Shown piece by piece: positions 1-64,000 of a DNA stretch of 64,000 nt. The translations under genes were made by a program, and so were the position numbers. Origin of the DNA: Aurantimonas endophytica (GTDB lineage Bacteria; Pseudomonadota; Alphaproteobacteria; Rhizobiales; Rhizobiaceae); assembly GCF_014196845.1 (NCBI RefSeq), contig NZ_JACIEM010000002.1, positions 682,001-746,000 on the forward strand, in the 5' to 3' direction. The notes under the pieces are model-generated. The model saw nothing but the letters and a program-made list of their open reading frames with translations. It did not search any database and was not told the DNA's origin. The first letter of the stretch is position 1. Every line of letters starts with the position of its first letter.

Positions 1-3000
1 CGCTGTCCGCCGGCTCGTAGGGCGTCGGGTCGAACTTCAGCAGGATCGACAGGCTCGGGGCACCCGCCGCGCCGCTGTAGCGATAGGCTCGCGTGGTGCT
101 CGGCCACTGGTCGAGCGGCATCGGCCGGTCGGCATAGAGGATCGGTGCCGGGACATCGCCGAAGGGCGGGCTATCGCTGCTTTGCGGCCGGCTGAAGGGC
201 GAGGGCGTGCGGTTGCCGAAGAGGTCCTGCCAGGCGAGACGGAACTGCAGGATGCTGCCGATGCCGACATAGGGGTTTGCCGATGCCGGCGGCAGCCCGG
301 CCGATTTCGGCTGAGGCGCCGGGTTGATCGGCGAGGCGTTGGTGAAGCCGATCGCCTGGTCGTAGAGGTAGGGCTGATCCGCGGCCGGTGCCGCGATGCT
401 TGCGGCCAGAAGGCGGGCGCCCACTGCCGGCCCTGCCTCGGACGGCGGCGGGTCCTTGGGGCCGAATGGCGCGCTGTCGACACTGGCGGCGAACAAAGCG
501 TTGGCCGAGATGCCCGCCGAGAGCAGCTGGTAGAGCTGCAGCAGCGTTGCCCGCGTATAGGAATCGATGTCGGTGGGCGGCGATACCGGTTCCGATCCCC
601 GCTCGCGCTCGACGGTCAGCCCGACATTACCGTTGCCAAGGCTTGGGGTTGCATCCCACGCGATCGGGTCGATCGTCAGCGTCGGGCCGACGAAGAGGTT
701 GGGAACGTCGCGGGCCGCATAGCCGAGCGCCGTGACGTCCGCCTGATAGTAGGCTGCCATGGCGTTGAAGCTGCTGCCCGGCCCGGTCGCGCCCACCGCA
801 TAGGTGAAGTCGGGAATGCGGAGAACCGCCAGCGCTTCCACGGGCACGCCCGGGTTGTGTTTCGCAATGTCGTCGGCGACGAGCGGAGGATAGACGCCGA
901 CCGAATAATAGGCGGCGAGCGCGGCGAGCGGGTCCTTGCCCGTCCCCACATCGGTGGGCAGTAATTGGTGGTAGAGGCCCGAGATCGGGATCAGGGAACC
1001 GGTCGCGAGCGGTGCGTCGGCGTTGGTGGACACCAGGCCGCCCAGGTCGACGCCGTAGGAGGCGGCGAGACCCGCGAGCGTCGAGTCCGTCGGCAGTGGC
1101 AGGCTGGCGACCGGGGCGCTCACGCCCGTCAGTTCGACGACAGCGCTGTCCGGATCGATAGGCGCGGTTGTCACCAGCGCGTTGACGGCATTGAACAGGC
1201 GCGCGCCCTTGGCCGGCGCCCCGGACGTGCCGGCGAGGCCGGTGCGCGAGATCGTCGCGACCAGCGTCAGCGTGGCGACGCCGCTTGTGTCGAAGAGCGA
1301 CGGAGGCAGGCCGGTGCCATCGGCGAGCATCTGGTAGAACAGGTAGGTGCCGCCGGAATTGACCGTGCTCAGCTCCCAGAGCAGCTTGATGAACTCGGCG
1401 GTCTTGTTGACGATGCCGGTCGGCAGCGCGTCACCGGAGGCAAGTGCGCGAAGACCCACAGCAGGAGGCGGATTGGTCTCGGTCGAAAGGTTCGACTGGA
1501 CGATGAAGGAGAGGAACTCGCTCTCGGCCCGGCTGGTCAGGCCCGGGGCGCCGCTGTTGACGTCGCCATAGAGCAGGAAGAGGCCGCTGACGAGGGCCTC
1601 GCCCTCGCTGGCCATGGCGGTCAGCAGCCGCTCGAGCAGCACAGCGTCGCTCGGGCTTGGCCCGATGATCTCATAGGCGAAGGGCGCCAGCGGCCGGGCC
1701 GGCGAGCCGGGATTGCCCGGTCCCGGCGGGACGACTGCATTGGCGTCTGGCCGCTCCGGCGCGAGGTCGGCGTCCTGCGCCAGTCGCTTGATCCGGAAGT
1801 CCACGCGCGTCGCCAGGCAATAGGAATCGATGTCCGTCGAAACCGTCTTGCGCGTCGCCGGGTCGGTGCGGCTGACGGATGGTGCGAGGACTGGCAGGTA
1901 AGGCGCCAGGTCCTTCACCGTGGCGATGCTGCCGGCAAGCGATGCCTGCGCCGCCTCGACCGCACTGAGCAGCGCGCCCGACAGGCCGAACAGCAGTGGC
2001 CTGGCCTGCGGTGTATCGCTCGCCGCCGCGAGAGCGGCGGTGCGCAGAGCCGGCGCGTGGGTGACCGAAGCCAGCCGGGCGGCATCCGACGTCGTCCACG
2101 TGGCGTGCGACGCCATGCCATAGCGGCGTGGCGCCAGCAGCGTTGCCCGCTCGGGCTCGAGCAGCGGTATCGCCGGCCGGTATCCCTGCTTTTGAGCCGA
2201 GGCTAGCACCTGGCCGGCGAGGCTCGTCTGGGCGATGATATCCCAGCCGAGGCTCGATCCGGTACCGAGCGTCAGCCATTTGAAATCTTCGGTTTCCGGT
2301 CGCGACAGGCTGATCGGGTAGGCGTCGGTGCGCTCGGCGAGCGGGAATTGCTGCCCGGTCAGCTGATAGGCGCCAAAGCCGCTCTGCTTCCCGGTCCAGT
2401 GCGGTGGCCCGTAGAGGAAGTTCGAGGGCAGCGCGAGGCCCGCCTCCACCGGCAGGCGCATGCCGTGCATCATGTAGCGCGCGCTCATCCCGGCGGTCTG
2501 GCCGAGCGTGCCGGCCGAAAGGATCGCCGGCCACAGCGCCGTATCGGGCAGTGTGAGCAGCGACGGCACTGCGAAGCGCAGCGTCGGATCGACAACGAAC
2601 AGGCCAGCGAGCGCCAGGTTCGACGGCGTCAGGAAGCTCGCCGCGGGCACGGCGAGCCGCCCGATTAGCCCGCCGATCGTGTCGCCGGCAACGCTGGTCA
2701 CGGTGACGTTCGGGATCGTCATGACGATGCCGGGCGCCAGCAGGCCCGGCTGCGTGTAGACGCCCGTCTGCGCCGACAGGACGTCGAGGGTCACGCCGAG
2801 ACCGGCTGCCAGCTGGGCGAACCCTTCGCCGATGGCGACGACGTGGCTGTGGGTGACGCCGTCCACCACGATCGTCACGGTTTCGCCGACGGCCAGCAAA
2901 TTGCTTCGGGCGGCATTGGCGATGATCAGGCCGGCGGAATCGGTGCTGCCTGCAACGGCGGCGTCGTTGTAGCGCGCCGCGATCGCCGCCAGCGTGTCGC

Positions 3001-6000
3001 CGGTCTGCACCATGTAATCGATGTCGGCGAAGCGCAGCGCCAGCTTCGGCGCGAGCGGGTAGGCGAGGTTGGCATTGACGAGGTCGAGCGCCGTCAGCTG
3101 CCCCGGCGCCAGGGCATTGGCCCAGTCGAGGATCGTCTGGAGGCTGGTCGCCGTGGTCAATTTGTAGGGATAGTCGTCGAAACTGTCGATGCCGCTCTGC
3201 ACCAGCTGCCGCGCCAGCAGGATGAAATAATCGGTGAAGACCGAAGCCGCCATCGGCTCCGGGTCGTCGGCGACGGCGGCAAGGCTTGGGGCGGGGGTGC
3301 CGGACTCGGACTGGACGTTCGCCGCGACGGTATTGAAGATCTTGCGCAGCTCCGCCTGGTATGCGGCGGTTGCCTTCACGTAGGAATCGTAGGCGATGGT
3401 CGTGTCGCCGGTCGCCGCCGCCGGGTCGGGGACGGTCATCGACAGGCAGGCGAGGGCCGGGAAGATCGTCGTGCCGGCATCGAGGTCGTCACGCCGGGCC
3501 TTTGCAAGCGTCGCATCGGCCGCGGTGACCGTGACGGCGAAGTTCGCCGCCAGGAAGTCGACGAGTTGCTTGGCGTCGAATGGCGCCTTGGCGGGATCTG
3601 CGAGCGCCTTCAGTATGCCCTCCAGCAACGGCCGGGAGACCGTTCCGTCGCCGGGCGCCGCCAGCGGAACGTCGGTTTCGGGGACGACGCTGGCGATGAT
3701 CCATGGCAGCAGCGCGCCGCACAGCCGGCCGAACGAGGTGTCGGCGCCGTCTCCGGCCCCACCGTCGGCGGTCGGCGCGTCCATGGCGAACAGGAGGACG
3801 AGCGCCGCTTCCTGCTGGCCGTAATCGGCGCCTTCCGCGCCGAGGATGGTGAACTGCGTCAGCGCCGTGAGCTTCAGCGGTACGGGCGCCCCATTGAGGG
3901 AAGCGCGCAGCAGCGCGTGCGGCTTGGCGAAGTCGAGGCTCAGCGGCCGGCCGACGATGCCGAGCTCGAACAGCGTTCGCGGCAGCGGCCGGGCGCGCTG
4001 CACGGCAATCGCGCCGTCGCGCCCGAGCAGCGCCGTCGCTGCCAGCGCCGAATGAGGATCGTCCCACGGCGCCGTGCCGTCGGAGCCGATGGTCAGTTCC
4101 TCGGTGATCGAGGCGGAGAAGGAGAAGCTGATCTTGATCGAGAACAGGCCGAGATCGATCTTGATCGAGACGCTGACCTGCACCGAGGCCGACAGCACCA
4201 GCGGGATCTTGCGATAGGATTCGTACGAAATCTTCGCATAGACGATGACGGTTAGGCTGACATCGGCCTTGATGACGGCGAAGTCCACCGAGCCGAACAG
4301 CTTGCCTATGATGCCGAACGTACCGGAAATCTTGAAATAATAGTCGCCCTGGACCTCGTTGCCGTTGCCCCTGTTGTCGGTCTCGAACGGGTGCCAGGCG
4401 GCGATCGTCCCCTCGATGATGCCGAACACGGTGATCGAGAACCCAGCCTTCAATATGCCCTTGTCGATGGTCCGGCCGATGCCGAGCTGGGCACCGAGGC
4501 CGAAGACGATCACCGGGTGGAACGTCCCGCGCGTCGTCGGCGGCAGGCCCGGCGCCGTGGCGTTGGACAGCTTGCCGAAATAGAAGCCGCCGGATCCCAG
4601 CACCGGCACGCCGTAGATGATCGCCTGAACGGTGAAGGACCGCGAGAAGTCCATGTTGTAGGGAAAGCCGAAATCGACGAGGAAATCGCCGTTGGTGTAG
4701 ATCTGCAGTCCGATGCTCGGCAGCGTCACCGACACGGCGCCGAAATCGAGGTTGCGCAGCGCGCTCGGCAGGGTGAACTCGATCTGGTAGCAGCCGATGT
4801 CGTCGGTGATCTTCTTGTAGAGGACGTCGATGGCAAGGCCTGCCAGCACCTTCATCTTGTCGCCGTTCAGCGCGACGCGCAGACCATAGAGATCGGGGTC
4901 GTTGAAGACGATCATGCAGTCGATGGCGTAGACGGGGGTGTCGCCGATCCGCAGCAGGCCGAGATGCAGCGCGCCCAGCCAGTTGGACGAAGCGTCGTAG
5001 TAAGGCTGACCCTTGACCCGCTGGGTCGGGTCGAAGGGCATGGTCCCGTCGGTGGACGGCGGGATGGTCTCCAGCGCCTTGATGACCGCCGCGGTGGAAT
5101 CGAAGCTGCCCGGATCGTGGATCTTGATCCGCTGCCCCAGCGCCAGCAGCTTGAGGTCGAAATAGGCGTTGCCGCGGCCGGGCACCTTGGGCATGTCGTT
5201 GACGTCCTGCCCGCCCTTGGAGGGGTCGAACAGCGGCGATGCCTGGGCACTGGGGATGATCGTCGAGCCGTCGATGGCGAGCTGGACCTTGCCGTCCACC
5301 TGCAGAAACTGCAGCCCGTTGATCTTGAGGATCCCGAGATCGATCGGCGAGGGTAGCTTGTAGCTGACGCTGACGCGGTTCTTCGCGTTCGGCGTCAGGT
5401 CGATCGTGAGCAGGAACCCGTCGAGCGAGATCTGATTGAGGATGTCCCAGGGCGAGGGCAGGGTGAAATACGGGTCGCCGATCATCTCGACGAGGGCCGT
5501 GATCAGGCCGCCGACCGTCCAGCCGGACAGCGAGAACGTCACCGACTTGTTGTCCTTCTCGTCGGACTTGTACTCCGCCCGAAAACCCTTCCAGCTCATC
5601 CACAGCGTGCTGTTTGCCGCGAAGGCCGCCGCGTCGAGCTGCGTCCCGCGCGGCAGCAGCGCCAGGGCGGCGAGGTCAGGCGAGCCGTCGGCTTTGACGG
5701 GCGGGCCGAAGCTGTAGCCGATCTGCACCGGGCCGATGTCGGCGATCTCGATCGTGCCGATCACCGAGCCGGCGAATTCCTCGCCGGCCTTGCGGTTGCC
5801 GTCGTAGTCGAGGCCAAGCTCGGCGAGGATGTCGACCGGGATGTCCTGGGTCAAATGGAAGGCCCAGCGGATCCGCGCCGCGATTTTATAAGCCGGCTTT
5901 GTAGTAGCGGGCGGGTCCACCGTCAGAAGCATGAGTCTGCCGGAAGGCTCCTGAAGCCGGCGCGTTGTCACCTGTGAATGGGCCGGCCGGATGGGGCTGC

Positions 6001-8017
6001 GCCAGCCGATACCCTGATGCGCCCCCGCCGCCCGGCGGGCCGGCCTCGTGGCGGATGCCCGGGCGGCGCTTAGCCGTGCGGTCTTCGGCGCGACGGGGAT
6101 CGTCGCGTTCACCGTCAGCGTCTCGATGACCAAGTCGCCCGGCAGGAAGTCCGGCAGATTGTAGGCCCGGAAGAACGTCGCGATCAGGTCCGACAGGCTG
6201 AGCGGCTGCGCCAGCGCGGCGTCCAACGTCCAGACCGGGGTCTCCGCCTTGCCGTCGTAGTCGACCCGCACATTGGCGGCCACCGGTCCGATGACGATCT
6301 GCCCGTCCATCGAGCCGGCGTAGACGGTCGTGCCGGCCTGGCCGTCGGGCCGGTTCGGCGTGGAGGCGTTGAGGTCGAAGACCAGCCCGGTGATCTGGAT
6401 GAGCGGCTTGGTGTCGCCGGTCGCCGAATCTGTGTGCCCGATGAAGGGGATGTCGACGAAGGCATCGACCTGGAAGCTGAGCGAATAGGTCTTGCGGCTC
6501 GGGCTGACGGCGAGGTGGATGTCGGAAAAGCCGATGGAAACCGCGTCCGGCAGGCCGATCGCGCCTTGCGTGATGGCGGTCAGGGCATCGTTGAGCGTCA
6601 CCGAGCCGGTGAAGCTGCCCTCGAAATCGAGATTACTGTCGATGGCGATCTCGAACAGGCCGCCCGGCTGGCCGTCCTTGGTCCTGAACACTGTGGGGAA
6701 CAGTTTGAACGTCGCCTCGAAGCGCGCGAAGTAGCTGGTTTCGCCAGCCGTGACCGTCTCGCCAGCCGCGATCGCCCTGACGGAGGAGTGCGCGTCGCTC
6801 GCCGAATAGTTGATTGTCCAGACGAGGGAGAACGCGTCGATCTCGAAGGCCGCGCCCGTCGTCGGGTCGTCGAAGAATTTGATCGGCTGGCCCTGCACGC
6901 TGCCCAGCATCGTCGTCAGGCTGCTCACCGCGGGTGTCGGCTTGAGCGGCCCGGCCAGCGTGAAACCCTGCATCTGCACGGCGGCGAGATATTGCTGCAG
7001 CGAGGCGGGCACCGCCGAGAAATAGCTGTTGCCGGCCATCAGCACGGCCACCGCCTGCGGCGTGATCGGATGTTTGGGGTCGGCCGGCTCGATTGCGAAA
7101 CTGTAGCCCGATGCGTCGTCGGCGATCATCGCCCGGAACGCCAGCTTCAGCGTCTGGCCGTCCGTCCCGACCACGTCGATCTCGACGCCGAAATAGAAAT
7201 ACGGCGTCTGGAAGGTCATCGTCGTCGGCTCGCCGTCCGCATCGATCAGCAGGGAGCCGTCCTCGTCCTCGGTGTCGGTGGCGGTCTCGATGACGAAGCC
7301 GAGATGTGGGTTGACGACGTCGAGGAAGAACAGCTCGAGGCCGGACCCGGCGGCGATGGGCGCCGTCAGATCCATGTCGGGATAGAGGATTTCGGCGTTG
7401 TCGACCTTGTCGAGGCTGATCGCGCCGCAGGCGACGAGGCTGGGCGGGACGGCGCCGAGCCCCTCGATCAGGGCGAACAGCGGCGCCACCGCGGCCGGCA
7501 CGGCGAGGACGCCGTAGAGATTCTGCCCGGCGGCCAGCGAGAGTGTCGTCCCCAGCGCGGCCGAGGCGAAATCCTGCGCCTCGCTGGCGAACAGGAACCG
7601 CTGCTGGCTGAGGCGGAGAAGGTCGAACGGCCAGCCGGCCGGGTCCATGCCCGGGAACTGGTCGGCGAGCTGCCAGCCGCCCGGCACGACGTCGATCGCC
7701 AGCAGCGGCGTCGCCGCCGTGCCGGCCGCGCCGTAAAGGCTCGCCGCGATCTTGTCCGCCGGCGCCTCCAGGAAGGCGAGCGTCAACGCCGGAATGACGA
7801 ACCGGTCATTGGTGACGGCGCCTACCGTGCTGCGATCGTAGTCGATGGAGAGCCCGTCGCTGTCGTCGGCGAGGCGATAGGCGGCCTTGATCGCGGCGTC
7901 GAAGTCCGGCGGCGGCGTCAGCCCCGCGGCCGTGAAGAACGCCGCATTAACGACGACGGGGCCGGCCGGCGCGTTTGCAAACGCGTCGCGGAGTGTTTGA
8001 ACGGCTGGATCGGCCAT
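1..8017 (-). CDS. Giant LysM-like repeat protein, 3' end outside window
   Basis: The frame starts at ATG 8017 behind a strong GGGAGG site, 15 bases after the upstream nuclease-like gene, and stays open to the window edge. At least 2672 residues are visible and the C-terminus is missing. There is no signal peptide. Residues about 700-1330 are beta-rich, with long runs of alternating hydrophobic and polar residues around 1230-1320. LysM-like modules occur at about residues 1668-1820 (three in tandem; the first reads VQTGDTLAAIAARYND) and again at about 2303-2452 (three more, for example TLAGLAASYGVDLGGLV). LysM modules usually bind peptidoglycan or chitin-like glycans, but six divergent ones inside a beta-rich giant may instead be structural. 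I do not recognise the family. A surface or secreted structural role is inference only. Confidence 0.85.
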   Translation of the reverse strand, partial: MADPAVQTLRDAFANAPAGPVVVNAAFFTAAGLTPPPDFDAAIKAAYRLADDSDGLSIDYDRSTVGAVTNDRFVIPALTLAFLEAPADKIAASLYGAAGTAATPLLAIDVVPGGWQLADQFPGMDPAGWPFDLLRLSQQRFLFASEAQDFASAALGTTLSLAAGQNLYGVLAVPAAVAPLFALIEGLGAVPPSLVACGAISLDKVDNAEILYPDMDLTAPIAAGSGLELFFLDVVNPHLGFVIETATDTEDEDGSLLIDADGEPTTMTFQTPYFYFGVEIDVVGTDGQTLKLAFRAMIADDASGYSFAIEPADPKHPITPQAVAVLMAGNSYFSAVPASLQQYLAAVQMQGFTLAGPLKPTPAVSSLTTMLGSVQGQPIKFFDDPTTGAAFEIDAFSLVWTINYSASDAHSSVRAIAAGETVTAGETSYFARFEATFKLFPTVFRTKDGQPGGLFEIAIDSNLDFEGSFTGSVTLNDALTAITQGAIGLPDAVSIGFSDIHLAVSPSRKTYSLSFQVDAFVDIPFIGHTDSATGDTKPLIQITGLVFDLNASTPNRPDGQAGTTVYAGSMDGQIVIGPVAANVRVDYDGKAETPVWTLDAALAQPLSLSDLIATFFRAYNLPDFLPGDLVIETLTVNATIPVAPKTARLSAARASATRPARRAAGAHQGIGWRSPIRPAHSQVTTRRLQEPSGRLMLLTVDPPATTKPAYKIAARIRWAFHLTQDIPVDILAELGLDYDGNRKAGEEFAGSVIGTIEIADIGPVQIGYSFGPPVKADGSPDLAALALLPRGTQLDAAAFAANSTLWMSWKGFRAEYKSDEKDNKSVTFSLSGWTVGGLITALVEMIGDPYFTLPSPWDILNQISLDGFLLTIDLTPNAKNRVSVSYKLPSPIDLGILKINGLQFLQVDGKVQLAIDGSTIIPSAQASPLFDPSKGGQDVNDMPKVPGRGNAYFDLKLLALGQRIKIHDPGSFDSTAAVIKALETIPPSTDGTMPFDPTQRVKGQPYYDASSNWLGALHLGLLRIGDTPVYAIDCMIVFNDPDLYGLRVALNGDKMKVLAGLAIDVLYKKITDDIGCYQIEFTLPSALRNLDFGAVSVTLPSIGLQIYTNGDFLVDFGFPYNMDFSRSFTVQAIIYGVPVLGSGGFYFGKLSNATAPGLPPTTRGTFHPVIVFGLGAQLGIGRTIDKGILKAGFSITVFGIIEGTIAAWHPFETDNRGNGNEVQGDYYFKISGTFGIIGKLFGSVDFAVIKADVSLTVIVYAKISYESYRKIPLVLSASVQVSVSIKIDLGLFSIKISFSFSASITEELTIGSDGTAPWDDPHSALAATALLGRDGAIAVQRARPLPRTLFELGIVGRPLSLDFAKPHALLRASLNGAPVPLKLTALTQFTILGAEGADYGQQEAALVLLFAMDAPTADGGAGDGADTSFGRLCGALLPWIIASVVPETDVPLAAPGDGTVSRPLLEGILKALADPAKAPFDAKQLVDFLAANFAVTVTAADATLAKARRDDLDAGTTIFPALACLSMTVPDPAAATGDTTIAYDSYVKATAAYQAELRKIFNTVAANVQSESGTPAPSLAAVADDPEPMAASVFTDYFILLARQLVQSGIDSFDDYPYKLTTATSLQTILDWANALAPGQLTALDLVNANLAYPLAPKLALRFADIDYMVQTGDTLAAIAARYNDAAVAGSTDSAGLIIANAARSNLLAVGETVTIVVDGVTHSHVVAIGEGFAQLAAGLGVTLDVLSAQTGVYTQPGLLAPGIVMTIPNVTVTSVAGDTIGGLIGRLAVPAASFLTPSNLALAGLFVVDPTLRFAVPSLLTLPDTALWPAILSAGTLGQTAGMSARYMMHGMRLPVEAGLALPSNFLYGPPHWTGKQSGFGAYQLTGQQFPLAERTDAYPISLSRPETEDFKWLTLGTGSSLGWDIIAQTSLAGQVLASAQKQGYRPAIPLLEPERATLLAPRRYGMASHATWTTSDAARLASVTHAPALRTAALAAASDTPQARPLLFGLSGALLSAVEAAQASLAGSIATVKDLAPYLPVLAPSVSRTDPATRKTVSTDIDSYCLATRVDFRIKRLAQDADLAPERPDANAVVPPGPGNPGSPARPLAPFAYEIIGPSPSDAVLLERLLTAMASEGEALVSGLFLLYGDVNSGAPGLTSRAESEFLSFIVQSNLSTETNPPPAVGLRALASGDALPTGIVNKTAEFIKLLWELSTVNSGGTYLFYQMLADGTGLPPSLFDTSGVATLTLVATISRTGLAGTSGAPAKGARLFNAVNALVTTAPIDPDSAVVELTGVSAPVASLPLPTDSTLAGLAASYGVDLGGLVSTNADAPLATGSLIPISGLYHQLLPTDVGTGKDPLAALAAYYSVGVYPPLVADDIAKHNPGVPVEALAVLRIPDFTYAVGATGPGSSFNAMAAYYQADVTALGYAARDVPNLFVGPTLTIDPIAWDATPSLGNGNVGLTVERERGSEPVSPPTDIDSYTRATLLQLYQLLSAGISANALFAASVDSAPFGPKDPPPSEAGPAVGARLLAASIAAPAADQPYLYDQAIGFTNASPINPAPQPKSAGLPPASANPYVGIGSILQFRLAWQDLFGNRTPSPFSRPQSSDSPPFGDVPAPILYADRPMPLDQWPSTTRAYRYSGAAGAPSLSILLKFDPTPYEPADS

Positions 8018-8032
8018 GGCGTCCTCCCTGCC

Positions 8033-9385
8033 TCAGATGTCCGCGACGATGGCGAGGTGGTCGCTGGTGCTGCGGATGCGGCCGTAATTGTTCCAGCCGC
8101 GGAACGCGCCCTGGCGGCCGGCGCTGAACGGCGGCGCCTGCGCGGCGGGGGCGGCGAAGGGCACCCCTGCCATGCGGATCGGCAGGTTATAGGTGCCGAC
8201 AGGGGGATTGCCGGGCACAGGGGGGGCGACGCCGTTGTAGCGGGAACCGACGATGCCGTTGAGCACCGTGACGTTGGCCGGCCCAACAGCCATGAGGCCG
8301 GCACCGTAATTGGCGAGGATGTTGTCGATGGAATAGAAGTTCTGGATGATCGTGCTGCCGACATAGCCGTAGCCGGGGTAGTAGTCGGTCTGCGCGTTGG
8401 TGGTCCAATAGGTGGCGCGACTGGTCCGCTTGATGTGCGTGCCGAAATAGCCAAGCCATCCGTTCAGCGGTGCGGGCGGCCCACCCGGACTATCGATGCC
8501 GAGCGTGTATCCACTGCCTTCCAGCGCGTCATAGCTGTCGCTGCGTGTTCGTGGTGCGTCGTTGTCCAGAAGATTGACGTTGAAGTCGCCAAGGACTACC
8601 CGCACCTCGTTCGCGGCGATGCCGTCGGCCACCTCAGCGAGATCGTCGAGCGCGGTAAGATAGGCGCCGGCGCCGGCATTGGCGGGCGAGTGGATGCAGA
8701 ACAGTGAAATGTCTCGCACGACGGGCGGCGCGCCAGCACCGGACATTTCCGCGAAGGTTACCCAGTAGGGCCGGCGCAGCGCGGCGAAGTTTTTCCCCAT
8801 GCCGGCATTCGCATGGGCTGCCGCGTAGGTGAAGCCGGTGGCAGCCGCGAGCTGGTTCTGCGCCGTCCCGGTGTTGAGTGTGCCGGCGGGTACCGCCGCA
8901 GCTGGCAGCGCGCCGACAAAGGGCGCGGCGTAAGCGGCAGTGGCGGGAGCCGGCGCTGCCGGCGGCACGGCCGGCCCGACGCCGCCCGGCCAGAGCCAGG
9001 GGCCGGTGAAGATCAGGTTGGTGCTGTCGAAATACACCGCCACCGCCTCGCGCGGCCCGGTCTGCAGCGGCGGGACGAGCATCCAGTTGGGGTTGGCAGT
9101 CACGGCCCGCAGCGCCGTCAGCAAGGTCAACGCCCCGGCTGGTCCGTTGCCGCGCGCGAGAACGCCAGGTCCGTCATAGCCGGTGGCGACCTCGACGATG
9201 ACCACGATGTCCGGCCGCGAGACGGCACCCCCTGCCGTTATGCCCCAGTGCGTGTTGATGTAGTTCAGTCGCTGCACCGAGGCCTGGTTTTGCTTCAGGG
9301 CGCCGCCGCGCTGCCGCTTGAAGCTGGGATTGGCAATCTTGTTCGAGGCGAATTTCTCGATGTTCCAATAGAGAATCCGGGTCAT
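8033..9385 (-). CDS. DNase I-like (EEP superfamily) hydrolase
   Basis: A 450-residue protein of the endonuclease/exonuclease/phosphatase fold. All hallmark motifs are visible: YWNIEKF at residues 6-12 (Asn8), VVIVEV with the metal-binding Glu65, a CIHSP histidine motif in the middle, GDFNVN at 266-271, and SDH at 441-443 just before the C-terminus. This supports an active metal-dependent phosphodiesterase, but DNA, RNA, phosphoinositides or other phosphoesters could be the substrate. It has an unusual Ala/Pro/Gly-rich insert at about residues 127-165. No signal peptide is seen. Its ATG overlaps the stop of the 1229-residue gene upstream (ATGA), and the giant gene follows after 15 bases, so it is translated inside this cluster. 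Confidence 0.85.
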   Translation of the reverse strand: MTRILYWNIEKFASNKIANPSFKRQRGGALKQNQASVQRLNYINTHWGITAGGAVSRPDIVVIVEVATGYDGPGVLARGNGPAGALTLLTALRAVTANPNWMLVPPLQTGPREAVAVYFDSTNLIFTGPWLWPGGVGPAVPPAAPAPATAAYAAPFVGALPAAAVPAGTLNTGTAQNQLAAATGFTYAAAHANAGMGKNFAALRRPYWVTFAEMSGAGAPPVVRDISLFCIHSPANAGAGAYLTALDDLAEVADGIAANEVRVVLGDFNVNLLDNDAPRTRSDSYDALEGSGYTLGIDSPGGPPAPLNGWLGYFGTHIKRTSRATYWTTNAQTDYYPGYGYVGSTIIQNFYSIDNILANYGAGLMAVGPANVTVLNGIVGSRYNGVAPPVPGNPPVGTYNLPIRMAGVPFAAPAAQAPPFSAGRQGAFRGWNNYGRIRSTSDHLAIVADI

Positions 9386-12300
9386 GCCCCTGGCTCCCGG
9401 GTCGCAACTTCTTCAATGGCTCCCGCCGTGCGCACCGGGCCGGCGATCGTCTCCCCGGGGGACGCCAGCAGCCGCGGCGCGCCCTGCCTTGGGGCACGCT
9501 CCTCGATCCGCGTTGTCTTCTGGTCGGCGACATAGGCAGCGTACCAGCCGAGGCTGCCGTTGCCGGAGGGATCGCCGAACAGGAAGAAGTTGATCGTCGC
9601 GCCCGGCGGCAGCTTGGCGAAGCCGAGAAAGGTCAGGCCGACATTGTTCAGCCGCAGCGTGAAGGAGAGCCCGGCCGTGGTCACCGCCTCGCGCCGCAGC
9701 ACGAGGCTGTCGATGGTGAGTTTCATCACCCCCTGGATCGACATCAGCTTGGCGCCGGGTGCCGCCCCCGGCAGCGAGAGGCCCACGAAGACCGCCGCCG
9801 TCGCATCCTGCGCGCCCGAGCTCGGGGCCCATGCGATGAGAATGCGCGAGGCAAATCCCGCCTGCGCGACAAGCCCGCCGGGCGAGCCCATCGTGACCTT
9901 GTAGGCGATGCCGTACCAGGGCCCCGACAGCGCCTTGATCTTCGGCTCCACCGAGACCGGCAGGAAGCCGAAATCCACCGCTCGCTTGTCCTCCGGCCCG
10001 GCGATGAACTCGTCGACCTGGAGCGCGAGATCGGAGAACAGGCTGTGTGCCCGCGGCTCGCTCGATCCCTGATCGAGCGCCAGCTTGCCGGCCTCGAACG
10101 AGAACGTTACGGCGTTCGGCGCGTCGAGCGGCGAGGCCATCGTGAGCTCGAGGCCCGAGAAGCTGAGCCCTGTCGCCGGCGCGGTGCGCGGCGCCTCCGC
10201 CGGAAGGCCGAAGGACAGGAGGTCGCAGTCTTCCGTCGCATCGCCGGCCTTCGCCGCAAGAATGGCGAATTCTAGCGCGCCGGACATCAGGAAGCGGCTT
10301 CGCACCGTACCGTCGCCGCTGTTGGACAGCGTGTTGAACACCACCCGCTGGATCGCCACCGAAGGCAGCACGTTACTGTCGAGCATCAAGCGGGTCGTGG
10401 CATTCTGCTCGAAGACGTAGACGCTGGTCGCACCCTGGCGCTGATAGCTTCCCTTCAGCACGACGGCGGATGCCGGCAGCTTGCCGACCGAGCCGTAGGC
10501 GGTGGTGACCGGCGATAGGAACAGCGCGTCGAGCGTCAGCTGCACCCGGCTGCGGAAATCGACGAGCGCGGCGTTGCGGAACAGCGCCTGGAGCTGCAGC
10601 ACCTGGAAGCCGAAATCGCCGTCGGTGCGAAGTGCCAGCGGCATGTCGGGATTGCCGCCCGCCTCGACATTCGCCCGGTAGGCCGGCAGCTGGTAGTCGA
10701 TCAGGCCGAACAGGCTGCTCGGCGCCTCCATGGTGACGCTCGTGCCCGAAACGGTCACCCGGCTTGCCGTCGCGCCGAAATGATGGGCGCGGAAGAGCGT
10801 GAAGTCGATCCCGGCGACGAGGCCCTTGATCTGGTCCGGAAATCCGGAGGGGTCGACCTCCGCCGCCAGCACGATGAAGCCCTGCCAGTTCGCGTCGGTG
10901 ACGATGCGGGCGAAGTCGTCATAGAGCGTGTTGCCGCTCTTGGCGGCGGCGATGCCGGCCTCGAGGTAGTCCTGCAGGTAGCTGGAGAGCCCGGTCAGCG
11001 CGATCCCCGGTTCGACGCCCTGGCCGGTCACCGAGAACGTCTCGGTGCCGACCCATTTGCCGGGGTTCTGCACCCGCTCGAGCAGCGAGCCGTCGCAATA
11101 TTTCATGATCAGGATGTTGCTGTAGGCGGTGGCATTGAGGGATTCGCCGACGGCGGCCGTTATCCGCCAGCCGCCGATCACCACTTCGCGGTCGAAGAGC
11201 GCCGTGCCCAGCTGCGCTGCGGGCGGGTTGGCCGGCGGCGGATTGGGCGCCCCGAGCTTGGCCGGGTTGACGATCACCGCCATCAGCTGGTTGGTCTGGA
11301 ACAGGCTCTGCAGCTCCGGGGCGAGGCTCTCGAAACCGAAATCGAGCGTGCCGCCCGCGGCGTCCTGCGAGCGCGCCAGCACAACCGTCTCGTAGAGCGC
11401 CTCGCCGCCGCCGTCCGGAATTTCCACTTCGGCATAGAGCCCCTGGGGCGTCGTCGCCTGATGAACCGTGGCGGCCGTCGGCGTTGCCAGCCGGCTCAGC
11501 CGCGCATTGCGCAGCGCCGTGAGCCGGGCGGTGCTGGCGGCGCCGAGGATGCGCTTTCGGGTCGACGATAGGATCTGGCTCTCGAAGCCGCCGTAATCCT
11601 CTATCGGGCTGTCGGCGGCGAGCGTGCCGAGCCCTGCATAGGGCGGCAGCGGCACGAGCAGCAGGCCGCCGTCGCTGCCTGCCTGGGCGATCGGAGAGGG
11701 CGTCGCCAGCGGCGGCAGCAAGGGCGTCGCATCGTTGGCGGCGTTCTGGGGCGGCGCATAAAGCGGGCTGCCCGAGGGCTGCGCCAGATAGCTCGCATCG
11801 CCCGAACTGCCGTTGAGCACGGCCGCCCAGGCGGTCGCGTAGGTATCGTCGAGCACCGGCTTGTCGCTCGGCGGCGCCGAGAGGCTGGCCTGCGGAAACG
11901 GGAACACAGGGGCATAGGCCGGCTGGTCCGGCAGGAAGCGCAGCCGGTCGTAGGAACCCTGGGACTGGAAGGGCGCCAGCGCGATGCGCTCCGTGCCGAA
12001 CAGGCCGGCGAGCAGCGTCAGCGTGGTGCCGGCCTGCGGGTCCGTCGGCGCGAGGAGGCCGAAATCACCGGCCGGGGTCAGGCTGACCCATTTGGTCGCG
12101 GCGTTCTTCGGGGTAGTCGGCTGCAGCACCAGCGCCCCGCACCAGGGCAGCGGTTCGCCATTCCCGTCGATGCCGTTCAGCGGCACCAGATCGACCGCCT
12201 GACCGGTCGGCGTGCGATACCAGCTGGCAATCTGCGTCGAACCGCTGCCGGCCAGTGCGAACAATGTCCGCAGGCGCCCCTCGGTCGGCACCGACAGCGG

Positions 12301-13071
12301 CGCCACCCGGTTGAACAGGTCGAGCGGGTCGACCGCGGCGGCATAGGAGAGGTCGGAAAGCTTCGCCCCTGACACGATCAACGGAAAGACGCCGCAGCGA
12401 TCGCCCTTGGTGGTCCCGTGCAGGAAGCGCATTCCGGTCGAGAGCCCATCGATCGTGTTGTGCGGCCCGGCCCGGGACAGAGCGCCGGCCATCGTGAACG
12501 AGCCGCCATGCGGGCCGAGGAAAGGCAGGCCTGCGCCGCCCGAAACCGAAGGCGGTTGCGTGTCGTCCTGGGTGTTGAACACCACCTTGCCGGATCCGGC
12601 CGTGCCGAAGACCAGGCCGCGCGCACCGATCGTGACGACCGTCTGGTTGGGGACGGAGAGGGTCAGCTGCCCCACCGGCAGGTTGAAGTCCTCCCCGGTC
12701 GAGATGCTTCCGCCGCCACCGTCGAGGAAGGTCACGGCGCTGGCCGCCGGTAGGCCGAAGACCGGGCCCGCCGGGCTCGCGAGCCAGACCGCGGCACAGC
12801 CGAGGAACACGCCGGAGTAACTGCCAAAATTCTGGTTGAGCCAGTCGATCACCGCCTGGGCGTAGGTCTCCGCCTGCTTGTTGTCCGCAAGGGTCGGAGC
12901 GCCGGTCGCGAAGAGATAATGGCCGCTCATGAAGCTGTCGGCGACGGAGAGGGTCTTCGGCGGCTTGGACTGGGTCCAGACGAAGCCGATCCAGCCCGGC
13001 GCCCCGCCACTCGCGTCGAGGGCGTAGAGCCGGCTGTCGAGGATCTGGCGGAACAGCGGATCGTCGCTCAT
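9382..13071 (-). CDS. Large beta-rich protein of unknown family
   Basis: A 1229-residue protein with no recognised catalytic motif, no transmembrane segment and no signal peptide. It is rich in Gly, Ala, Ser, Leu and short beta-strand-like stretches. The C-terminal third has a run ending in NFFLFGDP and GSLGWYAAY. The start at ATG 13071 has a GGGGAGG site five to six bases upstream. The gene lies 37 bases after the signal-peptide protein gene and overlaps the EEP enzyme gene by four bases. Composition and style resemble the non-LysM half of the giant protein, suggesting related folds, but I see no clear alignment. It could be a scaffold, shell or carrier component of the cluster. I do not assign a function. 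Confidence 0.8.
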   Translation of the reverse strand: MSDDPLFRQILDSRLYALDASGGAPGWIGFVWTQSKPPKTLSVADSFMSGHYLFATGAPTLADNKQAETYAQAVIDWLNQNFGSYSGVFLGCAAVWLASPAGPVFGLPAASAVTFLDGGGGSISTGEDFNLPVGQLTLSVPNQTVVTIGARGLVFGTAGSGKVVFNTQDDTQPPSVSGGAGLPFLGPHGGSFTMAGALSRAGPHNTIDGLSTGMRFLHGTTKGDRCGVFPLIVSGAKLSDLSYAAAVDPLDLFNRVAPLSVPTEGRLRTLFALAGSGSTQIASWYRTPTGQAVDLVPLNGIDGNGEPLPWCGALVLQPTTPKNAATKWVSLTPAGDFGLLAPTDPQAGTTLTLLAGLFGTERIALAPFQSQGSYDRLRFLPDQPAYAPVFPFPQASLSAPPSDKPVLDDTYATAWAAVLNGSSGDASYLAQPSGSPLYAPPQNAANDATPLLPPLATPSPIAQAGSDGGLLLVPLPPYAGLGTLAADSPIEDYGGFESQILSSTRKRILGAASTARLTALRNARLSRLATPTAATVHQATTPQGLYAEVEIPDGGGEALYETVVLARSQDAAGGTLDFGFESLAPELQSLFQTNQLMAVIVNPAKLGAPNPPPANPPAAQLGTALFDREVVIGGWRITAAVGESLNATAYSNILIMKYCDGSLLERVQNPGKWVGTETFSVTGQGVEPGIALTGLSSYLQDYLEAGIAAAKSGNTLYDDFARIVTDANWQGFIVLAAEVDPSGFPDQIKGLVAGIDFTLFRAHHFGATASRVTVSGTSVTMEAPSSLFGLIDYQLPAYRANVEAGGNPDMPLALRTDGDFGFQVLQLQALFRNAALVDFRSRVQLTLDALFLSPVTTAYGSVGKLPASAVVLKGSYQRQGATSVYVFEQNATTRLMLDSNVLPSVAIQRVVFNTLSNSGDGTVRSRFLMSGALEFAILAAKAGDATEDCDLLSFGLPAEAPRTAPATGLSFSGLELTMASPLDAPNAVTFSFEAGKLALDQGSSEPRAHSLFSDLALQVDEFIAGPEDKRAVDFGFLPVSVEPKIKALSGPWYGIAYKVTMGSPGGLVAQAGFASRILIAWAPSSGAQDATAAVFVGLSLPGAAPGAKLMSIQGVMKLTIDSLVLRREAVTTAGLSFTLRLNNVGLTFLGFAKLPPGATINFFLFGDPSGNGSLGWYAAYVADQKTTRIEERAPRQGAPRLLASPGETIAGPVRTAGAIEEVATREPGA

Positions 13072-13108
13072 GCGGGCCTCCCCGCGAGAGACGGTCCGCC
13101 ACCGGCGA

Positions 13109-14002
13109 TCAATTGTCGGGGGGCGGCGGCAGCGACCATTCCGCCATCGAAGCGGCGATCTGGGTCGGCGGCGTCGTCGCGGTGGTGATCGTCGCCTGCA
13201 GGAAGAGCATGCCGGGCTGCAGCGTCGTTGGAATGGTCAGCGTGATCTTGGCCCCCGAATCGATGCTCACGTCGCCCCCCTGGATCTTCGACGGGAACGC
13301 CTGCTGCGGCGAGAACTGCGTCGCCGTCAGCGTCGCGATCGGCGTGCTGCCACTGACGAACTGGAACTGCACGATGTTCGCCGCTGCCCCGCGCACGACC
13401 GTATGGGCGGAGAGCTCGCCATTGATCACCTGGGTGAACTCGGCGAACACCGGGTCGGCCTCCGCGGTCCAGGTGATGACCGCACCACGATAGGGCGTTA
13501 CGGTGCCGGCGCTGGTCGCCGTGACATCCGCCTCCACGGACGAGATCAGCGGCGGTGCCTGCAGGTCGAGCGTGACGCTGCCGGTCGCGGAACTCGCGCC
13601 GGCTTTCACGTCCAGCGAGAGGCTCGGCTGCGCCAGCGTGAGGCGCTGCATGGCGATGGCGACGCCGTTCAGCGCCGCGGTGACCGTCGCGTCGCCCCGG
13701 GCCGGGTTGACGCGCGCCGTCAGGACCAGCGGGCCGATGGTCCGCGAGTCTTCGTTGGCGGTGCCCACGGATGCCGGCGGCCCGAAGGCCCGGACCCGGC
13801 TTTCGAGCGGGGCGGGAGGCGGCGGCGCCGGGGAGGCGGGAAGCGCCCGGCCTGGCACCGGCGAGACGGACGTCGCCGGCTGCGCTCGGGCGGGGGGACT
13901 GCCGGCACTGTTGCATAGCAGGCCTCCTGACAGCGCGATGGCGAGGGCCGACCTCCCGATCACCCGCCGGAAGGCGTTTTTCCAGGCCGGATGCGGGCGC
14001 AC
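13109..14002 (-). CDS. Exported beta-domain protein
   Basis: About 297 residues from a GTG start at 14002, chosen because it gives a plausible signal peptide: a basic n-region, a core ALAIALSGGLL, and a likely cleavage after PPARA. TTG 14017 and GTG 13963 are alternatives in the same frame. A Pro-rich linker follows, then two beta-domains. The C-terminal about 75 residues align with the 128-residue protein encoded just upstream; shared elements are TQFSP/TQFTP, LTIPT and a final AxxxxSL or ASWTL strand. It is the only member of the cluster with an export signal, which suggests that the system has a periplasmic or surface-facing part. No catalytic motif is visible. The start is uncertain. Confidence 0.65.
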   Translation of the reverse strand: MRPHPAWKNAFRRVIGRSALAIALSGGLLCNSAGSPPARAQPATSVSPVPGRALPASPAPPPPAPLESRVRAFGPPASVGTANEDSRTIGPLVLTARVNPARGDATVTAALNGVAIAMQRLTLAQPSLSLDVKAGASSATGSVTLDLQAPPLISSVEADVTATSAGTVTPYRGAVITWTAEADPVFAEFTQVINGELSAHTVVRGAAANIVQFQFVSGSTPIATLTATQFSPQQAFPSKIQGGDVSIDSGAKITLTIPTTLQPGMLFLQATITTATTPPTQIAASMAEWSLPPPPDN

Positions 14003-14118
14003 TTCAATGCGACCCAAGAACCCCGCCGCCCCCGGGCCGCGCCTGCGATCGTAACCGAGGCCCGGGGAGGCAAAGTCCTTGGTGCGCCCGGACGCAGGCG
14101 CAGCTAGACGTCGAGCAT

Positions 14119-14138
14119 CCGGGGGATCATCCCCCCGG
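14119..14138 (-). repeat. GC-rich inverted repeat between two cluster genes
   Basis: CCGGGGG, a five-base loop ATCAT, then CCCCC(C)GG. It lies 59 bases past the stop of the 128-residue gene and before the exported beta-domain gene. There is no T-run on either side, so it is more likely a processing, attenuation or rho-dependent element than an intrinsic terminator. Confidence 0.4.
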
Positions 14139-14196
14139 GCCCCGTTCGTTGGGATCGCGACGGTCGACCGCGCGACGGCTGGCCATGTCGCCGGCC

Positions 14197-14583
14197 TCAG
14201 CTCGTGGAGCTCGACGACAGCGTCCAGGAGGCAACGGTTGCGTTGAAGGGGATGCCTTGCGGCGCCGTCGGCGTCACGACGGTCAGCGACGCGACAACCG
14301 AGCCGGCCTGACCCGACGTCGGGATGGTCAGGGTAAAACTGCCGCCCTTCTTGATCGTCAGCTGCCCGCCGACGATGTCGTAGGGAATCTCCGCTGTCGG
14401 TGTGAACTGCGTCAGCGTCGTGCTCCACAGCGCCACCGAGCCGTTGACCAGCGACACGGTGGCGTTCTGCCGCGCGTCGCCGGTCACCGTCGTGCTGATG
14501 GTCAGTTGCGGGCTCAGGACGAAATTGATCACGAGCGGAGAGGCGGCGGCCAACTCCGCGCTGAAGGCTTCTGCATGTGACAC
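14197..14583 (-). CDS. Small beta-domain protein, first gene of cluster
   Basis: 128 residues from GTG 14583, which has a GGGAG site nine bases upstream. An upstream in-frame ATG at 14664 would add 27 residues that read as non-coding. The protein is nearly all beta-strand in character, with alternating hydrophobics, and has no cysteine motif or clear signal peptide. Its C-terminal about 75 residues are homologous to the end of the next protein in the cluster, suggesting duplication of an Ig-like or beta-sandwich module. It may be a small binding or assembly unit. Function unknown. Confidence 0.7.
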   Translation of the reverse strand: MSHAEAFSAELAAASPLVINFVLSPQLTISTTVTGDARQNATVSLVNGSVALWSTTLTQFTPTAEIPYDIVGGQLTIKKGGSFTLTIPTSGQAGSVVASLTVVTPTAPQGIPFNATVASWTLSSSSTS

Positions 14584-14713
14584 GAGCGCAATCTCCCGAC
14601 AGTCAAGAAATTCAACTGGCAGGCGATCTCCTGTCCCAAATCGCCCGCACGTGCATGGAAACATGGGACTTGCTCAGTGACAACGGGGGCCGATGGAGAA
14701 AGTAGGATTTCGA

Positions 14714-14782
14714 CTAAGGAATATCTTGGGAGAAGCCAAAGAAGCGAGCAACATCAACGATTGCTGCAGTAGAAATTTTCAT
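14714..14782 (-). CDS. Possible 22-residue leader peptide
   Basis: ATG 14782 is preceded by TTAGG and opens a frame reading MKISTAAIVDVARFFGFSQ and three more residues before TAG. It is more A/T-rich than neighbouring genes. It could be a leader peptide, a remnant of a truncated gene, or chance. It sits about 130 bases upstream of the first cluster gene. Confidence 0.2.
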   Translation of the reverse strand: MKISTAAIVDVARFFGFSQDIP

Positions 14783-14875
14783 GACCTAACGGAAAGTTGA
14801 ACGCATCGGGACCGGAGGGTTGCAACCCAGGCGCGAGAATCGTTGGCTTCCGCAGCCGCTTCACGCCGCGCCCGG

Positions 14876-14918
14876 GCGAGGCGCACCTCGCCAGGGCAGA
14901 ACCTGCCGGTCCTGCCCT
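14876..14918 (-). terminator. Tandem hairpins after the efflux operon
   Basis: A first hairpin at 14893-14918 pairs AGGGCAG with CTGCCCT around an inner ACC/GGT stem. A second at 14876-14891 pairs GCGAGG with CCTCGC around a four-base loop. They start 26 bases past the stop of the RND gene on the minus strand. No T-run follows, so termination would be atypical or rho-assisted. Confidence 0.4.
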
Positions 14919-14943
14919 GCTGACCCTGGGGCCGGCGCTCTCG

Positions 14944-17900
14944 TTATTCTGCGGCGGGCTGGAGTCGGTCGTCCCGATCGGGCTTTGCCCGCTGCGGAAA
15001 TTCGGTGACGCGTTGCCAGCTGGGCCCGAAGAGGTCCGGTTCCGCCGGCCTCGCCGGATCGACCGCCATCTCGGCGCCGTGCGCTGCGCCGTCGCCGGCC
15101 TTGTTCGGCTTCAGCAGCCATTTGAACAGCCGCCCCACCGCATGGCTCAGGTCGTCCATCAGCGTGTAGACCGAGGGGATGAAGACCAGCGAGAGCACGG
15201 TCGAGACCAGCAGGCCGCCGATCACGGCGATCGCCATCGGCGCGCGGAACTCGCCGCCTTCGCCCGTCGCCATGGCCGCCGGAACCATGCCGGCCGCCAT
15301 GGCAAGCGTGGTCATGATGATCGGCCGCGCGCGCTTGCGCCCCGCGTCGATGATCGCCTCCGTCTGGCTGACGCCGTGCTTCTCCTGCTCCACGGCGAAA
15401 TCGACCAGCATGATCGAGTTCTTGGTGACGATGCCCATCAGCATCAGGATGCCGATGACGACAGGCATCGAGATCGCCGTATGGGTCAGCAGAAGGGCAC
15501 CGACGACGCCGCCCACCGAGAGCGGCAGCGAGGCGAGGATGGTGATCGGCAGGAAGAAGCTGCCGAACAGGAGGATCAGCACGACCAGCACCATCATGAT
15601 GCCGGCGCCCATCGCCGAGGCGAAGCCGGCGAAGACCTCGCCCTGGATCTCGGCGTCGCCGACCTCCTGGACCCGAACGCCCGGCGGCATGTCCTTGATC
15701 GCCGGCAGGGCCATGATGACCTCGCTGCCCTGGCCGATCTCGTAGCCCGGCATCATCGAGGTGCCGACCTTGACCAGTCGGTCGCGATCGTAGCGGTCGA
15801 TCGTGGAGGGCCCCTGGCCGAAGCCGATGTCGGCGACGCTCTCGAGCGGTACGGAGGCGCCGCTGCCGGTGGTCACCCGCAGGCTGCGGATGGTCGACAG
15901 GTCCTCGCGCGCGTCCTCGCGCAGCTGCACCCGGATCGGCACCTGGCGCGTGCCGACATTGAACTTGGCAAGGTTCGCCCCGACGTCGCCGATCGTCGCG
16001 ACCCGCACCGTCTCCGAAATCGTCTCGGGCGCGATGGCGAGGTCCGCCGCCTCGTCGAGCCGCGGGCGGATGCGGATTTCCGGCCGGGCGAAGGAGGCCA
16101 TGGCGGAGGGGTTGGCGAAGATCGGATCGCGCCGCATCTGGCTTTCCAGATCGGCCGCTACCGCCGCCACTGCGGCGCCGTCGGCGCCGAGGATGCCGAC
16201 CGACAATTCCCGCTCGCCGCGATCGTTGACGTAGAACGAGCGGATGTCGGGGATCGCCGCCAGCCTGTCGGCGATGACCGGCTCGAGGTCGCCCTGGCTG
16301 CGGGTGCGCTCGAACTTGCGGGTCAGGTTGATCGTCAGTGCCGCCCGCCGCACTTCCAGCGTGCCGGTGGGGCTCGACCCGCCGATCACGAGGACGCTGC
16401 GCACTTCCGGCAGTTCGCGGATGCTCGCCACCGCCTTGTCGGTCACGGCGCGTGTCGTCTCCAGCGTCGAGCCGGGCGGCAGCTCGAGCGACACCACGAT
16501 GCGGGAAGCATCCTCCTTCGGAATGAACCCGGTCGGCAGATATTTCACGCTGTCGATCGCCAGCGCGAACAGCGCGATGCCGGCAATCAGCGTGATCCAG
16601 CGCCAGCGCACCGTGGCGCGCAGGAAGCCCGTATAGGCCCGCATCAACAGGCCGTCATGCTGCTCCTCCGGATGCGGCATGCCGATATAGGCGAACAGGA
16701 TCGCCAGGACGACGGCGCCGCCCATGACCGCGAGCGAGAGTTCCGCCGCCATGTCGAACGTGACCGTGGGCAAGGCCGCGGCATAGGCGGCGACGGTGGC
16801 GAAGAGCGGGTTCTCGGCCGCGGCACCCGGCAGCGCCGCGAGCGCGAAGAGCAGCCCGATGGCAATACCCGCGAGCGGCGCGGCGAACAGCAGGTTGCGG
16901 CGGAGCATGCGGCCGAAGCTCGGGCCGGTCGTGGCGTGCGGATGGAAGAAATACGCCGCCATCATCGGCGTGATCAGCCGCGCCACGAGCAGCGAGAAGA
17001 ACACCGCGACCGCGACCGTCAGGCCGAACTGCTTGAAGTACTGGCCGGCAATGCCGCCCATGAAGCTCACAGGCGCGAACACCGCGATGATCGTCATGGT
17101 GATGGCGATGACGGCGAGGCCAATCTCGTCGGCGGCTTCCATCGCGGCCTGATAGGGCGGCTTGCCCATCGCCATGTGGCGTTCGATGTTCTCGATCTCG
17201 ACGATCGCGTCGTCGACGAGAATGCCGGTGACCAGCGTGATCGCGAGCAGGCTGACGAGATTGAGCGAGAAACCCATCAGGTCCATCGCCCAAAATGTCG
17301 GGATCGCCGCCAGCGGCAGGGTGATGGCCGCGACGGCCGTCGCCCGCCAGTCGCGCAGGAACAGCAGCACCACGATGACCGCGAGCAGTGCGCCTTCTGC
17401 CAGCGTCTCCATCGCCGACTCGAAGTTGCCGTAGGTGTAGGTGACGCTGTCGTCGATCTTGGTGAACTGCACGTCCGGATTGGCGGCGGCCAGCTGGCCG
17501 ACCTTTCCGGCCGCGAGGTCCGCGACGGTCGTGTCGCTGGCGCCCTTGGACCGATAGATCGAGAAGGCGACCACCGGCTGGCCGTCGAGCCGGGCGAAGG
17601 AGCGCGGCTCCTCCCAGGAGTCGGCAACCTCGCCGAGTTCGCTGAGCCGGACCTGCCGGCCACCCGGCAGCGACACCTTGGTGGCGCCGAGCCCGATGAC
17701 CGTGTCGGCGGAGGAGAGCGTGCGGATCGCCTGTTCCTGGCCGCCAAACTCGCCCCGGCCGCCGGAGAGGTCGACATTGGTCGCGCGCAGCTGCCGGTTC
17801 ACGTCCGCCGCGGTGATGCCGAGCGCCGCGAGCCGGTCGGGGTCGAGGCGGACCTGGATCTCGCGCTCGACACCGCCCATGCGCTCCACCCGGCCGACGC

Positions 17901-18414
17901 CGTTCAGTCCCTGCAGGGCGCGGATCACCACGTCGTCGACGAACCAGGAAAGCTGTTCCGGCGTCTTGCCGGGCGAGGAGGCGGCATAGGTGACGATCGA
18001 CTGGTTCTCGACCTCGATCCGCTGGACGATCGGCTCGTCGATCGTGCGCGGCAGGTCCGAGCGAATCTTGGCGATGGCGTCCTTGACGTCGTTTGTGGCC
18101 CGGTCGACGTCGATTTCCAGCCGGAATTCCGCTGCCGTGACGGACGAGCCGTCTGTGATCGTCGAGGTGACGTGCTTGAGGCCTGAGATGCCGGCGATGG
18201 CATCCTCGACCTTCTTGGTGACCTGGGTCTCGAGTTCCGACGGCGCGGCACCGGACTCGGTGATCGTCACCGATATCACCGGCACGTCGATATTGGGGAA
18301 GCGGGTGATCGGCAGCGTGATGAAGCTGACGATCCCGAGGGCGATCAGCACCACGAAGAGGAGAATCGGCGGGACCGGATTGCGGATCGCCCAGGCGGAG
18401 AAATTCCAGTTCAT
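14944..18414 (-). CDS. RND efflux transporter inner-membrane permease
   Basis: 1156 residues, close to AcrB/MexB-type length with a longer tail. The N-terminus reads MNWNFSAWAIRNPVPPILLF, the usual first helix, followed by the RFPNIDVPVI segment of this superfamily. The proton-relay Asp pair is visible in GILVDDAIVEIENI near residue 403. Twelve helices and two large periplasmic loops can be followed. It should export amphiphilic compounds using proton motive force, together with the adaptor encoded just upstream. No outer-membrane TolC-type gene is in the window. The start ATG overlaps the adaptor's stop (ATGA), so the two are translationally coupled. Substrates cannot be read from the sequence. 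Confidence 0.95.
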   Translation of the reverse strand: MNWNFSAWAIRNPVPPILLFVVLIALGIVSFITLPITRFPNIDVPVISVTITESGAAPSELETQVTKKVEDAIAGISGLKHVTSTITDGSSVTAAEFRLEIDVDRATNDVKDAIAKIRSDLPRTIDEPIVQRIEVENQSIVTYAASSPGKTPEQLSWFVDDVVIRALQGLNGVGRVERMGGVEREIQVRLDPDRLAALGITAADVNRQLRATNVDLSGGRGEFGGQEQAIRTLSSADTVIGLGATKVSLPGGRQVRLSELGEVADSWEEPRSFARLDGQPVVAFSIYRSKGASDTTVADLAAGKVGQLAAANPDVQFTKIDDSVTYTYGNFESAMETLAEGALLAVIVVLLFLRDWRATAVAAITLPLAAIPTFWAMDLMGFSLNLVSLLAITLVTGILVDDAIVEIENIERHMAMGKPPYQAAMEAADEIGLAVIAITMTIIAVFAPVSFMGGIAGQYFKQFGLTVAVAVFFSLLVARLITPMMAAYFFHPHATTGPSFGRMLRRNLLFAAPLAGIAIGLLFALAALPGAAAENPLFATVAAYAAALPTVTFDMAAELSLAVMGGAVVLAILFAYIGMPHPEEQHDGLLMRAYTGFLRATVRWRWITLIAGIALFALAIDSVKYLPTGFIPKEDASRIVVSLELPPGSTLETTRAVTDKAVASIRELPEVRSVLVIGGSSPTGTLEVRRAALTINLTRKFERTRSQGDLEPVIADRLAAIPDIRSFYVNDRGERELSVGILGADGAAVAAVAADLESQMRRDPIFANPSAMASFARPEIRIRPRLDEAADLAIAPETISETVRVATIGDVGANLAKFNVGTRQVPIRVQLREDAREDLSTIRSLRVTTGSGASVPLESVADIGFGQGPSTIDRYDRDRLVKVGTSMMPGYEIGQGSEVIMALPAIKDMPPGVRVQEVGDAEIQGEVFAGFASAMGAGIMMVLVVLILLFGSFFLPITILASLPLSVGGVVGALLLTHTAISMPVVIGILMLMGIVTKNSIMLVDFAVEQEKHGVSQTEAIIDAGRKRARPIIMTTLAMAAGMVPAAMATGEGGEFRAPMAIAVIGGLLVSTVLSLVFIPSVYTLMDDLSHAVGRLFKWLLKPNKAGDGAAHGAEMAVDPARPAEPDLFGPSWQRVTEFPQRAKPDRDDRLQPAAE

Positions 18415-19595
18415 TGCCGCACCTCGGCCGACTGCATTTCGCTCGGGGTGACGCGGTCGCCATCGCGCACGAAGGTGCCGGCCAGAGCGACAACCGACTC
18501 GCCTTCCGCCAGCCCGTCGGCGATCTCGACCTCGCTGCCGGTATTGATCCCTATCCGGATGGGCCGGCTCTCGATCGTGCCGTCACGCACGACCTGGACG
18601 ACCGACTCGTCCCCATCCGTCACGACCGCTGTGTTGGGCAGCACGATGCCGCGGCTGCGGGCGATCTCGATGGCGCCGCGGGCAAAGCTGCCGCTGCGCA
18701 ACAGGTCCGAAGGCGGCAGCGCGACACGCACGCGGCCGAGCCGCGTCGTCTCGTCCACGAGCGGCGAGACCAGCCGCACCGTTCCCTCGATCGGCTCGCG
18801 CGTCCCGGGCAGGGTCACCGTCACCTTCTGGCCCTTGGCCAGCGAATTCAGCACCGACTCGGTGACCTGGGCATCGAGCTCGATGAGATTTTCGCGGGCG
18901 ATCTCGAACAGGCCGCCGCCGGATGCCGACGCGATGGCGCCCAGCCGCGCGGCCCTGGACAAAACCAGACCTGCGGTGGGCGCGGTGATTACCGCCTTGG
19001 ACCGCTTCAGCTCCAGCTGCCGCCGCTCGGCGAGCGTCAGCGCCTTGTCGGCCTCCGCGACCGACACGCCCTGATAGGCGCTCGCGAGGCGTGAAGCAGT
19101 GGCCGCCGCCGCGGAGATGCGCTGGTCGAGCACGTCACGGCCGACAATGCCCTTGTCGGCCAGCGGTCGTGTCCGCGCCAGGGCGGCGTCGGCCTCGACC
19201 TTGGCCGATTCCGCCTCGGCGATCTGGCTCTGCGCCTGCGCCAGGGCGGCATCCGCGCGGGCGACCTGGGAATCGTTGCGGGCGAGGTCGGTCTCGATCA
19301 TGTCGGTCTCGAGCCGCGCCAGCACAGCGCCGGCAGCAACCGTGTCGCCCTCGTCGGCGAGCAGTTCCTCGATGCGCAGCCCGTCGACCTCGGCGCCGAC
19401 GACGACGGTCTCGCGCGGCACCAGCGTGCCGGTGACGACCACGGTCGAGACGATCTCGCGCGCCGTCGCCTTGACGACGGAAACACTCGGCGGCTGCGGC
19501 GCCGTTGCGGCGGGAGCCTCGCTCTCCTGCGCCGTGGCCGCGCTGGCGGTCAGGCCCGCAAGCACCAGCAGCAGAACCGGGTATCGGACGAACAT
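18411..19595 (-). CDS. RND efflux periplasmic adaptor (MFP)
   Basis: 394 residues. A signal peptide MFVRYPVLLLVLAGLTASAATAQ is followed by the standard adaptor plan: a lipoyl half-motif (GTLVPRETVVVGAEVDG), an Ala/Glu/Gln-rich coiled-coil hairpin at about residues 110-195, the second lipoyl half (KAVITAPTAGLV), then beta-barrel and membrane-proximal domains. It links the inner-membrane pump to an outer-membrane channel. It lies 84 bases downstream of the TetR gene and overlaps the pump gene by four bases. The arrangement regulator-adaptor-pump suggests one operon autoregulated by the TetR protein. Confidence 0.95.
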   Translation of the reverse strand: MFVRYPVLLLVLAGLTASAATAQESEAPAATAPQPPSVSVVKATAREIVSTVVVTGTLVPRETVVVGAEVDGLRIEELLADEGDTVAAGAVLARLETDMIETDLARNDSQVARADAALAQAQSQIAEAESAKVEADAALARTRPLADKGIVGRDVLDQRISAAAATASRLASAYQGVSVAEADKALTLAERRQLELKRSKAVITAPTAGLVLSRAARLGAIASASGGGLFEIARENLIELDAQVTESVLNSLAKGQKVTVTLPGTREPIEGTVRLVSPLVDETTRLGRVRVALPPSDLLRSGSFARGAIEIARSRGIVLPNTAVVTDGDESVVQVVRDGTIESRPIRIGINTGSEVEIADGLAEGESVVALAGTFVRDGDRVTPSEMQSAEVRQ

Positions 19596-19679
19596 GGCGG
19601 CCTCACTGGCGGGCTATCCCGCAATCCAAAGTCTCGAAATCGCCGGATGCGCCGGCAGTCATTCTGCCCGAATGTTCCG

Positions 19680-20294
19680 TCAGGACACGCCCAGCAGCCC
19701 CTGGACCACGCGGCGCAGATACGGCTCAATCGTCTCGATGTCGGCTTCGTCCTCGATCTGCAGGCGCATCACCAGGCCGTCGCCGATGGCAAACAGCACC
19801 GTCAGTGCAACCGCGATATCGATGCCCGGGTCGATTTCCCCGCTCTCCTGCGCGCGCAGCAGCGCGGCCTGGAATGCCCGGCGCACCTCGGCCTCGATCT
19901 CGTGGAAGCGGCGCCCGAGCGCGGTGTTCCGGATGCTTTCGGACCAGATCTCGACCATCAGCCCGCCGGTGTCCGGATCGAGCGTCTGGCGCAGATAGTC
20001 CATGCCCACCGCGGTGATGCGATCGACGAGGCTGCCCTCGCCATGCAGCGCCGCCACGCAGGCCGCCGCGTCGACCCGCTCTTCCTCCGCGATCGCTTCG
20101 ATGATCGCGTCCTTCGACGGGAAATAGCGGTAGAGCGCTCCGGGGCTCATCTGCGCTTCCGCACAGATCTGCTGCATCGACGCGCCGTGGAAGCCCGCAC
20201 GGGCGAAGCAGGTGCGCGCCGCCGCCAGCACGTGCATCCGGCGCTGGTCGTGGGGAGTGGGCGCTGCTTCCGCAGCGGAGGAGACGGCAGACAA
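19680..20294 (-). CDS. TetR family repressor of the efflux operon
   Basis: 204 residues. The N-terminal helix-turn-helix is clear (CFARAGFHGASMQQICAEA then MSPGALYRYFPSK), followed by an all-helical ligand domain of normal length. The start is TTG 20294; an in-frame TAG lies four codons upstream, so no earlier start is possible. The next Met (residue 20) would cut into helix 1. Position directly before the adaptor and pump genes in the same direction makes it their likely repressor, released by a pump substrate. A 20-base inverted repeat 31 bases upstream of the start is the candidate operator. Confidence 0.88.
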   Translation of the reverse strand: MSAVSSAAEAAPTPHDQRRMHVLAAARTCFARAGFHGASMQQICAEAQMSPGALYRYFPSKDAIIEAIAEEERVDAAACVAALHGEGSLVDRITAVGMDYLRQTLDPDTGGLMVEIWSESIRNTALGRRFHEIEAEVRRAFQAALLRAQESGEIDPGIDIAVALTVLFAIGDGLVMRLQIEDEADIETIEPYLRRVVQGLLGVS

Positions 20295-20324
20295 ATGCTT
20301 GACCTACGGCGCTGCGACAGAGGA

Positions 20325-20344
20325 GAGAGCGAATGATCGTTCTC
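20325..20344. promoter_or_regulatory. Candidate TetR operator
   Basis: Inverted repeat GAGAGCGA, four-base spacer ATGA, TCGTTCTC: seven of eight positions match between arms. Its size and spacing are typical for a TetR dimer, and it lies just upstream of the tetR gene that heads the efflux operon. Confidence 0.5.
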
Positions 20345-20414
20345 ATAACTCAACCCGGGCTCGTCGTCCATCCCCGTCGTCGTATCGGGAGCCCCCGTCG
20401 CATCCCCCAGAGGC

Positions 20415-20861
20415 CTACGACAGCGCAAGCAGGTCAGCCCGCAGTCGGGCAGGATCTGTCTCCGGCAGCAGGCGGTCGATCGCCTCGTGGGTCTCCCGCC
20501 AGGTCGGCATCGCTGCTGCCAGTGCGTCCTGTCCCGCCTCGGTCAGCCGCAGCCGGCGGCTGCGCTTATCCTTCGGATCGGGGACCGCCTCGACCAGCCC
20601 CCGCCGTTCGAGCGGCTTCAGATTGGCCGTCAGCGTCGTGCGGTCCATGCCGAGCAGCGGCGCGATGTCGCTGATGCGCGGCGGCGCGGGCCGGTTGAGC
20701 GACATCAGCAGGGAGAATTGCCCGCTGGTGATGCCGTGCGGGCGCAGCGCCTCGTCGAAACGGCGGGCCAGGGCCCGGGCGGCCCGTTGCAGATGCAGGC
20801 AGAGGCAGTGATCGCGGACTTCGATCGTGACGGAAAGGGGCAGATCTTCGCGCATGGCCAT
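20415..20861 (-). CDS. MarR family regulator
   Basis: 148 residues from ATG 20861 (or 146 from ATG 20855). A frame extended to 20915 would place a promoter and operator inside the coding region, so I reject that start. The winged helix-turn-helix is clear: ISDIAPLLGMDRTTLTANLKPLE, then the wing with DPKDKRSRRLRLTEAG. The start lies about where transcription should begin given the -10 element, so the mRNA is probably leaderless. A perfect inverted repeat overlaps the promoter and indicates autorepression. MarR proteins usually sense phenolics, oxidants or antibiotics. The target beyond itself is unknown; the neighbouring efflux operon has its own TetR gene. Confidence 0.88.
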   Translation of the reverse strand: MAMREDLPLSVTIEVRDHCLCLHLQRAARALARRFDEALRPHGITSGQFSLLMSLNRPAPPRISDIAPLLGMDRTTLTANLKPLERRGLVEAVPDPKDKRSRRLRLTEAGQDALAAAMPTWRETHEAIDRLLPETDPARLRADLLALS

Positions 20862-20867
20862 CGGCAG

Positions 20868-20897
20868 AAATATGTTGACATCAACCAAAATGTCAAC
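20868..20897 (-). promoter_or_regulatory. Promoter with overlapping perfect MarR-type operator
   Basis: GTTGACAT and ATGTCAAC form a perfect 8-base inverted repeat with an 8-base spacer at 20874-20897. On the minus strand the same bases supply a consensus -35 TTGACA (20896-20891), followed after 17 bases by ATATTT (20873-20868). Binding there would block RNA polymerase. The predicted +1 falls on or next to the ATG at 20861. Confidence 0.75.
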
Positions 20898-20963
20898 CGG
20901 CGGGTGCCCTGTCATTCTGCCGCAGTAGGCGGAAGCGCTGCAGGAACATCCGGCGCCCGCCCC

Positions 20964-21563
20964 TCACTGCGGCGCTGGCGTGTCCTTCGCAAGAGCGGGA
21001 TTGCGCCTATAGCCGGGCCCCACCGTCAGCGGCTGCTCCGGCACGACGTCGTCGGCCATCTGCGACCGCACGGCAAGCTCTTCCTCGAAGAGTACGGCGT
21101 TGTCGCCATTCTGGATCAGCCGGACCGTGACCTTGTACGGCCGGTCCTTCTGGACGCCTCGCACCGGCGGCGTCCGCAGCGAATAGCGCTTCGTTCGCGG
21201 GTTGAGTCGCTCGCTCACCCGTATCTGGGGACCGCCGGCCGGATCCTCGAACTCCGCCTCGATCAGCGACAGGTTTCGCACCGGCTTCTGGACCTCGGCC
21301 GTAAAACCGTAGAACACCTCGGCGACGCGATAGTTGAAGATGAAGCCTGCGCCGGCGATTTTGAGATAGGGCTTGTCTCCCACCGGCTCGCGGATCGCGA
21401 GTCCGATCACGAGCAGGACGGCGAGGACGCCGAACGCGCCGACGACGATGTGGGTCAGCCCAACCGGGCGAGCGCGGCGATGTCGGCTGCCGCGCCCCGC
21501 CGGCATCGCGGCACCGGCGGTCCCGCTCGGCCGCTGCTGGGAATATCTGGGCGCTGATTCCAT
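20964..21563 (-). CDS. Hypothetical membrane-anchored protein
   Basis: 199 residues from ATG 21563; an in-frame ATG at 21632 would add 23. A basic, Pro/Arg-rich cytoplasmic head of about 40 residues is followed by one transmembrane helix (THIVVGAFGVLAVLLVIGLA) and a soluble, probably periplasmic domain with beta-strand character that contains GFIFNYRVAEVFYGF. No catalytic motif is seen. It follows ugd on the same strand with a 125-base gap and could be co-transcribed. A role in envelope or polysaccharide biology is inference from that neighbour only. Confidence 0.65.
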   Translation of the reverse strand: MESAPRYSQQRPSGTAGAAMPAGRGSRHRRARPVGLTHIVVGAFGVLAVLLVIGLAIREPVGDKPYLKIAGAGFIFNYRVAEVFYGFTAEVQKPVRNLSLIEAEFEDPAGGPQIRVSERLNPRTKRYSLRTPPVRGVQKDRPYKVTVRLIQNGDNAVLFEEELAVRSQMADDVVPEQPLTVGPGYRRNPALAKDTPAPQ

Positions 21564-21688
21564 GGCACGGCGTCCGTGCTTGTCCGATGCCGCAACGTAA
21601 TCAGCAAACCGGCGGAATTGGCAAGTCGTCATGGGCGCCGGCCGACGGAAGCTTCGTCGGTCGGAAGCGCTGCTTTGGCGTCCGGCTA

Positions 21689-23005
21689 TCAGGCCTCGGC
21701 GCGCTTTCGCCCGACGCCGACATAGCGGAAGCCGTGCCGCTCGACCTCCTCCGCCGGGTAGACATTGCGCAGGTCCACGAGCAGCGCCTCCGCCATCCTG
21801 CCGCGCAGCCGCGCGAAATCCAGGGCGCGGAACTCGTCCCATTCGGTGACCAGCACGAGCGCGTCCGCACCCTCGGCGATCTCGTAGGGATCCGTGCCGA
21901 AGACCACGCCGCTGGTCATCTCCCCCGCCGCCTCGACACCCTCCGGGTCGTAGGCGCGGATACTGGCACCCTTGTCCTGCAGCGCCTGGATGATCGCGAG
22001 GGAAGGGGCCTCGCGCATGTCGTCGGTATTGGGCTTGAAGGTCAGGCCGAGTATGGCGAGCGTCCTGCCGCGCACGTCTCCGCCGCAGGCAGCAATCACC
22101 TTGCGGGCCATGGCGCGCTTGCGGGTGTCGTTGACCGCGACCGTCGTCTCGACCAGCCGCATCGGGCTGTCGTGATCCTGCGCGGTCTTGACCAGCGCCA
22201 GCGTGTCCTTGGGAAAGCACGAGCCGCCATAGCCGGGGCCGGCATGCAGGAACTTGTCGCCGATGCGCTTGTCGAGGCCGATGCCCTTGGCGACCTTCTG
22301 GACGTCGGCCCCCACCTGCTCGCAGAGATCGGCGATCTCGTTGATGAAGGTGATCTTCATCGCCAGGAAGGCGTTGCCGGCGTATTTGATCAGCTCGGAG
22401 GTCCGACGCTCGCAGAAGAACAGCGGCGACTGGTTGAGATAGAGCGGGCGATACACCTCGCGCATCACTTTCTCCGCGCGCGGGTCTTCCGTGCCGATGA
22501 CGATCCGGTCAGGCCGCTTGAAGTCGGCAATGGCAGCCCCTTCGCGCAGGAACTCCGGGTTCGACACGACGGCGAAGTCGGCATCGGGATTTTCCTGGCG
22601 GATGATCCGCTCGACCTCGTCGCCGGTGCCGACCGGTACCGTCGACTTGGTGACGACGACGGTGAACCCCTGCATCGCGCCGGCGATCTCGCGCGCCGCG
22701 GCGTGGACGTAGCTGAGGTCGGCATGGCCGTCGCCGCGTCGCGACGGCGTGCCGACCGCGATGAAGACGACATCCGCCTCGGATACGGGGTTTGTGAAAT
22801 CGGTGGTGAAGCGCAGCCGCCCTGCCGCGAGGTTCGACTGGACCATCTGGTCGAGTCCCGGCTCGAAGATCGGGATCTCGCCCCGCTCCAGGGATTCGAT
22901 CTTGGCGGCGATCTTGTCGATGCAGACCACCTCATGGCCGAAATCGGCAAAGCAGGCCCCGGAGACGAGGCCGACATAGCCGGAGCCGATCATTACCAGA
23001 CGCAT
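21689..23005 (-). CDS. ugd: UDP-glucose 6-dehydrogenase
   Basis: 438 residues from ATG 23005, behind a GGTGGGGG site. It oxidises UDP-glucose twice with NAD+ to UDP-glucuronate, a precursor of exopolysaccharide, capsule and lipid modifications. The N-terminal Rossmann motif is MIGSGYVGLVSGACFADFG. The catalytic cysteine is in GYGGSCFPKDTLAL, the central helix linking the two domains is present, and the C-terminal domain contains LGLTFKPNTDDMREAPS. Length is normal. No other sugar-nucleotide or glycosyltransferase gene is nearby, so it probably serves pathways encoded elsewhere. Confidence 0.95.
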   Translation of the reverse strand: MRLVMIGSGYVGLVSGACFADFGHEVVCIDKIAAKIESLERGEIPIFEPGLDQMVQSNLAAGRLRFTTDFTNPVSEADVVFIAVGTPSRRGDGHADLSYVHAAAREIAGAMQGFTVVVTKSTVPVGTGDEVERIIRQENPDADFAVVSNPEFLREGAAIADFKRPDRIVIGTEDPRAEKVMREVYRPLYLNQSPLFFCERRTSELIKYAGNAFLAMKITFINEIADLCEQVGADVQKVAKGIGLDKRIGDKFLHAGPGYGGSCFPKDTLALVKTAQDHDSPMRLVETTVAVNDTRKRAMARKVIAACGGDVRGRTLAILGLTFKPNTDDMREAPSLAIIQALQDKGASIRAYDPEGVEAAGEMTSGVVFGTDPYEIAEGADALVLVTEWDEFRALDFARLRGRMAEALLVDLRNVYPAEEVERHGFRYVGVGRKRAEA

Positions 23006-23312
23006 GAGTCCCCCACCGATCCTGTTACGCCACACGAATCAGCGTGTAGCGGCAATGCCTGATCTGCCGGCCATAGCGGCGCCCTGTTGCACTGGCGTGT
23101 CGCTTACCGCTTTCGCCTCGCCAACGCGACGTCGGGGGCAAATGGTCTGGTGAAAAGCCGAAACAGGCGGTCGCCGCACGCCATCGGCGCAGCCGCGACA
23201 GGCGGGCAAAGGGGACGTCGGTCGCATCGCGCGGGGCGGGTACCCGCATTTGCATCAGGGCGGGACGATCCCACGCTATCGCGTCGGGGGCGACATGCCG
23301 ATCCCAAACAGC

Positions 23313-23344
23313 AAAAAGCCCCGCGTCCCTCACGGGAGCAGGGC
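23313..23344 (-). terminator. Intrinsic terminator downstream of cspA
   Basis: On the minus strand a seven-pair stem (GCCCTGC with GCGGGGC, one G-U pair) encloses a second stem TCCC/GGGA with loop GTGA, and five T residues follow immediately. It is the classic layout. It lies 125 bases past the cspA stop, leaving a long 3' untranslated region. Confidence 0.75.
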
Positions 23345-23441
23345 CTTACAAGGCGGACCACCCTCAGGCGATCACGCACTACGCATCATGCATCGGACTG
23401 CCAGTACATCCGTGGTCAATCCAGTGCCGATGCGGCAGGCT

Positions 23442-23459
23442 CGCGGCTTTTCAGCCGCG
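23442..23459 (-). repeat. GNRA-capped hairpin in cspA 3' region
   Basis: Perfect seven-pair stem CGCGGCT/AGCCGCG with a GAAA loop on the minus strand, 10 bases after the cspA stop. There is no T-run, so it probably protects the mRNA 3' end or stalls polymerase rather than acting as the main terminator. Confidence 0.5.
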
Positions 23460-23468
23460 CGCCAAACT

Positions 23469-23681
23469 TTAAGAGACGATCGACAGATTGTCGGCAGACA
23501 TCTTGCCGCTCTTGCGGTCGGAGACGAGCTCGTAGGAGACCTTCTGGCCGTCCTTCAATCCGCTCAGACCAGCGCGCTCAACGGCGCTGATGTGGACGAA
23601 GGCATCATTGCCGCCGGAATCCGGCGCGATGAAACCAAAGCCCTTTTGGGAGTCAAACCATTTTACGGTTCCCGTCGTCAT
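23469..23681 (-). CDS. cspA: Cold-shock domain protein
   Basis: 70 residues, the normal length of a single cold-shock domain. The start is ATG 23681 behind GGAAAGGG. Both RNA-binding motifs are visible: KWFDSQKGFGFIAP (RNP1) and DAFVHISAVERAG (RNP2). Such proteins bind single-stranded nucleic acid and act as RNA chaperones. The mRNA would have a leader with a perfect hairpin and a structured 3' region. It is monocistronic: the terminator follows and a tRNA gene lies upstream on the other strand. Which csp paralogue this is cannot be told from one window. Confidence 0.93.
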   Translation of the reverse strand: MTTGTVKWFDSQKGFGFIAPDSGGNDAFVHISAVERAGLSGLKDGQKVSYELVSDRKSGKMSADNLSIVS

Positions 23682-23710
23682 GGGAAACCCTTTCCATATA
23701 TAATTCAGGC

Positions 23711-23733
23711 CGCTCCGCATTCGTCGCGGAGCG
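23711..23733 (-). promoter_or_regulatory. Hairpin in cspA 5' leader
   Basis: Perfect eight-pair stem CGCTCCGC/GCGGAGCG with a seven-base loop, 30 bases upstream of the cspA start codon. Cold-shock gene leaders are known to refold with temperature; this is the obvious element to test here. Confidence 0.5.
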
Positions 23734-23929
23734 TTGTAGATCGATCTGTCAGGAGCGAATACTTGATCAAGGCGCTGCAAGCAGCACAAGTCCAACCAGT
23801 CCGGCCGTCTATCGACCCGTCTTATATGCACGCCGTCGCCGGCGATTACAAGGACAATCGGTGAAAGATCCGAAATTGTCCGCCGCCCGTGCCCGCCGAA
23901 CGGCCTGCGAGGAGATTTGACGAAGCCGC

Positions 23930-23958
23930 TTGCGGCGACCCTGTGGCCCGGTTATATA
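23930..23958 (+). promoter_or_regulatory. Promoter of tRNA-Pro
   Basis: TTGCGG, 17-base spacer, TATATA. The predicted start of transcription falls about eight bases before the mature tRNA 5' end. Confidence 0.65.
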
Positions 23959-23973
23959 CCGCGCCGCAGGTCA

Positions 23974-24050
23974 CGGAGTGTAGCGCAGCCTGGTAGCGCA
24001 CCTCGTTCGGGACGAGGGGGTCGCAGGTTCGAATCCTGCCACTCCGACCA
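23974..24050 (+). tRNA. tRNA-Pro (anticodon CGG)
   Basis: A complete 77-base cloverleaf can be folded: acceptor stem CGGAGTG/CACTCCG, D arm with GCGC/GCGC, anticodon stem CCTCG/CGAGG with loop TTCGGGA (anticodon CGG at 24008-24010), T arm GCAGG TTCGAAT CCTGC, and an encoded ACCA 3' end. It reads CCG codons. No integrase or repeated 3' end nearby suggests use as an attachment site. Confidence 0.97.
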
Positions 24051-24132
24051 GCAACTTCCCGAAAAGCTTCTTCTCTTTCTTTTCCACGAGCAGACGCGTC
24101 AGGTGGCTACCGGCTCGTGGGCATGGAAGCCG

Positions 24133-25773
24133 TCATTCGGCAGCCGATCGTCCGGCGGCGCCCACCCAGCTGGCCGCCATGTCCACGGCGCGCTTGGCGT
24201 TGATCCGGCCCCATCCATAGAAGCGGCTCCACCCCCTTGCGTCGTATTCGCCGTTTTCCTCGTCGATGCGGTCGCAGGATCGCGCCAGGATCGAGCGAAC
24301 CTCGTCACGGGTAAGGTTCGGCTCGACCGACAGCATCAGGGCCACCACGCCGCTGACGCCCGGACAGGAACTGGACGTGCCGCCGAACTTGTTGGTGAAA
24401 TAGCCCTCGGCGTCCCCGGAAAGCGGGTGGCCGCTGTTGTATCCCCGCCTGCTGCCGATCCGGTCGGTCGTCCAGATGCCGGTCGTCAGAGGCGCGGGGC
24501 GTCCCGTCGGGTTGTGCGGGGCGTCATTGCTGGGGAACGTGCACCAGATCGCATCACCATGGTCGCTGTAGCCGCTCCGCACCCCGCGGTCGTTGCAGGC
24601 GGCGACCGCGATTACCTTGTCGTAGCTGGCATAGCCGTCCAGCCCGACATCCTCGTTGCCATTTCCGGCGGAAAACACGATGACGCAGCCGAGCCCGTTT
24701 CGCCCGTTCTTGGCCGCATAATCGATGGCCAGACGCGTGCTCGCGGGAATTGGCCAGGCGGTCTGGTGGGCCGGGTCGTTGTCCTTCTGCCAGTTGCCGT
24801 CGGGCGGACCCCAGCTGCATGAGATCACGTCGGCGCCGTTGTCAGCCGCCCACTGGAAGGCCTCGGCCTCCGCCGCCGTGCCCAACGTCATGGAGACGCG
24901 TATGGGCATGAGCTTGGCGTCGGGGGCAACGCCGGACGCGCCGCGGACGCCGCTCGCGCAGGCGACGCCGGCGCAGGCGGTGCCATGGTTCTCCGGCTCC
25001 AGGGGCTTGGGATCTTTCGGCCTTGGATCGTCAACCCCGAGAATGGCATCGCGCGGCGCGATGATCTTACCTTCGAACTCGGGATGGTCGATATCGAAGC
25101 CGTCGTCGAGGATGGCGATAGTGACGCCCTTGCCGGTGGCGACGGCGAGCGCTGCGGCGACATTGGCGTGGGCGACGACCGGCGTTTCCCCGATCGTCGC
25201 TTCTGCAAGGTGCCATTGCTGGGGATAGACCGCTTTGGACGATCCCTCGCGGACGATTTCCGGATGGCAGTACTCGACGCCTTCGCGTTCGAGCAGGGCC
25301 GCGGCGATGTCGAAGACCTTCTGGCCCTGCCCGTCGGCCGAGACGAACCAGGCGTTCGGCGCGTAGGCGACCTTGTGCTTCACCGTCACCTGGTGCTCGT
25401 CGAGTATGGCAAGGCAGTCGGCCTCGCTCATGCCGTCGACGAATTTGATGAACAGGTTCTCGGTGTAGGCGATGGGCGTGCCGGCCTCGTCCACCAGTAC
25501 GCGCCCGGCAAACCGGACGTCCGGCATCTCCCGCAGCTGCGCCTTGGCATCCGCGACCGCTGCCGCGGTTCCTTCGGGCACCCGGTAGATGCCGACATTC
25601 GCCTCGGGAAAGCTTGCGGCCAGGCCCGAGTCCGGCAAAGCGAGCTCGAGCGGGCCGGGAACCGGCGGGCGTCTCATGACGATGGGCCGGTGCGTCCGGA
25701 CCGCGATGAAATCGTTCGACTGCCGGAGCGGCGTGGCCGGCTCATCCTTGCGACCGAAATGCACCTCAGCCAT
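24133..25773 (-). CDS. Subtilisin-like serine protease (S8), no signal peptide
   Basis: 546 residues. The catalytic set is complete: Asp223 in AILDDGFDIDHPEF, His263 in NHGTACAGVA, the oxyanion Asn371 in SAGNGN, and Ser467 in GGTSSSCPGVSG. Residues 1-185 form an unusual N-terminal region, which could be an inhibitor-like prodomain, but there is no hydrophobic signal sequence at the N-terminus. The enzyme is therefore either cytoplasmic, exported by an unconventional route, or started elsewhere. No type I secretion genes or RTX repeats are present. It is monocistronic with its own promoter, facing the tRNA gene. Confidence 0.92.
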   Translation of the reverse strand: MAEVHFGRKDEPATPLRQSNDFIAVRTHRPIVMRRPPVPGPLELALPDSGLAASFPEANVGIYRVPEGTAAAVADAKAQLREMPDVRFAGRVLVDEAGTPIAYTENLFIKFVDGMSEADCLAILDEHQVTVKHKVAYAPNAWFVSADGQGQKVFDIAAALLEREGVEYCHPEIVREGSSKAVYPQQWHLAEATIGETPVVAHANVAAALAVATGKGVTIAILDDGFDIDHPEFEGKIIAPRDAILGVDDPRPKDPKPLEPENHGTACAGVACASGVRGASGVAPDAKLMPIRVSMTLGTAAEAEAFQWAADNGADVISCSWGPPDGNWQKDNDPAHQTAWPIPASTRLAIDYAAKNGRNGLGCVIVFSAGNGNEDVGLDGYASYDKVIAVAACNDRGVRSGYSDHGDAIWCTFPSNDAPHNPTGRPAPLTTGIWTTDRIGSRRGYNSGHPLSGDAEGYFTNKFGGTSSSCPGVSGVVALMLSVEPNLTRDEVRSILARSCDRIDEENGEYDARGWSRFYGWGRINAKRAVDMAASWVGAAGRSAAE

Positions 25774-26143
25774 GGCGCGGCCTCCGTCACGCGTTCGTTG
25801 AAAAAAGTTGGGAAGCTGCCACTGGCTCGCCTGGATGAAGCTGCCCCAACCGCTGGCCCGAACGTAAAGCTCAGGAATGCTTATCTAAAGTATTGACCAA
25901 AAATATACTGATCAAACTTGAGTGTCAATCCGTACTTCCTCTGCGAAATAGGCAAAACTAGAGACGACTTCACTCCCTGCTGGCGCAGTTGCCGAGGGGC
26001 GTCGCATGCTCGGTACTGGCCGCATGAGACGGCAAGGCTGGGGGCAGCGGCCGCATAAGCGACGTTTTCATATTGTCACGGCGCATCCGGGCCATAGGTT
26101 TGCCTGACGTCCATGCGTCGAGCCGAGGGGAACACACCGCGAC
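25774..26143. other. 370-base intergenic region between S8 protease and ctaG
   Basis: No coding region is visible. The left half is A/T-rich and carries the minus-strand promoter of the protease. The right half precedes ctaG; I found no FNR/FixK box in it. A GAGGGG at 26125-26130 is the only Shine-Dalgarno-like motif before ctaG and lies rather far from the start. Confidence 0.55.
25900..25928 (-). promoter_or_regulatory. Promoter of S8 protease gene
   Basis: Consensus -35 TTGACA at 25928-25923, 17-base spacer, TATTTT at 25905-25900. This gives a leader of about 120 bases before the protease start. Confidence 0.6.
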
Positions 26144-26914
26144 ATGACGCCACTCACGACACCCGAGGCCTTCGATCCCTATTGCGGGGCGCCACCACCG
26201 CCCGGTGAGCTTCTTGCCGCATGGAACGGCGACCCGGTCCTGATCGCTTCGCTCGCCCTGGCGACGATTGCAGGCTTTTGGGTTCTGCGCGGCGATGGCC
26301 GGGGCAGGGCGCGATTGTGGCACGCCGGCGCCATGCTGATGCTGGTCGCGGCGTTTCTCTCCCCCCTCTGCGCTCTCTCGTCGGCGTTGTTTTCGGCGCG
26401 CGTGGTCCATCATCTGCTGCTGATTGCCGTCGCGGCGCCGATGCTGGCGCTGGCCTTCCCGAAGCGGCGCGCCGGCGGCACCGCCCTGCTGTCGTTGCTC
26501 GTCGCCGTCCACCTCGTCGCCGTGTGGTTCTGGCATGCACCGCAGCCATACGAAACGGCACTTTCGAGCGACACGATCTACTGGACGATGGAGCTGACGC
26601 TGCTGGTCTCGGGCGTCCTGCTCTGGCGCGAGTTGACGGCGCCGGCAGCCCCGGTCGGGCGTATCCTCATGGCGCATCTGACGCTGATCGTGCAGATGGG
26701 CTTGCTGGGCGCGCTGATCACCTTCGCGCCGGAGCCGCTGTACGCGCCGCATTTCCTGACGACGACGCCCTACGGCCTGTCGGCGCTCGACGACCAGCAA
26801 CTCGCCGGGCTGATCATGTGGGTGCCGGCAATCGCGCCTTACCTGCTGGCGGCGCTGCTGGCGCTCGACAGCCTGATCCGCGACGGGTTCGGGCAGAAGG
26901 GGCAGGCGGTTTGA
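26144..26914 (+). CDS. ctaG: Cytochrome c oxidase assembly protein, CtaG (caa3 type)
   Basis: 256 residues with about six transmembrane helices. The family's features are present: WHAGAMLMLVAAFLSPLCALS, a VVHHLLLIAVAAPML motif with paired histidines, and AVWFWHAPQPYE. Proteins of this type help insert copper into terminal oxidases. It heads the oxidase cluster: its stop overlaps the next gene's start (TTGA), and coxM and coxN lie downstream on the same strand. It is unrelated in sequence to the Cox11-type protein that shares the name CtaG. Confidence 0.9.
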   Translation: MTPLTTPEAFDPYCGAPPPPGELLAAWNGDPVLIASLALATIAGFWVLRGDGRGRARLWHAGAMLMLVAAFLSPLCALSSALFSARVVHHLLLIAVAAPMLALAFPKRRAGGTALLSLLVAVHLVAVWFWHAPQPYETALSSDTIYWTMELTLLVSGVLLWRELTAPAAPVGRILMAHLTLIVQMGLLGALITFAPEPLYAPHFLTTTPYGLSALDDQQLAGLIMWVPAIAPYLLAALLALDSLIRDGFGQKGQAV

Positions 26915-27420
26915 CCATCGTCTGGCTGAAGAGCCTACACATCGCGGCGCTGGTGATCTGGTGCGGCGGGCTGCTGACGCTGCCGATCCTTTTGACCCAG
27001 CGAGAGGCGGCCGGAGAACGCGGCGCGGAAATCGACCGGCTGCACACCTTCACCCGCTTTGCCTATATCGCGCTGGTATCGCCGGCCGCCTTCATCGCGA
27101 TCGGTTCCGGCACTGCACTCATCCTGATAGGCGAGATCTTCACGGTCTGGCTGGCGGTCAAGCTGGTCTTCGTCGGGTTCCTCGTGTTCCTGCACGTCTG
27201 GCTGGGCCTGCTCGTCCTGTCCGTCTTCAAGTCCGGCAAGGACTTCCGTCCCTGGCGCGCGATCTCGGGCGTCGTGACGATCAGCCTGACGGTCTCGGCA
27301 ATCCTCTGGGTGGTGCTGGCCAAACCGGACATCTCGACGGATTTCCTGCCGTCGGTGTTCCATGAGCCGGGCGGCCTCGGCCGGCTCGCCGGCGACCTCA
27401 TTCCTGGTCTGACACCATGA
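26911..27420 (+). CDS. CopD/HemJ-like four-helix membrane protein
   Basis: 169 residues from TTG 26911, which overlaps the ctaG stop as TTGA and implies translational coupling. Four transmembrane helices are visible. The first segment WLKSLHIAALVIWCGGLLTLP, with an early histidine, is typical of CopD-like and HemJ-like proteins; a second conserved-looking histidine is in VFLHVWLGLLVL. The family is linked to copper handling or haem synthesis. Next to ctaG and an oxidase, a role in cofactor delivery is reasonable but inferred. Its 3' end overlaps the end of the convergent DUF2231 gene by 23 bases. Confidence 0.75.
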   Translation: MTIVWLKSLHIAALVIWCGGLLTLPILLTQREAAGERGAEIDRLHTFTRFAYIALVSPAAFIAIGSGTALILIGEIFTVWLAVKLVFVGFLVFLHVWLGLLVLSVFKSGKDFRPWRAISGVVTISLTVSAILWVVLAKPDISTDFLPSVFHEPGGLGRLAGDLIPGLTP

Positions 27421-27898
27421 TCCCGACGCCGTGATGAAGGATCAGCTTGCCCCCATGCCAGCCTGCCAGACCCGTGAACACGCTGGCCAGCGCCGACAGC
27501 GCCAGGCCGAGCGGCAGCACCGCGTCCGGATCGACGAGGCGCAGGCCCCAGTTCATGCCGGCGATCGACAGGAGCATCATCGCCGCGATGGCGTGAGTCC
27601 AGCTTGCCGCGCGGCTTCTGATGCCGCGCACCAGCAGCAGCTCGGCGGTGCCGGCCATGCCCGCCAGGACGCCGAGGCAGAAGGCGAAACCCGCCGACCA
27701 GACACTTGCCCGCAGCCAGAATTCGTCGCCCGACCACCAGTAGAAGACGTCGCAGCCGAGCGTCGCGATGACGAGGGCGATCGGGAAATGCACGCTCATG
27801 GCGTGGATCGGATGACCCGCGACGGCCACGGCAGAGCTCGTGTCCATCTCGCTGATCTTCTTCATCACCGGGCTGACGGGCGATTCGGTCTTGCTCAT
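27398..27898 (-). CDS. DUF2231 membrane protein
   Basis: 166 residues from ATG 27898. Four hydrophobic helices follow a short polar head; the motif GHPIHAMSVHFPIALVIATLGCDV is the DUF2231 signature with several histidines that might bind haem or metal. A second conserved-looking stretch is ASWTHAIAAMMLL. The function of the family is unknown, but it is often seen beside respiratory genes. Here it lies on the opposite strand inside the oxidase cluster, convergent with the CopD-like gene and head-to-head with coxM, so its promoter must overlap the 5' end of coxM. Confidence 0.8.
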   Translation of the reverse strand: MSKTESPVSPVMKKISEMDTSSAVAVAGHPIHAMSVHFPIALVIATLGCDVFYWWSGDEFWLRASVWSAGFAFCLGVLAGMAGTAELLLVRGIRSRAASWTHAIAAMMLLSIAGMNWGLRLVDPDAVLPLGLALSALASVFTGLAGWHGGKLILHHGVGIMVSDQE

Positions 27899-28633
27899 GG
27901 GGCGTCTCCGCGCGCTTGGTCGGGATGGCGGCCGGCGCGTCTTGCCGCCCTGCTTTTGCCAATTGGGCTGTCCGGCTGCGCTGGCAACCTCTCGGCCCTC
28001 GATCCCGCCGGTCCGGCGGCGCGATCGACTGCGACACTTTGGTGGGTGATGGCCGCCGGCGGGACGGCGATCTTCATTCTGGTCATGGTTCTCCTGACCA
28101 TCGCCTTCATGCGCCCTGGCATCGGCCGCGACGTCGATCCCAAGCGCTGGCTGATCTGGGGCGGCCTGGTGTTTCCCGGCATCGTCCTCAGCGCGCTGCT
28201 GACCTTCGCTCTCCTGACCGGCGAACGCCTCCTTGCGCATCCGCAGACGCCGGGCGTGGTGACGGTCGAGGCGCGGCCGCATCAATGGTACTGGGAGTTC
28301 CACTATCCCGGCCTTACCGACACGGTGACCAACGAGGTGCTGCACATTCCGGCCGGCGTGCCCGTCGACATCCGCGTCGTCGGCACCGACGTCATCCATT
28401 CCTTCTGGGTGCCGCGGCTCGGCGGCAAGATCGACGCCATCCCCGGCCACGTCAATGTGATCCGCCTGACCGCCGACCGGCCCGGTACCTTCGGCGGGGT
28501 CTGCGCCGAATTCTGCGGCGCCGGCCATGTCGCGATGGGCTTCTCGGTGATCGCCCACCCCGCCGAAGCCTTCGAGCAGGCGCTGAACGAAGCGCAGGCG
28601 GCGCCCCCACCCGAAACGCAGGAACAGCCGTGA
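27812..28633 (+). CDS. coxM: Cytochrome c oxidase subunit II
   Basis: The mature protein is clear: a lipoprotein-type signal ending PIGLSGC, two transmembrane helices, then a periplasmic CuA domain with the ligand set CAEFCGAGHVAM and EARPHQWYWEF. It accepts electrons from cytochrome c and passes them to subunit I. There is no fused cytochrome c domain. The start is a problem. The nearest in-frame ATG is 27812, deep inside the antisense DUF2231 gene, giving 273 residues with an implausible head. The obvious local ATG at 27897 is in another frame. A small indel or a non-standard start is possible. coxN overlaps the 3' end (GTGA). Confidence 0.85.
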   Translation: MTRDGHGRARVHLADLLHHRADGRFGLAHGASPRAWSGWRPARLAALLLPIGLSGCAGNLSALDPAGPAARSTATLWWVMAAGGTAIFILVMVLLTIAFMRPGIGRDVDPKRWLIWGGLVFPGIVLSALLTFALLTGERLLAHPQTPGVVTVEARPHQWYWEFHYPGLTDTVTNEVLHIPAGVPVDIRVVGTDVIHSFWVPRLGGKIDAIPGHVNVIRLTADRPGTFGGVCAEFCGAGHVAMGFSVIAHPAEAFEQALNEAQAAPPPETQEQP

Positions 28634-31158
28634 GCGACACCACCGCGACCACCGAACCGGTGACGCTGCACCACGAGCTGGAGTCGATCTGGCGCACGCC
28701 GCCGGGTCTCGGCCGGCTTTCCGCCGTCAATCACACGATCGTCGGCCGGCGCTTCATCATCGCCGCCTTCACCTTCTTCGCGATCGGCGGCGTCCTTGCC
28801 ATGCTGATCCGCGCCCAGCTGGCGACCCCGAACAGCGCCTTCGTCGGGCCGGACGTCTACAACCAGATCTTCACCATGCACGGCACGGTGATGATGTTCC
28901 TGTTCGCGATCCCGCTGTTCGAGGGACTGTCGATCTACTTCCTCCCGAAGATGCTGGGCGCGCGCGATCTCGCGTTTCCGCGGCTCTCGGCCTTCGGCTT
29001 CTACTGCTACATCTTCGGCGGCTCGATCCTGATCGTCGCGATGATCGCCGGCTATGCGCCGGACAGCGGCTGGTTCATGTACACGCCGCTCTCCTCCGGG
29101 CGCTATTCGCCGGGCATCAATGCCGATGTCTGGCTGCTTGGCGTCACCTTCGTTGAAATTTCCGCGGTTGCCGCTGCGGTCGAGTTCACGGTCTCGATCC
29201 TGAAGTTCCGCGCGCCCGGAATGTCGCTCGCCCGCATGCCGCTGTTCGCCTGGTACATCCTCGTGACCTCGGGGATGATGCTGGTCGGCTTCCCGCCGCT
29301 GATCCTCGGCTCGATCCTGCTCGAGCTTGAGCGGGCCTTCGACCTGCCGTTCTTCGACCCGACGCGGGGCGGTGACCCGCTTCTGTGGCAGCATCTGTTC
29401 TGGCTGTTCGGCCACCCCGAGGTCTACATCATCTTCCTGCCGGCGGCCGGCGTCATCTCCACGATCCTGCCGGTGCTCGTCGGCCGCGACATCCTCGGCT
29501 ATGCCTGGATCGTGGTGGCGATCGTCGCGATGGGCTTTCTGTCCTTCGGGCTCTGGGTCCACCACATGTTCACGGTGGGCATACCGCATCTGGCGCAGGC
29601 CTTCTTCTCGGCCGCCAGCGTCCTGGTCGCCATCCCGACAGCGGTGCAGATCTTTCTCTGGATCGGCACGCTAATGGCCGGCCGGCCCCGAATGTCGGTG
29701 CCGATGCTCTATCTGCTCGGCTTCTTCTTCGTCTTCGTCTGCGGCGGGCTGACCGGCGTCATGCTGGCCATCGTGCCGTTCGACTGGCAGGCGCACGACA
29801 CGCATTTCGTCGTGGCGCATCTCCATTACGTGCTGGTCGGGGGCTTCGTCTTCCCGATGCTGGCTGCGGCCTATTACTGGCTGCCGCATTTCACCGGGCG
29901 ACAGCCGCTTTACGGCGTCGGCAAGGTGGCGTTCTGGCTGATCTTCATCGGCTTCAACACGACCTTCCTGATCATGCATCTCACCGGCCTGCTCGGCATG
30001 CCGCGGCGCTATTACACCTACGCGCCGGAATTCGGCTGGACCGGCCTCAACCTGATCTCATCGGTCGGCGGCTTCGTCATGACGATGGGCTTCGCGCTCT
30101 TCGCCGTCGACATGTTCGCCCAGGCACGCTTCGGCCGCCGCGCGGCGCGCAACCCATGGAACGCCGGCTCGCTCGAATGGGCGACGGCGACGCCGCCGCC
30201 CTCCTACGGCTTCGCCTCGCTGCCCGCGGTCTCGAGCCGCTCGCCGCTGCGGGACCGCCCCGACCTCGGGTCGGAACTTGCCGCCGGTGGTGGCTATCTC
30301 GCCGGCACCCGCAACGACTGGCAGGAGACGCTGGTCGTGGAGATGGCGACCGGCAAGCCGCAGCACATCGCGATCCTGCCGCAACCGACCTTCCTGCCGC
30401 TGGCCACCGCCGCCGCCATCGGGGTGTTCGTGCTGTCGCTGCTGTTCAAGGTGTATCTGCTGTCGCTCGCCGTCGTCCCGGCGGTGCTGGTGATGTTCCT
30501 CCTGTGGACGCGGGCGACTGGCGCCGAGATCGACCGCGGCCCGCTGCCGGTCGGTCACGGTCTCGACCTGCCGATCCACGCCGAGGTGCCGCATCCGGCG
30601 TCCTGGTGGGCGATGCTGTTCCTGCTCGTCGCCAACGCGACGCTGTTCGGGTCGCTGGCCTTCGGGGCGCTGTTCCTCTGGCTGGTTGCGCCGGGCTGGC
30701 CGCCGCCCGCCCTCGTGGAACTGCCGCTGCTCAAGGCCGCCGGCCTCGCCGCTGCGCTGGTCGTCGCGTCCGCCGCCGGCCATCTCGGCCTCGCACCGCT
30801 CGCCAAGCGCGACCGGCCGAGCGAGCTCGGCCTTGTCCTCGCCGCCCTCGGCCACGCTGTCGCCGCGGGGCTCGCTATCTGGATCTGCGTCGCCGACATC
30901 CCGGCGCCGAGGTCGCATGCCTATCTCGCCGTCACGGCGGCGCTGATCGGCTATGTCGCGCTGCATGCAGGGATCGGCCTCGTCCTGGCGCTGTTCACGC
31001 TCTATCGCAACCGCGCCGGCTACGTGTCGTCGCGGCGCAGCGGCGATCTGCGGACCGCCTGCCTCTGGCACGACTACACGGCGCTCACCGGCCTTGCGGC
31101 GGTGGCGCTGGTCTATCTGCTGCCGGTGCTCGTGACGTTCCGGGATGCCCAGCCATGA
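28630..31158 (+). CDS. coxN: Cytochrome c oxidase fused subunits I and III
   Basis: 842 residues from GTG 28630. Residues 1 to about 560 are subunit I, with the haem ligand in FTMHGTVMMFLF, the CuB histidine and Tyr in WLFGHPEVYIIFLP, the HH pair in LWVHHMFTVG, and the HxH pair in VVAHLHYVLVGG. After a linker, the C-terminal part has the helices of subunit III (SWWAMLFLLVANATLFGSLA onward). It reduces O2 to water and pumps protons. The I-III fusion is known from the alternative CoxMNOP oxidase of Bradyrhizobium, hence the symbol. It overlaps both neighbours by four bases. Confidence 0.95.
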   Translation: MSDTTATTEPVTLHHELESIWRTPPGLGRLSAVNHTIVGRRFIIAAFTFFAIGGVLAMLIRAQLATPNSAFVGPDVYNQIFTMHGTVMMFLFAIPLFEGLSIYFLPKMLGARDLAFPRLSAFGFYCYIFGGSILIVAMIAGYAPDSGWFMYTPLSSGRYSPGINADVWLLGVTFVEISAVAAAVEFTVSILKFRAPGMSLARMPLFAWYILVTSGMMLVGFPPLILGSILLELERAFDLPFFDPTRGGDPLLWQHLFWLFGHPEVYIIFLPAAGVISTILPVLVGRDILGYAWIVVAIVAMGFLSFGLWVHHMFTVGIPHLAQAFFSAASVLVAIPTAVQIFLWIGTLMAGRPRMSVPMLYLLGFFFVFVCGGLTGVMLAIVPFDWQAHDTHFVVAHLHYVLVGGFVFPMLAAAYYWLPHFTGRQPLYGVGKVAFWLIFIGFNTTFLIMHLTGLLGMPRRYYTYAPEFGWTGLNLISSVGGFVMTMGFALFAVDMFAQARFGRRAARNPWNAGSLEWATATPPPSYGFASLPAVSSRSPLRDRPDLGSELAAGGGYLAGTRNDWQETLVVEMATGKPQHIAILPQPTFLPLATAAAIGVFVLSLLFKVYLLSLAVVPAVLVMFLLWTRATGAEIDRGPLPVGHGLDLPIHAEVPHPASWWAMLFLLVANATLFGSLAFGALFLWLVAPGWPPPALVELPLLKAAGLAAALVVASAAGHLGLAPLAKRDRPSELGLVLAALGHAVAAGLAIWICVADIPAPRSHAYLAVTAALIGYVALHAGIGLVLALFTLYRNRAGYVSSRRSGDLRTACLWHDYTALTGLAAVALVYLLPVLVTFRDAQP

Positions 31159-31520
31159 CCGGCCGGAGCACGGGCACGGTTTTGCTGCTGCTGATCGCCG
31201 GCATGATGATCTGGGGTTCGGCCTTCCTCATGCTCTATGCCGTCCTTTCGGTCGGCTGCGAGCTGGGATGGGCGACCGCGGCCCTCGGGCCCATCAGCCT
31301 GCTGCGGGTCATTCTGATCGGGGTGTGGCTGTTCCATCTCGCGCTGATCGCCGGCCTGCTGCTGTGGACGTACCGCCGCAAGCAGGCCGTGGAGAGCGGC
31401 GCCGAAGGTGCTGAAGTCGACACGTTCTTTGCCGGCAACGTGCTCGTGGCGACGATCGTCGCCGCGGTCGCGACGGTCATCAACTACGCCCCGATCCTCG
31501 GCCTGTCGCTCTGCCTGTAG
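31155..31520 (+). CDS. Small membrane protein of the oxidase cluster
   Basis: 121 residues with three hydrophobic helices (VLLLLIAGMMIWGSAFLMLYAV first). Its ATG overlaps the coxN stop (ATGA), so it is translated with the oxidase. Position matches the small last gene of cox clusters with fused subunit I-III (coxP-like or subunit IV-like), but similarity cannot be judged by eye. Probably an accessory or assembly subunit. Confidence 0.65.
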   Translation: MTGRSTGTVLLLLIAGMMIWGSAFLMLYAVLSVGCELGWATAALGPISLLRVILIGVWLFHLALIAGLLLWTYRRKQAVESGAEGAEVDTFFAGNVLVATIVAAVATVINYAPILGLSLCL

Positions 31521-31530
31521 GCCGGTGCCG

Positions 31531-31863
31531 TCAGTGCGACTGGATGCTCTCGAGATAGGCGATGATCGCAGCGATCTGCACCGGCTCTGCGGTGAACTCG
31601 GGCATGTCGGGATGACCCGTCACGATGCCCTCCGCCAGCGATTCCTGCAGCGCCGAAACCGGATAGCGCTCCGACAGGGTACGGAAGGCCGGCGCTTCCG
31701 GATGCGGGCTGTTGCCCTCCCGGTCGATCGCGTGGCATCGGCTGCAGCGCTCCTCTAGAAGCGCCCGGCCCTCGGCGATGATCGCGGCGTCCTGCGCTGA
31801 TGCGCCGCTTGCCGTGATCGCCGTCGCAAGCGCCAGCAGCGCGAGGCGGTATCGCCCTGTCAT
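31531..31863 (-). CDS. Monohaem c-type cytochrome
   Basis: 110 residues from ATG 31863. A signal peptide (LALLALATAITASGASAQ) is followed by a single class I cytochrome c domain. The haem site is CSRCH and the likely axial Met is in GHPDMPEF. It could be an electron donor to the adjacent CuA oxidase. The gene begins two bases after the fixK stop on the same strand, so expression should be coupled to this regulator. It converges with the oxidase cluster at its 3' end. Confidence 0.9.
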   Translation of the reverse strand: MTGRYRLALLALATAITASGASAQDAAIIAEGRALLEERCSRCHAIDREGNSPHPEAPAFRTLSERYPVSALQESLAEGIVTGHPDMPEFTAEPVQIAAIIAYLESIQSH

Positions 31864-31865
31864 GC

Positions 31866-32528
31866 TCACTCGCCCATCTGGTGCAGCGCGTCCCATTTCA
31901 GGATCTCGACGCTGCGTGAGTTGGTCAGCCTGATGATCTTGCGTTCCTTGAGTCGCGAGAACACCCGCGAGACGGTCTCGATGGTGAGGCCGAGATAGTC
32001 GCCGATATCCATCCGCGACATCGGCAGGTCGACGTGGCCGGATGCGCCCTGGCGCTCGGCCATGTCGATGAGGAAGGCGGCCACCCGTTCGATTGCCGTG
32101 TGCCGGCCGAGCACGAGCAGATGATCCTGCGCCCGCATCAGGCTGCGCAGGGCGAGCGGCAGGAGGTCGCGCGAAATGTCGGCGCCGGGGGAGAGGCGGA
32201 ACCGGCGGAGCGACGTGGAAGTGATCGCCTCGGCGAAGAAATGATGCGCGTTATCGGCCTCGAAGCCGAAAATCTCGCCGGGAAGATGAAAGGCGCTGAT
32301 CTGTCGCCGTCCGTCGGCGAGGAGGCGGTAGACGCGGATCGCGCCATACTCGACCTGGTATATCGCCTCGGCCCGCCCGCCATCGGCATAGATCTCGGCG
32401 CCGGCGGGATAGAAGCTGAGCGGCTGCATCTGCGTGGGAGAAAAGACCGAGGGCATGGCGTCGTCGACGCGCGGCGAAACCGACGGGTGGAAGCGCGTGG
32501 CCGAATTGGCGGTGCTGTGGGCGAGCAT
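31866..32528 (-). CDS. fixK: Crp/Fnr family regulator, FixK type
   Basis: 220 residues from ATG 32528, with GGAG eight bases upstream. An N-terminal cyclic-nucleotide-like beta-roll is followed by a helix-turn-helix with the FNR-type recognition helix TIETVSRVFSRL (E..SR), which reads TTGA-N6-TCAA sites. There is no N-terminal Fe-S cysteine cluster and in fact no cysteine at all, so it cannot sense oxygen directly and also lacks the redox cysteine reported for Bradyrhizobium FixK2. Oxygen control should come through FixLJ. Downstream it is joined to a cytochrome c gene. Confidence 0.88.
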   Translation of the reverse strand: MLAHSTANSATRFHPSVSPRVDDAMPSVFSPTQMQPLSFYPAGAEIYADGGRAEAIYQVEYGAIRVYRLLADGRRQISAFHLPGEIFGFEADNAHHFFAEAITSTSLRRFRLSPGADISRDLLPLALRSLMRAQDHLLVLGRHTAIERVAAFLIDMAERQGASGHVDLPMSRMDIGDYLGLTIETVSRVFSRLKERKIIRLTNSRSVEILKWDALHQMGE

Positions 32529-32609
32529 GGCTGGTCTCCATCGAATCTCGATGGTTCAGGAATGCCGAAATCGGAGCGCCCGCGATATTCGGTTATATCC
32601 GTCCGGAAA

Positions 32610-32619
32610 ACTACGTAGT
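32610..32619. promoter_or_regulatory. Candidate FixJ binding site upstream of fixK
   Basis: Perfect palindrome ACTACGTAGT, 82 bases before the fixK start. It matches the published FixJ box GTAMGTAG at seven of eight positions on either strand. It overlaps the stop codon of the receiver gene upstream. Confidence 0.45.
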
Positions 32620-33027
32620 CGTCGTCGGCAGCAGGCTTTCGCCGCCATCGTCGGAGCGATCCAGAGCCCTGCCGGCAAGCCCCCGAGGTATGACGTTTCC
32701 CTGCAACGCCCGCACCGTTCCCACCAGCGCATCCCATTGCAGCGGCTTGACGAGGATCGCTATGTCGTCGTGGCCGGCGCAGGCCGGGGGCCGCGCGACC
32801 AGCAGGATGACGGGCTTGGCGAAGCGCTGCAGCGCCCGCATTGCCGCACCACGGTCATCCAGGACGTCTTCGTCGACGACCGCGCAGCTGGCCAGATCGA
32901 GCAGCCGCGAGCGTTTCGCCGACTCCAGCCCGTCATGCGCGTCGACGGTCAGGTTCTCCGCTTCCAGCGCGAACTGGAGCGAGCGTCGAAGGGCACTGTC
33001 TGCGGCAATAACGAAAATCACGCTCAT
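32611..33027 (-). CDS. Degenerate response-regulator receiver protein
   Basis: 138 residues from ATG 33027, a single receiver-like domain without an output domain. The order of elements matches a receiver: VIFVIAADSALRRSL at the start, a central CAVVDED where the phospho-acceptor Asp would be, and VKPLQ with the conserved Lys-Pro. The acidic pair is reduced to one Asp, and the Thr/Ser switch residue is replaced by Ala (ILLVARPP). It lies between fixJ and fixK in the same direction. It may titrate FixL or modulate FixJ, by analogy with the unrelated antikinase FixT of Sinorhizobium. This is inference. Confidence 0.7.
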   Translation of the reverse strand: MSVIFVIAADSALRRSLQFALEAENLTVDAHDGLESAKRSRLLDLASCAVVDEDVLDDRGAAMRALQRFAKPVILLVARPPACAGHDDIAILVKPLQWDALVGTVRALQGNVIPRGLAGRALDRSDDGGESLLPTTTT

Positions 33028-33129
33028 CGATGCCAATAGCGATGCTCTGCGCGAGCGCCTCGAGGGCCGGACGGAATGTCCGACAGCTCGCCTTTACGCT
33101 GGGGGGGCACCGTCAGGCATTGCGGCAGA

Positions 33130-33777
33130 TCAAATGCGCGGAGATCGCGTCGCGGCGGCTTGCGGCTCGAGTTCGGCGAGCAGCGCCATGCGGACCAGCT
33201 CCGCGAGACTGCCCGCCTGCATCTTGGTCATGATGTTGGCGCGGTGCACCTCGACCGTGCGCGGGCTGATGTCGAGATCGAAGGCAATGGTCTTGTTGGC
33301 GAGCCCGGCGACGACGCCGGACAGGACCTGGCGCTCGCGCTCGGTCAGCTGTTCGAGCCGGGCATGGATCGCCGGCACCGAATGCGCCTTGTCGGGACGT
33401 GCGAGCAGTTCCGTTGCGGCCTTGCGCACGGCCGCGACCAGCACGTCTTCCTCGAAGGGTTTTTCGATGAAGTCGAGCGCCCCGGCCTTCATCGCCTCCA
33501 CCGCCATCGGCACGTCGCCATGGCCCGTGACGACGATCGCCGGCATCAGTGCCTGCGCCTCGCTCAACCGCCGCAACAGCTCCACGCCGCTCATGTCCGG
33601 CATCCGAAGGTCGGTGACGAGACAGCCCTTCTCCAGCGTCGGCGCGACGGTCAGGAACGCCGTCGCGGATGCATGCACGCGAACGGTGAAGCCGCACATG
33701 GTCAGGAGGAAGGCCAGTGACTTCCTGACCGATTCCTCGTCGTCGACGATGTGGACGGTGTAGCTACCGCTCTCCAT
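33130..33777 (-). CDS. fixJ: Two-component response regulator FixJ
   Basis: 215 residues. The receiver has the acidic pair in VHIVDDEE, phospho-acceptor Asp56 in [10 protein letters not shown], Thr84 and Lys106 (FIEKPFEED). The LuxR-type helix-turn-helix follows ([22 protein letters not shown], with recognition helix [13 protein letters not shown]). Phosphorylated FixJ activates fixK and related genes under low oxygen. The start overlaps the 3' end of fixL by 14 bases, so the pair is translated together. Confidence 0.95.
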
Positions 33778-35269
33778 GGGTGTCCTCGCCTTTCAGTGCC
33801 GGAAGCGAGAAGCGGAAGGTCGCCCCGCCCTGCCGGTTCCGGCTGATCGATATCGTTCCGCCATGGGCTTCGACGATGCGCTTGGAGATCGAGAGGCCGA
33901 TGCCCATGCCGCCTGGCTTGGTGGTCACAAAGGGCCGGAACAGCTGAGCCGCGACCTCGTCGGAAATACCGGTCCCGGTGTCCGATACTTCGACGATGAC
34001 GTCGCCCTGTCCGTTGAAGAGGGTCCGGACCAGGAGTTCCCGTTGCTGGCTGTCGCGCATCGCCTCCATGGCGTTGCGCATGAGGTTGATCAGCACCTGT
34101 TGGATCTGGACCCGGTCGACCAGCACCTTCACCGGCCCCGGCGCGAACTCGAAATCCGATCGTATGCCGCGCTCGCGCGACCCGACGAGCGCCAGCGTCC
34201 CGGCCTCTTCGATGAGTCGCCGAAGGTCCTCCGGCAGTTTCTGGCTCTCGCCGCGCGTGACGAACTCGCGCAGATGTCTGATGATCTGGCCGGCCCGCAG
34301 CGATTGCTGCGCGGTTTCCTCCAGCGCCCCGCGCATCCTGGCGGCGAGGCTGTCGTCCATGTCGCGGAGCAGCCGGACGCAACCTTGGGCGTAATTGGCG
34401 ATCGCCGACAGCGGCTGGTTGAGCTCGTGGGCGAGGGTGGACGCCATTTCGCCGAGCTCGTTGAGCCGGGCAAGCCGGGCAAGCTCGCCTTCGATCTCGC
34501 TGAGGCGAGCGGCCGATTCCTCGCGTTCCGTCAAATCGCGGACGAAGCCGGTGAAGAGCGTGCGGTTGCCGACCTTGAACTCCCCGACCGCCAGCTTCAT
34601 CGGGAAGGTGGAGCCGTCCTTGCGCCGGCCGAACACGACCCGGTCGACGCCGATGATCCGCTTCTCGCCGGTTTCGAGATAGCGCTGCATGTAGCCGTCA
34701 TGCTCGCGGTGATACGGTTCCGGCATCAGGATGCGGACATTCTCGCCGACGACCTCGCACTCGTCATAGCCGAACTGTCGCGTCGCCGCGGCGTTGAAGG
34801 AGACGATGTTGCCGCTGGTCTCGATCACCACGGTGGCGTCGAGCACCGTGTCGAGGATCGACTGGATATGCATCTCGCTGGCACCGAGCGCCCGGCTCGC
34901 GCGGTCGGCAAGGCCGATGCTGCTGCGCAGCAGCGCTCCCACTGCGACCGCGACGAGCCCCGCCAGCGCGAAGGCGGCGTAGCTCCAGGCTCCCGCCGCT
35001 GCGACCTCCTGGATGGCAAGCCCGCCCGCCAGGGCGAGCACGAGTGCGACCAGCGCCGGGCCGGCGCCACCGGAGACCGCCACGGCGAGGATGAGCGGAA
35101 CGGCGAGCAACAGCCCCGGCTGGCTCTCGCCGAGACGCGTCAGCCCCAGGCCGACAGAGGCGGCAGCCGCCCCCAGAGCGAGCAGATACGCCCACACGCC
35201 CTCCGTGCGTAACCCTGCGGTCGCCCGGATCGCGTGGTCGCGCGTCTCGATATGGTCGATGGTCGACAT
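33764..35269 (-). CDS. fixL: Haem-based oxygen sensor histidine kinase FixL
   Basis: 501 residues from ATG 35269. The N-terminus has about four transmembrane helices (residues 25-115), as in Sinorhizobium FixL. A haem PAS domain follows. Aligned with Bradyrhizobium FixL, the haem-ligating His is His190 (in REHDGYM) and the oxygen-contacting Arg is Arg210 (GVDRVVFG). The kinase core has His281 in [13 protein letters not shown], an N box (LMRNAME) and G boxes (DTGTGIS, GMGIGLS). Oxygen binding switches the kinase off; under low oxygen it phosphorylates FixJ. All sensing and catalytic residues I can check are present. Confidence 0.95.
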
Positions 35270-35403
35270 GCAGGAATTGCCAGAATCGGAGGGCGAGGAT
35301 CCGCCCGGACGGGATCGCGACCCAGAAACCAGCATTGCGCCGCCCGATCAAGACTTGCTTCGCGCGGGATCCCGGAAGGGGCGAGCCGACGACTGCTCCG
35401 ACG

Positions 35404-35417
35404 TTGACGCAGGTCAA
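35404..35417. promoter_or_regulatory. FNR/FixK box upstream of universal stress gene
   Basis: TTGAC-GCAG-GTCAA, a perfect inverted repeat matching the TTGA-N6-TCAA consensus. Its centre is about 87 bases before the usp start codon, which allows a -41.5 position with a leader of about 46 bases. It also lies 135 bases upstream of the divergent fixL. Confidence 0.7.
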
Positions 35418-35497
35418 GGTGCGGCCCGACCGTCGGCGCCAGTGTGCATCCGACGGGGCCTGCGGGGAGAAGGCCGGCTCCACGGGAGTAAGGGTCG

Positions 35498-36322
35498 ATG
35501 TACAAGACGATCGTCGTTTGCCTGAAGGATACGCGCAGCGCCGCGGCGCTGACGGCGATGGCGCTCGGACTGGCCGAGCGGCAGCGCGCCCATCTCGTCG
35601 GCCTGCATGTGGCGCCGGATGTCTTTGTCGGCGTGCCGGCGGAGGTCTCCCTGGACTACATCGAGCAGGCGCAGAAGCAGATCGAAGCGGATGCCACCGC
35701 GAACGAAACGACGTTTCGTGACCTCGCGGCGGCCAGCGGCATCGATGCCGAGTGGCGTCTCGAGCTTGCGCAGGGGCCGGGCTACGAGGCCGCCGTCACC
35801 CGCCACGTGCGCTGCGCGGATCTGGTGATCACCGGCCAGCCGGACGGCTTTGCCTGGCGGGGCGGGGATCTGCTGACCGAGATCCTGCTCGACTCGGGCC
35901 GCCCGATTCTCTTCCTTCCCTATGCAGGCACTTTCCCCAGGCTCGGCGAGCGGGTCCTCGTCGCGTGGAACGGCGGCCGGGAAGCCGCGCGCGCAGCCTT
36001 CGACGCTGTTCCGCTCCTAAGGGAGGCGCGAAACGTGCGGATCCTGATGATCGACCCGCCGCGCGGCCCTTCGTCGGGCCTGGCTCCTGCCGATGATCTG
36101 GCCGTCGCCTTGGCGCGGCATGGGGTTCCGGTCGAGGCGGCGCGCACGACGAGCGGCGGTCTCGCGGTCGGCGACGCGCTGCTCAACGACATCTCCGATC
36201 ACGGCGCCGACCTTCTGGTGATGGGCTGCTACGGCCACTCCCGCTTCCGCGAATTGCTGTTCGGCGGGGTTACCCGGCACATTCTGGAGCACATGACCGT
36301 GCCGGTGCTGATGTCGCGCTGA
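35498..36322 (+). CDS. Tandem universal stress protein (UspA family)
   Basis: 274 residues, two UspA domains in tandem. The first begins MYKTIVVCLKDTRSAAAL; the second begins RVLVAWNGGREAARA and ends with the nucleotide-binding pattern GCYGHSRFRELLFGGVTRHIL. Such proteins support survival under energy or oxygen limitation. The FixK box in its promoter region and its position next to fixL make it a likely member of the local low-oxygen regulon. It converges with the TerC-family gene at 22 bases. Confidence 0.9.
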   Translation: MYKTIVVCLKDTRSAAALTAMALGLAERQRAHLVGLHVAPDVFVGVPAEVSLDYIEQAQKQIEADATANETTFRDLAAASGIDAEWRLELAQGPGYEAAVTRHVRCADLVITGQPDGFAWRGGDLLTEILLDSGRPILFLPYAGTFPRLGERVLVAWNGGREAARAAFDAVPLLREARNVRILMIDPPRGPSSGLAPADDLAVALARHGVPVEAARTTSGGLAVGDALLNDISDHGADLLVMGCYGHSRFRELLFGGVTRHILEHMTVPVLMSR

Positions 36323-36344
36323 GCAGGAGTTCGGGCCGGGAACG

Positions 36345-36971
36345 TCAGCCGAGGACGAAAGGCGCCACCTCGAGCCAGCCTTCGTAGATCATCTTCAGGG
36401 CCACGTAGAGCACGATGGCGAGGCCGACGAAGCCGATCCAGCGGTAACGGCCGAGCAGCCGGGCGATCAGCGACGCGGCAAGCCCCATCATCGCGATGGA
36501 AAGGACGAGGCCGGCCGCCAGCACCCAGAAATGCTCGCGCGCCGCCCCTGCGACGGCGAGCACGTTGTCGAGCGACATCGAAACGTCGGCGACGATGATC
36601 TGCCAGACCGCCTGGCCGAGGCTCTTGCGGGGCGCAGCGTCGCCGACGGCCTCTCCCTCGCCGTCGACAGCTCCCGGATGAGGCGCCGGTGCCCGCAGCT
36701 CCTGCCACATCTTCCAGCAAACCCAGAGCAGCAGAAGTCCACCGGCGAGCAGCAGGCCGATGATGGCGAGGAGTTCGATCGCCACGGCCGCCAGCCCGAT
36801 GCGCAGCACCGTGGCGGCGATGATGCCGACCAGGATGGCTTTCGCCCGCTGGTCGCGCGGCAGCCCTGCGGCGGCAAGCCCGATGACCACCGCGTTGTCG
36901 CCGGCGAGCACCAGGTCGATCATGATCACCTGGAGCAGCGCGGTGAGCGATTCCGTCGTGAGAAATTCCAT
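36345..36971 (-). CDS. TerC family integral membrane protein
   Basis: 208 residues with six to seven helices. Both family signatures with paired acidic residues are present: DLVLAGDNAVVIGLA near the start and DVSMSLDNVLAVAG in the middle. A charged cytoplasmic loop separates them. Members of this short (YjbE/YkoY-like) subgroup have been linked to Mn2+ export or metal loading of exported proteins. The gene stands alone; a perfect inverted repeat lies in its leader. Confidence 0.88.
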   Translation of the reverse strand: MEFLTTESLTALLQVIMIDLVLAGDNAVVIGLAAAGLPRDQRAKAILVGIIAATVLRIGLAAVAIELLAIIGLLLAGGLLLLWVCWKMWQELRAPAPHPGAVDGEGEAVGDAAPRKSLGQAVWQIIVADVSMSLDNVLAVAGAAREHFWVLAAGLVLSIAMMGLAASLIARLLGRYRWIGFVGLAIVLYVALKMIYEGWLEVAPFVLG

Positions 36972-37002
36972 AGGGAGGATCCCGATGCGCCCCGGGCGCG
37001 GA

Positions 37003-37027
37003 CCGGCAGCAGGTGGGACGCTGCCGG
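37003..37027 (-). repeat. Inverted repeat in leader of the TerC-family gene
   Basis: CCGGCAGC and GCTGCCGG, a perfect eight-pair stem with nine bases between, 32 bases upstream of the start codon. It may be a 5' leader structure or an operator. I could not match it to the yybP-ykoY manganese riboswitch. Confidence 0.35.
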
Positions 37028-37069
37028 CAGCTTGGTAAGGAGGACGAGGGCCGATCTCTGTGCAGACAG

Positions 37070-38440
37070 CTAAAGAAATGCAGCCAGAGCCACGGAAACG
37101 GAGAGCGCAAGCCCGGTAACGAGAGTGAACGACCGGTTCCAGACAACGCCGACGCGCCAGGCGGTGGTGTGGCCGAGCCGGCCGACCAGCAGCGTCGTCG
37201 CCGTGAAGGGCGACGTCGCGCCCGCCAGCGCCCAGCCGGCGGTCAACGCCACGACGACGGCATTCGGCGAGACGCCCATCGCCGCAGCATCGGGCAGGAG
37301 CGGGGCGAGCAGCGAGACGGACAGGATCGGGTTCATGCCGAGCTGGCCGAGCAGCGGGATGAACCAGACGAGCGACACGAGGATCGCCCAGGCCGGCAGT
37401 GTCGAAAGGCCCAGCGACTGCCCGGCGAACATCGGCTCAAGCAGCGCTCCGCCGACGGTTCCGATGATCCCGGCCATCACCAGGAGCACGAGCTCCGAGT
37501 GATAGGAGGGCACGTCGACGAAGGCGATCTGGCCGAGCCGCTTGCCGGTCTCCCTGACGTTCGCATGGGTCTGGATGACGATCCATCCAACGGCGATCAC
37601 CGGCACCAGCAACATCACCACCGCGATCACCCGCAGCCCGGTCATCACCTCGAGGATCGATACGCCGGCGAAAAGCAGCAGCAGCAGCATGAGCAGGGGG
37701 CGCAGGTCCCGCCAGCTGCCCATCGGCCGCCGCGCCGGGGGAGGCTGCGTCAGCCGCGGCTTGAAGATCGTGTCCAACGCCCAGCCGACGAAGGTGATCA
37801 GCACGGCGTTGAAGATCGCGATCGACGCCGCGCCACTCCAGGTGGAGCCGGGAACCACCGAGGTCGATATCGCCATGGCGAAGGCGAGCGGCGACCAGGT
37901 GAGGGAAGCGACGAAGCCGCGCTGGATGGCCAGCAGCATGCGGCGGTTGCGGATCTCGCGAACCTCGGCATTGGCCTCGCGGCTGGCGATGCTCTCGGTC
38001 AGCCCGCCCAGCAGCGAGATCGCGCCGTAGCTGAGGATGAGCGCGAAGAGATGGCCGCCCATGGTCAGCGACAGGTAGCGCTTGCCGGGCGGCTGGCTCG
38101 CCAGGTACTGCCCGCAGCGCTCGATCGCGGGCGAGGCCGACGCCGGGTTGCGCAGCGACGCGAGCGCGATGAAGAAGGCGGCGATGAACGCCCCTTGTTC
38201 CAGACCGCGCAGCGAAACCGCCTGCCAGTCCGGGCGCAGCGCGATGACGGCCACGACCAGCACCAGTCCCACTGCGACGAACCCCTGCCGCGACCAGTGC
38301 GCCCGCGGCGTGGCCAGTACCAGGAATGCGACCACCCCGACCGCCGCCACGAGCGACGCCGTCTCGCTGCCGATCCACTCGCGCAGGACGACGGCGATCG
38401 CAGTGACGATCAGCACGATACCGATGACACGGTCGATCAA
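37070..38440 (-). CDS. Polytopic permease, ion-transporter superfamily-like
   Basis: 456 residues with about 11-12 hydrophobic helices. The halves show a pseudo-repeat, and the C-terminal half has a segment with Pro/Gly breaks (LGQLGMNPILSVSLLAPLLP then GWALAGATSPFTATTLLVG) like those of anion or dicarboxylate transporters of the IT superfamily. Substrate cannot be assigned. No soluble domain is seen. It is monocistronic, between the TerC-family gene and the divergent trhO. Confidence 0.7.
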   Translation of the reverse strand: MIDRVIGIVLIVTAIAVVLREWIGSETASLVAAVGVVAFLVLATPRAHWSRQGFVAVGLVLVVAVIALRPDWQAVSLRGLEQGAFIAAFFIALASLRNPASASPAIERCGQYLASQPPGKRYLSLTMGGHLFALILSYGAISLLGGLTESIASREANAEVREIRNRRMLLAIQRGFVASLTWSPLAFAMAISTSVVPGSTWSGAASIAIFNAVLITFVGWALDTIFKPRLTQPPPARRPMGSWRDLRPLLMLLLLLFAGVSILEVMTGLRVIAVVMLLVPVIAVGWIVIQTHANVRETGKRLGQIAFVDVPSYHSELVLLVMAGIIGTVGGALLEPMFAGQSLGLSTLPAWAILVSLVWFIPLLGQLGMNPILSVSLLAPLLPDAAAMGVSPNAVVVALTAGWALAGATSPFTATTLLVGRLGHTTAWRVGVVWNRSFTLVTGLALSVSVALAAFL

Positions 38441-38585
38441 GCGGGGAATGCTCCGGAGACTCGCGGCGGGTTCAGTATCCTTCTCTTAGCATCTCCCGCG
38501 CGCCGGTCACCGCCGCGGCTGCATTTTCTGCTCGGCCATCCCCGTTTGCGTTGAACAGGCGGGGGCGGGGCGGCTATGACGGCGC

Positions 38586-39461
38586 ATGACCCTCACTGTC
38601 GCAACTTTCTACCGGTTCGTGCCCCTTGAAGATCTGCCGGCGCTGCAGGAGGCGCTGCACGCCGCCTGCCTCGAACACGGGCTGCGCGGCACGATCCTGA
38701 TCGCTCCCGAAGGCATCAACGGCACGCTCGCCGGTTCTGCAACCGGCATCGAGACGATGCTGGGCGATCTCGACGAGCGCTGCGGCATCCGGTCGGGCGA
38801 AGTGAAGCTGTCCGAAGCGACGGAATGGCCCTTCGCGCGGCTCAAGGTCCGGATCCGGCCGGAGATCATCACCATGCGTGCACCGGAAGCCGACCCCGCG
38901 GCACTCGCCGGCACCTATGTCGAGCCTGGAGACTGGAACGCTTTGCTCGCCGACCCGGAGGTCTTGCTGCTCGACACCCGCAACCGCTACGAAACCAAGG
39001 TCGGGACCTTCGCCGGCGCCGTCGATCCCGGCCTCGACAATTTCACTGACTTCAAGGCGTTCGTCGAGAGCGAGCTCGACCCGGCGCGCCACACCAAGGT
39101 GGCGATGTTCTGCACCGGCGGCATTCGCTGCGAGAAGGCCTCCGCCTTCATGCGCGCCAGGGGCTTTCCAGAGGTCTTCCACCTCAAGGGCGGCATCCTG
39201 CAGTATCTGGAGGACGTGCCGGAGGCAGACAGCCGCTGGCGCGGCGAATGCTATGTGTTCGACGGCAGGGTCGCGGTCGGGCACGGCCTCTCGCCGACCG
39301 GCTGGACGGCGTGCTTCGGCTGCGGCAACCCGTTGTCGCCGGAAGACCTGCGCGCCCCGGAATACGAGCCGGGCGTCTCCTGCCCGGCCTGCATCGGCGA
39401 ACTGACGCCGGAAAAGGCCGCCTCGCTGCGCGAGCGCCAGCGCCAGATGCTGGCGGAATAG
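38586..39461 (+). CDS. trhO: tRNA uridine-5-hydroxylase TrhO (rhodanese family)
   Basis: 291 residues. An N-terminal acylphosphatase-like domain (TVATFYRFVPLEDL, GTILIAPEGINGTLAG) precedes a rhodanese domain with the catalytic loop CTGGIRCEK. A C-terminal four-cysteine motif (CFGCGNPLS then CPACIG) may bind zinc. TrhO makes 5-hydroxyuridine at position 34 of several tRNAs using O2, which is a step towards wobble modifications. The length fits the shorter alphaproteobacterial members. It converges with ald after six bases. Confidence 0.93.
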   Translation: MTLTVATFYRFVPLEDLPALQEALHAACLEHGLRGTILIAPEGINGTLAGSATGIETMLGDLDERCGIRSGEVKLSEATEWPFARLKVRIRPEIITMRAPEADPAALAGTYVEPGDWNALLADPEVLLLDTRNRYETKVGTFAGAVDPGLDNFTDFKAFVESELDPARHTKVAMFCTGGIRCEKASAFMRARGFPEVFHLKGGILQYLEDVPEADSRWRGECYVFDGRVAVGHGLSPTGWTACFGCGNPLSPEDLRAPEYEPGVSCPACIGELTPEKAASLRERQRQMLAE

Positions 39462-39467
39462 GGCGGC

Positions 39468-40583
<1,116 letters not shown>

Positions 40584-40702
40584 GAGGCTCCTTGCGGGGT
40601 TTGGCCGACTCCTTGTCCGCCGGCGCTATCGCGCTGCGTCAGAAGGACCGACGTCGCATGCCGGAGTTTGCGTCCCGCCGCGCCCGGACGCAAGCGCCGG
40701 CG

Positions 40703-42253
40703 TCAGCTGGCTTCGGCTGCGGCGACCGCGTCTTCGGTCAAGTGTTCGGCAGCCGCCGCGGCTTCGGCGAACACCCGGCCGACGCCGATGAGGATCGGCC
40801 GCTCGTAGCCGATCTCGCCGACGAGGGCGGCCAGCCCGGCAAGCGTGCCGGCGCCGCGGGTCTCGTCGTCGCGGCTGAGATTGGCCGCGACCGCGACCGG
40901 TGTCTGCGGCGACAGGCCATGCGCGATCAGCTGCTCGGCGATGCGTCCGGCCATGCGTCCGCCCATGTAGAACACGGTCGTCACGTGGTCGTCGGCGAGT
41001 GCCGCCCAGTCGAGATCGTCCGGCAGGCCGCCCTTGCGGGAATGGCCGGTGACGAAGCGCAGCTGCTGGGCGCGGTCGCGATGCGTCAGCGACACGCCGA
41101 AGCTTGCGGCCAGCGCGGAGGCCGCGGTGATGCCGGGCACGATGGCGACGGGAATGTTCTCCTGCGCCAGCGCGGCGATCTCCTCGCCGGCCCGGCCGAA
41201 CACCGAGACGTCGCCGGATTTCAGCCGCACGACGTGCTTGCCGGCCTTCGCGAAGGCCACCATCATCCGGTTGATGTCCTCCTGCCGGCAGCTGTCGCGG
41301 GCGGCGCGCTTGCCGACCAGGAAGCGGCGCGCCTCGCGCCGGGCGAGTTCGAGCACGGCATCGGAGATCAAATCGTCGAACAGGATGACGTCGGCGGACT
41401 GCAGGGCCCTGACGGCCTTCAGCGTCAAAAGCTCGGCTTCGCCCGGGCCGGCACCGACCAGCGTCACGCGCCCGGCCGCTTCGCCGGATAACGGCCCCCG
41501 CGCCAGTTCCTCGATCAGCCTGTTCGCCGTCGCCTCGTCGATCGGGCCGGGATCGCGGGGCGTGAAGGCAGCGTCGGCAAAGCGCTCCCAGAAGGCGCGC
41601 CGCAGCGGGCCGGGCGCCAGCTTCTCCATCGCCGCCCCGCGCAGACGCGCCGCCAGCTGCGCCCAGCCGGCGAGCGCCGGCGGCAGCAATGTCTCGATGC
41701 GGCGGCGGATGGCCTGCCCGACGATCGGCGCGGCACCATCGGTGGAAATGCCGACGACGACCGGCGAGCGGTTGACGATCGACCCGAAATTGAAGTCGCA
41801 GAAGGCCGGCTTGTCGACGACGTTGACTGGCACCCCGGCGGCCCGGGCGGCACAGGCAAAGGCCTGGCCCTCTTGCGCGCTCTCGGTGTCGGCGACGGCC
41901 AGCGCGGCATGGTCGAAGATATCGATCGACCATGGCCGGTCGTGATGCACGATCGTCCCGATCGATGCGTCTGCCTCGTCCGGATTGCTGCCGGGGATCG
42001 CCAGCAGTTCGGCCATTTCCGGGTCGATCTCGTCGGCAGGGGTATAGAGATCGATGCGGGCACCCGCCGCGCGCAGCAGCTCGGCCTTCCACGCCGCGCC
42101 CGGGCCGCCGCCGGCCATCACCACCCGCCGGCCGGAGAGCCCGAAGAACACCGGCAGGCTCGCCAGCGGCCCCATCCGCGCCGGGCGCTCAGGAGCGCCG
42201 GTCAGGTCACCCGCCGGTGTCTCGACAGGTTCGATGTGCGGGCGCTCGGCCAT
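40703..42253 (-). CDS. cysG: Siroheme synthase (trifunctional CysG)
   Basis: 516 residues from ATG 42253; an upstream in-frame ATG at 42286 is possible. The N-terminal about 200 residues are the precorrin-2 dehydrogenase/ferrochelatase part (NAD motif MAGGGPGAAWKAELL). The C-terminal 260 are the uroporphyrinogen-III methyltransferase (VTLVGAGPGEAELLTLKA, RLKSGDVSVFGR, VVPGITAASA). It makes siroheme for sulfite and nitrite reductases. In many relatives sulfite reductase genes follow; here ald follows instead, so the target enzymes are elsewhere. Confidence 0.95.
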   Translation of the reverse strand: MAERPHIEPVETPAGDLTGAPERPARMGPLASLPVFFGLSGRRVVMAGGGPGAAWKAELLRAAGARIDLYTPADEIDPEMAELLAIPGSNPDEADASIGTIVHHDRPWSIDIFDHAALAVADTESAQEGQAFACAARAAGVPVNVVDKPAFCDFNFGSIVNRSPVVVGISTDGAAPIVGQAIRRRIETLLPPALAGWAQLAARLRGAAMEKLAPGPLRRAFWERFADAAFTPRDPGPIDEATANRLIEELARGPLSGEAAGRVTLVGAGPGEAELLTLKAVRALQSADVILFDDLISDAVLELARREARRFLVGKRAARDSCRQEDINRMMVAFAKAGKHVVRLKSGDVSVFGRAGEEIAALAQENIPVAIVPGITAASALAASFGVSLTHRDRAQQLRFVTGHSRKGGLPDDLDWAALADDHVTTVFYMGGRMAGRIAEQLIAHGLSPQTPVAVAANLSRDDETRGAGTLAGLAALVGEIGYERPILIGVGRVFAEAAAAAEHLTEDAVAAAEAS

Positions 42254-42431
42254 GTTCGCGTCCTCGAAGACTCCTACTCGACCCATGGATAGACCGGGCC
42301 CGCCCCACAGGCGAGATCAAATATTGCGCAAATGCAGCATGCGGGAGATCATCCTTGAGGCGACGGCCCGTGCAGAAGTAGGATCGCCCCTTCCTTCCTG
42401 GCCCGAAGCGCGGGCACGTCGACGTTCTTCT

Positions 42432-44057
42432 TCACTCGTCTCCTGCAACCCGCAGCCACTCGTAGCCGAAGGCGCCGAGGCGAATGCGACAGGCGCCGCC
42501 GGTTCGGTCGATATCGATACCCGACTGCAGCAACGGCCGGACCGGCGCACCCGCGACCGTCTCGCCGCAATCGATCGTCACCGGCGCCTCGCCGAGATTG
42601 TGGAGCGTCAGGATCCGCCCGCCCCGCCACTCGGCGAGCAGCGCGACGACGCTGGTTTCGCCGAGGTCAATCACCCGGCAGCTGCCCCAGCCGATTTCCG
42701 GCGCGCTACGCCTTGCGCGGATTAGGCGCTGGGTCACCGAAAACATCGAGTTCGGGTCAACCCGCTGGCTCTCGGCATTCACATGCGCATAGGCAAACGG
42801 CCCGTCGGCAACCGGCTGGCGGACGCAATCTTCCGGCGCCGCCTTCGAGAAACCGCCGTTCGGCTCGCTCGACCACTGCATCGGGGTTCGCACCGCCGTC
42901 CTTTCCGGCAGGTCCAGATTGTCGCCCATGCCGATCTCGTCGCCGTACCAGATCACCGGCGTGCCCGGCAGCGAAAGCATCAGGCTCATCGCCATCTCGA
43001 TGCGCCGCTCGTCGCCTCCGAGCATCGGCGCCAGCCGTCGGCGGATGCCGCGATCATAGATCTGCATCGACTTCTCGGGCCCGAAGGCCGCGAACGCCTC
43101 CTGGCGCTCCTCGTCCGAGAGCCGGCCAAGATCGATCTCGTCATGATTGCGCAGGAATGTCGCCCATTGCGACGTGGGAGGAATTTCCGGCAGCTTCTCG
43201 AGGAAGTCGCGGACGGGTGCGCCGTCGCGGCGCGCCAGCGCCAGGAACAGTCGCTGGTTCAGCGGGAAGTTGAAGATCAGGTTCAACCGGTCGCCGTCGC
43301 CGAAATAATCGCCGGCTTCCTCCATCGGAATGTTCGCCTCGGCGAGCAGGATCGCCTCCGCCTGCCGCCAGTCGAGGAACTGGCGCATCCGCCCGAGATA
43401 GTCGTGCGGCGAACCGCCGGTCTCGGCATTAACGAGGTCCTCGATCAGGAAGGGCACGGCGTCGATCCGGAAGCCGGAGACGCCGAGCGCCAGCCAGAAA
43501 CCCATGATCCGGTCGATCTCTTCGCGCACTTCGGGGTTGGCGATGTTGAGGTCGGCCTGGTGCTTGTAGAAGCGGTGGAAGTAGTATTCCTGCCGCTTGC
43601 GGTCGAAGGTCCAGGTGGATTCCTGGACGCCCGGGAAGATCACGCCCTTGGCGTGGTCCTCCGGCCGCTCCTTCTTCCATACATACCAGTCCTTGTATTT
43701 CGGATGGCCGGCGCGGCTCGCCTGGAACCAGGGATGCTCGATCGAGGAATGGTTGACGACGAGGTCGACGATGACCTTCAGCCCGCGATCGCGCGCGGCA
43801 TGGGTGAACTCGACGAAGTCTCCGAGCGTGCCGAGGCGGGAATCGACGCCGAAATAGTCGGAGATGTCGTAGCCGTTGTCCTTGTTCGGCGTCGGATAGA
43901 ACGGCAGCAGCCAGATGCAGTTGGCCCCGAGCGCCTCGATATGGTCGAGACGGTCGGTCAGGCCCTTGAAGTCGCCGATCCCGTCGCCGTCCTGGTCCAT
44001 AAAGGCATCGACGTCGACGCAGTAGATGACGGCGTTCTTGTACCAGAGGTTCAGCAT
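42432..44057 (-). CDS. GH13 alpha-glucosidase/amylase family enzyme
   Basis: 541 residues from ATG 44057 with AGGAG seven bases upstream. The (beta/alpha)8 barrel signatures are present: VDLVVNHSS, GFRIDAVPF (nucleophile Asp), LLAEANI (acid Glu) and FLRNHDEID (third Asp). The overall start, MLNLWYKNAVIYCVDVDAFMDQDGDGIGDF, resembles trehalose synthases (TreS), but the protein lacks the usual extra length and any maltokinase neighbour. It may be a maltosyl-type transferase or alpha-glucosidase in trehalose or glycogen metabolism. Specificity is unresolved. Confidence 0.85.
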   Translation of the reverse strand: MLNLWYKNAVIYCVDVDAFMDQDGDGIGDFKGLTDRLDHIEALGANCIWLLPFYPTPNKDNGYDISDYFGVDSRLGTLGDFVEFTHAARDRGLKVIVDLVVNHSSIEHPWFQASRAGHPKYKDWYVWKKERPEDHAKGVIFPGVQESTWTFDRKRQEYYFHRFYKHQADLNIANPEVREEIDRIMGFWLALGVSGFRIDAVPFLIEDLVNAETGGSPHDYLGRMRQFLDWRQAEAILLAEANIPMEEAGDYFGDGDRLNLIFNFPLNQRLFLALARRDGAPVRDFLEKLPEIPPTSQWATFLRNHDEIDLGRLSDEERQEAFAAFGPEKSMQIYDRGIRRRLAPMLGGDERRIEMAMSLMLSLPGTPVIWYGDEIGMGDNLDLPERTAVRTPMQWSSEPNGGFSKAAPEDCVRQPVADGPFAYAHVNAESQRVDPNSMFSVTQRLIRARRSAPEIGWGSCRVIDLGETSVVALLAEWRGGRILTLHNLGEAPVTIDCGETVAGAPVRPLLQSGIDIDRTGGACRIRLGAFGYEWLRVAGDE

Positions 44058-44244
44058 CCGGCGCTCCTGAGGATTTGTCGACGGGAGCGCAGATAGGGCA
44101 GCAGCGCCCGACATCCGGCAGAAAGTCGGATCGCGGGGCTTGGATTTGCCGATAGAGGCGCCGGGTCCGGCGGGTGGATCGCCCGATAAGAGGAGGGGGC
44201 AGGAGCCGCGCGAGGTCGTCTCCTGCCTCTTTCGCCTCGTCCGG

Positions 44245-45147
44245 TCAGGCGCCGAGCGCTTCGGCGACCGCCTGGCCGACCGCGGCGATCGCGGCGTTGC
44301 GGTCGTCGATCGTCGCCTCGGTCTCGGTGATGTAGACGCTGACGATCATCGGCTTGCGGTTCGGCGGATAGAGGATGGCGATGTCGTTCGCCGTGCCGTA
44401 TGCGCCGGTGCCGGTCTTGTCGCCGACCCGCCAATCCCGGGGCACGCCGGCGCGCAGCCGCGTGTCGCCGGTCTTGTTGGCGAGCATCCAGTCGGTGAAC
44501 TGCCTGGTCGAGGCCGCGGAGAGGCTGCCGCCGAGGGTCAGCGCGGCAAGGCTCGTCACCATGGCGTCCGGCGTCGTGGTGTCGCGTGGATCGCCCGGCG
44601 TCGCCTCGTTGAGTTCCGGCTCGATCCGGTCGAGACGCGTCTCGGCATCGCCCAGCGAGCGGGCGAACGCGGTGATGGCCGACGGACCGCCGAGGCTTTC
44701 CAGGATGAGGTTCGCCGCCGTGTTGTCGCTGAGGGTTACAGCGGCCTCGCAAAGCTCCGCCAGCGTCATGCCTTCGCCGCCGACCCGGGTCTCGGTACCC
44801 GGCGAGTAGGGGACGAGGTCGCTCTTTGCGAAGACGATCCGGCGGCCGAGGTCCTCCTCGCCGGCATCGACCCTGGCCAGGACGGCGCCGCTGGCGATCG
44901 CCTTGAACGTGCTGCACATCGGAAAGCGCTCGTTGCCGCGGCGCGTCCATCGGCGACCCGTCTCCGTGTCGAGGACCGCGACGCCGAGACGAGCCGTCAG
45001 GCCGTCTTCGATCTCCGCGAGTCGCCGCGCGAAGGCGTCCTCGCCCGTCTGCGAAAAAGCGCGGGCCGTGCCGCCGAGAGTCAATCCTCCGGCCAGTGCC
45101 GTGCCAAGCATCATCGAAAAGCTGCGCCGCGTCAGCGTGTGTTTCAC
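44245..45147 (-). CDS. bla: Class A beta-lactamase, Tat-type signal
   Basis: 300 residues. All class A motifs are present: STFK at 79-82 (catalytic Ser79), SDN at 140-142, EPELN at 176-180 (general-base Glu176) and KTGTGAYGTAND near 245. The N-terminus TRRSFSMMLGTALAGGLTLG is a twin-arginine signal, so the enzyme should be exported folded to the periplasm. A cysteine precedes Ser79, but the matching cysteine after KTG found in KPC/SME-type carbapenemases is absent. It is transcribed divergently from ampR, indicating inducible chromosomal control. The spectrum cannot be inferred. Confidence 0.95.
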   Translation of the reverse strand: MKHTLTRRSFSMMLGTALAGGLTLGGTARAFSQTGEDAFARRLAEIEDGLTARLGVAVLDTETGRRWTRRGNERFPMCSTFKAIASGAVLARVDAGEEDLGRRIVFAKSDLVPYSPGTETRVGGEGMTLAELCEAAVTLSDNTAANLILESLGGPSAITAFARSLGDAETRLDRIEPELNEATPGDPRDTTTPDAMVTSLAALTLGGSLSAASTRQFTDWMLANKTGDTRLRAGVPRDWRVGDKTGTGAYGTANDIAILYPPNRKPMIVSVYITETEATIDDRNAAIAAVGQAVAEALGA

Positions 45148-45248
45148 GTTGCCCTCCAGGGTCGGTCATGGGGTGAATTCGGCCATATGTCGGCCAGCAT
45201 CGATCGATGGCTCGCCGCAGCAAGCCCTCGCAGAATTAATGACAATCG

Positions 45249-45278
45249 GACATGTCTGCCGCTTGTCCTGCCGACAAG
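45249..45278. promoter_or_regulatory. Candidate AmpR-binding elements in ampR-bla intergenic region
   Basis: Within the 207-base divergent region lie a perfect palindrome GACATGTC (45249-45256) and an inverted repeat CTTGTC-CTGCC-GACAAG (45262-45278). They sit roughly midway between the two start codons. LysR-type regulators bind such dyads; which one AmpR uses is not shown. Confidence 0.4.
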
Positions 45279-45354
45279 GAGGAGATTATCTGCCCGGCGC
45301 GGTGGCCACAAACCACGATATTTGCCATCTGCCATGAATTGAATTGGGGCATCT

Positions 45355-46224
45355 ATGGTCAGGCCATACCTGCCGCTCAATGCCCTGCGGGCATTCGAGG
45401 CCTCGGCCCGGCATCTGAGCTTCACTCGCGCGGCGATCGAACTGCACGTCACCCAGGCGGCGGTTAGCCACCAGGTGAAGGTGCTGGAAACCCGGCTCAA
45501 CGTCGTCCTGTTCAAGCGCCTGCCGCGCGGCCTGATGATCACCGCCGAGGGCGAGGCGCTGCTGCCGGTGCTGCGCGATTCCTTCGATCGCATGGCGGAC
45601 ATGCTGGAGCGTTTCGAGAACGGCCATGTGCGCGAGGTGGTGATGGTCGGCGCGGTCGGGACGTTTGCGGTCGGCTGGCTGCTGCCGCGCCTGCCGGCCT
45701 TCCGCGAGAAATACCCGCATGTCGATCTGCGCCTGTCGACCAACAACAACCGGGTCGATCTCGCCGCCGAGGGCCTCGACTATGCGATCCGCTTCGGCCG
45801 CGGCGCCTGGCAGGGGATCGATGCCGTGCCGCTGTTCGAGGCGCCGCTGTCGGTGCTGTGCGTGCCAGCCATCGCCGACGAGTTGCACCGGCCCGCGGAC
45901 CTCACCAACCAGACGCTGCTGCGCTCCTATCGCAGCGACGAGTGGACCAGCTGGTTCGCCGCGGCCGGCATCGCCGAGCCGTCCTCGCTGCTGCGCGGGA
46001 TCGTCTTCGATTCCTCGCTGGCGATGATGGAGGCGGCGCTGCAGGGCGCCGGCGTCGCGCTGGCGCCGCCGATGATGTTCGCCCGGCATCTGGCGATGGG
46101 CGCGGTCAGGCAGCCCTTCGAGATCTATACCTCGATGGGCAGCTACTGGCTGACGCGGGTGCAGTCGCGCACGCCGACGCCGGCCATGGAGGCCTTTGCC
46201 GACTGGATCGCCACCGCCACCTGA
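45355..46224 (+). CDS. ampR: LysR-type regulator AmpR
   Basis: 289 residues. The N-terminus MVRPYLPLNALRAFEASARH and the helix-turn-helix (SFTRAAIELHVTQAAVSHQVK) are close to Pseudomonas AmpR, as are VGAVGTFAVGWLLPRLPAF and LRSYRSDEWTSWF in the effector domain. AmpR senses muropeptides from cell-wall recycling and activates the divergent beta-lactamase gene while repressing itself. ampG and ampD are not in the window. It converges with pobA. Confidence 0.93.
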   Translation: MVRPYLPLNALRAFEASARHLSFTRAAIELHVTQAAVSHQVKVLETRLNVVLFKRLPRGLMITAEGEALLPVLRDSFDRMADMLERFENGHVREVVMVGAVGTFAVGWLLPRLPAFREKYPHVDLRLSTNNNRVDLAAEGLDYAIRFGRGAWQGIDAVPLFEAPLSVLCVPAIADELHRPADLTNQTLLRSYRSDEWTSWFAAAGIAEPSSLLRGIVFDSSLAMMEAALQGAGVALAPPMMFARHLAMGAVRQPFEIYTSMGSYWLTRVQSRTPTPAMEAFADWIATAT

Positions 46225-46243
46225 TCGATCCTGCTCTCGGACA

Positions 46244-48263
<2,020 letters not shown>

Positions 48264-48264
<1 letters not shown>

Positions 48265-49121
48265 CACGTCGCTCCCTTGAGGCCCGCGACGCGCTCGGCG
48301 AACACGTCCGGGCCGCATGCCATGACATGCGTGTCGATCCAGGCGCGGAACCGGTCGATGTCGGCGGCGATCTCGTCCCAGTCGAGATAGGCGGCGTTGT
48401 CGCGGCCGTAATAGCCGCGGGTGTAGGACGGATGCGCGCCGCCCGGCACGGCGACGACGGAGGTCACGGTCCAGTGCGGCAGGATCGTCAGGTTGGGATG
48501 CAGCCCACCAAAATCCTCGACGATCTCCTCCACGGTCACCACTGACCGCTTCGCCGCCAGCACCGCCTCCTTCTGGACGCCGAGAATCCCTTCGATCAGC
48601 ACGTTGCCCTTCCGGTCGGCCTTCTGGGCATGGATGAAGGCGACGTCCGGCCTGATCGCCGGCACGGCGGCGAGTTCCTCGCCGGTGAATGGGCAGGTGA
48701 CCGAGCGAATGTTGGGATTGACCGCCTTGAGCCCGGCACCCTTGTAGCCGCGGAAGATCGCCACCGGCAGGCCGGCCGCGCCCGCCTCGTAGGCGTTCGC
48801 CATCGCCGCATGCGAATGCTCATCGATCGCCAGCGGCTGCGGCACGCCGTTCTCCACCGCGTCGCGCAGCCGACGCAGCAGGCCGACGCCCGGGTTCCCG
48901 GCATAGGAGAACACCAGCTTACGGGCGAGGCCGCAGCCGATCAGCTGGTCGTAGATGATGTCCGGCGTCATGCGGATCAGCGTCAGGTCGCCGATCCCCT
49001 GCCTTATCACCTCGTGGGCGGCGGCATGCGGGATGAGATGGGTGAAGCCCTCGAAGGCGGCGCTGTCGCCCGGCGACAGATTGTCGGCGACGGCGGCTTC
49101 GAGGGACTGGAACTGGGCCAT
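48264..49121 (-). CDS. pcaI: 3-oxoadipate CoA-transferase subunit A
   Basis: 285 residues from ATG 49121; a longer frame upstream reads as the antisense of pcaG and is rejected. It is the alpha subunit of a family I CoA-transferase, with GFTHLIPHAAAHEVIR near the start and the CoA-loop SYAGNPGVG in the middle. It pairs with PcaJ. It lies 19 bases after pcaG, the only non-overlapping junction inside the operon. Confidence 0.88.
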
Positions 49122-49140
49122 GGGTCTCGCTGATTGGTGG

Positions 49141-49767
49141 TCAGATGTCGAAGAAGATCGTCTCGTTTTCGCCCTGCAGGACGATGTCGAACCGGTAGGT
49201 CGGGACGCCGTCCTCGTCGCTGCGTGGCGCGACCAGCGTTGCCACGCGCGAGCGGTGCTCGATCCGCGACAGCACCGGATCGGCCTCGTTCGCCGCTGCC
49301 TCATCGCCGAAATACATCCGCGTGTGCAGGCCGAGATTGATGCCGCGCGCGACGATCCAGACGCTCACGTGCGGCGCCTGGGGTCGGCCGTCCTTGAACG
49401 GCACGCTGCCGGGCTTGATCGTGTCGAACACGAACTCGCCCGTCGTCATGTCGCCCGGCAAGCGGCCAAAGCCGGTGAAATGCGGATCGGCCGTGCCGCG
49501 CTTTTCCTGCGGCGAGGGGTAGAGCCCCGCCGCGTCGGCCTGCCAGATCTCGACCATCGCGTCCTTCAACGCCGTGCCGACGCCGTCGAACACCCGCCCG
49601 ACGATGCGGATCCGCTCGCCCCTGGTCTCGGCATCGACCATGCTTGCGCCGAGATCGGCCGGGAACACGCCCTCGATGCCGCAGTAATTCGGCGTGCAGC
49701 CGATATGGACGTAAGGCCCGGCGGTCTGCGAGGCGGTCTCCTTCAGGCGGTCCAGCGACTGCACCAT
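49141..49767 (-). CDS. pcaG: Protocatechuate 3,4-dioxygenase alpha subunit
   Basis: 208 residues from ATG 49767, overlapping the pcaH stop (TGATG). The intradiol dioxygenase fold is recognisable from ETASQTAGPYVHIG and APHVSVWIVARGINLGLHTRMYF. The alpha subunit lacks the iron ligands but completes the active site. With PcaH it opens the protocatechuate ring between the hydroxyls to 3-carboxymuconate. Confidence 0.95.
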   Translation of the reverse strand: MVQSLDRLKETASQTAGPYVHIGCTPNYCGIEGVFPADLGASMVDAETRGERIRIVGRVFDGVGTALKDAMVEIWQADAAGLYPSPQEKRGTADPHFTGFGRLPGDMTTGEFVFDTIKPGSVPFKDGRPQAPHVSVWIVARGINLGLHTRMYFGDEAAANEADPVLSRIEHRSRVATLVAPRSDEDGVPTYRFDIVLQGENETIFFDI

Positions 49768-50489
49768 CAATTGCCCTCCAGCCGGTTCTCGAAGAGGGTC
49801 GAGCGGCGGCCGCGCAGGATGATGTCGAATTTGTAGGCCCTCGCGTCCATAGGCACGCTGCTCGCCATGTCTAGCGGCGCGATCAGCTGCTCGATCGCCG
49901 CCCGGTCGGGGATCGTCCGCACGATCGGGCACCGCCAGATCAGAGGATCGCCTTCGAAATACATCTGGGTGATCAGCCGCTGCGCGAAGCCGAGGCCGAA
50001 GACCGAGAAATGGATATGCGCCGGCCGCCAGTCGTTCGGCCCGTTCGGCCAGGGATAGGCGCCGGGCTTGACGGTCCGGAACCGGTAGCTGCCGTCGGGA
50101 CCGGTGAGCGTGCGCCCGCAGCCGCCGAAGTTCGGATCGAGCGGGGCGAGATAAGTTTCCTTGCGGTGGCGGTAGCGCCCGCCGGCATTGGCCTGCCAGA
50201 ACTCCAGCAGCACGTCCGGCACCGCGCGGCCATCCTCGTCCAGCACTCTGCCATGGACGATAATCCGCTGGCCGATCGGATCGCCGCCATGGGCGTAATT
50301 GCGGGTCAGGTCGTTGTCGAGCGCGCCGATCGGCACGTGCCCGAACACCGGCCCGGTCATCTCGGAGATCGTGTTGTCCAGCGAGATCGGCGCCTTCTGC
50401 GGCGAGCGCGTCACCGAGGTCTTGTAGCCCGGCGAAAAGGCCGGCGGATGCCGGCTCCGGTCGCGCTGGTAGAACGACCCGTCGCTCAA
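49767..50489 (-). CDS. pcaH: Protocatechuate 3,4-dioxygenase beta subunit
   Basis: 240 residues from TTG 50489, which overlaps the pcaC stop (TTGA). It holds the Fe(III) site: Tyr in GGRYRHRKE, Tyr in GAYPWPNG, and the two His in [12 protein letters not shown]. The N-terminal [11 protein letters not shown] and [15 protein letters not shown] segments are typical. It is the catalytic subunit of the ring-cleaving enzyme. Confidence 0.95.
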
Positions 50490-50890
50490 GCCGCGTCTCC
50501 CGCATCCATCTCGGCATAGACCGCCTTGGCGATCTTGATGGCGTGGTTGGCGGCCGGCACCCCGGCATAGACGGCGACATGCAGCAACGCCTCGAGCACG
50601 TCCTCGCGGCTCGCGCCGGTATTCGCCGTCGCCCGCACGTGCATCGCCACCTCGTCATCATGCCCGAGCGCGGCGAGCAGCGCGATCGTCACGATGGAGC
50701 GCTCGCGCCTGGTGAAATGCGGCCGTGACCACACCGCGCCCCAGGCATTCTCGGTGATGTAGGCCTGGAAATCGGCGTCGAATGCCGTCGCCTGCGCCGT
50801 GGCGCGATCGACATGTGAATCGCCGAGCACCGCGCGGCGCGTCGCCGTGCCGAGCGCCAGCCGGTCCCGGTCTCCGCCCTCGACGCCCAT
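50486..50890 (-). CDS. pcaC: 4-carboxymuconolactone decarboxylase
   Basis: 134 residues from ATG 50890, which has GGGAGG four bases upstream; starts further up would remove that site. The AhpD-like helical fold is recognisable, with [17 protein letters not shown] and [22 protein letters not shown]. It decarboxylates 4-carboxymuconolactone to the 3-oxoadipate enol-lactone. It is the first gene of the operon. The gene for the preceding enzyme (pcaB) and the hydrolase (pcaD) are not in the window. Confidence 0.95.
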
Positions 50891-50953
50891 GTCACCTCCC
50901 ATGCCGACTCTACCCGGCACTGAGGCTCGCAAATGTCACGGCCAATGGAAAGA

Positions 50954-50978
50954 CAGGCAGACGGAATATCCCTGCCTG
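50954..50978. promoter_or_regulatory. Inverted repeat upstream of the pca-pob operon
   Basis: CAGGCAG and CTGCCTG, a perfect seven-base inverted repeat with 11 bases between, 64-88 bases before the pcaC start. It is a candidate operator for an unlinked pca regulator. It could also be part of a ribB terminator, though no T-run follows. Confidence 0.45.
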
Positions 50979-51053
50979 GGGTTGCCGGTCGGCCGGCCGG
51001 TACAGCGCGGTCCGTCTCGCTAGGCGAGGGGCCCGTGCCGTGGGGCGTTCTGA

Positions 51054-52178
51054 TCAGTCCTCGACGAGGATGGTGCCGGCGACCTCGATCCCGAAACCGG
51101 TCAGGCCGACATAGGCGCGCTCGTGCGTCGCCAGCACCGAAATCGAGCGGACGTCGAGGTCCCGCAGGATCTGCGCGCCGATGCCGATCTCGCGCCAGCG
51201 CTGCTGGCGCTTCAGCGCGCTGCCGTGCAATTCGCCATCGACCGGCTCGGGTGCCGCCAGCGGGCTCACCTGGTCGACATTCGGCGTGCGCAGCAGCATC
51301 AGGACGCCATGGCCGTGCTGCTTCAGCTTCTCGACCGCGATCTCCACCCAGGTCCGCGTGCCGCTGGTGCGACCGAACAGGTCGAGCACCGGTTGTTCGC
51401 GGTGGATGCGGGTCGGCACCTTCTCCCGGGCCCGGACGTCGCCGAACACGGCGACCACATGCTGCATGTCGTCGAAGGGCGTCTCGTAGATGCGCAGCAC
51501 GCCGCTGAGCCCGTCGATCGTCAGTCTCTCTTCCTTGACGCAGGTGACGAAGGATTCGCGCCGCACGCGATACGAGATCAGGTCCTCGATGGAGATGATC
51601 TTCAGCCCGTGCTCCCGGGCGAAGGGGATGAGTTCCGGCAGCCGCTTCACCGTACCGTCGTCGTTGACGACCTCCGCAAGCACCCCGGCCGGCGCGAGCC
51701 CGGCGAGCTTGGCGAGATCGGTGCCGGCCTCGGTATGGCCGGAACGGGTCAGCACGCCGCCGTCCCGCGCGATCAGCGGAAAGATATGGCCGGGCCGCAG
51801 GAAATCGTTGCCGGTGCAGTTGTCATTGGTCAGCGCCCGCGCGGTGTTGGCGCGCTCCTCCGCCGAAATACCCGTGGTCATCCCTTCCTTGTAGTCGACG
51901 GACACGGTGAAGGCGGTGCGCATCGGGTCGAGATTGTTCGCGACCATCGGCGGCAGGTTGAGGCGGTCGGCGCGGTCGGCGGTCATCGGCACGCAGATGA
52001 TGCCGCTGGTGTGGCGGATCATGAACGCCATCTTCTCCGGCGTCGCCTTGGACGCCGCCATGATCAGGTCGCCCTCGTTCTCCCGATCGGTGTCGTCCAC
52101 GACGACGACGAGCTCGCCATTGGCGATCGCTTCGATCGCATCCTCGATCCGATCGAGCGGTGTATCCTGGTCCGTCAT
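51054..52178 (-). CDS. ribB: 3,4-dihydroxy-2-butanone-4-phosphate synthase with degenerate RibA half
   Basis: 374 residues. The N-terminal 200 are RibB, with the active-site motif [11 protein letters not shown] and [13 protein letters not shown]; it makes the four-carbon unit of riboflavin from ribulose 5-phosphate. The C-terminal half aligns with GTP cyclohydrolase II but has lost the three zinc cysteines: where SECLTGD...CDC should be, the sequence reads [17 protein letters not shown]. That half is therefore probably not catalytic, as in other alphaproteobacterial RibB fusions. A separate ribA must exist elsewhere. No FMN riboswitch is visible upstream. Confidence 0.92.
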
Positions 52179-52328
52179 GCTTCCCGTCCATCTTCGCGGC
52201 GTCGCCGGTGAGCGCTATCTACGGGCCCGCGCCAGCTTCGGCAACGCCCGGCGGGCGAACGGGGCGTTCGCCGTTTCGGCCGACCTTCGCGGGTAGGAGC
52301 GAGAGGGGTCGCTTGCTAAGGTGCGCCG

Positions 52329-52409
52329 ATGAGCGACAGGCCCGAACTTCTCACCATCCGTATCGCCATCGGGCTCGCCGGACTGACCGGTACCGGAGCG
52401 ATCGCTTGA
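52329..52409 (+). CDS. Possible 26-residue leader ORF coupled to fdhD
   Basis: ATG 52329 opens a 27-codon frame ending exactly at the fdhD start, where its TGA overlaps the TTG (TTGA). It begins MSDRPELLTIRIAIGLAGLT. It could be a translational-coupling leader or the remains of a longer gene. There is no clear Shine-Dalgarno site upstream. Confidence 0.3.
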   Translation: MSDRPELLTIRIAIGLAGLTGTGAIA

Positions 52410-53230
52410 CGCATTCCGTATCCCGGAGCGTCGGGACGCTCGCCTTCAATGGCGGCACGTTCCGCTTGGACGCGCGCGCGGTGCCGGAGGAGACGGCCGT
52501 CGCCATCTCGGTCGGCGGCTCGACCCACGCCGTGATGATGGCGACCCCGTCCCACCTTCGGGAACTGGCGGTCGGCCTGGCGCTGAACGAGCGGATCGTC
52601 GAAACCGCCGCCGAGATCGAGCGGGTCGAGATCGCATCGAGCGACCTCGGCGTCGATTGCCGCTTGTGGCTGTGCGCGGCGCGTGCGGGCGAGTATACGG
52701 TGCGCCGCCGCCAGATGACCGGCCCGGTCGGTTGTGGCCTTTGCGGGGTGGAATCGCTGGAACTCGCGCAGCGCGTCTTGCCAACGGTTGCCATCCGGGC
52801 ACCGCAGCTGGCGCCGGCCGACATCGAAGCGGCCATCGCCGCCATGTCGAACGCTCAGGGCCTGAGCCGCCTGACCCGCGCCGTCCACGCCGCCGCGTTC
52901 CATGTGACGGGGCAGGGGCTGGTCGTCGCCCGCGAGGATGTCGGCCGGCACAACGCCCTCGACAAGGTCGCCGGCCATCTCGCCGAAGCCGGTATCGATC
53001 CGGCAACGGGGTTCCTCACCATCACCAGCCGGGTCTCTGTCGAGCTGATCCAGAAGGCGGCGGTGATGGGCTGCGGCTTCATCGCGGCGGTCTCGGCCCC
53101 GACGGCGCTGGCGATACGCGAGGCCGAGGCTGCCGGGATCACGCTGGTCGCCGTGGTGCGTGAAGCGGATTTCGAGGTGTTCACCCATCCGGCGCGTATC
53201 GCCGGCGCGCCGCCGCTCCCAGACCCCTAG
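52406..53230 (+). CDS. fdhD: Formate dehydrogenase accessory sulfurtransferase FdhD
   Basis: 274 residues from TTG 52406, the only reasonable start; upstream in-frame sequence reads as non-coding. The sulfur-carrying cysteines are in GPVGCGLCGVESL, and VVAREDVGRHNALDKVAG is the other conserved block. FdhD passes sulfur from IscS to the molybdenum cofactor of formate dehydrogenase. No formate dehydrogenase structural gene is in the window. Its 3' end overlaps the convergent gene by four bases. Confidence 0.92.
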   Translation: MTHSVSRSVGTLAFNGGTFRLDARAVPEETAVAISVGGSTHAVMMATPSHLRELAVGLALNERIVETAAEIERVEIASSDLGVDCRLWLCAARAGEYTVRRRQMTGPVGCGLCGVESLELAQRVLPTVAIRAPQLAPADIEAAIAAMSNAQGLSRLTRAVHAAAFHVTGQGLVVAREDVGRHNALDKVAGHLAEAGIDPATGFLTITSRVSVELIQKAAVMGCGFIAAVSAPTALAIREAEAAGITLVAVVREADFEVFTHPARIAGAPPLPDP

Positions 53231-53652
53231 GCGTCTGGCACCGCGGTCCTTGCAGATGCGGGCGTCACTTCCCAGGCATCCTGGCTCGCCGCCTCCTCCT
53301 CGTAGAGGCGGCGCCATTCGGCGGCCTCGGCGCTCGCCCGCCTTGCCGTGGCGCGCGCGTCGCGCAGTCTGAGCCGGAGCGTCATCGCCGCCAGCGAGAC
53401 GACGAGGATCACGGCGAAGCAGCCGGCGGCGAAGACGGCCCGCTTCAGCGGATCGGCAACCGGTTCGCTGCCGAAGACCGCCGCCACGGCAAGAAACGCC
53501 GAGGCGATGAAGATCGTCAGGCTGCGTGAGAGGAGCAGCGACAGAAGCGCCAGCGTCAGTCCGGTCGTCGCCAGCACGGGATGGGCGAAGGCTGCGGCCA
53601 GCAACTCGCCCCACCACACCGTCGCGGTGGTCAGTAGAGTGTCCGAGGTCAT
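53227..53652 (-). CDS. Hypothetical small membrane protein
   Basis: 141 residues from ATG 53652. The N-terminal half has three hydrophobic segments (for example VLATTGLTLALLSLLLSRSL and AVFAAGCFAVILVVSLAAM). After them comes a basic, Ala/Arg-rich helix that could be a coiled coil (RDARATARRASAEAAEWRRLY) and a short acidic tail. I do not recognise a family. It converges with fdhD and is followed by the peptidase gene on the same strand only after a large gap upstream. Confidence 0.55.
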   Translation of the reverse strand: MTSDTLLTTATVWWGELLAAAFAHPVLATTGLTLALLSLLLSRSLTIFIASAFLAVAAVFGSEPVADPLKRAVFAAGCFAVILVVSLAAMTLRLRLRDARATARRASAEAAEWRRLYEEEAASQDAWEVTPASARTAVPDA

Positions 53653-53772
53653 GATGGGGCTCCGGCGGGCCCCGGTCGCGTCGGCGCCGATGTCTCCCGG
53701 GCAGGAGATTAGCGCGGTCTCCCGCAAGCGCCACTATCCACGTTCATCCGGCGGCCGCCGGGCTGTCGAGGC

Positions 53773-54927
53773 CTACTCCGCCGGGTCCAGATCCTCGGCG
53801 CGCGCCTGCGCCGCCTCCACCGCCGGCTGCCGCGTGAAGCCCTTGATGCCGGCATGGATGTTGCGGTCGCGCTCGATCTCGACGGGGGAGGTGGCGTAGG
53901 CGGTGATCAGCTCCGCCAGCGAGCGCAGCGCATGGGTATGGATGCGCTCGTAGCCGTGCGAGGCGTCCACGCCGAAGGTGATCAGCGCGGTGCGCACGTC
54001 GTGGCCGGCCTCGATCGCCGAGGCGGAATCGGAGCGGTAGTAGCGGAAGATGTCCTTCTGGTAGCGGATGTCCTCGTCCTGGCAGAGCCGCACCAGCTTC
54101 TTGGTCAAATGGTAGTCGAACGGCCCGGACTGATCCGCCATGGCGATGGTGACGCCGAACTCCGACGAGTTCTGCCCCGGGGCCGAGGTGCCGTTGTCGA
54201 CGGCGATCATCGAGGCGACGTCGGGCGTCAGGATCGAGGCGGCACCGACGCCGACCTCCTCGGCGATGGTGAACAGCCAGTGGATGTCGACGGGCGTGGC
54301 CGCCGCCGTCCGCTCCATCGACTCGATCGCCGCCAGCATGACGGCGACGCCGGCCTTGTTGTCGAGATGGCGCGAGACGATGAAGCCGTTGTCCATGAAT
54401 TCCGGCTGCGGATCGACCGCCACCGTGTCGCCGATCTCGATGCCGAGCCGGTCGAGCTCGGTGCGGTCGCGCGCCAGCGCGTCGACCCGAAGCTCGATGT
54501 AGTCCCAGCCCACCGGCAGGCTGTCGATCTCGTCGTTGTAGGTGTGGCCGGAGGCCTTGAGCGGCAGGATCGTGCCGCGATAGGTGCCGGCCTCCGAAAA
54601 CACGGTGACCCGCGCGCCCTCGGCGAAGCGTGCCGACCAGTGGCCGATCGGCACGAGTTCCAGCCGGCCGTTCTCCTTCAGCCGCTTCACCTGCGCGCCG
54701 AGCGTGTCGAGATGGCTGACGATGGCACGCGCCGAGGCGCGCCGCGAGCCCTGGCGAAGCGCCGAAATCGCACCGCGGCGGGTCAGCTCGACGGTCAGGC
54801 CGAGCCGTTCGAGCTCCTTGGCGACATGGCGGACGACCGTATCGGTATAGCCCGTCGGGCTGGGTATGTTCAGGAGCGCCTTGAGCTGGTCCGTCAGGTA
54901 CTGGGCATCGATGGCGAGCCTTGGCAC
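53773..54927 (-). CDS. M42-like peptidase of the NAGGN osmoprotectant system
   Basis: 384 residues from GTG 54927, whose G overlaps the TAG stop of the synthetase gene (TAGTG). The M42/M20-type metal sites can be followed: a His in IVSHLDTLGAQ, Asp in RHLDNKAGVAV, Glu pair in FTIAEEVGVG, Asp in MIAVDNGT, and a His in GVDASHGYERIHTH. The family always travels with N-acetylglutaminylglutamine amide genes and is thought to degrade or trim the dipeptide. It is the third gene of the operon. Confidence 0.9.
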   Translation of the reverse strand: MPRLAIDAQYLTDQLKALLNIPSPTGYTDTVVRHVAKELERLGLTVELTRRGAISALRQGSRRASARAIVSHLDTLGAQVKRLKENGRLELVPIGHWSARFAEGARVTVFSEAGTYRGTILPLKASGHTYNDEIDSLPVGWDYIELRVDALARDRTELDRLGIEIGDTVAVDPQPEFMDNGFIVSRHLDNKAGVAVMLAAIESMERTAAATPVDIHWLFTIAEEVGVGAASILTPDVASMIAVDNGTSAPGQNSSEFGVTIAMADQSGPFDYHLTKKLVRLCQDEDIRYQKDIFRYYRSDSASAIEAGHDVRTALITFGVDASHGYERIHTHALRSLAELITAYATSPVEIERDRNIHAGIKGFTRQPAVEAAQARAEDLDPAE

Positions 54928-56729
54928 TACTCGTCCTTCCTCGGCTTCCGCCGTTGATTCCTGGCGGCGCGCACTGAAAACGGAATCGACAGGGGAAACA
55001 AGAGGTCGATGAAGCGCTCGGCGGTTGGTTGCGGCTCGTGATTGGCGAGGCCCGGCCGTTCGTTGGCTTCGATGAAGACGTATTCCGGCCGGGTCGGCGC
55101 CTTCACCATGAAGTCGATGCCGGTGACGGGGATCTCGATCGCCCGCGCGGCGGCCACTGCTGCCTCCACCAGCGTCGGGTGCACATCGCCGGTTACGTCG
55201 TGGATCGTCCCGCCGGTATGAAGATTGGCGGTCTTGCGCACGGTGATGCGCTCGCCTTCCGGGGGGATGTCGTCGAGGCCGAACCCTGCGTTCTTCACGC
55301 AGCGCTCGGTCTCGGCGTCCAGCGGCACCCGGCTCTCGCCGCCCGTCGCCGCGGCGCGCCGGCGCGACAGCCGCTCGATCAGTTCGCGCAGGCTGGTCCG
55401 GCCGTCGCCGGTGACCGCCGGCGGCTGCCGCAGGGCGGCGGCGACCAGGCGATAGTCGATGACGATCAGGCGCAGGTCGCTGCCCTCGAAGCAGGCTTCG
55501 AGCAGCACCCGGTCCGACTGCTGCCGGGCCGCCGCGATCGCCACCTTCGCATCGGCCAGGTTGTCGATGCCGACCGCGATTCCGCGGCCCTGCTCGCCGC
55601 GTGCCGGCTTCACCACGATCTGCCCGTGCTTCTCGATGAACGCCTCGATCGCCGCGTCGTCGACGTCGGCGTCGATCTGCTCGGGTACGGCGACGCCGGC
55701 CGCCTCGACCACCCGCCGCGTCACCGCCTTGTCGTCGCAGATCGACATGGCGACGCCCGAGGTGAGGTCGGTGAGGCTCTCGCGGCAATGGATCGACCGG
55801 CCGCCCTGGGTCAGGCGGAAGAAGCCGCCTGCTGCGTCCGTGACCTCGGCGTGGATGCCGCGGCGCCGCGCTTCGTCGACGATGATCCGGGCGTAGGGGT
55901 TGAGCCCGTCATAGTCGGCGCCGGAGCCGGTGAAGAGCTTCTCGTTGATCTCGTTCTTCCGCTTCACCGCGAAATAGGGGACGCGGTAGAAGCCGAGCTT
56001 TTCGTAGAGGGCGATCGCCATCTCGTTGTCGTGCATGACCGAGAGGTCCATGAACGCGCAGCTGCGCGCCTGGAAATGCTCGGCGAGACGCCGCACCAGG
56101 CTCTCGCCGATGCCGGGATGCGTCGCCTGCGGGTCGACGGCGAGGCACCAGAGCGACGAGCCGTTCTCGGGATCGGAAAAGGCGCGGCGGCTGTGGACGC
56201 CGGTCACCGTCCCGATGATCGCGCCGGTGGTCTCGTCCTCGGCGACGAAATAGGTGAGGGCCCGGTTGTCGCGGTTCGTCCAGAAGAAGGCGGGGTGCAC
56301 CTGCACCATGTGACGGCTCTGGTAGATGCGGTTGACCTCGGTCGCGTCGAGTTCGGAGGACAGGCGGCGGATGAAATAGCCCCGCGGCCGGCGCGAACTG
56401 GCGCGGTAGGTCGACAGGTCGAGCCGGTAGGTGTGCGACGGGTCGAGAAACAGCTCCTGCGGCGCATGGCTCAGCAATACGTGCGGATCGCGGACGTAGA
56501 AAGCGATGTCGCGTCGGTCGTTGCCTTCCTCGCGCAGGCTGCTGACGAGTTCCTTCGGGTCGTCGAAGGTCTGGGCGAAGACTAGCCGGCCCCAGCCGCA
56601 GTCGAGATAGGCATTCTGCTCCGGCCTTCCGGCGTCGGCATGCTGCTGGTTGATCGGCGCCTTCAGCGCCTGCGTCCGCATGCGCACGAGGCGGTGCTGG
56701 GAGGGATTCTTCGGCCGGTTGTCCGCCAT
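54927..56729 (-). CDS. ngg: N-acetylglutaminylglutamine synthetase
   Basis: 600 residues. The first half is a GNAT acetyltransferase (SSLWCLAVDPQATHPGIGESLVRRL is the acetyl-CoA loop, and NEMAIALYEKLGFYRV the end). The second half is an ATP-grasp ligase (VVKPARGEQGRGIAVG, FMVKAPTRPEYVFIEANERPG). It makes N-acetylglutaminylglutamine, the precursor of the osmoprotectant amide NAGGN. It lies six bases after asnO and overlaps the peptidase gene by one base. Confidence 0.95.
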   Translation of the reverse strand: MADNRPKNPSQHRLVRMRTQALKAPINQQHADAGRPEQNAYLDCGWGRLVFAQTFDDPKELVSSLREEGNDRRDIAFYVRDPHVLLSHAPQELFLDPSHTYRLDLSTYRASSRRPRGYFIRRLSSELDATEVNRIYQSRHMVQVHPAFFWTNRDNRALTYFVAEDETTGAIIGTVTGVHSRRAFSDPENGSSLWCLAVDPQATHPGIGESLVRRLAEHFQARSCAFMDLSVMHDNEMAIALYEKLGFYRVPYFAVKRKNEINEKLFTGSGADYDGLNPYARIIVDEARRRGIHAEVTDAAGGFFRLTQGGRSIHCRESLTDLTSGVAMSICDDKAVTRRVVEAAGVAVPEQIDADVDDAAIEAFIEKHGQIVVKPARGEQGRGIAVGIDNLADAKVAIAAARQQSDRVLLEACFEGSDLRLIVIDYRLVAAALRQPPAVTGDGRTSLRELIERLSRRRAAATGGESRVPLDAETERCVKNAGFGLDDIPPEGERITVRKTANLHTGGTIHDVTGDVHPTLVEAAVAAARAIEIPVTGIDFMVKAPTRPEYVFIEANERPGLANHEPQPTAERFIDLLFPLSIPFSVRAARNQRRKPRKDE

Positions 56730-56735
56730 CGGGCG

Positions 56736-58511
56736 CTACAGTCCCTGCTGCTGGAGCCACATCTCCAGCAGCGAGACCTGCCAGAGCTCGGAGCCGCGGA
56801 GCGGCGTGATGTGGTCGGAAGGTGCCGCGAACAGCGTGTCCAGATAGTCCTGACGGAACAGGCCGCGCGAGCGCGCCGCCTCCGAGCCGAGCGTATCACG
56901 GACCATGTCGAGATACGGGCCGGAGATGTATTTCAGCTGCGGCACCGGGAAATAGCCCTTCTTGCGGTCGATGACTTCGTGCGGGATCACCAGCCGGGCG
57001 GCTTCCTTGAGCACGCCCTTGCCGTCCTGCTTCAGCTTTTCCGATGCCGGCACGCGCGCCGCCAGTTCGACCAGCTCGTGGTCGAGGAAGGGCACCCGGG
57101 CTTCGAGACCCCAGGCCATGGTCATGTTGTCGACGCGCTTCACCGGGTCGTCGACGAGCATCACGTGGGCGTCGACCCGGAGCGCCTTGTCGACCGGGTT
57201 CTCAGCGCCGGGCTGGGCGAAATGACGCGCGACGAAGTCGCGGCTGACGTCGCCGTCCGCATGCCACTCCGGCGAGATCTGCTGACGGAGCGTCGCGTCG
57301 GAGCGGTCGAAGAACGCGCCGGAATAGGCCGCCAGCGGATCGTTCGAGCCCACCATCGGCGGATACCAGTGATAGCCGCCGAACACCTCGTCGGCGCCCT
57401 GGCCCGACTGCACCACCTTGATGTGCTTGGAGACCTCGCGCGACAGCAGGTAGAAGCCGACATTGTCATAGGAGACCATCGGCTCGGACATCGCCTGGAT
57501 GGTCCCAGGCAGATGCTCCATCAGCTCCGAACCGGGAATGAAGATGCGATGGTGCTCGGTGCCGTAATGGCGTGCGATCAGGTCGGAGAACTCGAACTCG
57601 TTGCCGACCTCGCCATTGGCGTCCTCGAAGCCGATCGAGAAGGTGTTGAGGTTGGCCTGCCCGGCTTCCGCAAGGAGCCCGACGATCAGCGAGGAATCGA
57701 CCCCGCCCGACAGCAGAACGCCCACCGGCACGTCGGCGACCATGCGGCGGGCGACGGCGGTCTTCAGCGATTCCAGCACGAGGTCGCGCCAGTCGTTGGA
57801 GGAAAGCTTCTCGTCGCCCGGGCGGGCGCCGAACGCCGCTTCCCAGTAGACCTCGTCGGTGAAGCTGCCGTCCGCCTCGATCAGCCGCGTCGTCGCCGGC
57901 GGCAGCTTGCGTACGCCCCTGACGATGGTCAGCGGCGGCGGGACCACGGCATGGAAGGTCATGTAGTGGTGCAGCGCCTCGCGGTCGATCGAGGTGTCGA
58001 CGTCGCCGGTCCGCAGGATCGCCTGCAGCGAGGAGCCGATATAGAGCCGCTTCTCGTCCTGCGAGAGGTAGAGCGGCTTGATCCCGAACCGGTCGCGCGC
58101 CAGCAGCACCCGGCCGCTGTCGCGCTCGTGGATCGCGAAGGCGAACATGCCGTGGAAGCGCTTGACGCAATCCCGGCCCCAGGCGTGATATGCCTTCAGG
58201 ATCACCTCGGTGTCCCCGTGCGAGAAGAACCGGTAGCCGAGGCCGCTGAGTTCCTGCCGCAGCTCCGGATAGTTGTAGATGCAGCCGTTGAAGGCGATGG
58301 TCAGGCCGAGCTCGGGATCGACCATCGGCTGCTCGGCCTTGTCCGTCAGGTCGATGATCTTCAGCCGGCGATGGCCGAGGCCGACCCGGCCGCGCACTAC
58401 CTGGCCGGCACCGTCCGGCCCACGCCGCTCCAGGCATGCGGCCATCTGCGAGATCCGTTCGGGCGACGCTGATTTTCCGTCGAACCGGACCTCACCGCAA
58501 ATGCCGCACAT
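56736..58511 (-). CDS. asnO: N-acetylglutaminylglutamine amidotransferase
   Basis: 591 residues, with AGGAG seven bases before ATG 58511. Cys2 in MCGICGEVRFDG is the glutaminase nucleophile; the Ntn domain runs to about residue 200. The synthetase domain has the PP-loop SGGVDSSLIVGLLAEA. It converts N-acetylglutaminylglutamine into its terminal amide (NAGGN). It is the first gene of the asnO-ngg-peptidase operon, presumably induced by salt. Confidence 0.95.
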   Translation of the reverse strand: MCGICGEVRFDGKSASPERISQMAACLERRGPDGAGQVVRGRVGLGHRRLKIIDLTDKAEQPMVDPELGLTIAFNGCIYNYPELRQELSGLGYRFFSHGDTEVILKAYHAWGRDCVKRFHGMFAFAIHERDSGRVLLARDRFGIKPLYLSQDEKRLYIGSSLQAILRTGDVDTSIDREALHHYMTFHAVVPPPLTIVRGVRKLPPATTRLIEADGSFTDEVYWEAAFGARPGDEKLSSNDWRDLVLESLKTAVARRMVADVPVGVLLSGGVDSSLIVGLLAEAGQANLNTFSIGFEDANGEVGNEFEFSDLIARHYGTEHHRIFIPGSELMEHLPGTIQAMSEPMVSYDNVGFYLLSREVSKHIKVVQSGQGADEVFGGYHWYPPMVGSNDPLAAYSGAFFDRSDATLRQQISPEWHADGDVSRDFVARHFAQPGAENPVDKALRVDAHVMLVDDPVKRVDNMTMAWGLEARVPFLDHELVELAARVPASEKLKQDGKGVLKEAARLVIPHEVIDRKKGYFPVPQLKYISGPYLDMVRDTLGSEAARSRGLFRQDYLDTLFAAPSDHITPLRGSELWQVSLLEMWLQQQGL

Positions 58512-58645
58512 GTCGTCTCCTGTCTGCTCGCTACGCTCAGTTCCCCTGCCATATAGAAGCGAGGTGCCTCATATGAACCGCGGAGCGGTCGTTTTTGCCG
58601 CGCTGCGGGAGAACGAGGTGTCGCAGAAGGCTGCCTGGCCGGCGG

Positions 58646-59692
58646 TCAGGGACGCAGGAACACCTTGCCGCGGTTCATCCCGTCCAGTGCCGCGGCCAGC
58701 CTATCCGGTGCCTCGGCCAGCGGAATCGTCTCGGCCACGTCGGTGCGCCAAGCGCCGGACAGGAAGCGCTTCTGGACCTCGGTGAATCCTTCGACCCGCT
58801 GCTCTTGCGTTGCCCGCGCCATCCATTCGGCCAGCCAGAAGCCTTCGATGACCTTTTTCATGAACACCATCTGGCCGAGCCCCGGCAGCTTCGGCGCCTC
58901 CGGCGAGAGCTTGCCGTAGATCACCCAGCGCGCGCCGGCCGGCATGGCGGTGAAGATCGTGGCTGCATTCTGGTCGGCGACGGCGTCGAGCAATACGCGC
59001 GGCTTCGTCTCCTTCATCGCCTGGACCAGCAGTTCGTCGAAATCCTCGCGGGCGGAATTCAGCACCGTCCCGGCACCGAGTTCCTCGAGCATCGCGCGAT
59101 GCTCCTCGCGCCGCACGACGGCGATGGCGTGCATCTCGCGATCCCGAGCCAGCGAGGCCATCAGCTTGCCGAGCTGGCTGGCGCCGGCGGTCATGACGAA
59201 CGCCGACGACCCGTAATGCCTGACGAGGTCGACCATCGCCCAGGCGGTCATCGGATTGACGATCAGCGCGGCGGCATCCTCGTCGCGCAGGCCCGGCGCC
59301 AGCGGCACGACGGCGCCGGCATCGGCGAGCGCGTACTCGGCCCAGACGCCGGTGCCGGTGCGCCCGGCGGCGACCGCGACGCGCTGGCCGATCAGCTTCC
59401 GCGACGCCTCGTCATCGCCGGCGGCGACCACCTCGCCCATGCCCTCGAAGCCCGCTGGCGTCCCCTGGCGGCGCGGCTGGCCGTATTCGCCCTTGATGTA
59501 GTGCAGGTCCGACGGATTGACGTTGGCAAGGCCGATCCGGATCAGGACCTGCCGCGGGCCGGGTTGCGGCACCGGCACCGTCTCCAGCGACACCCAGTCC
59601 TTGAGGTCGGTGATCGTCGGGCCGTCGGACGTGCCCGAATAGCCGTCATGCTTGAGGACGAGCGCGTGCATCGTGTCGGGCAGGGGGGCCAT
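58646..59692 (-). CDS. MDR-family oxidoreductase (zinc-free)
   Basis: 348 residues. It is a medium-chain reductase: a GroES-like N-terminal domain (PQPGPRQVLIRIGLANVNPSDLHY) and a Rossmann domain with AGASQLGKLMASLARDRE. The structural and catalytic zinc cysteines are missing, which places it near quinone or enoyl reductases. Substrate unknown. It precedes no obvious partner; another MDR gene lies 94 bases upstream on the same strand. Confidence 0.85.
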   Translation of the reverse strand: MAPLPDTMHALVLKHDGYSGTSDGPTITDLKDWVSLETVPVPQPGPRQVLIRIGLANVNPSDLHYIKGEYGQPRRQGTPAGFEGMGEVVAAGDDEASRKLIGQRVAVAAGRTGTGVWAEYALADAGAVVPLAPGLRDEDAAALIVNPMTAWAMVDLVRHYGSSAFVMTAGASQLGKLMASLARDREMHAIAVVRREEHRAMLEELGAGTVLNSAREDFDELLVQAMKETKPRVLLDAVADQNAATIFTAMPAGARWVIYGKLSPEAPKLPGLGQMVFMKKVIEGFWLAEWMARATQEQRVEGFTEVQKRFLSGAWRTDVAETIPLAEAPDRLAAALDGMNRGKVFLRP

Positions 59693-59786
59693 GGCGTGTC
59701 TCCGGATGAATGAGGTCTGTTCCGCAACGCGTTGGAGCGGCCGAGGTTCGAATGCGCCGGCGATCGGCGCCCGGCCGATCCCCCGG

Positions 59787-60755
59787 CTACGGTACGAGGA
59801 TCAGCTTGCCGGTCGTCTGGCGGGCGTGGATGCGGGCCAGGATTTCGGCTGCGTCGCCAAGCCGTCCGCGCTCGGTGATCACCGGCTGCAGCCGTTCCTC
59901 CGCGGTCCAGGCGATCAGTTCCGCCATGTTGGCGGCGGCCTGCTCCGGCTCCTTCTGGATGAAGGCGCCCCAGAACACGCCGACGGCGCTGAAGCCCTTC
60001 ACCAGAGCGAGGTTCACCGGCAGCTGCGGGATCGTGCCCGAGGCAAAGCCGACGACCAGCAGGCGGCCGTTCCACGCCATCGACCGCGCCACGGCGTCGA
60101 AAGCCTCGCCGCCGACCGGATCGAACGCAACGTCGACGCCCTTGCCGTCGGTCAGCCGCTTCAGGTCTTCCCGCAGGTCGTCGTAGCCGATGGCGACGTC
60201 GGCGCCTTCGCCGACCGCCAGCGAGCGCTTGTCCTCCGACGAGGCGACGGCGATCACCCGGGCGCCCATCGCCTGGCCGATCTGCACCGCCGCAAGGCCG
60301 GTGGCGCCCGCTGCCCCCAGCACCAGCAGCGTCTCGTCCGGCTGCAGCGCCGCCCGCTGCTTCAGCGCGTGATAGGCGGTGCCGTAGGCGCAGACGAGGG
60401 CGCAGGCGACGCCGGCATCGAAGCCCTCGGGCAGCTTCGTCGCCGCCGCTTCGGCCACCGCCACCTTCTCGGCATAGGCGCCGAACTGCAGCGCCGCGAC
60501 CACCCGATCGCCGACCGCCAGCCGCGTCACGTCGGTGCCGATCGCGATCACCCGTCCCGCGACCTCCATCCCCGGCACGAAAGGCAGTTCCGGCCGCGCC
60601 TGGTAGAGCCCCTGCACCAGCAGCCCGTCCGGATAGTTCACCCCGATCGCCTCGGCCTCGACCACCACCTCACCCGGCCCCGCGACGGGATCCGGCATAT
60701 CGCGATAGGCAAGGGTCTCGATCGGCCCGTAGGCCTCGCAGACGATGGCTTTCAT
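59787..60755 (-). CDS. NADPH:quinone oxidoreductase family protein
   Basis: 322 residues, the normal length. The GroES-like domain carries VEAEAIGVNYPDGLLVQGLYQ, and the nucleotide motif is LVLGAAGATGLAAVQIGQAMGA, typical of zinc-independent quinone reductases. It may reduce quinones or alpha,beta-unsaturated carbonyls with NADPH. Same direction as the neighbouring MDR gene, so the two may be co-transcribed. Confidence 0.9.
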   Translation of the reverse strand: MKAIVCEAYGPIETLAYRDMPDPVAGPGEVVVEAEAIGVNYPDGLLVQGLYQARPELPFVPGMEVAGRVIAIGTDVTRLAVGDRVVAALQFGAYAEKVAVAEAAATKLPEGFDAGVACALVCAYGTAYHALKQRAALQPDETLLVLGAAGATGLAAVQIGQAMGARVIAVASSEDKRSLAVGEGADVAIGYDDLREDLKRLTDGKGVDVAFDPVGGEAFDAVARSMAWNGRLLVVGFASGTIPQLPVNLALVKGFSAVGVFWGAFIQKEPEQAAANMAELIAWTAEERLQPVITERGRLGDAAEILARIHARQTTGKLILVP

Positions 60756-61011
60756 GATGCGGCTTTCGTTGTCGGTGTATCGTCGTCGGATGGAACAGGG
60801 CGTTCAGCCGATGCGATGGCAGGGAAGCGCTTGGCATACTCCGCCCATGCGAACGATGCCATCGGCGAGCGCGCATTGGGACGCACAGGCCATTGGCCGG
60901 CGCTCGCGGCCGCACTGGGTGAAACCCGGAACGGCCGGTGCTTCGCGGGCAGAACCCGTTGGTGCCGCCCATGGCCGGCGTTCTCCCTGAAACAGCAGTG
61001 GCAGGTCCGTT

Positions 61012-61440
61012 TCAGGCGGCGCCGGCGGCGCTGGCTCCGGCATTCAGGATGGTCACCGGAACGCCGTTGCGGATCGAGTTCGTGACCATCGTGGTTTTGG
61101 TGGTCCTTGCGATCAGGTCCTGAGCATCCGAGCCGTCGAGCATTTCGCATGCGACGGTCATCGTCGCGCCCGTCATCAGCAACGGGTCACCGTCCAGTTC
61201 GACGGTGACGGTGATGGCGATCGATCCCAGCTCCAGCCCGGCGTCATGGGCCACGTATCGCAGATCGTTGCAGAAGCACCCGCCGATGGCGAAGCCGAGA
61301 AGTTGCGCGCCGTTGAATCCCAGTCCTCGGCCACCGGCTTTGCCCTCGGGTCGATCGACGACGATCGTATGACCGCCGGCCCACCCCAAAGCTGCTTCGG
61401 TCGTTTCCACGCTGCGCAGTTCCACAGTCATGGAAACCAT
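61012..61440 (-). CDS. OsmC family protein
   Basis: 142 residues from ATG 61440 (an ATG nine bases further in is also possible). The OsmC/Ohr fold is recognisable, with the first redox cysteine in FAIGGCFCNDLRYVA and the second in MTVACEMLDGSD. Such proteins usually reduce organic hydroperoxides with thiols. The extra cysteine two residues after the first is unusual. It lies 106 bases downstream of the AraC gene in the same direction and may be its target. Confidence 0.8.
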   Translation of the reverse strand: MVSMTVELRSVETTEAALGWAGGHTIVVDRPEGKAGGRGLGFNGAQLLGFAIGGCFCNDLRYVAHDAGLELGSIAITVTVELDGDPLLMTGATMTVACEMLDGSDAQDLIARTTKTTMVTNSIRNGVPVTILNAGASAAGAA

Positions 61441-61546
61441 CGGCTCGCGTCCTTCCGCCGGTCGAACAGGCAGACTAGCCGGGGACGGTAAGAGGGGAAA
61501 TACCCGTCCTGCTCGGACGGGCCGCAACCCAGGCCGAGACCGCGCG

Positions 61547-62437
61547 TCATCTGCCGAAACGGGGTGTCTGCCCCATGACGCGTTTGAAGGCGTGAGCGAA
61601 GGCGCTCTGAGAACTATAGCCGACATCTGCGGCAATTTGGGCCACGGCTTGGCCGGTGGAGAGCTTCCGCTGCGCCACCGTCATCCGCCACTGCATCAGA
61701 TAGTCCATCGGCGGGCGCCCGACCCGCTCCAAGAAGCGCTGGGTGAACGCCGAGCGGGACATGCCGGCTTCCTGCGCCAGGAGCGGCACCGTCCACCGGC
61801 GAGAGACATCGCCGTGCATCATGGTGATGGCCTTGCCGATCCTGGGGTCCGCCAAAGCCGTGATCCAGCCGACGCTGTCTGCCGGTCCGCCGGCGACATG
61901 GGCACGCACGGCTTCGACGAGGAGGATTTCCGCGAGCCGTTCGGCAATCACCGTGCTGCCGACGCCACCGTGGCGGACTTCTGCTTGCAAGGATTGGAGC
62001 GTTCGGGCGATGCCCTCGGCGCTTGGCGATGCCCGATCTATGCGCATGAAGGACGGCAGCGCATCGAGAACGAACGAGGCGCAGCCATCGGCAAACGCAC
62101 TGCCGCCACCCACCATGATGGTTTCGCATCCATCGCCGAGACGGACGATGTCCCGGCCCGGAAGACTGTAGAGCGCCATGCCGTCGATCGGATCGACACC
62201 CGGATCGCTGGCAACGGTGTAGCGGGTATTGCTCAGGAGGAAGACGTCGCCCTCCTGCATCGTGTGCGGCGCGCAATTCGGAAGAATGAGCCAGCACCGA
62301 CCGCGTGTAAGGGCGACGAATTTCAATCTCCCCCGGCCGTCGAAGGAGAGCGCCCACTCCCCGGAGGCTTCGAGACCGGTGCCACGGACGCTGCGCGACC
62401 CGAGCTGCGAAAGAACCTCGGAAAACGGGTCAGGCAT
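61547..62437 (-). CDS. AraC family transcriptional regulator
   Basis: 296 residues. An N-terminal cupin-type sensor (AraC_binding/cupin-6 like) is followed by two helix-turn-helix units: TVPLLAQEAGMSRSAFTQRF and VAQIAADVGYSSQSAFAHAFKR, ending in the standard GQTPRFGR. It is divergent from an SDR gene with 98 bases between, which are the likely control region for both. Confidence 0.92.
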   Translation of the reverse strand: MPDPFSEVLSQLGSRSVRGTGLEASGEWALSFDGRGRLKFVALTRGRCWLILPNCAPHTMQEGDVFLLSNTRYTVASDPGVDPIDGMALYSLPGRDIVRLGDGCETIMVGGGSAFADGCASFVLDALPSFMRIDRASPSAEGIARTLQSLQAEVRHGGVGSTVIAERLAEILLVEAVRAHVAGGPADSVGWITALADPRIGKAITMMHGDVSRRWTVPLLAQEAGMSRSAFTQRFLERVGRPPMDYLMQWRMTVAQRKLSTGQAVAQIAADVGYSSQSAFAHAFKRVMGQTPRFGR

Positions 62438-62535
62438 GGTTCTGGCGGATCTCTACATAAACATGGCCTTCTAAGCATAGATCATCCGGATCCGCCCCCA
62501 TAGCTTTCTCTCGGTATCGACAACAGAGAGTCCGC

Positions 62536-63273
62536 ATGACCATCAGGAATAAGGTTATCGCCATCACCGGTGCAGGGCGCGGGATTGGTCGCGCAACTGC
62601 CCTCCATCTGGCTGCTCGCGGGGCGCGCCTCGTGCTGGCGGCGCGAAGCGAGGCGGAAATCGCCGCCGTTGCCAAGACGATCGACGAAGCCGGTGGAGAG
62701 GCCGTCTTCAGGGCAACGGACGTCACCAGACGGGCAGACCTTCAGGCGCTGGTGGATTTGGCTTGCGCGCAATACGGCCGTCTGGATGTGATCGTCAACA
62801 ACGCCGGGATCGGTCCTATCTCCCGCTTTGATGCTCTTCGCGTCGAGGAGTGGGACGCCATGATCGACGTGAACTTGAAGGGTGCGCTCTACGGTCTTGC
62901 GGCAGCGCTACCCGTCTTTGCGGCTCAGCAGACCGGCCATGTCGTGAACGTCATCTCGACGGCGGGCATCAAGATCGTTCCCACCATGGGTGTCTACGCC
63001 GCGACCAAGAACGCCTTGCGAACGGCCACCGAAGCCCTTCGCCAGGAGTCGGGGGCCCATCTTCGGGTAACGGAGGTGTCGCCCGGGTTCATCGACACGG
63101 ATTTCGCGGATACCGCCATCACCGATCCGGACTTGAGGGCAACGATCCAAGAACGCCGGCATGCGATCGCGATTGCGCCGGATTCGATCGCACGCGCCAT
63201 CGGCTTCGCTATAGAGCAGCCCGATGACGTCGAAATCGGCAGTATCGTCGTTCGGCCATCCGCGCAGGACTGA
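62536..63273 (+). CDS. Short-chain dehydrogenase/reductase
   Basis: 245 residues, classical SDR. The cofactor motif is ITGAGRGIG, then NNAG, the catalytic Ser in VISTAG, and YAATK with Tyr and Lys. An Arg-rich segment after the second strand (AARSEAE) suggests NADP(H). Substrate unknown. The divergent AraC gene probably controls it. Confidence 0.92.
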   Translation: MTIRNKVIAITGAGRGIGRATALHLAARGARLVLAARSEAEIAAVAKTIDEAGGEAVFRATDVTRRADLQALVDLACAQYGRLDVIVNNAGIGPISRFDALRVEEWDAMIDVNLKGALYGLAAALPVFAAQQTGHVVNVISTAGIKIVPTMGVYAATKNALRTATEALRQESGAHLRVTEVSPGFIDTDFADTAITDPDLRATIQERRHAIAIAPDSIARAIGFAIEQPDDVEIGSIVVRPSAQD

Positions 63274-63319
63274 ACGCCGCGCCGGCGTTCGTTGGGTCTC
63301 TGCGCCCGCATTGAACGCT

Positions 63320-64000
63320 TCAGCCCGTCGCCGCCGCGTGCTTCGCCAACTCCCACCGCGCCACCTGCCGGCGATGCACGGCGTCCGGCCCGTCCACCAG
63401 CCGCAGCGTCCGCAGATGCGTCCAGAGGCGGGCGAGGGGCTGGTCCTGGCTGATGCCTTCGGCGCCGTGCATCTGGATCGCCTCGTCGGCGACCTTCAGC
63501 GCCATCCGCGGCGCGGCGACCTTGATCTGGCTGATCCACGGCGCGGCGGCGCGCCGGTCGCCCTGGTCCATCATCCATGCCGCCTTGAGGCAGAGCAGAC
63601 GCACCATCTCGATCTCCATCCGGCAGTCGGCGATGACGTCGTGGTTGGCCCCGAGATCTGCCAGCTGCCGGCCGAACGCCTCGCGCCGCAGCGCCCGCTG
63701 GCACATCATCTCCAGCGCCGCCTCGGCCTGGCCGATCGCCCGCATGCAATGGTGGATGCGGCCGGGCCCGAGCCGCCCCTGCGCGATCTCGAAGCCGCGG
63801 CCTTCGCCGAGGATGAGGTTCGCCTTCGGCACCCGAACGCCGGAAAAGCGGATATGCATGTGGCCGTGCGGCGCGTCGTCGTCGCCGAAGACGGTCATCG
63901 CCCGCAGCACCTCGACGCCCGGCGTGTCGGCCGGCACGAGGATCATCGAGTGGCGCTGGTGCTTCGGCGCCTCGTCGCCGGCGGTACGCACCATGACGAT
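63320..64000 (-). CDS. Acyl-CoA dehydrogenase family protein, 5' end outside window
   Basis: The visible 226 residues are the C-terminal half or more. The FAD and substrate-binding helices are recognisable ([34 protein letters not shown] and the later [11 protein letters not shown]). The family oxidises acyl-CoA thioesters or related compounds. The N-terminus, and therefore full length and exact subfamily, lie beyond the right edge. It converges with the SDR gene. Confidence 0.88.

What the first reader, a model, noticed from the sequence alone, without database searches (positions are those of the whole stretch)
13109..14583. Two adjacent cluster genes share a duplicated beta-domain
The 128-residue protein and the C-terminus of the exported protein align over about 75 residues, with common TQFxP, LTIPT and a terminal AxxxxSL/ASWTL strand. 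Adjacent, same-strand paralogues differing in export signal could be inside and outside versions of one binding module.
Basis: seen in the sequence. Interest (0 to 1): 0.55.

Follow-up and report, generated by a model that had tools for sequence, protein, structure and literature searches.

The report
Duplicated beta-domain heads mobile gene cassette
Two neighbouring bacterial genes carry three copies of one small, unnamed protein domain, and they open a five-gene block that comes and goes as a unit and is built around two very large proteins of unknown function that also occur together in distantly related bacteria.

Summary
Protein A (128 aa, 14197-14583, minus strand) and the C-terminus of protein B (297 aa, 13109-14002) share one domain over about 102 residues: BLASTP 9e-13, profile-profile 97.8% and 1.3e-12, 0 of 2000 shuffles. 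No library searched has the domain; confident hits lie only beside one kind of cluster. A and B head a 17.8-kb five-gene cassette, A-B-M-E-G (M 1229 aa; E DNase-I-like; G 3647 aa); a congener has the empty site. M and G occur together in 14 of 16 loci with either; the other two have only partial M. The 14 span four phyla. Other clusters put unrelated head proteins there, some lectin- or fn3-like, some paired paralogues, and some a different enzyme after M. Best reading, largely inferred: A and B are unexported and exported binding modules of a modular giant-protein complex. The export difference looks true in 3 of 4 A/B-type clusters, by eye. Binding is untested; structure models were too weak to name a fold.

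The parts
14197..14583 (-). gene A, 128 aa, one copy of the domain, no signal-peptide-like N-terminus
   Evidence: dN/dS 0.23
14212..14523 (-). domain copy 1 (A residues 21-124)
   Evidence: hhalign range
13109..14002 (-). gene B, 297 aa, two copies of the domain; start codon assigned by eye
   Evidence: orthologue in G003
13874..14002 (-). signal-peptide-like N-terminus of B (residues 1-43), conserved in G003, not clear in L009
   Evidence: cleavage motif recalled
13457..13750 (-). domain copy 3, diverged (B residues 85-182)
   Evidence: homologue in A. lipoferum 38.5% over 96 residues, 3e-12
13112..13456 (-). domain copy 2 (B residues 183-297), the paralogue of A
9382..13071 (-). gene M, 1229 aa, no family recognised
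   Evidence: relatives
8033..9385 (-). gene E, 450 aa, EEP (DNase-I-like) enzyme with conserved catalytic residues
   Evidence: Pfam Exo_endo_phos only 0.26 for this member, 5 of 6 members at E up to 1, best 1.2e-4
2..8017 (-). gene G, giant of 3647 aa; runs off the window, stop at contig position 679074
3986..5203 (-). most conserved core of G, about 400 aa
2870..3016 (-). LysM-like stretch of G (residues 1668-1716), 20.5 bits, just under Pfam's cut-off of 20.9
1..14929 (.). part inside the window of the 17,842-bp cassette (contig 679088-696929) that is absent from congener G002

Best explanation
A and B arose by duplication of one roughly 100-residue, beta-rich domain and are the head (probably recognition or docking) subunits of a five-gene mobile cassette. 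SHOWN: the A/B-C homology; a third diverged copy in B; the domain's confident occurrences only at this kind of cluster; A-B-M-E-G present or absent as one block in congeners; M and G together in 14 of 16 loci that have either; other head proteins, and in some clusters another enzyme after M. INFERRED: M and the giant G form a large beta-rich scaffold; E (DNase-I-like) is its enzymatic cargo or working subunit; A joins the complex in the producing cell, while B, exported, puts the same kind of binding surface in the envelope or outside. It would work like multi-part toxins or degradative complexes with paired binding subunits and one catalytic subunit, but it is not shown to be a member of any such family.
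For: Homology. One block: empty site in G002, alignments of the two flanks ending 26 bp apart against 17,842 bp here; the five genes fill about 97% of it; filled in G003. M and the G core, searched apart, hit the same 8 of 72,556 plasmid records. Head position: paired paralogues in 6 of 14 clusters (A/B in 3; A. lipoferum; Azospirillum B510 1.3e-19 and G225 5e-16), Laminin_G_3 in Nostoc (71 bits), fn3 in Embleya (31.5 bits, cut-off 25). Enzyme: EEP in 6 of 14 clusters, metallo-beta-lactamase-like in Tistrella and Embleya (2.6e-9 to each other).
Against: No interaction, expression or activity data. A and B's predicted fold is poor (pLDDT 46.9) and has no fold match. B's L009 orthologue has no clear signal and A's hydropathy is nearly as high as B's. 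The A/B domain is absent from 10 of 14 clusters, so it is not needed for M and G. Several head proteins could not be assigned (Lysinibacillus, G048, IMG/VR contig), and Paenibacillus has a protease-like and a hydrolase-like protein there. No secretion route for M or G is recognised.
Confidence: 0.35

Rival explanations
1. A and B are immunity proteins: A protects the cytoplasm and exported B protects the envelope of the producer from the cassette's own enzyme E (or from G).
For: All 4 A/B-type clusters have the EEP gene between M and G, and none of the 8 clusters without EEP has A/B. An inside and an outside copy would fit protection of two compartments.
Against: Two EEP clusters (Nostoc, G225) lack A/B; 3 of the 4 A/B clusters are close relatives, so the association is weak; A and B are separated from E by M.
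Confidence: 0.2
2. A and B are structural or assembly subunits (cap, chaperone or surface-anchor parts) of an M-G particle or envelope layer, with no recognition role.
For: Small beta-rich domain, tandem duplication, constant first position; long-strand prediction for the G core.
Against: Different, unrelated head proteins elsewhere, including lectin-like and fn3 ones, suggest a changing partner rather than a fixed structural part.
Confidence: 0.2
3. The cassette is an anti-phage or anti-plasmid defence system and A/B are its sensor subunits.
For: Sporadic, present or absent at one site, often on plasmids; the Tistrella enzyme weakly matches PADLOC metallo-beta-lactamase models (2.4e-5).
Against: No PADLOC hit for A, B or G, and for M only AbiEii at 0.0082 over 56 residues; signal-peptide-like N-termini on several components.
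Confidence: 0.08

Closest known systems
EEP superfamily (Pfam PF03372 Exo_endo_phos)
   Same: E has the invariant H, GD(F/W)N, D and SDH residues in 6 of 6 aligned members
   Different: The window member scores 11.4 bits against Pfam's cut-off of 24.5; nothing else in the cassette belongs to it
Cytolethal distending toxin layout: paralogous binding subunits CdtA/CdtC plus EEP-type CdtB (recalled, no toxin sequence fetched)
   Same: A paralogous pair of small beta-rich proteins encoded with a DNase-I-like enzyme
   Different: A and B hit no Pfam family, so no ricin-type lectin; E has no clear signal peptide; that toxin has no M or G
Polymorphic or multi-part toxin complexes in general (recalled)
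   Same: Constant large proteins with variable enzyme and variable binding-type proteins; sporadic and mobile
   Different: Pfam, NCBIfam and PHROGs recognise nothing confident in A, B or M, and in window G only a LysM-like stretch

Membership tests
A/B domain family (defined here) | Profile match of each copy to the others | tested here: met
   A and B-C find each other (5e-14 and 2e-16); B-N plus the A. lipoferum protein finds A at about 1e-6; B-N and B-C do not find each other
EEP (Exo_endo_phos) | Catalytic residues | tested here: met
   H, D, N, D, D, H invariant in 6 of 6; that they are catalytic is recalled
EEP (Exo_endo_phos) | Pfam score above the curated cut-off for the window protein | tested here: not met
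   11.4 against 24.5 bits
EEP (Exo_endo_phos) | Phosphoesterase or nuclease activity | not testable with these tools
   needs an assay
Cytolethal distending toxin | Ricin-type lectin domains in both binding subunits | tested here: not met
   no Pfam family at E up to 1 for A or B
Cytolethal distending toxin | Signal peptide on the EEP subunit | tested here: inconclusive
   hydropathy peak of E within its first 70 residues is at residue 59, not at the start; no predictor was available
Phage-encoded module | Relatives in phage records or families | tested here: not met
   no match in 50,697 phage records for M, G core or B domains; no PHROG below 0.01. One IMG/VR contig does carry M and G
Known anti-phage defence system (PADLOC) | Confident PADLOC model hit in a core protein | tested here: not met
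   A, B, G none; M only AbiEii 0.0082 over 56 residues
Tc-type toxin complex | Recognised Tc or Rhs domains in the giant | tested here: not met
   none reported by Pfam in six giants of different clusters

The most novel reading that the evidence does not exclude
A previously undescribed, mobile, cross-phylum class of modular giant-protein machine: a constant pair (M of about 1080-1270 aa and a giant of about 2100-4100 aa, in some clusters split in two) combined with exchangeable recognition heads, in several clusters duplicated into paralogous pairs of which one may be exported, and an exchangeable phosphoesterase or other hydrolase, working as a delivered or surface-mounted enzyme complex in competition or host interaction.
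Probability: 0.3. Interest if true: 0.8.

Novelty: categorically new. Interest (0 to 1): 0.5.

Why it matters
The paired domain is a small thread that leads to a gene cassette that none of the family libraries searched here describes, yet whose two large proteins occur together in four bacterial phyla. If head and enzyme positions really are exchangeable on a fixed M-G scaffold, this would be a new modular machine. The A/B pair is the easiest entry point: two small proteins whose partners can be sought by pull-down. The rating 'categorically new' is for protein families and gene layout that match nothing searched; the function is unproven.

Tried and rejected
Rejected: chance similarity (shuffles); a phage origin (with the caveat of one IMG/VR contig); a PADLOC defence system; the A/B domain inside M or G (best stray BLAST row 0.017; stray profile rows 0.014 and above in giants); homology between M and the G core; a conserved RNA hairpin between A and B (the window's short perfect hairpin is not seen in the two relatives).

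Led nowhere: PDB sequence searches (none for the G core or A; chance-level rows of 0.064 or worse for M, E and the domain). Foldseek on two low-confidence models gave no row at E <= 0.001; the rows shown for the G core are mostly outer-membrane barrels and pore-forming proteins. A scan of viral contigs with A found none, and A in plasmids none at 0.01. Literature searches showed no description of the cluster; only listings with the openings of abstracts were seen, plus 12 of 22 passages of PMC3102044, none of which describes this locus. One search used three protein accessions from the records and three locus tags that I guessed, so its empty result says little; one search was swamped by LysM papers. 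A recalled resemblance of G to DUF6603 proteins got no Pfam support.

Full report
Observation. Gene A (14197-14583) and gene B (13109-14002) lie on the minus strand, 194 bp apart. A and the C-terminal 115 residues of B are homologous: BLASTP 9e-13; 155 against 35.3, SD 6.4, with 0 of 2000 shuffles reaching it; hhalign 97.8% and 1.3e-12 between 3 A orthologues and 3 B C-domains. Among the cluster proteins tested, a profile of A alone finds window B through its C-domain at 4.9e-14, and a profile of the C-domain finds window A at 2e-16. The alignment covers about 102 residues, more than the 75 reported.

A third copy. B's residues 86-182 are a diverged third copy. A versus B-N: 3 of 2000 shuffles and 1 of 2000; in G003 11 of 2000, in L009 75 of 2000. 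hhalign gives 52% and 1.4e-4. The single-domain Azospirillum lipoferum protein AZOLI_RS32610 is 38.5% identical to B-N over 96 residues (3e-12), and a profile of B-N with it finds the three A orthologues at 8e-7 to 2.6e-6. Its neighbour AZOLI_RS32615 is a weak relative (BLASTP 0.009; 0 of 2000 shuffles against AZOLI_RS32610; 0.0036 by that profile). Against: B-N and B-C match each other in none of the tests. In the predicted model of B four strands at 83-122 are echoed by four at 185-228, but the model is poor (mean pLDDT 46.9, C-domain blocks 46-76).

Export. B in the window and in G003 has a basic, then a hydrophobic stretch and ARA|Q; A. lipoferum's AZOLI_RS32610 has the same kind of start with AWA|A (motifs recalled). 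A and AZOLI_RS32615 have no such start. The L009 orthologue of B has none that is clear. Peak hydropathy over 11 residues is 2.2, 2.55 and 2.4 for the three exported-looking proteins and 1.49 for the L009 one, but also 1.91, 1.91 and 2.07 for the A orthologues, where the stretch is part of the domain, so the number alone does not decide. By eye the inside/outside pairing holds in 3 of 4 A/B-type clusters.

The cassette. A and B are followed by M (1229 aa), E (450 aa) and G (3647 aa, from window 8017 to contig position 679074), with gaps of 37, -4 and 15 bp. In congener G002 the pump-like gene upstream of A (RND type, recalled) and the region downstream of G lie side by side, their alignments ending 26 bp apart; in the window genome 17,842 bp stand between, and the five genes fill about 97% of it. 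G003 has the filled site. Of 7 congeners searched, 4 have the pump at the threshold used and 5 match the downstream flank; in G005 and G007 the two are far apart or on different contigs. Whether the block was gained or lost is not decided.

Distribution. M was found in 3 of 100 relatives and 4 of 299 phylum genomes, own genome included in both. In two of these, G184 and G336, M is shortened or partial and no G core lies in the 16-17 kb fetched. M and the G core, searched apart, hit the same 8 of 72,556 plasmid records: Azospirillum (2), Lysinibacillus, Mycetohabitans, Paenibacillus, Nostoc, Tistrella, Embleya. With the window, G003, L009 (a Lysobacteraceae contig, the nearest named relative), G048, G225 and one IMG/VR contig (L049) this makes 14 loci with both M and G, of 16 with either. 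The 14 lie in Pseudomonadota, Bacillota, Cyanobacteriota and Actinomycetota as far as they are named. The G core is in none of 50,697 phage records, and in G225's family only in G225 itself, 1 of 148. The A/B domain was found in 3 of 10 genomes or records searched, confidently only at the cluster (one stray row at 0.215), in 2 of 297 genomes of the window's family, in 1 plasmid record, and in 4,526 open frames of fetched loci only at these same genes (the profile was built from them). G048, of the window's own family, has M and G without the domain.

Head position. A/B stand in 4 of 14 clusters. Azospirillum B510 has two paralogous proteins (1.3e-19) related to one in Mycetohabitans, and G225 has two paralogues (5e-16); by shuffles none of those tested resembles A. 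Counting A. lipoferum, paired paralogues occur in 6 of 14. Nostoc has a Laminin_G_3 protein (71 bits), Embleya an fn3 protein (31.5 bits, cut-off 25), Tistrella an fn3-like one below cut-off (19.5). Paenibacillus has a Nal1-type protease-like protein (31.7 bits, cut-off 26.1) and a hydrolase-like one below cut-off. The heads in Lysinibacillus, G048 and the IMG/VR contig I could not assign.

Enzyme position. EEP lies between M and G in 5 of 14 (window, G003, L009, A. lipoferum, Nostoc) and upstream of M in G225. The H, GD-N, D and SDH residues are invariant in these 6; Pfam's Exo_endo_phos is listed for 5 of 6 at E up to 1, best 1.2e-4. Tistrella and Embleya have related metallo-beta-lactamase-like proteins there (2.6e-9 to each other; PADLOC RTasMBL 2.4e-5 for Tistrella; Pfam none). 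The other seven, G225 included, have nothing between M and G, a split part of the giant, or, in G048, an unassigned 158-aa protein.

The giant. In window G only a LysM-like stretch is recognised, just under Pfam's cut-off (20.5 against 20.9 bits); in the Azospirillum B510 and Paenibacillus giants LysM is above it. The 400-residue core is about 26-46% identical between distant clusters. It is modelled with six strands of 18-23 residues at mean pLDDT 47.6. Hydropathy there alternates (lag-2 autocorrelation 0.26, 4 of 2000 shuffles; not unusual for A, B-C, E or either half of M in the same test). Foldseek found nothing significant. This hints at long amphipathic sheets and names no fold.

Interpretation. 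The strongest statement is that A and B are paralogous, cluster-dedicated modules heading a block that is present or absent as a whole. That they are recognition or docking subunits is inferred from position and from what stands there elsewhere. That M and G form a scaffold for E is inferred from their constant pairing. The immunity rival fits the fact that all 4 A/B clusters have EEP between M and G and none of the 8 clusters without EEP has A/B, though 3 of the 4 are close relatives. Of known kinds tested, only EEP accounts for any part, and only for E.

Noticed in passing
L037 9396-12101 (G184) and L035/L038 (G336): A shortened M (901-aa frame) and a partial M match without a G core in the fetched surroundings, perhaps remnants of lost cassettes.
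   Followed up: partly
window 24001-40000: Strong AT skew (-0.113 and -0.253 at 24-32 kb, +0.126 at 36-40 kb) against a background near zero.
   Followed up: no
window 14797-18186, plus strand: A 1129-aa open frame antisense to the pump-like gene 14944-18414, most likely an effect of high G+C.
   Followed up: no
window 14003-14196: A short perfect G+C-rich hairpin between A and B; not seen in the corresponding gaps of G003 and L009.
   Followed up: partly
L036 13495-17202 (G225): Two small paralogous head proteins, an unassigned 432-aa protein, an EEP protein and a 229-aa protein, the last two with signal-like starts, all upstream of M.
   Followed up: partly
L049 1474-2085: The IMG/VR cluster has upstream of M a 203-aa protein with a motif I recall from L,D-transpeptidases; Pfam gave no hit.
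   Followed up: partly
L028 24976-26721 (Tistrella mobilis plasmid): A protein with a Hint-like region (below Pfam's cut-off) lies just upstream of the head gene.
   Followed up: no
L027 1-8544 (Azospirillum lipoferum plasmid) and L011 3041-4210 (Lysinibacillus plasmid): Clusters lie beside mobility genes: transposases and a type III-B CRISPR locus in one, a tyrosine recombinase in the other.
   Followed up: no
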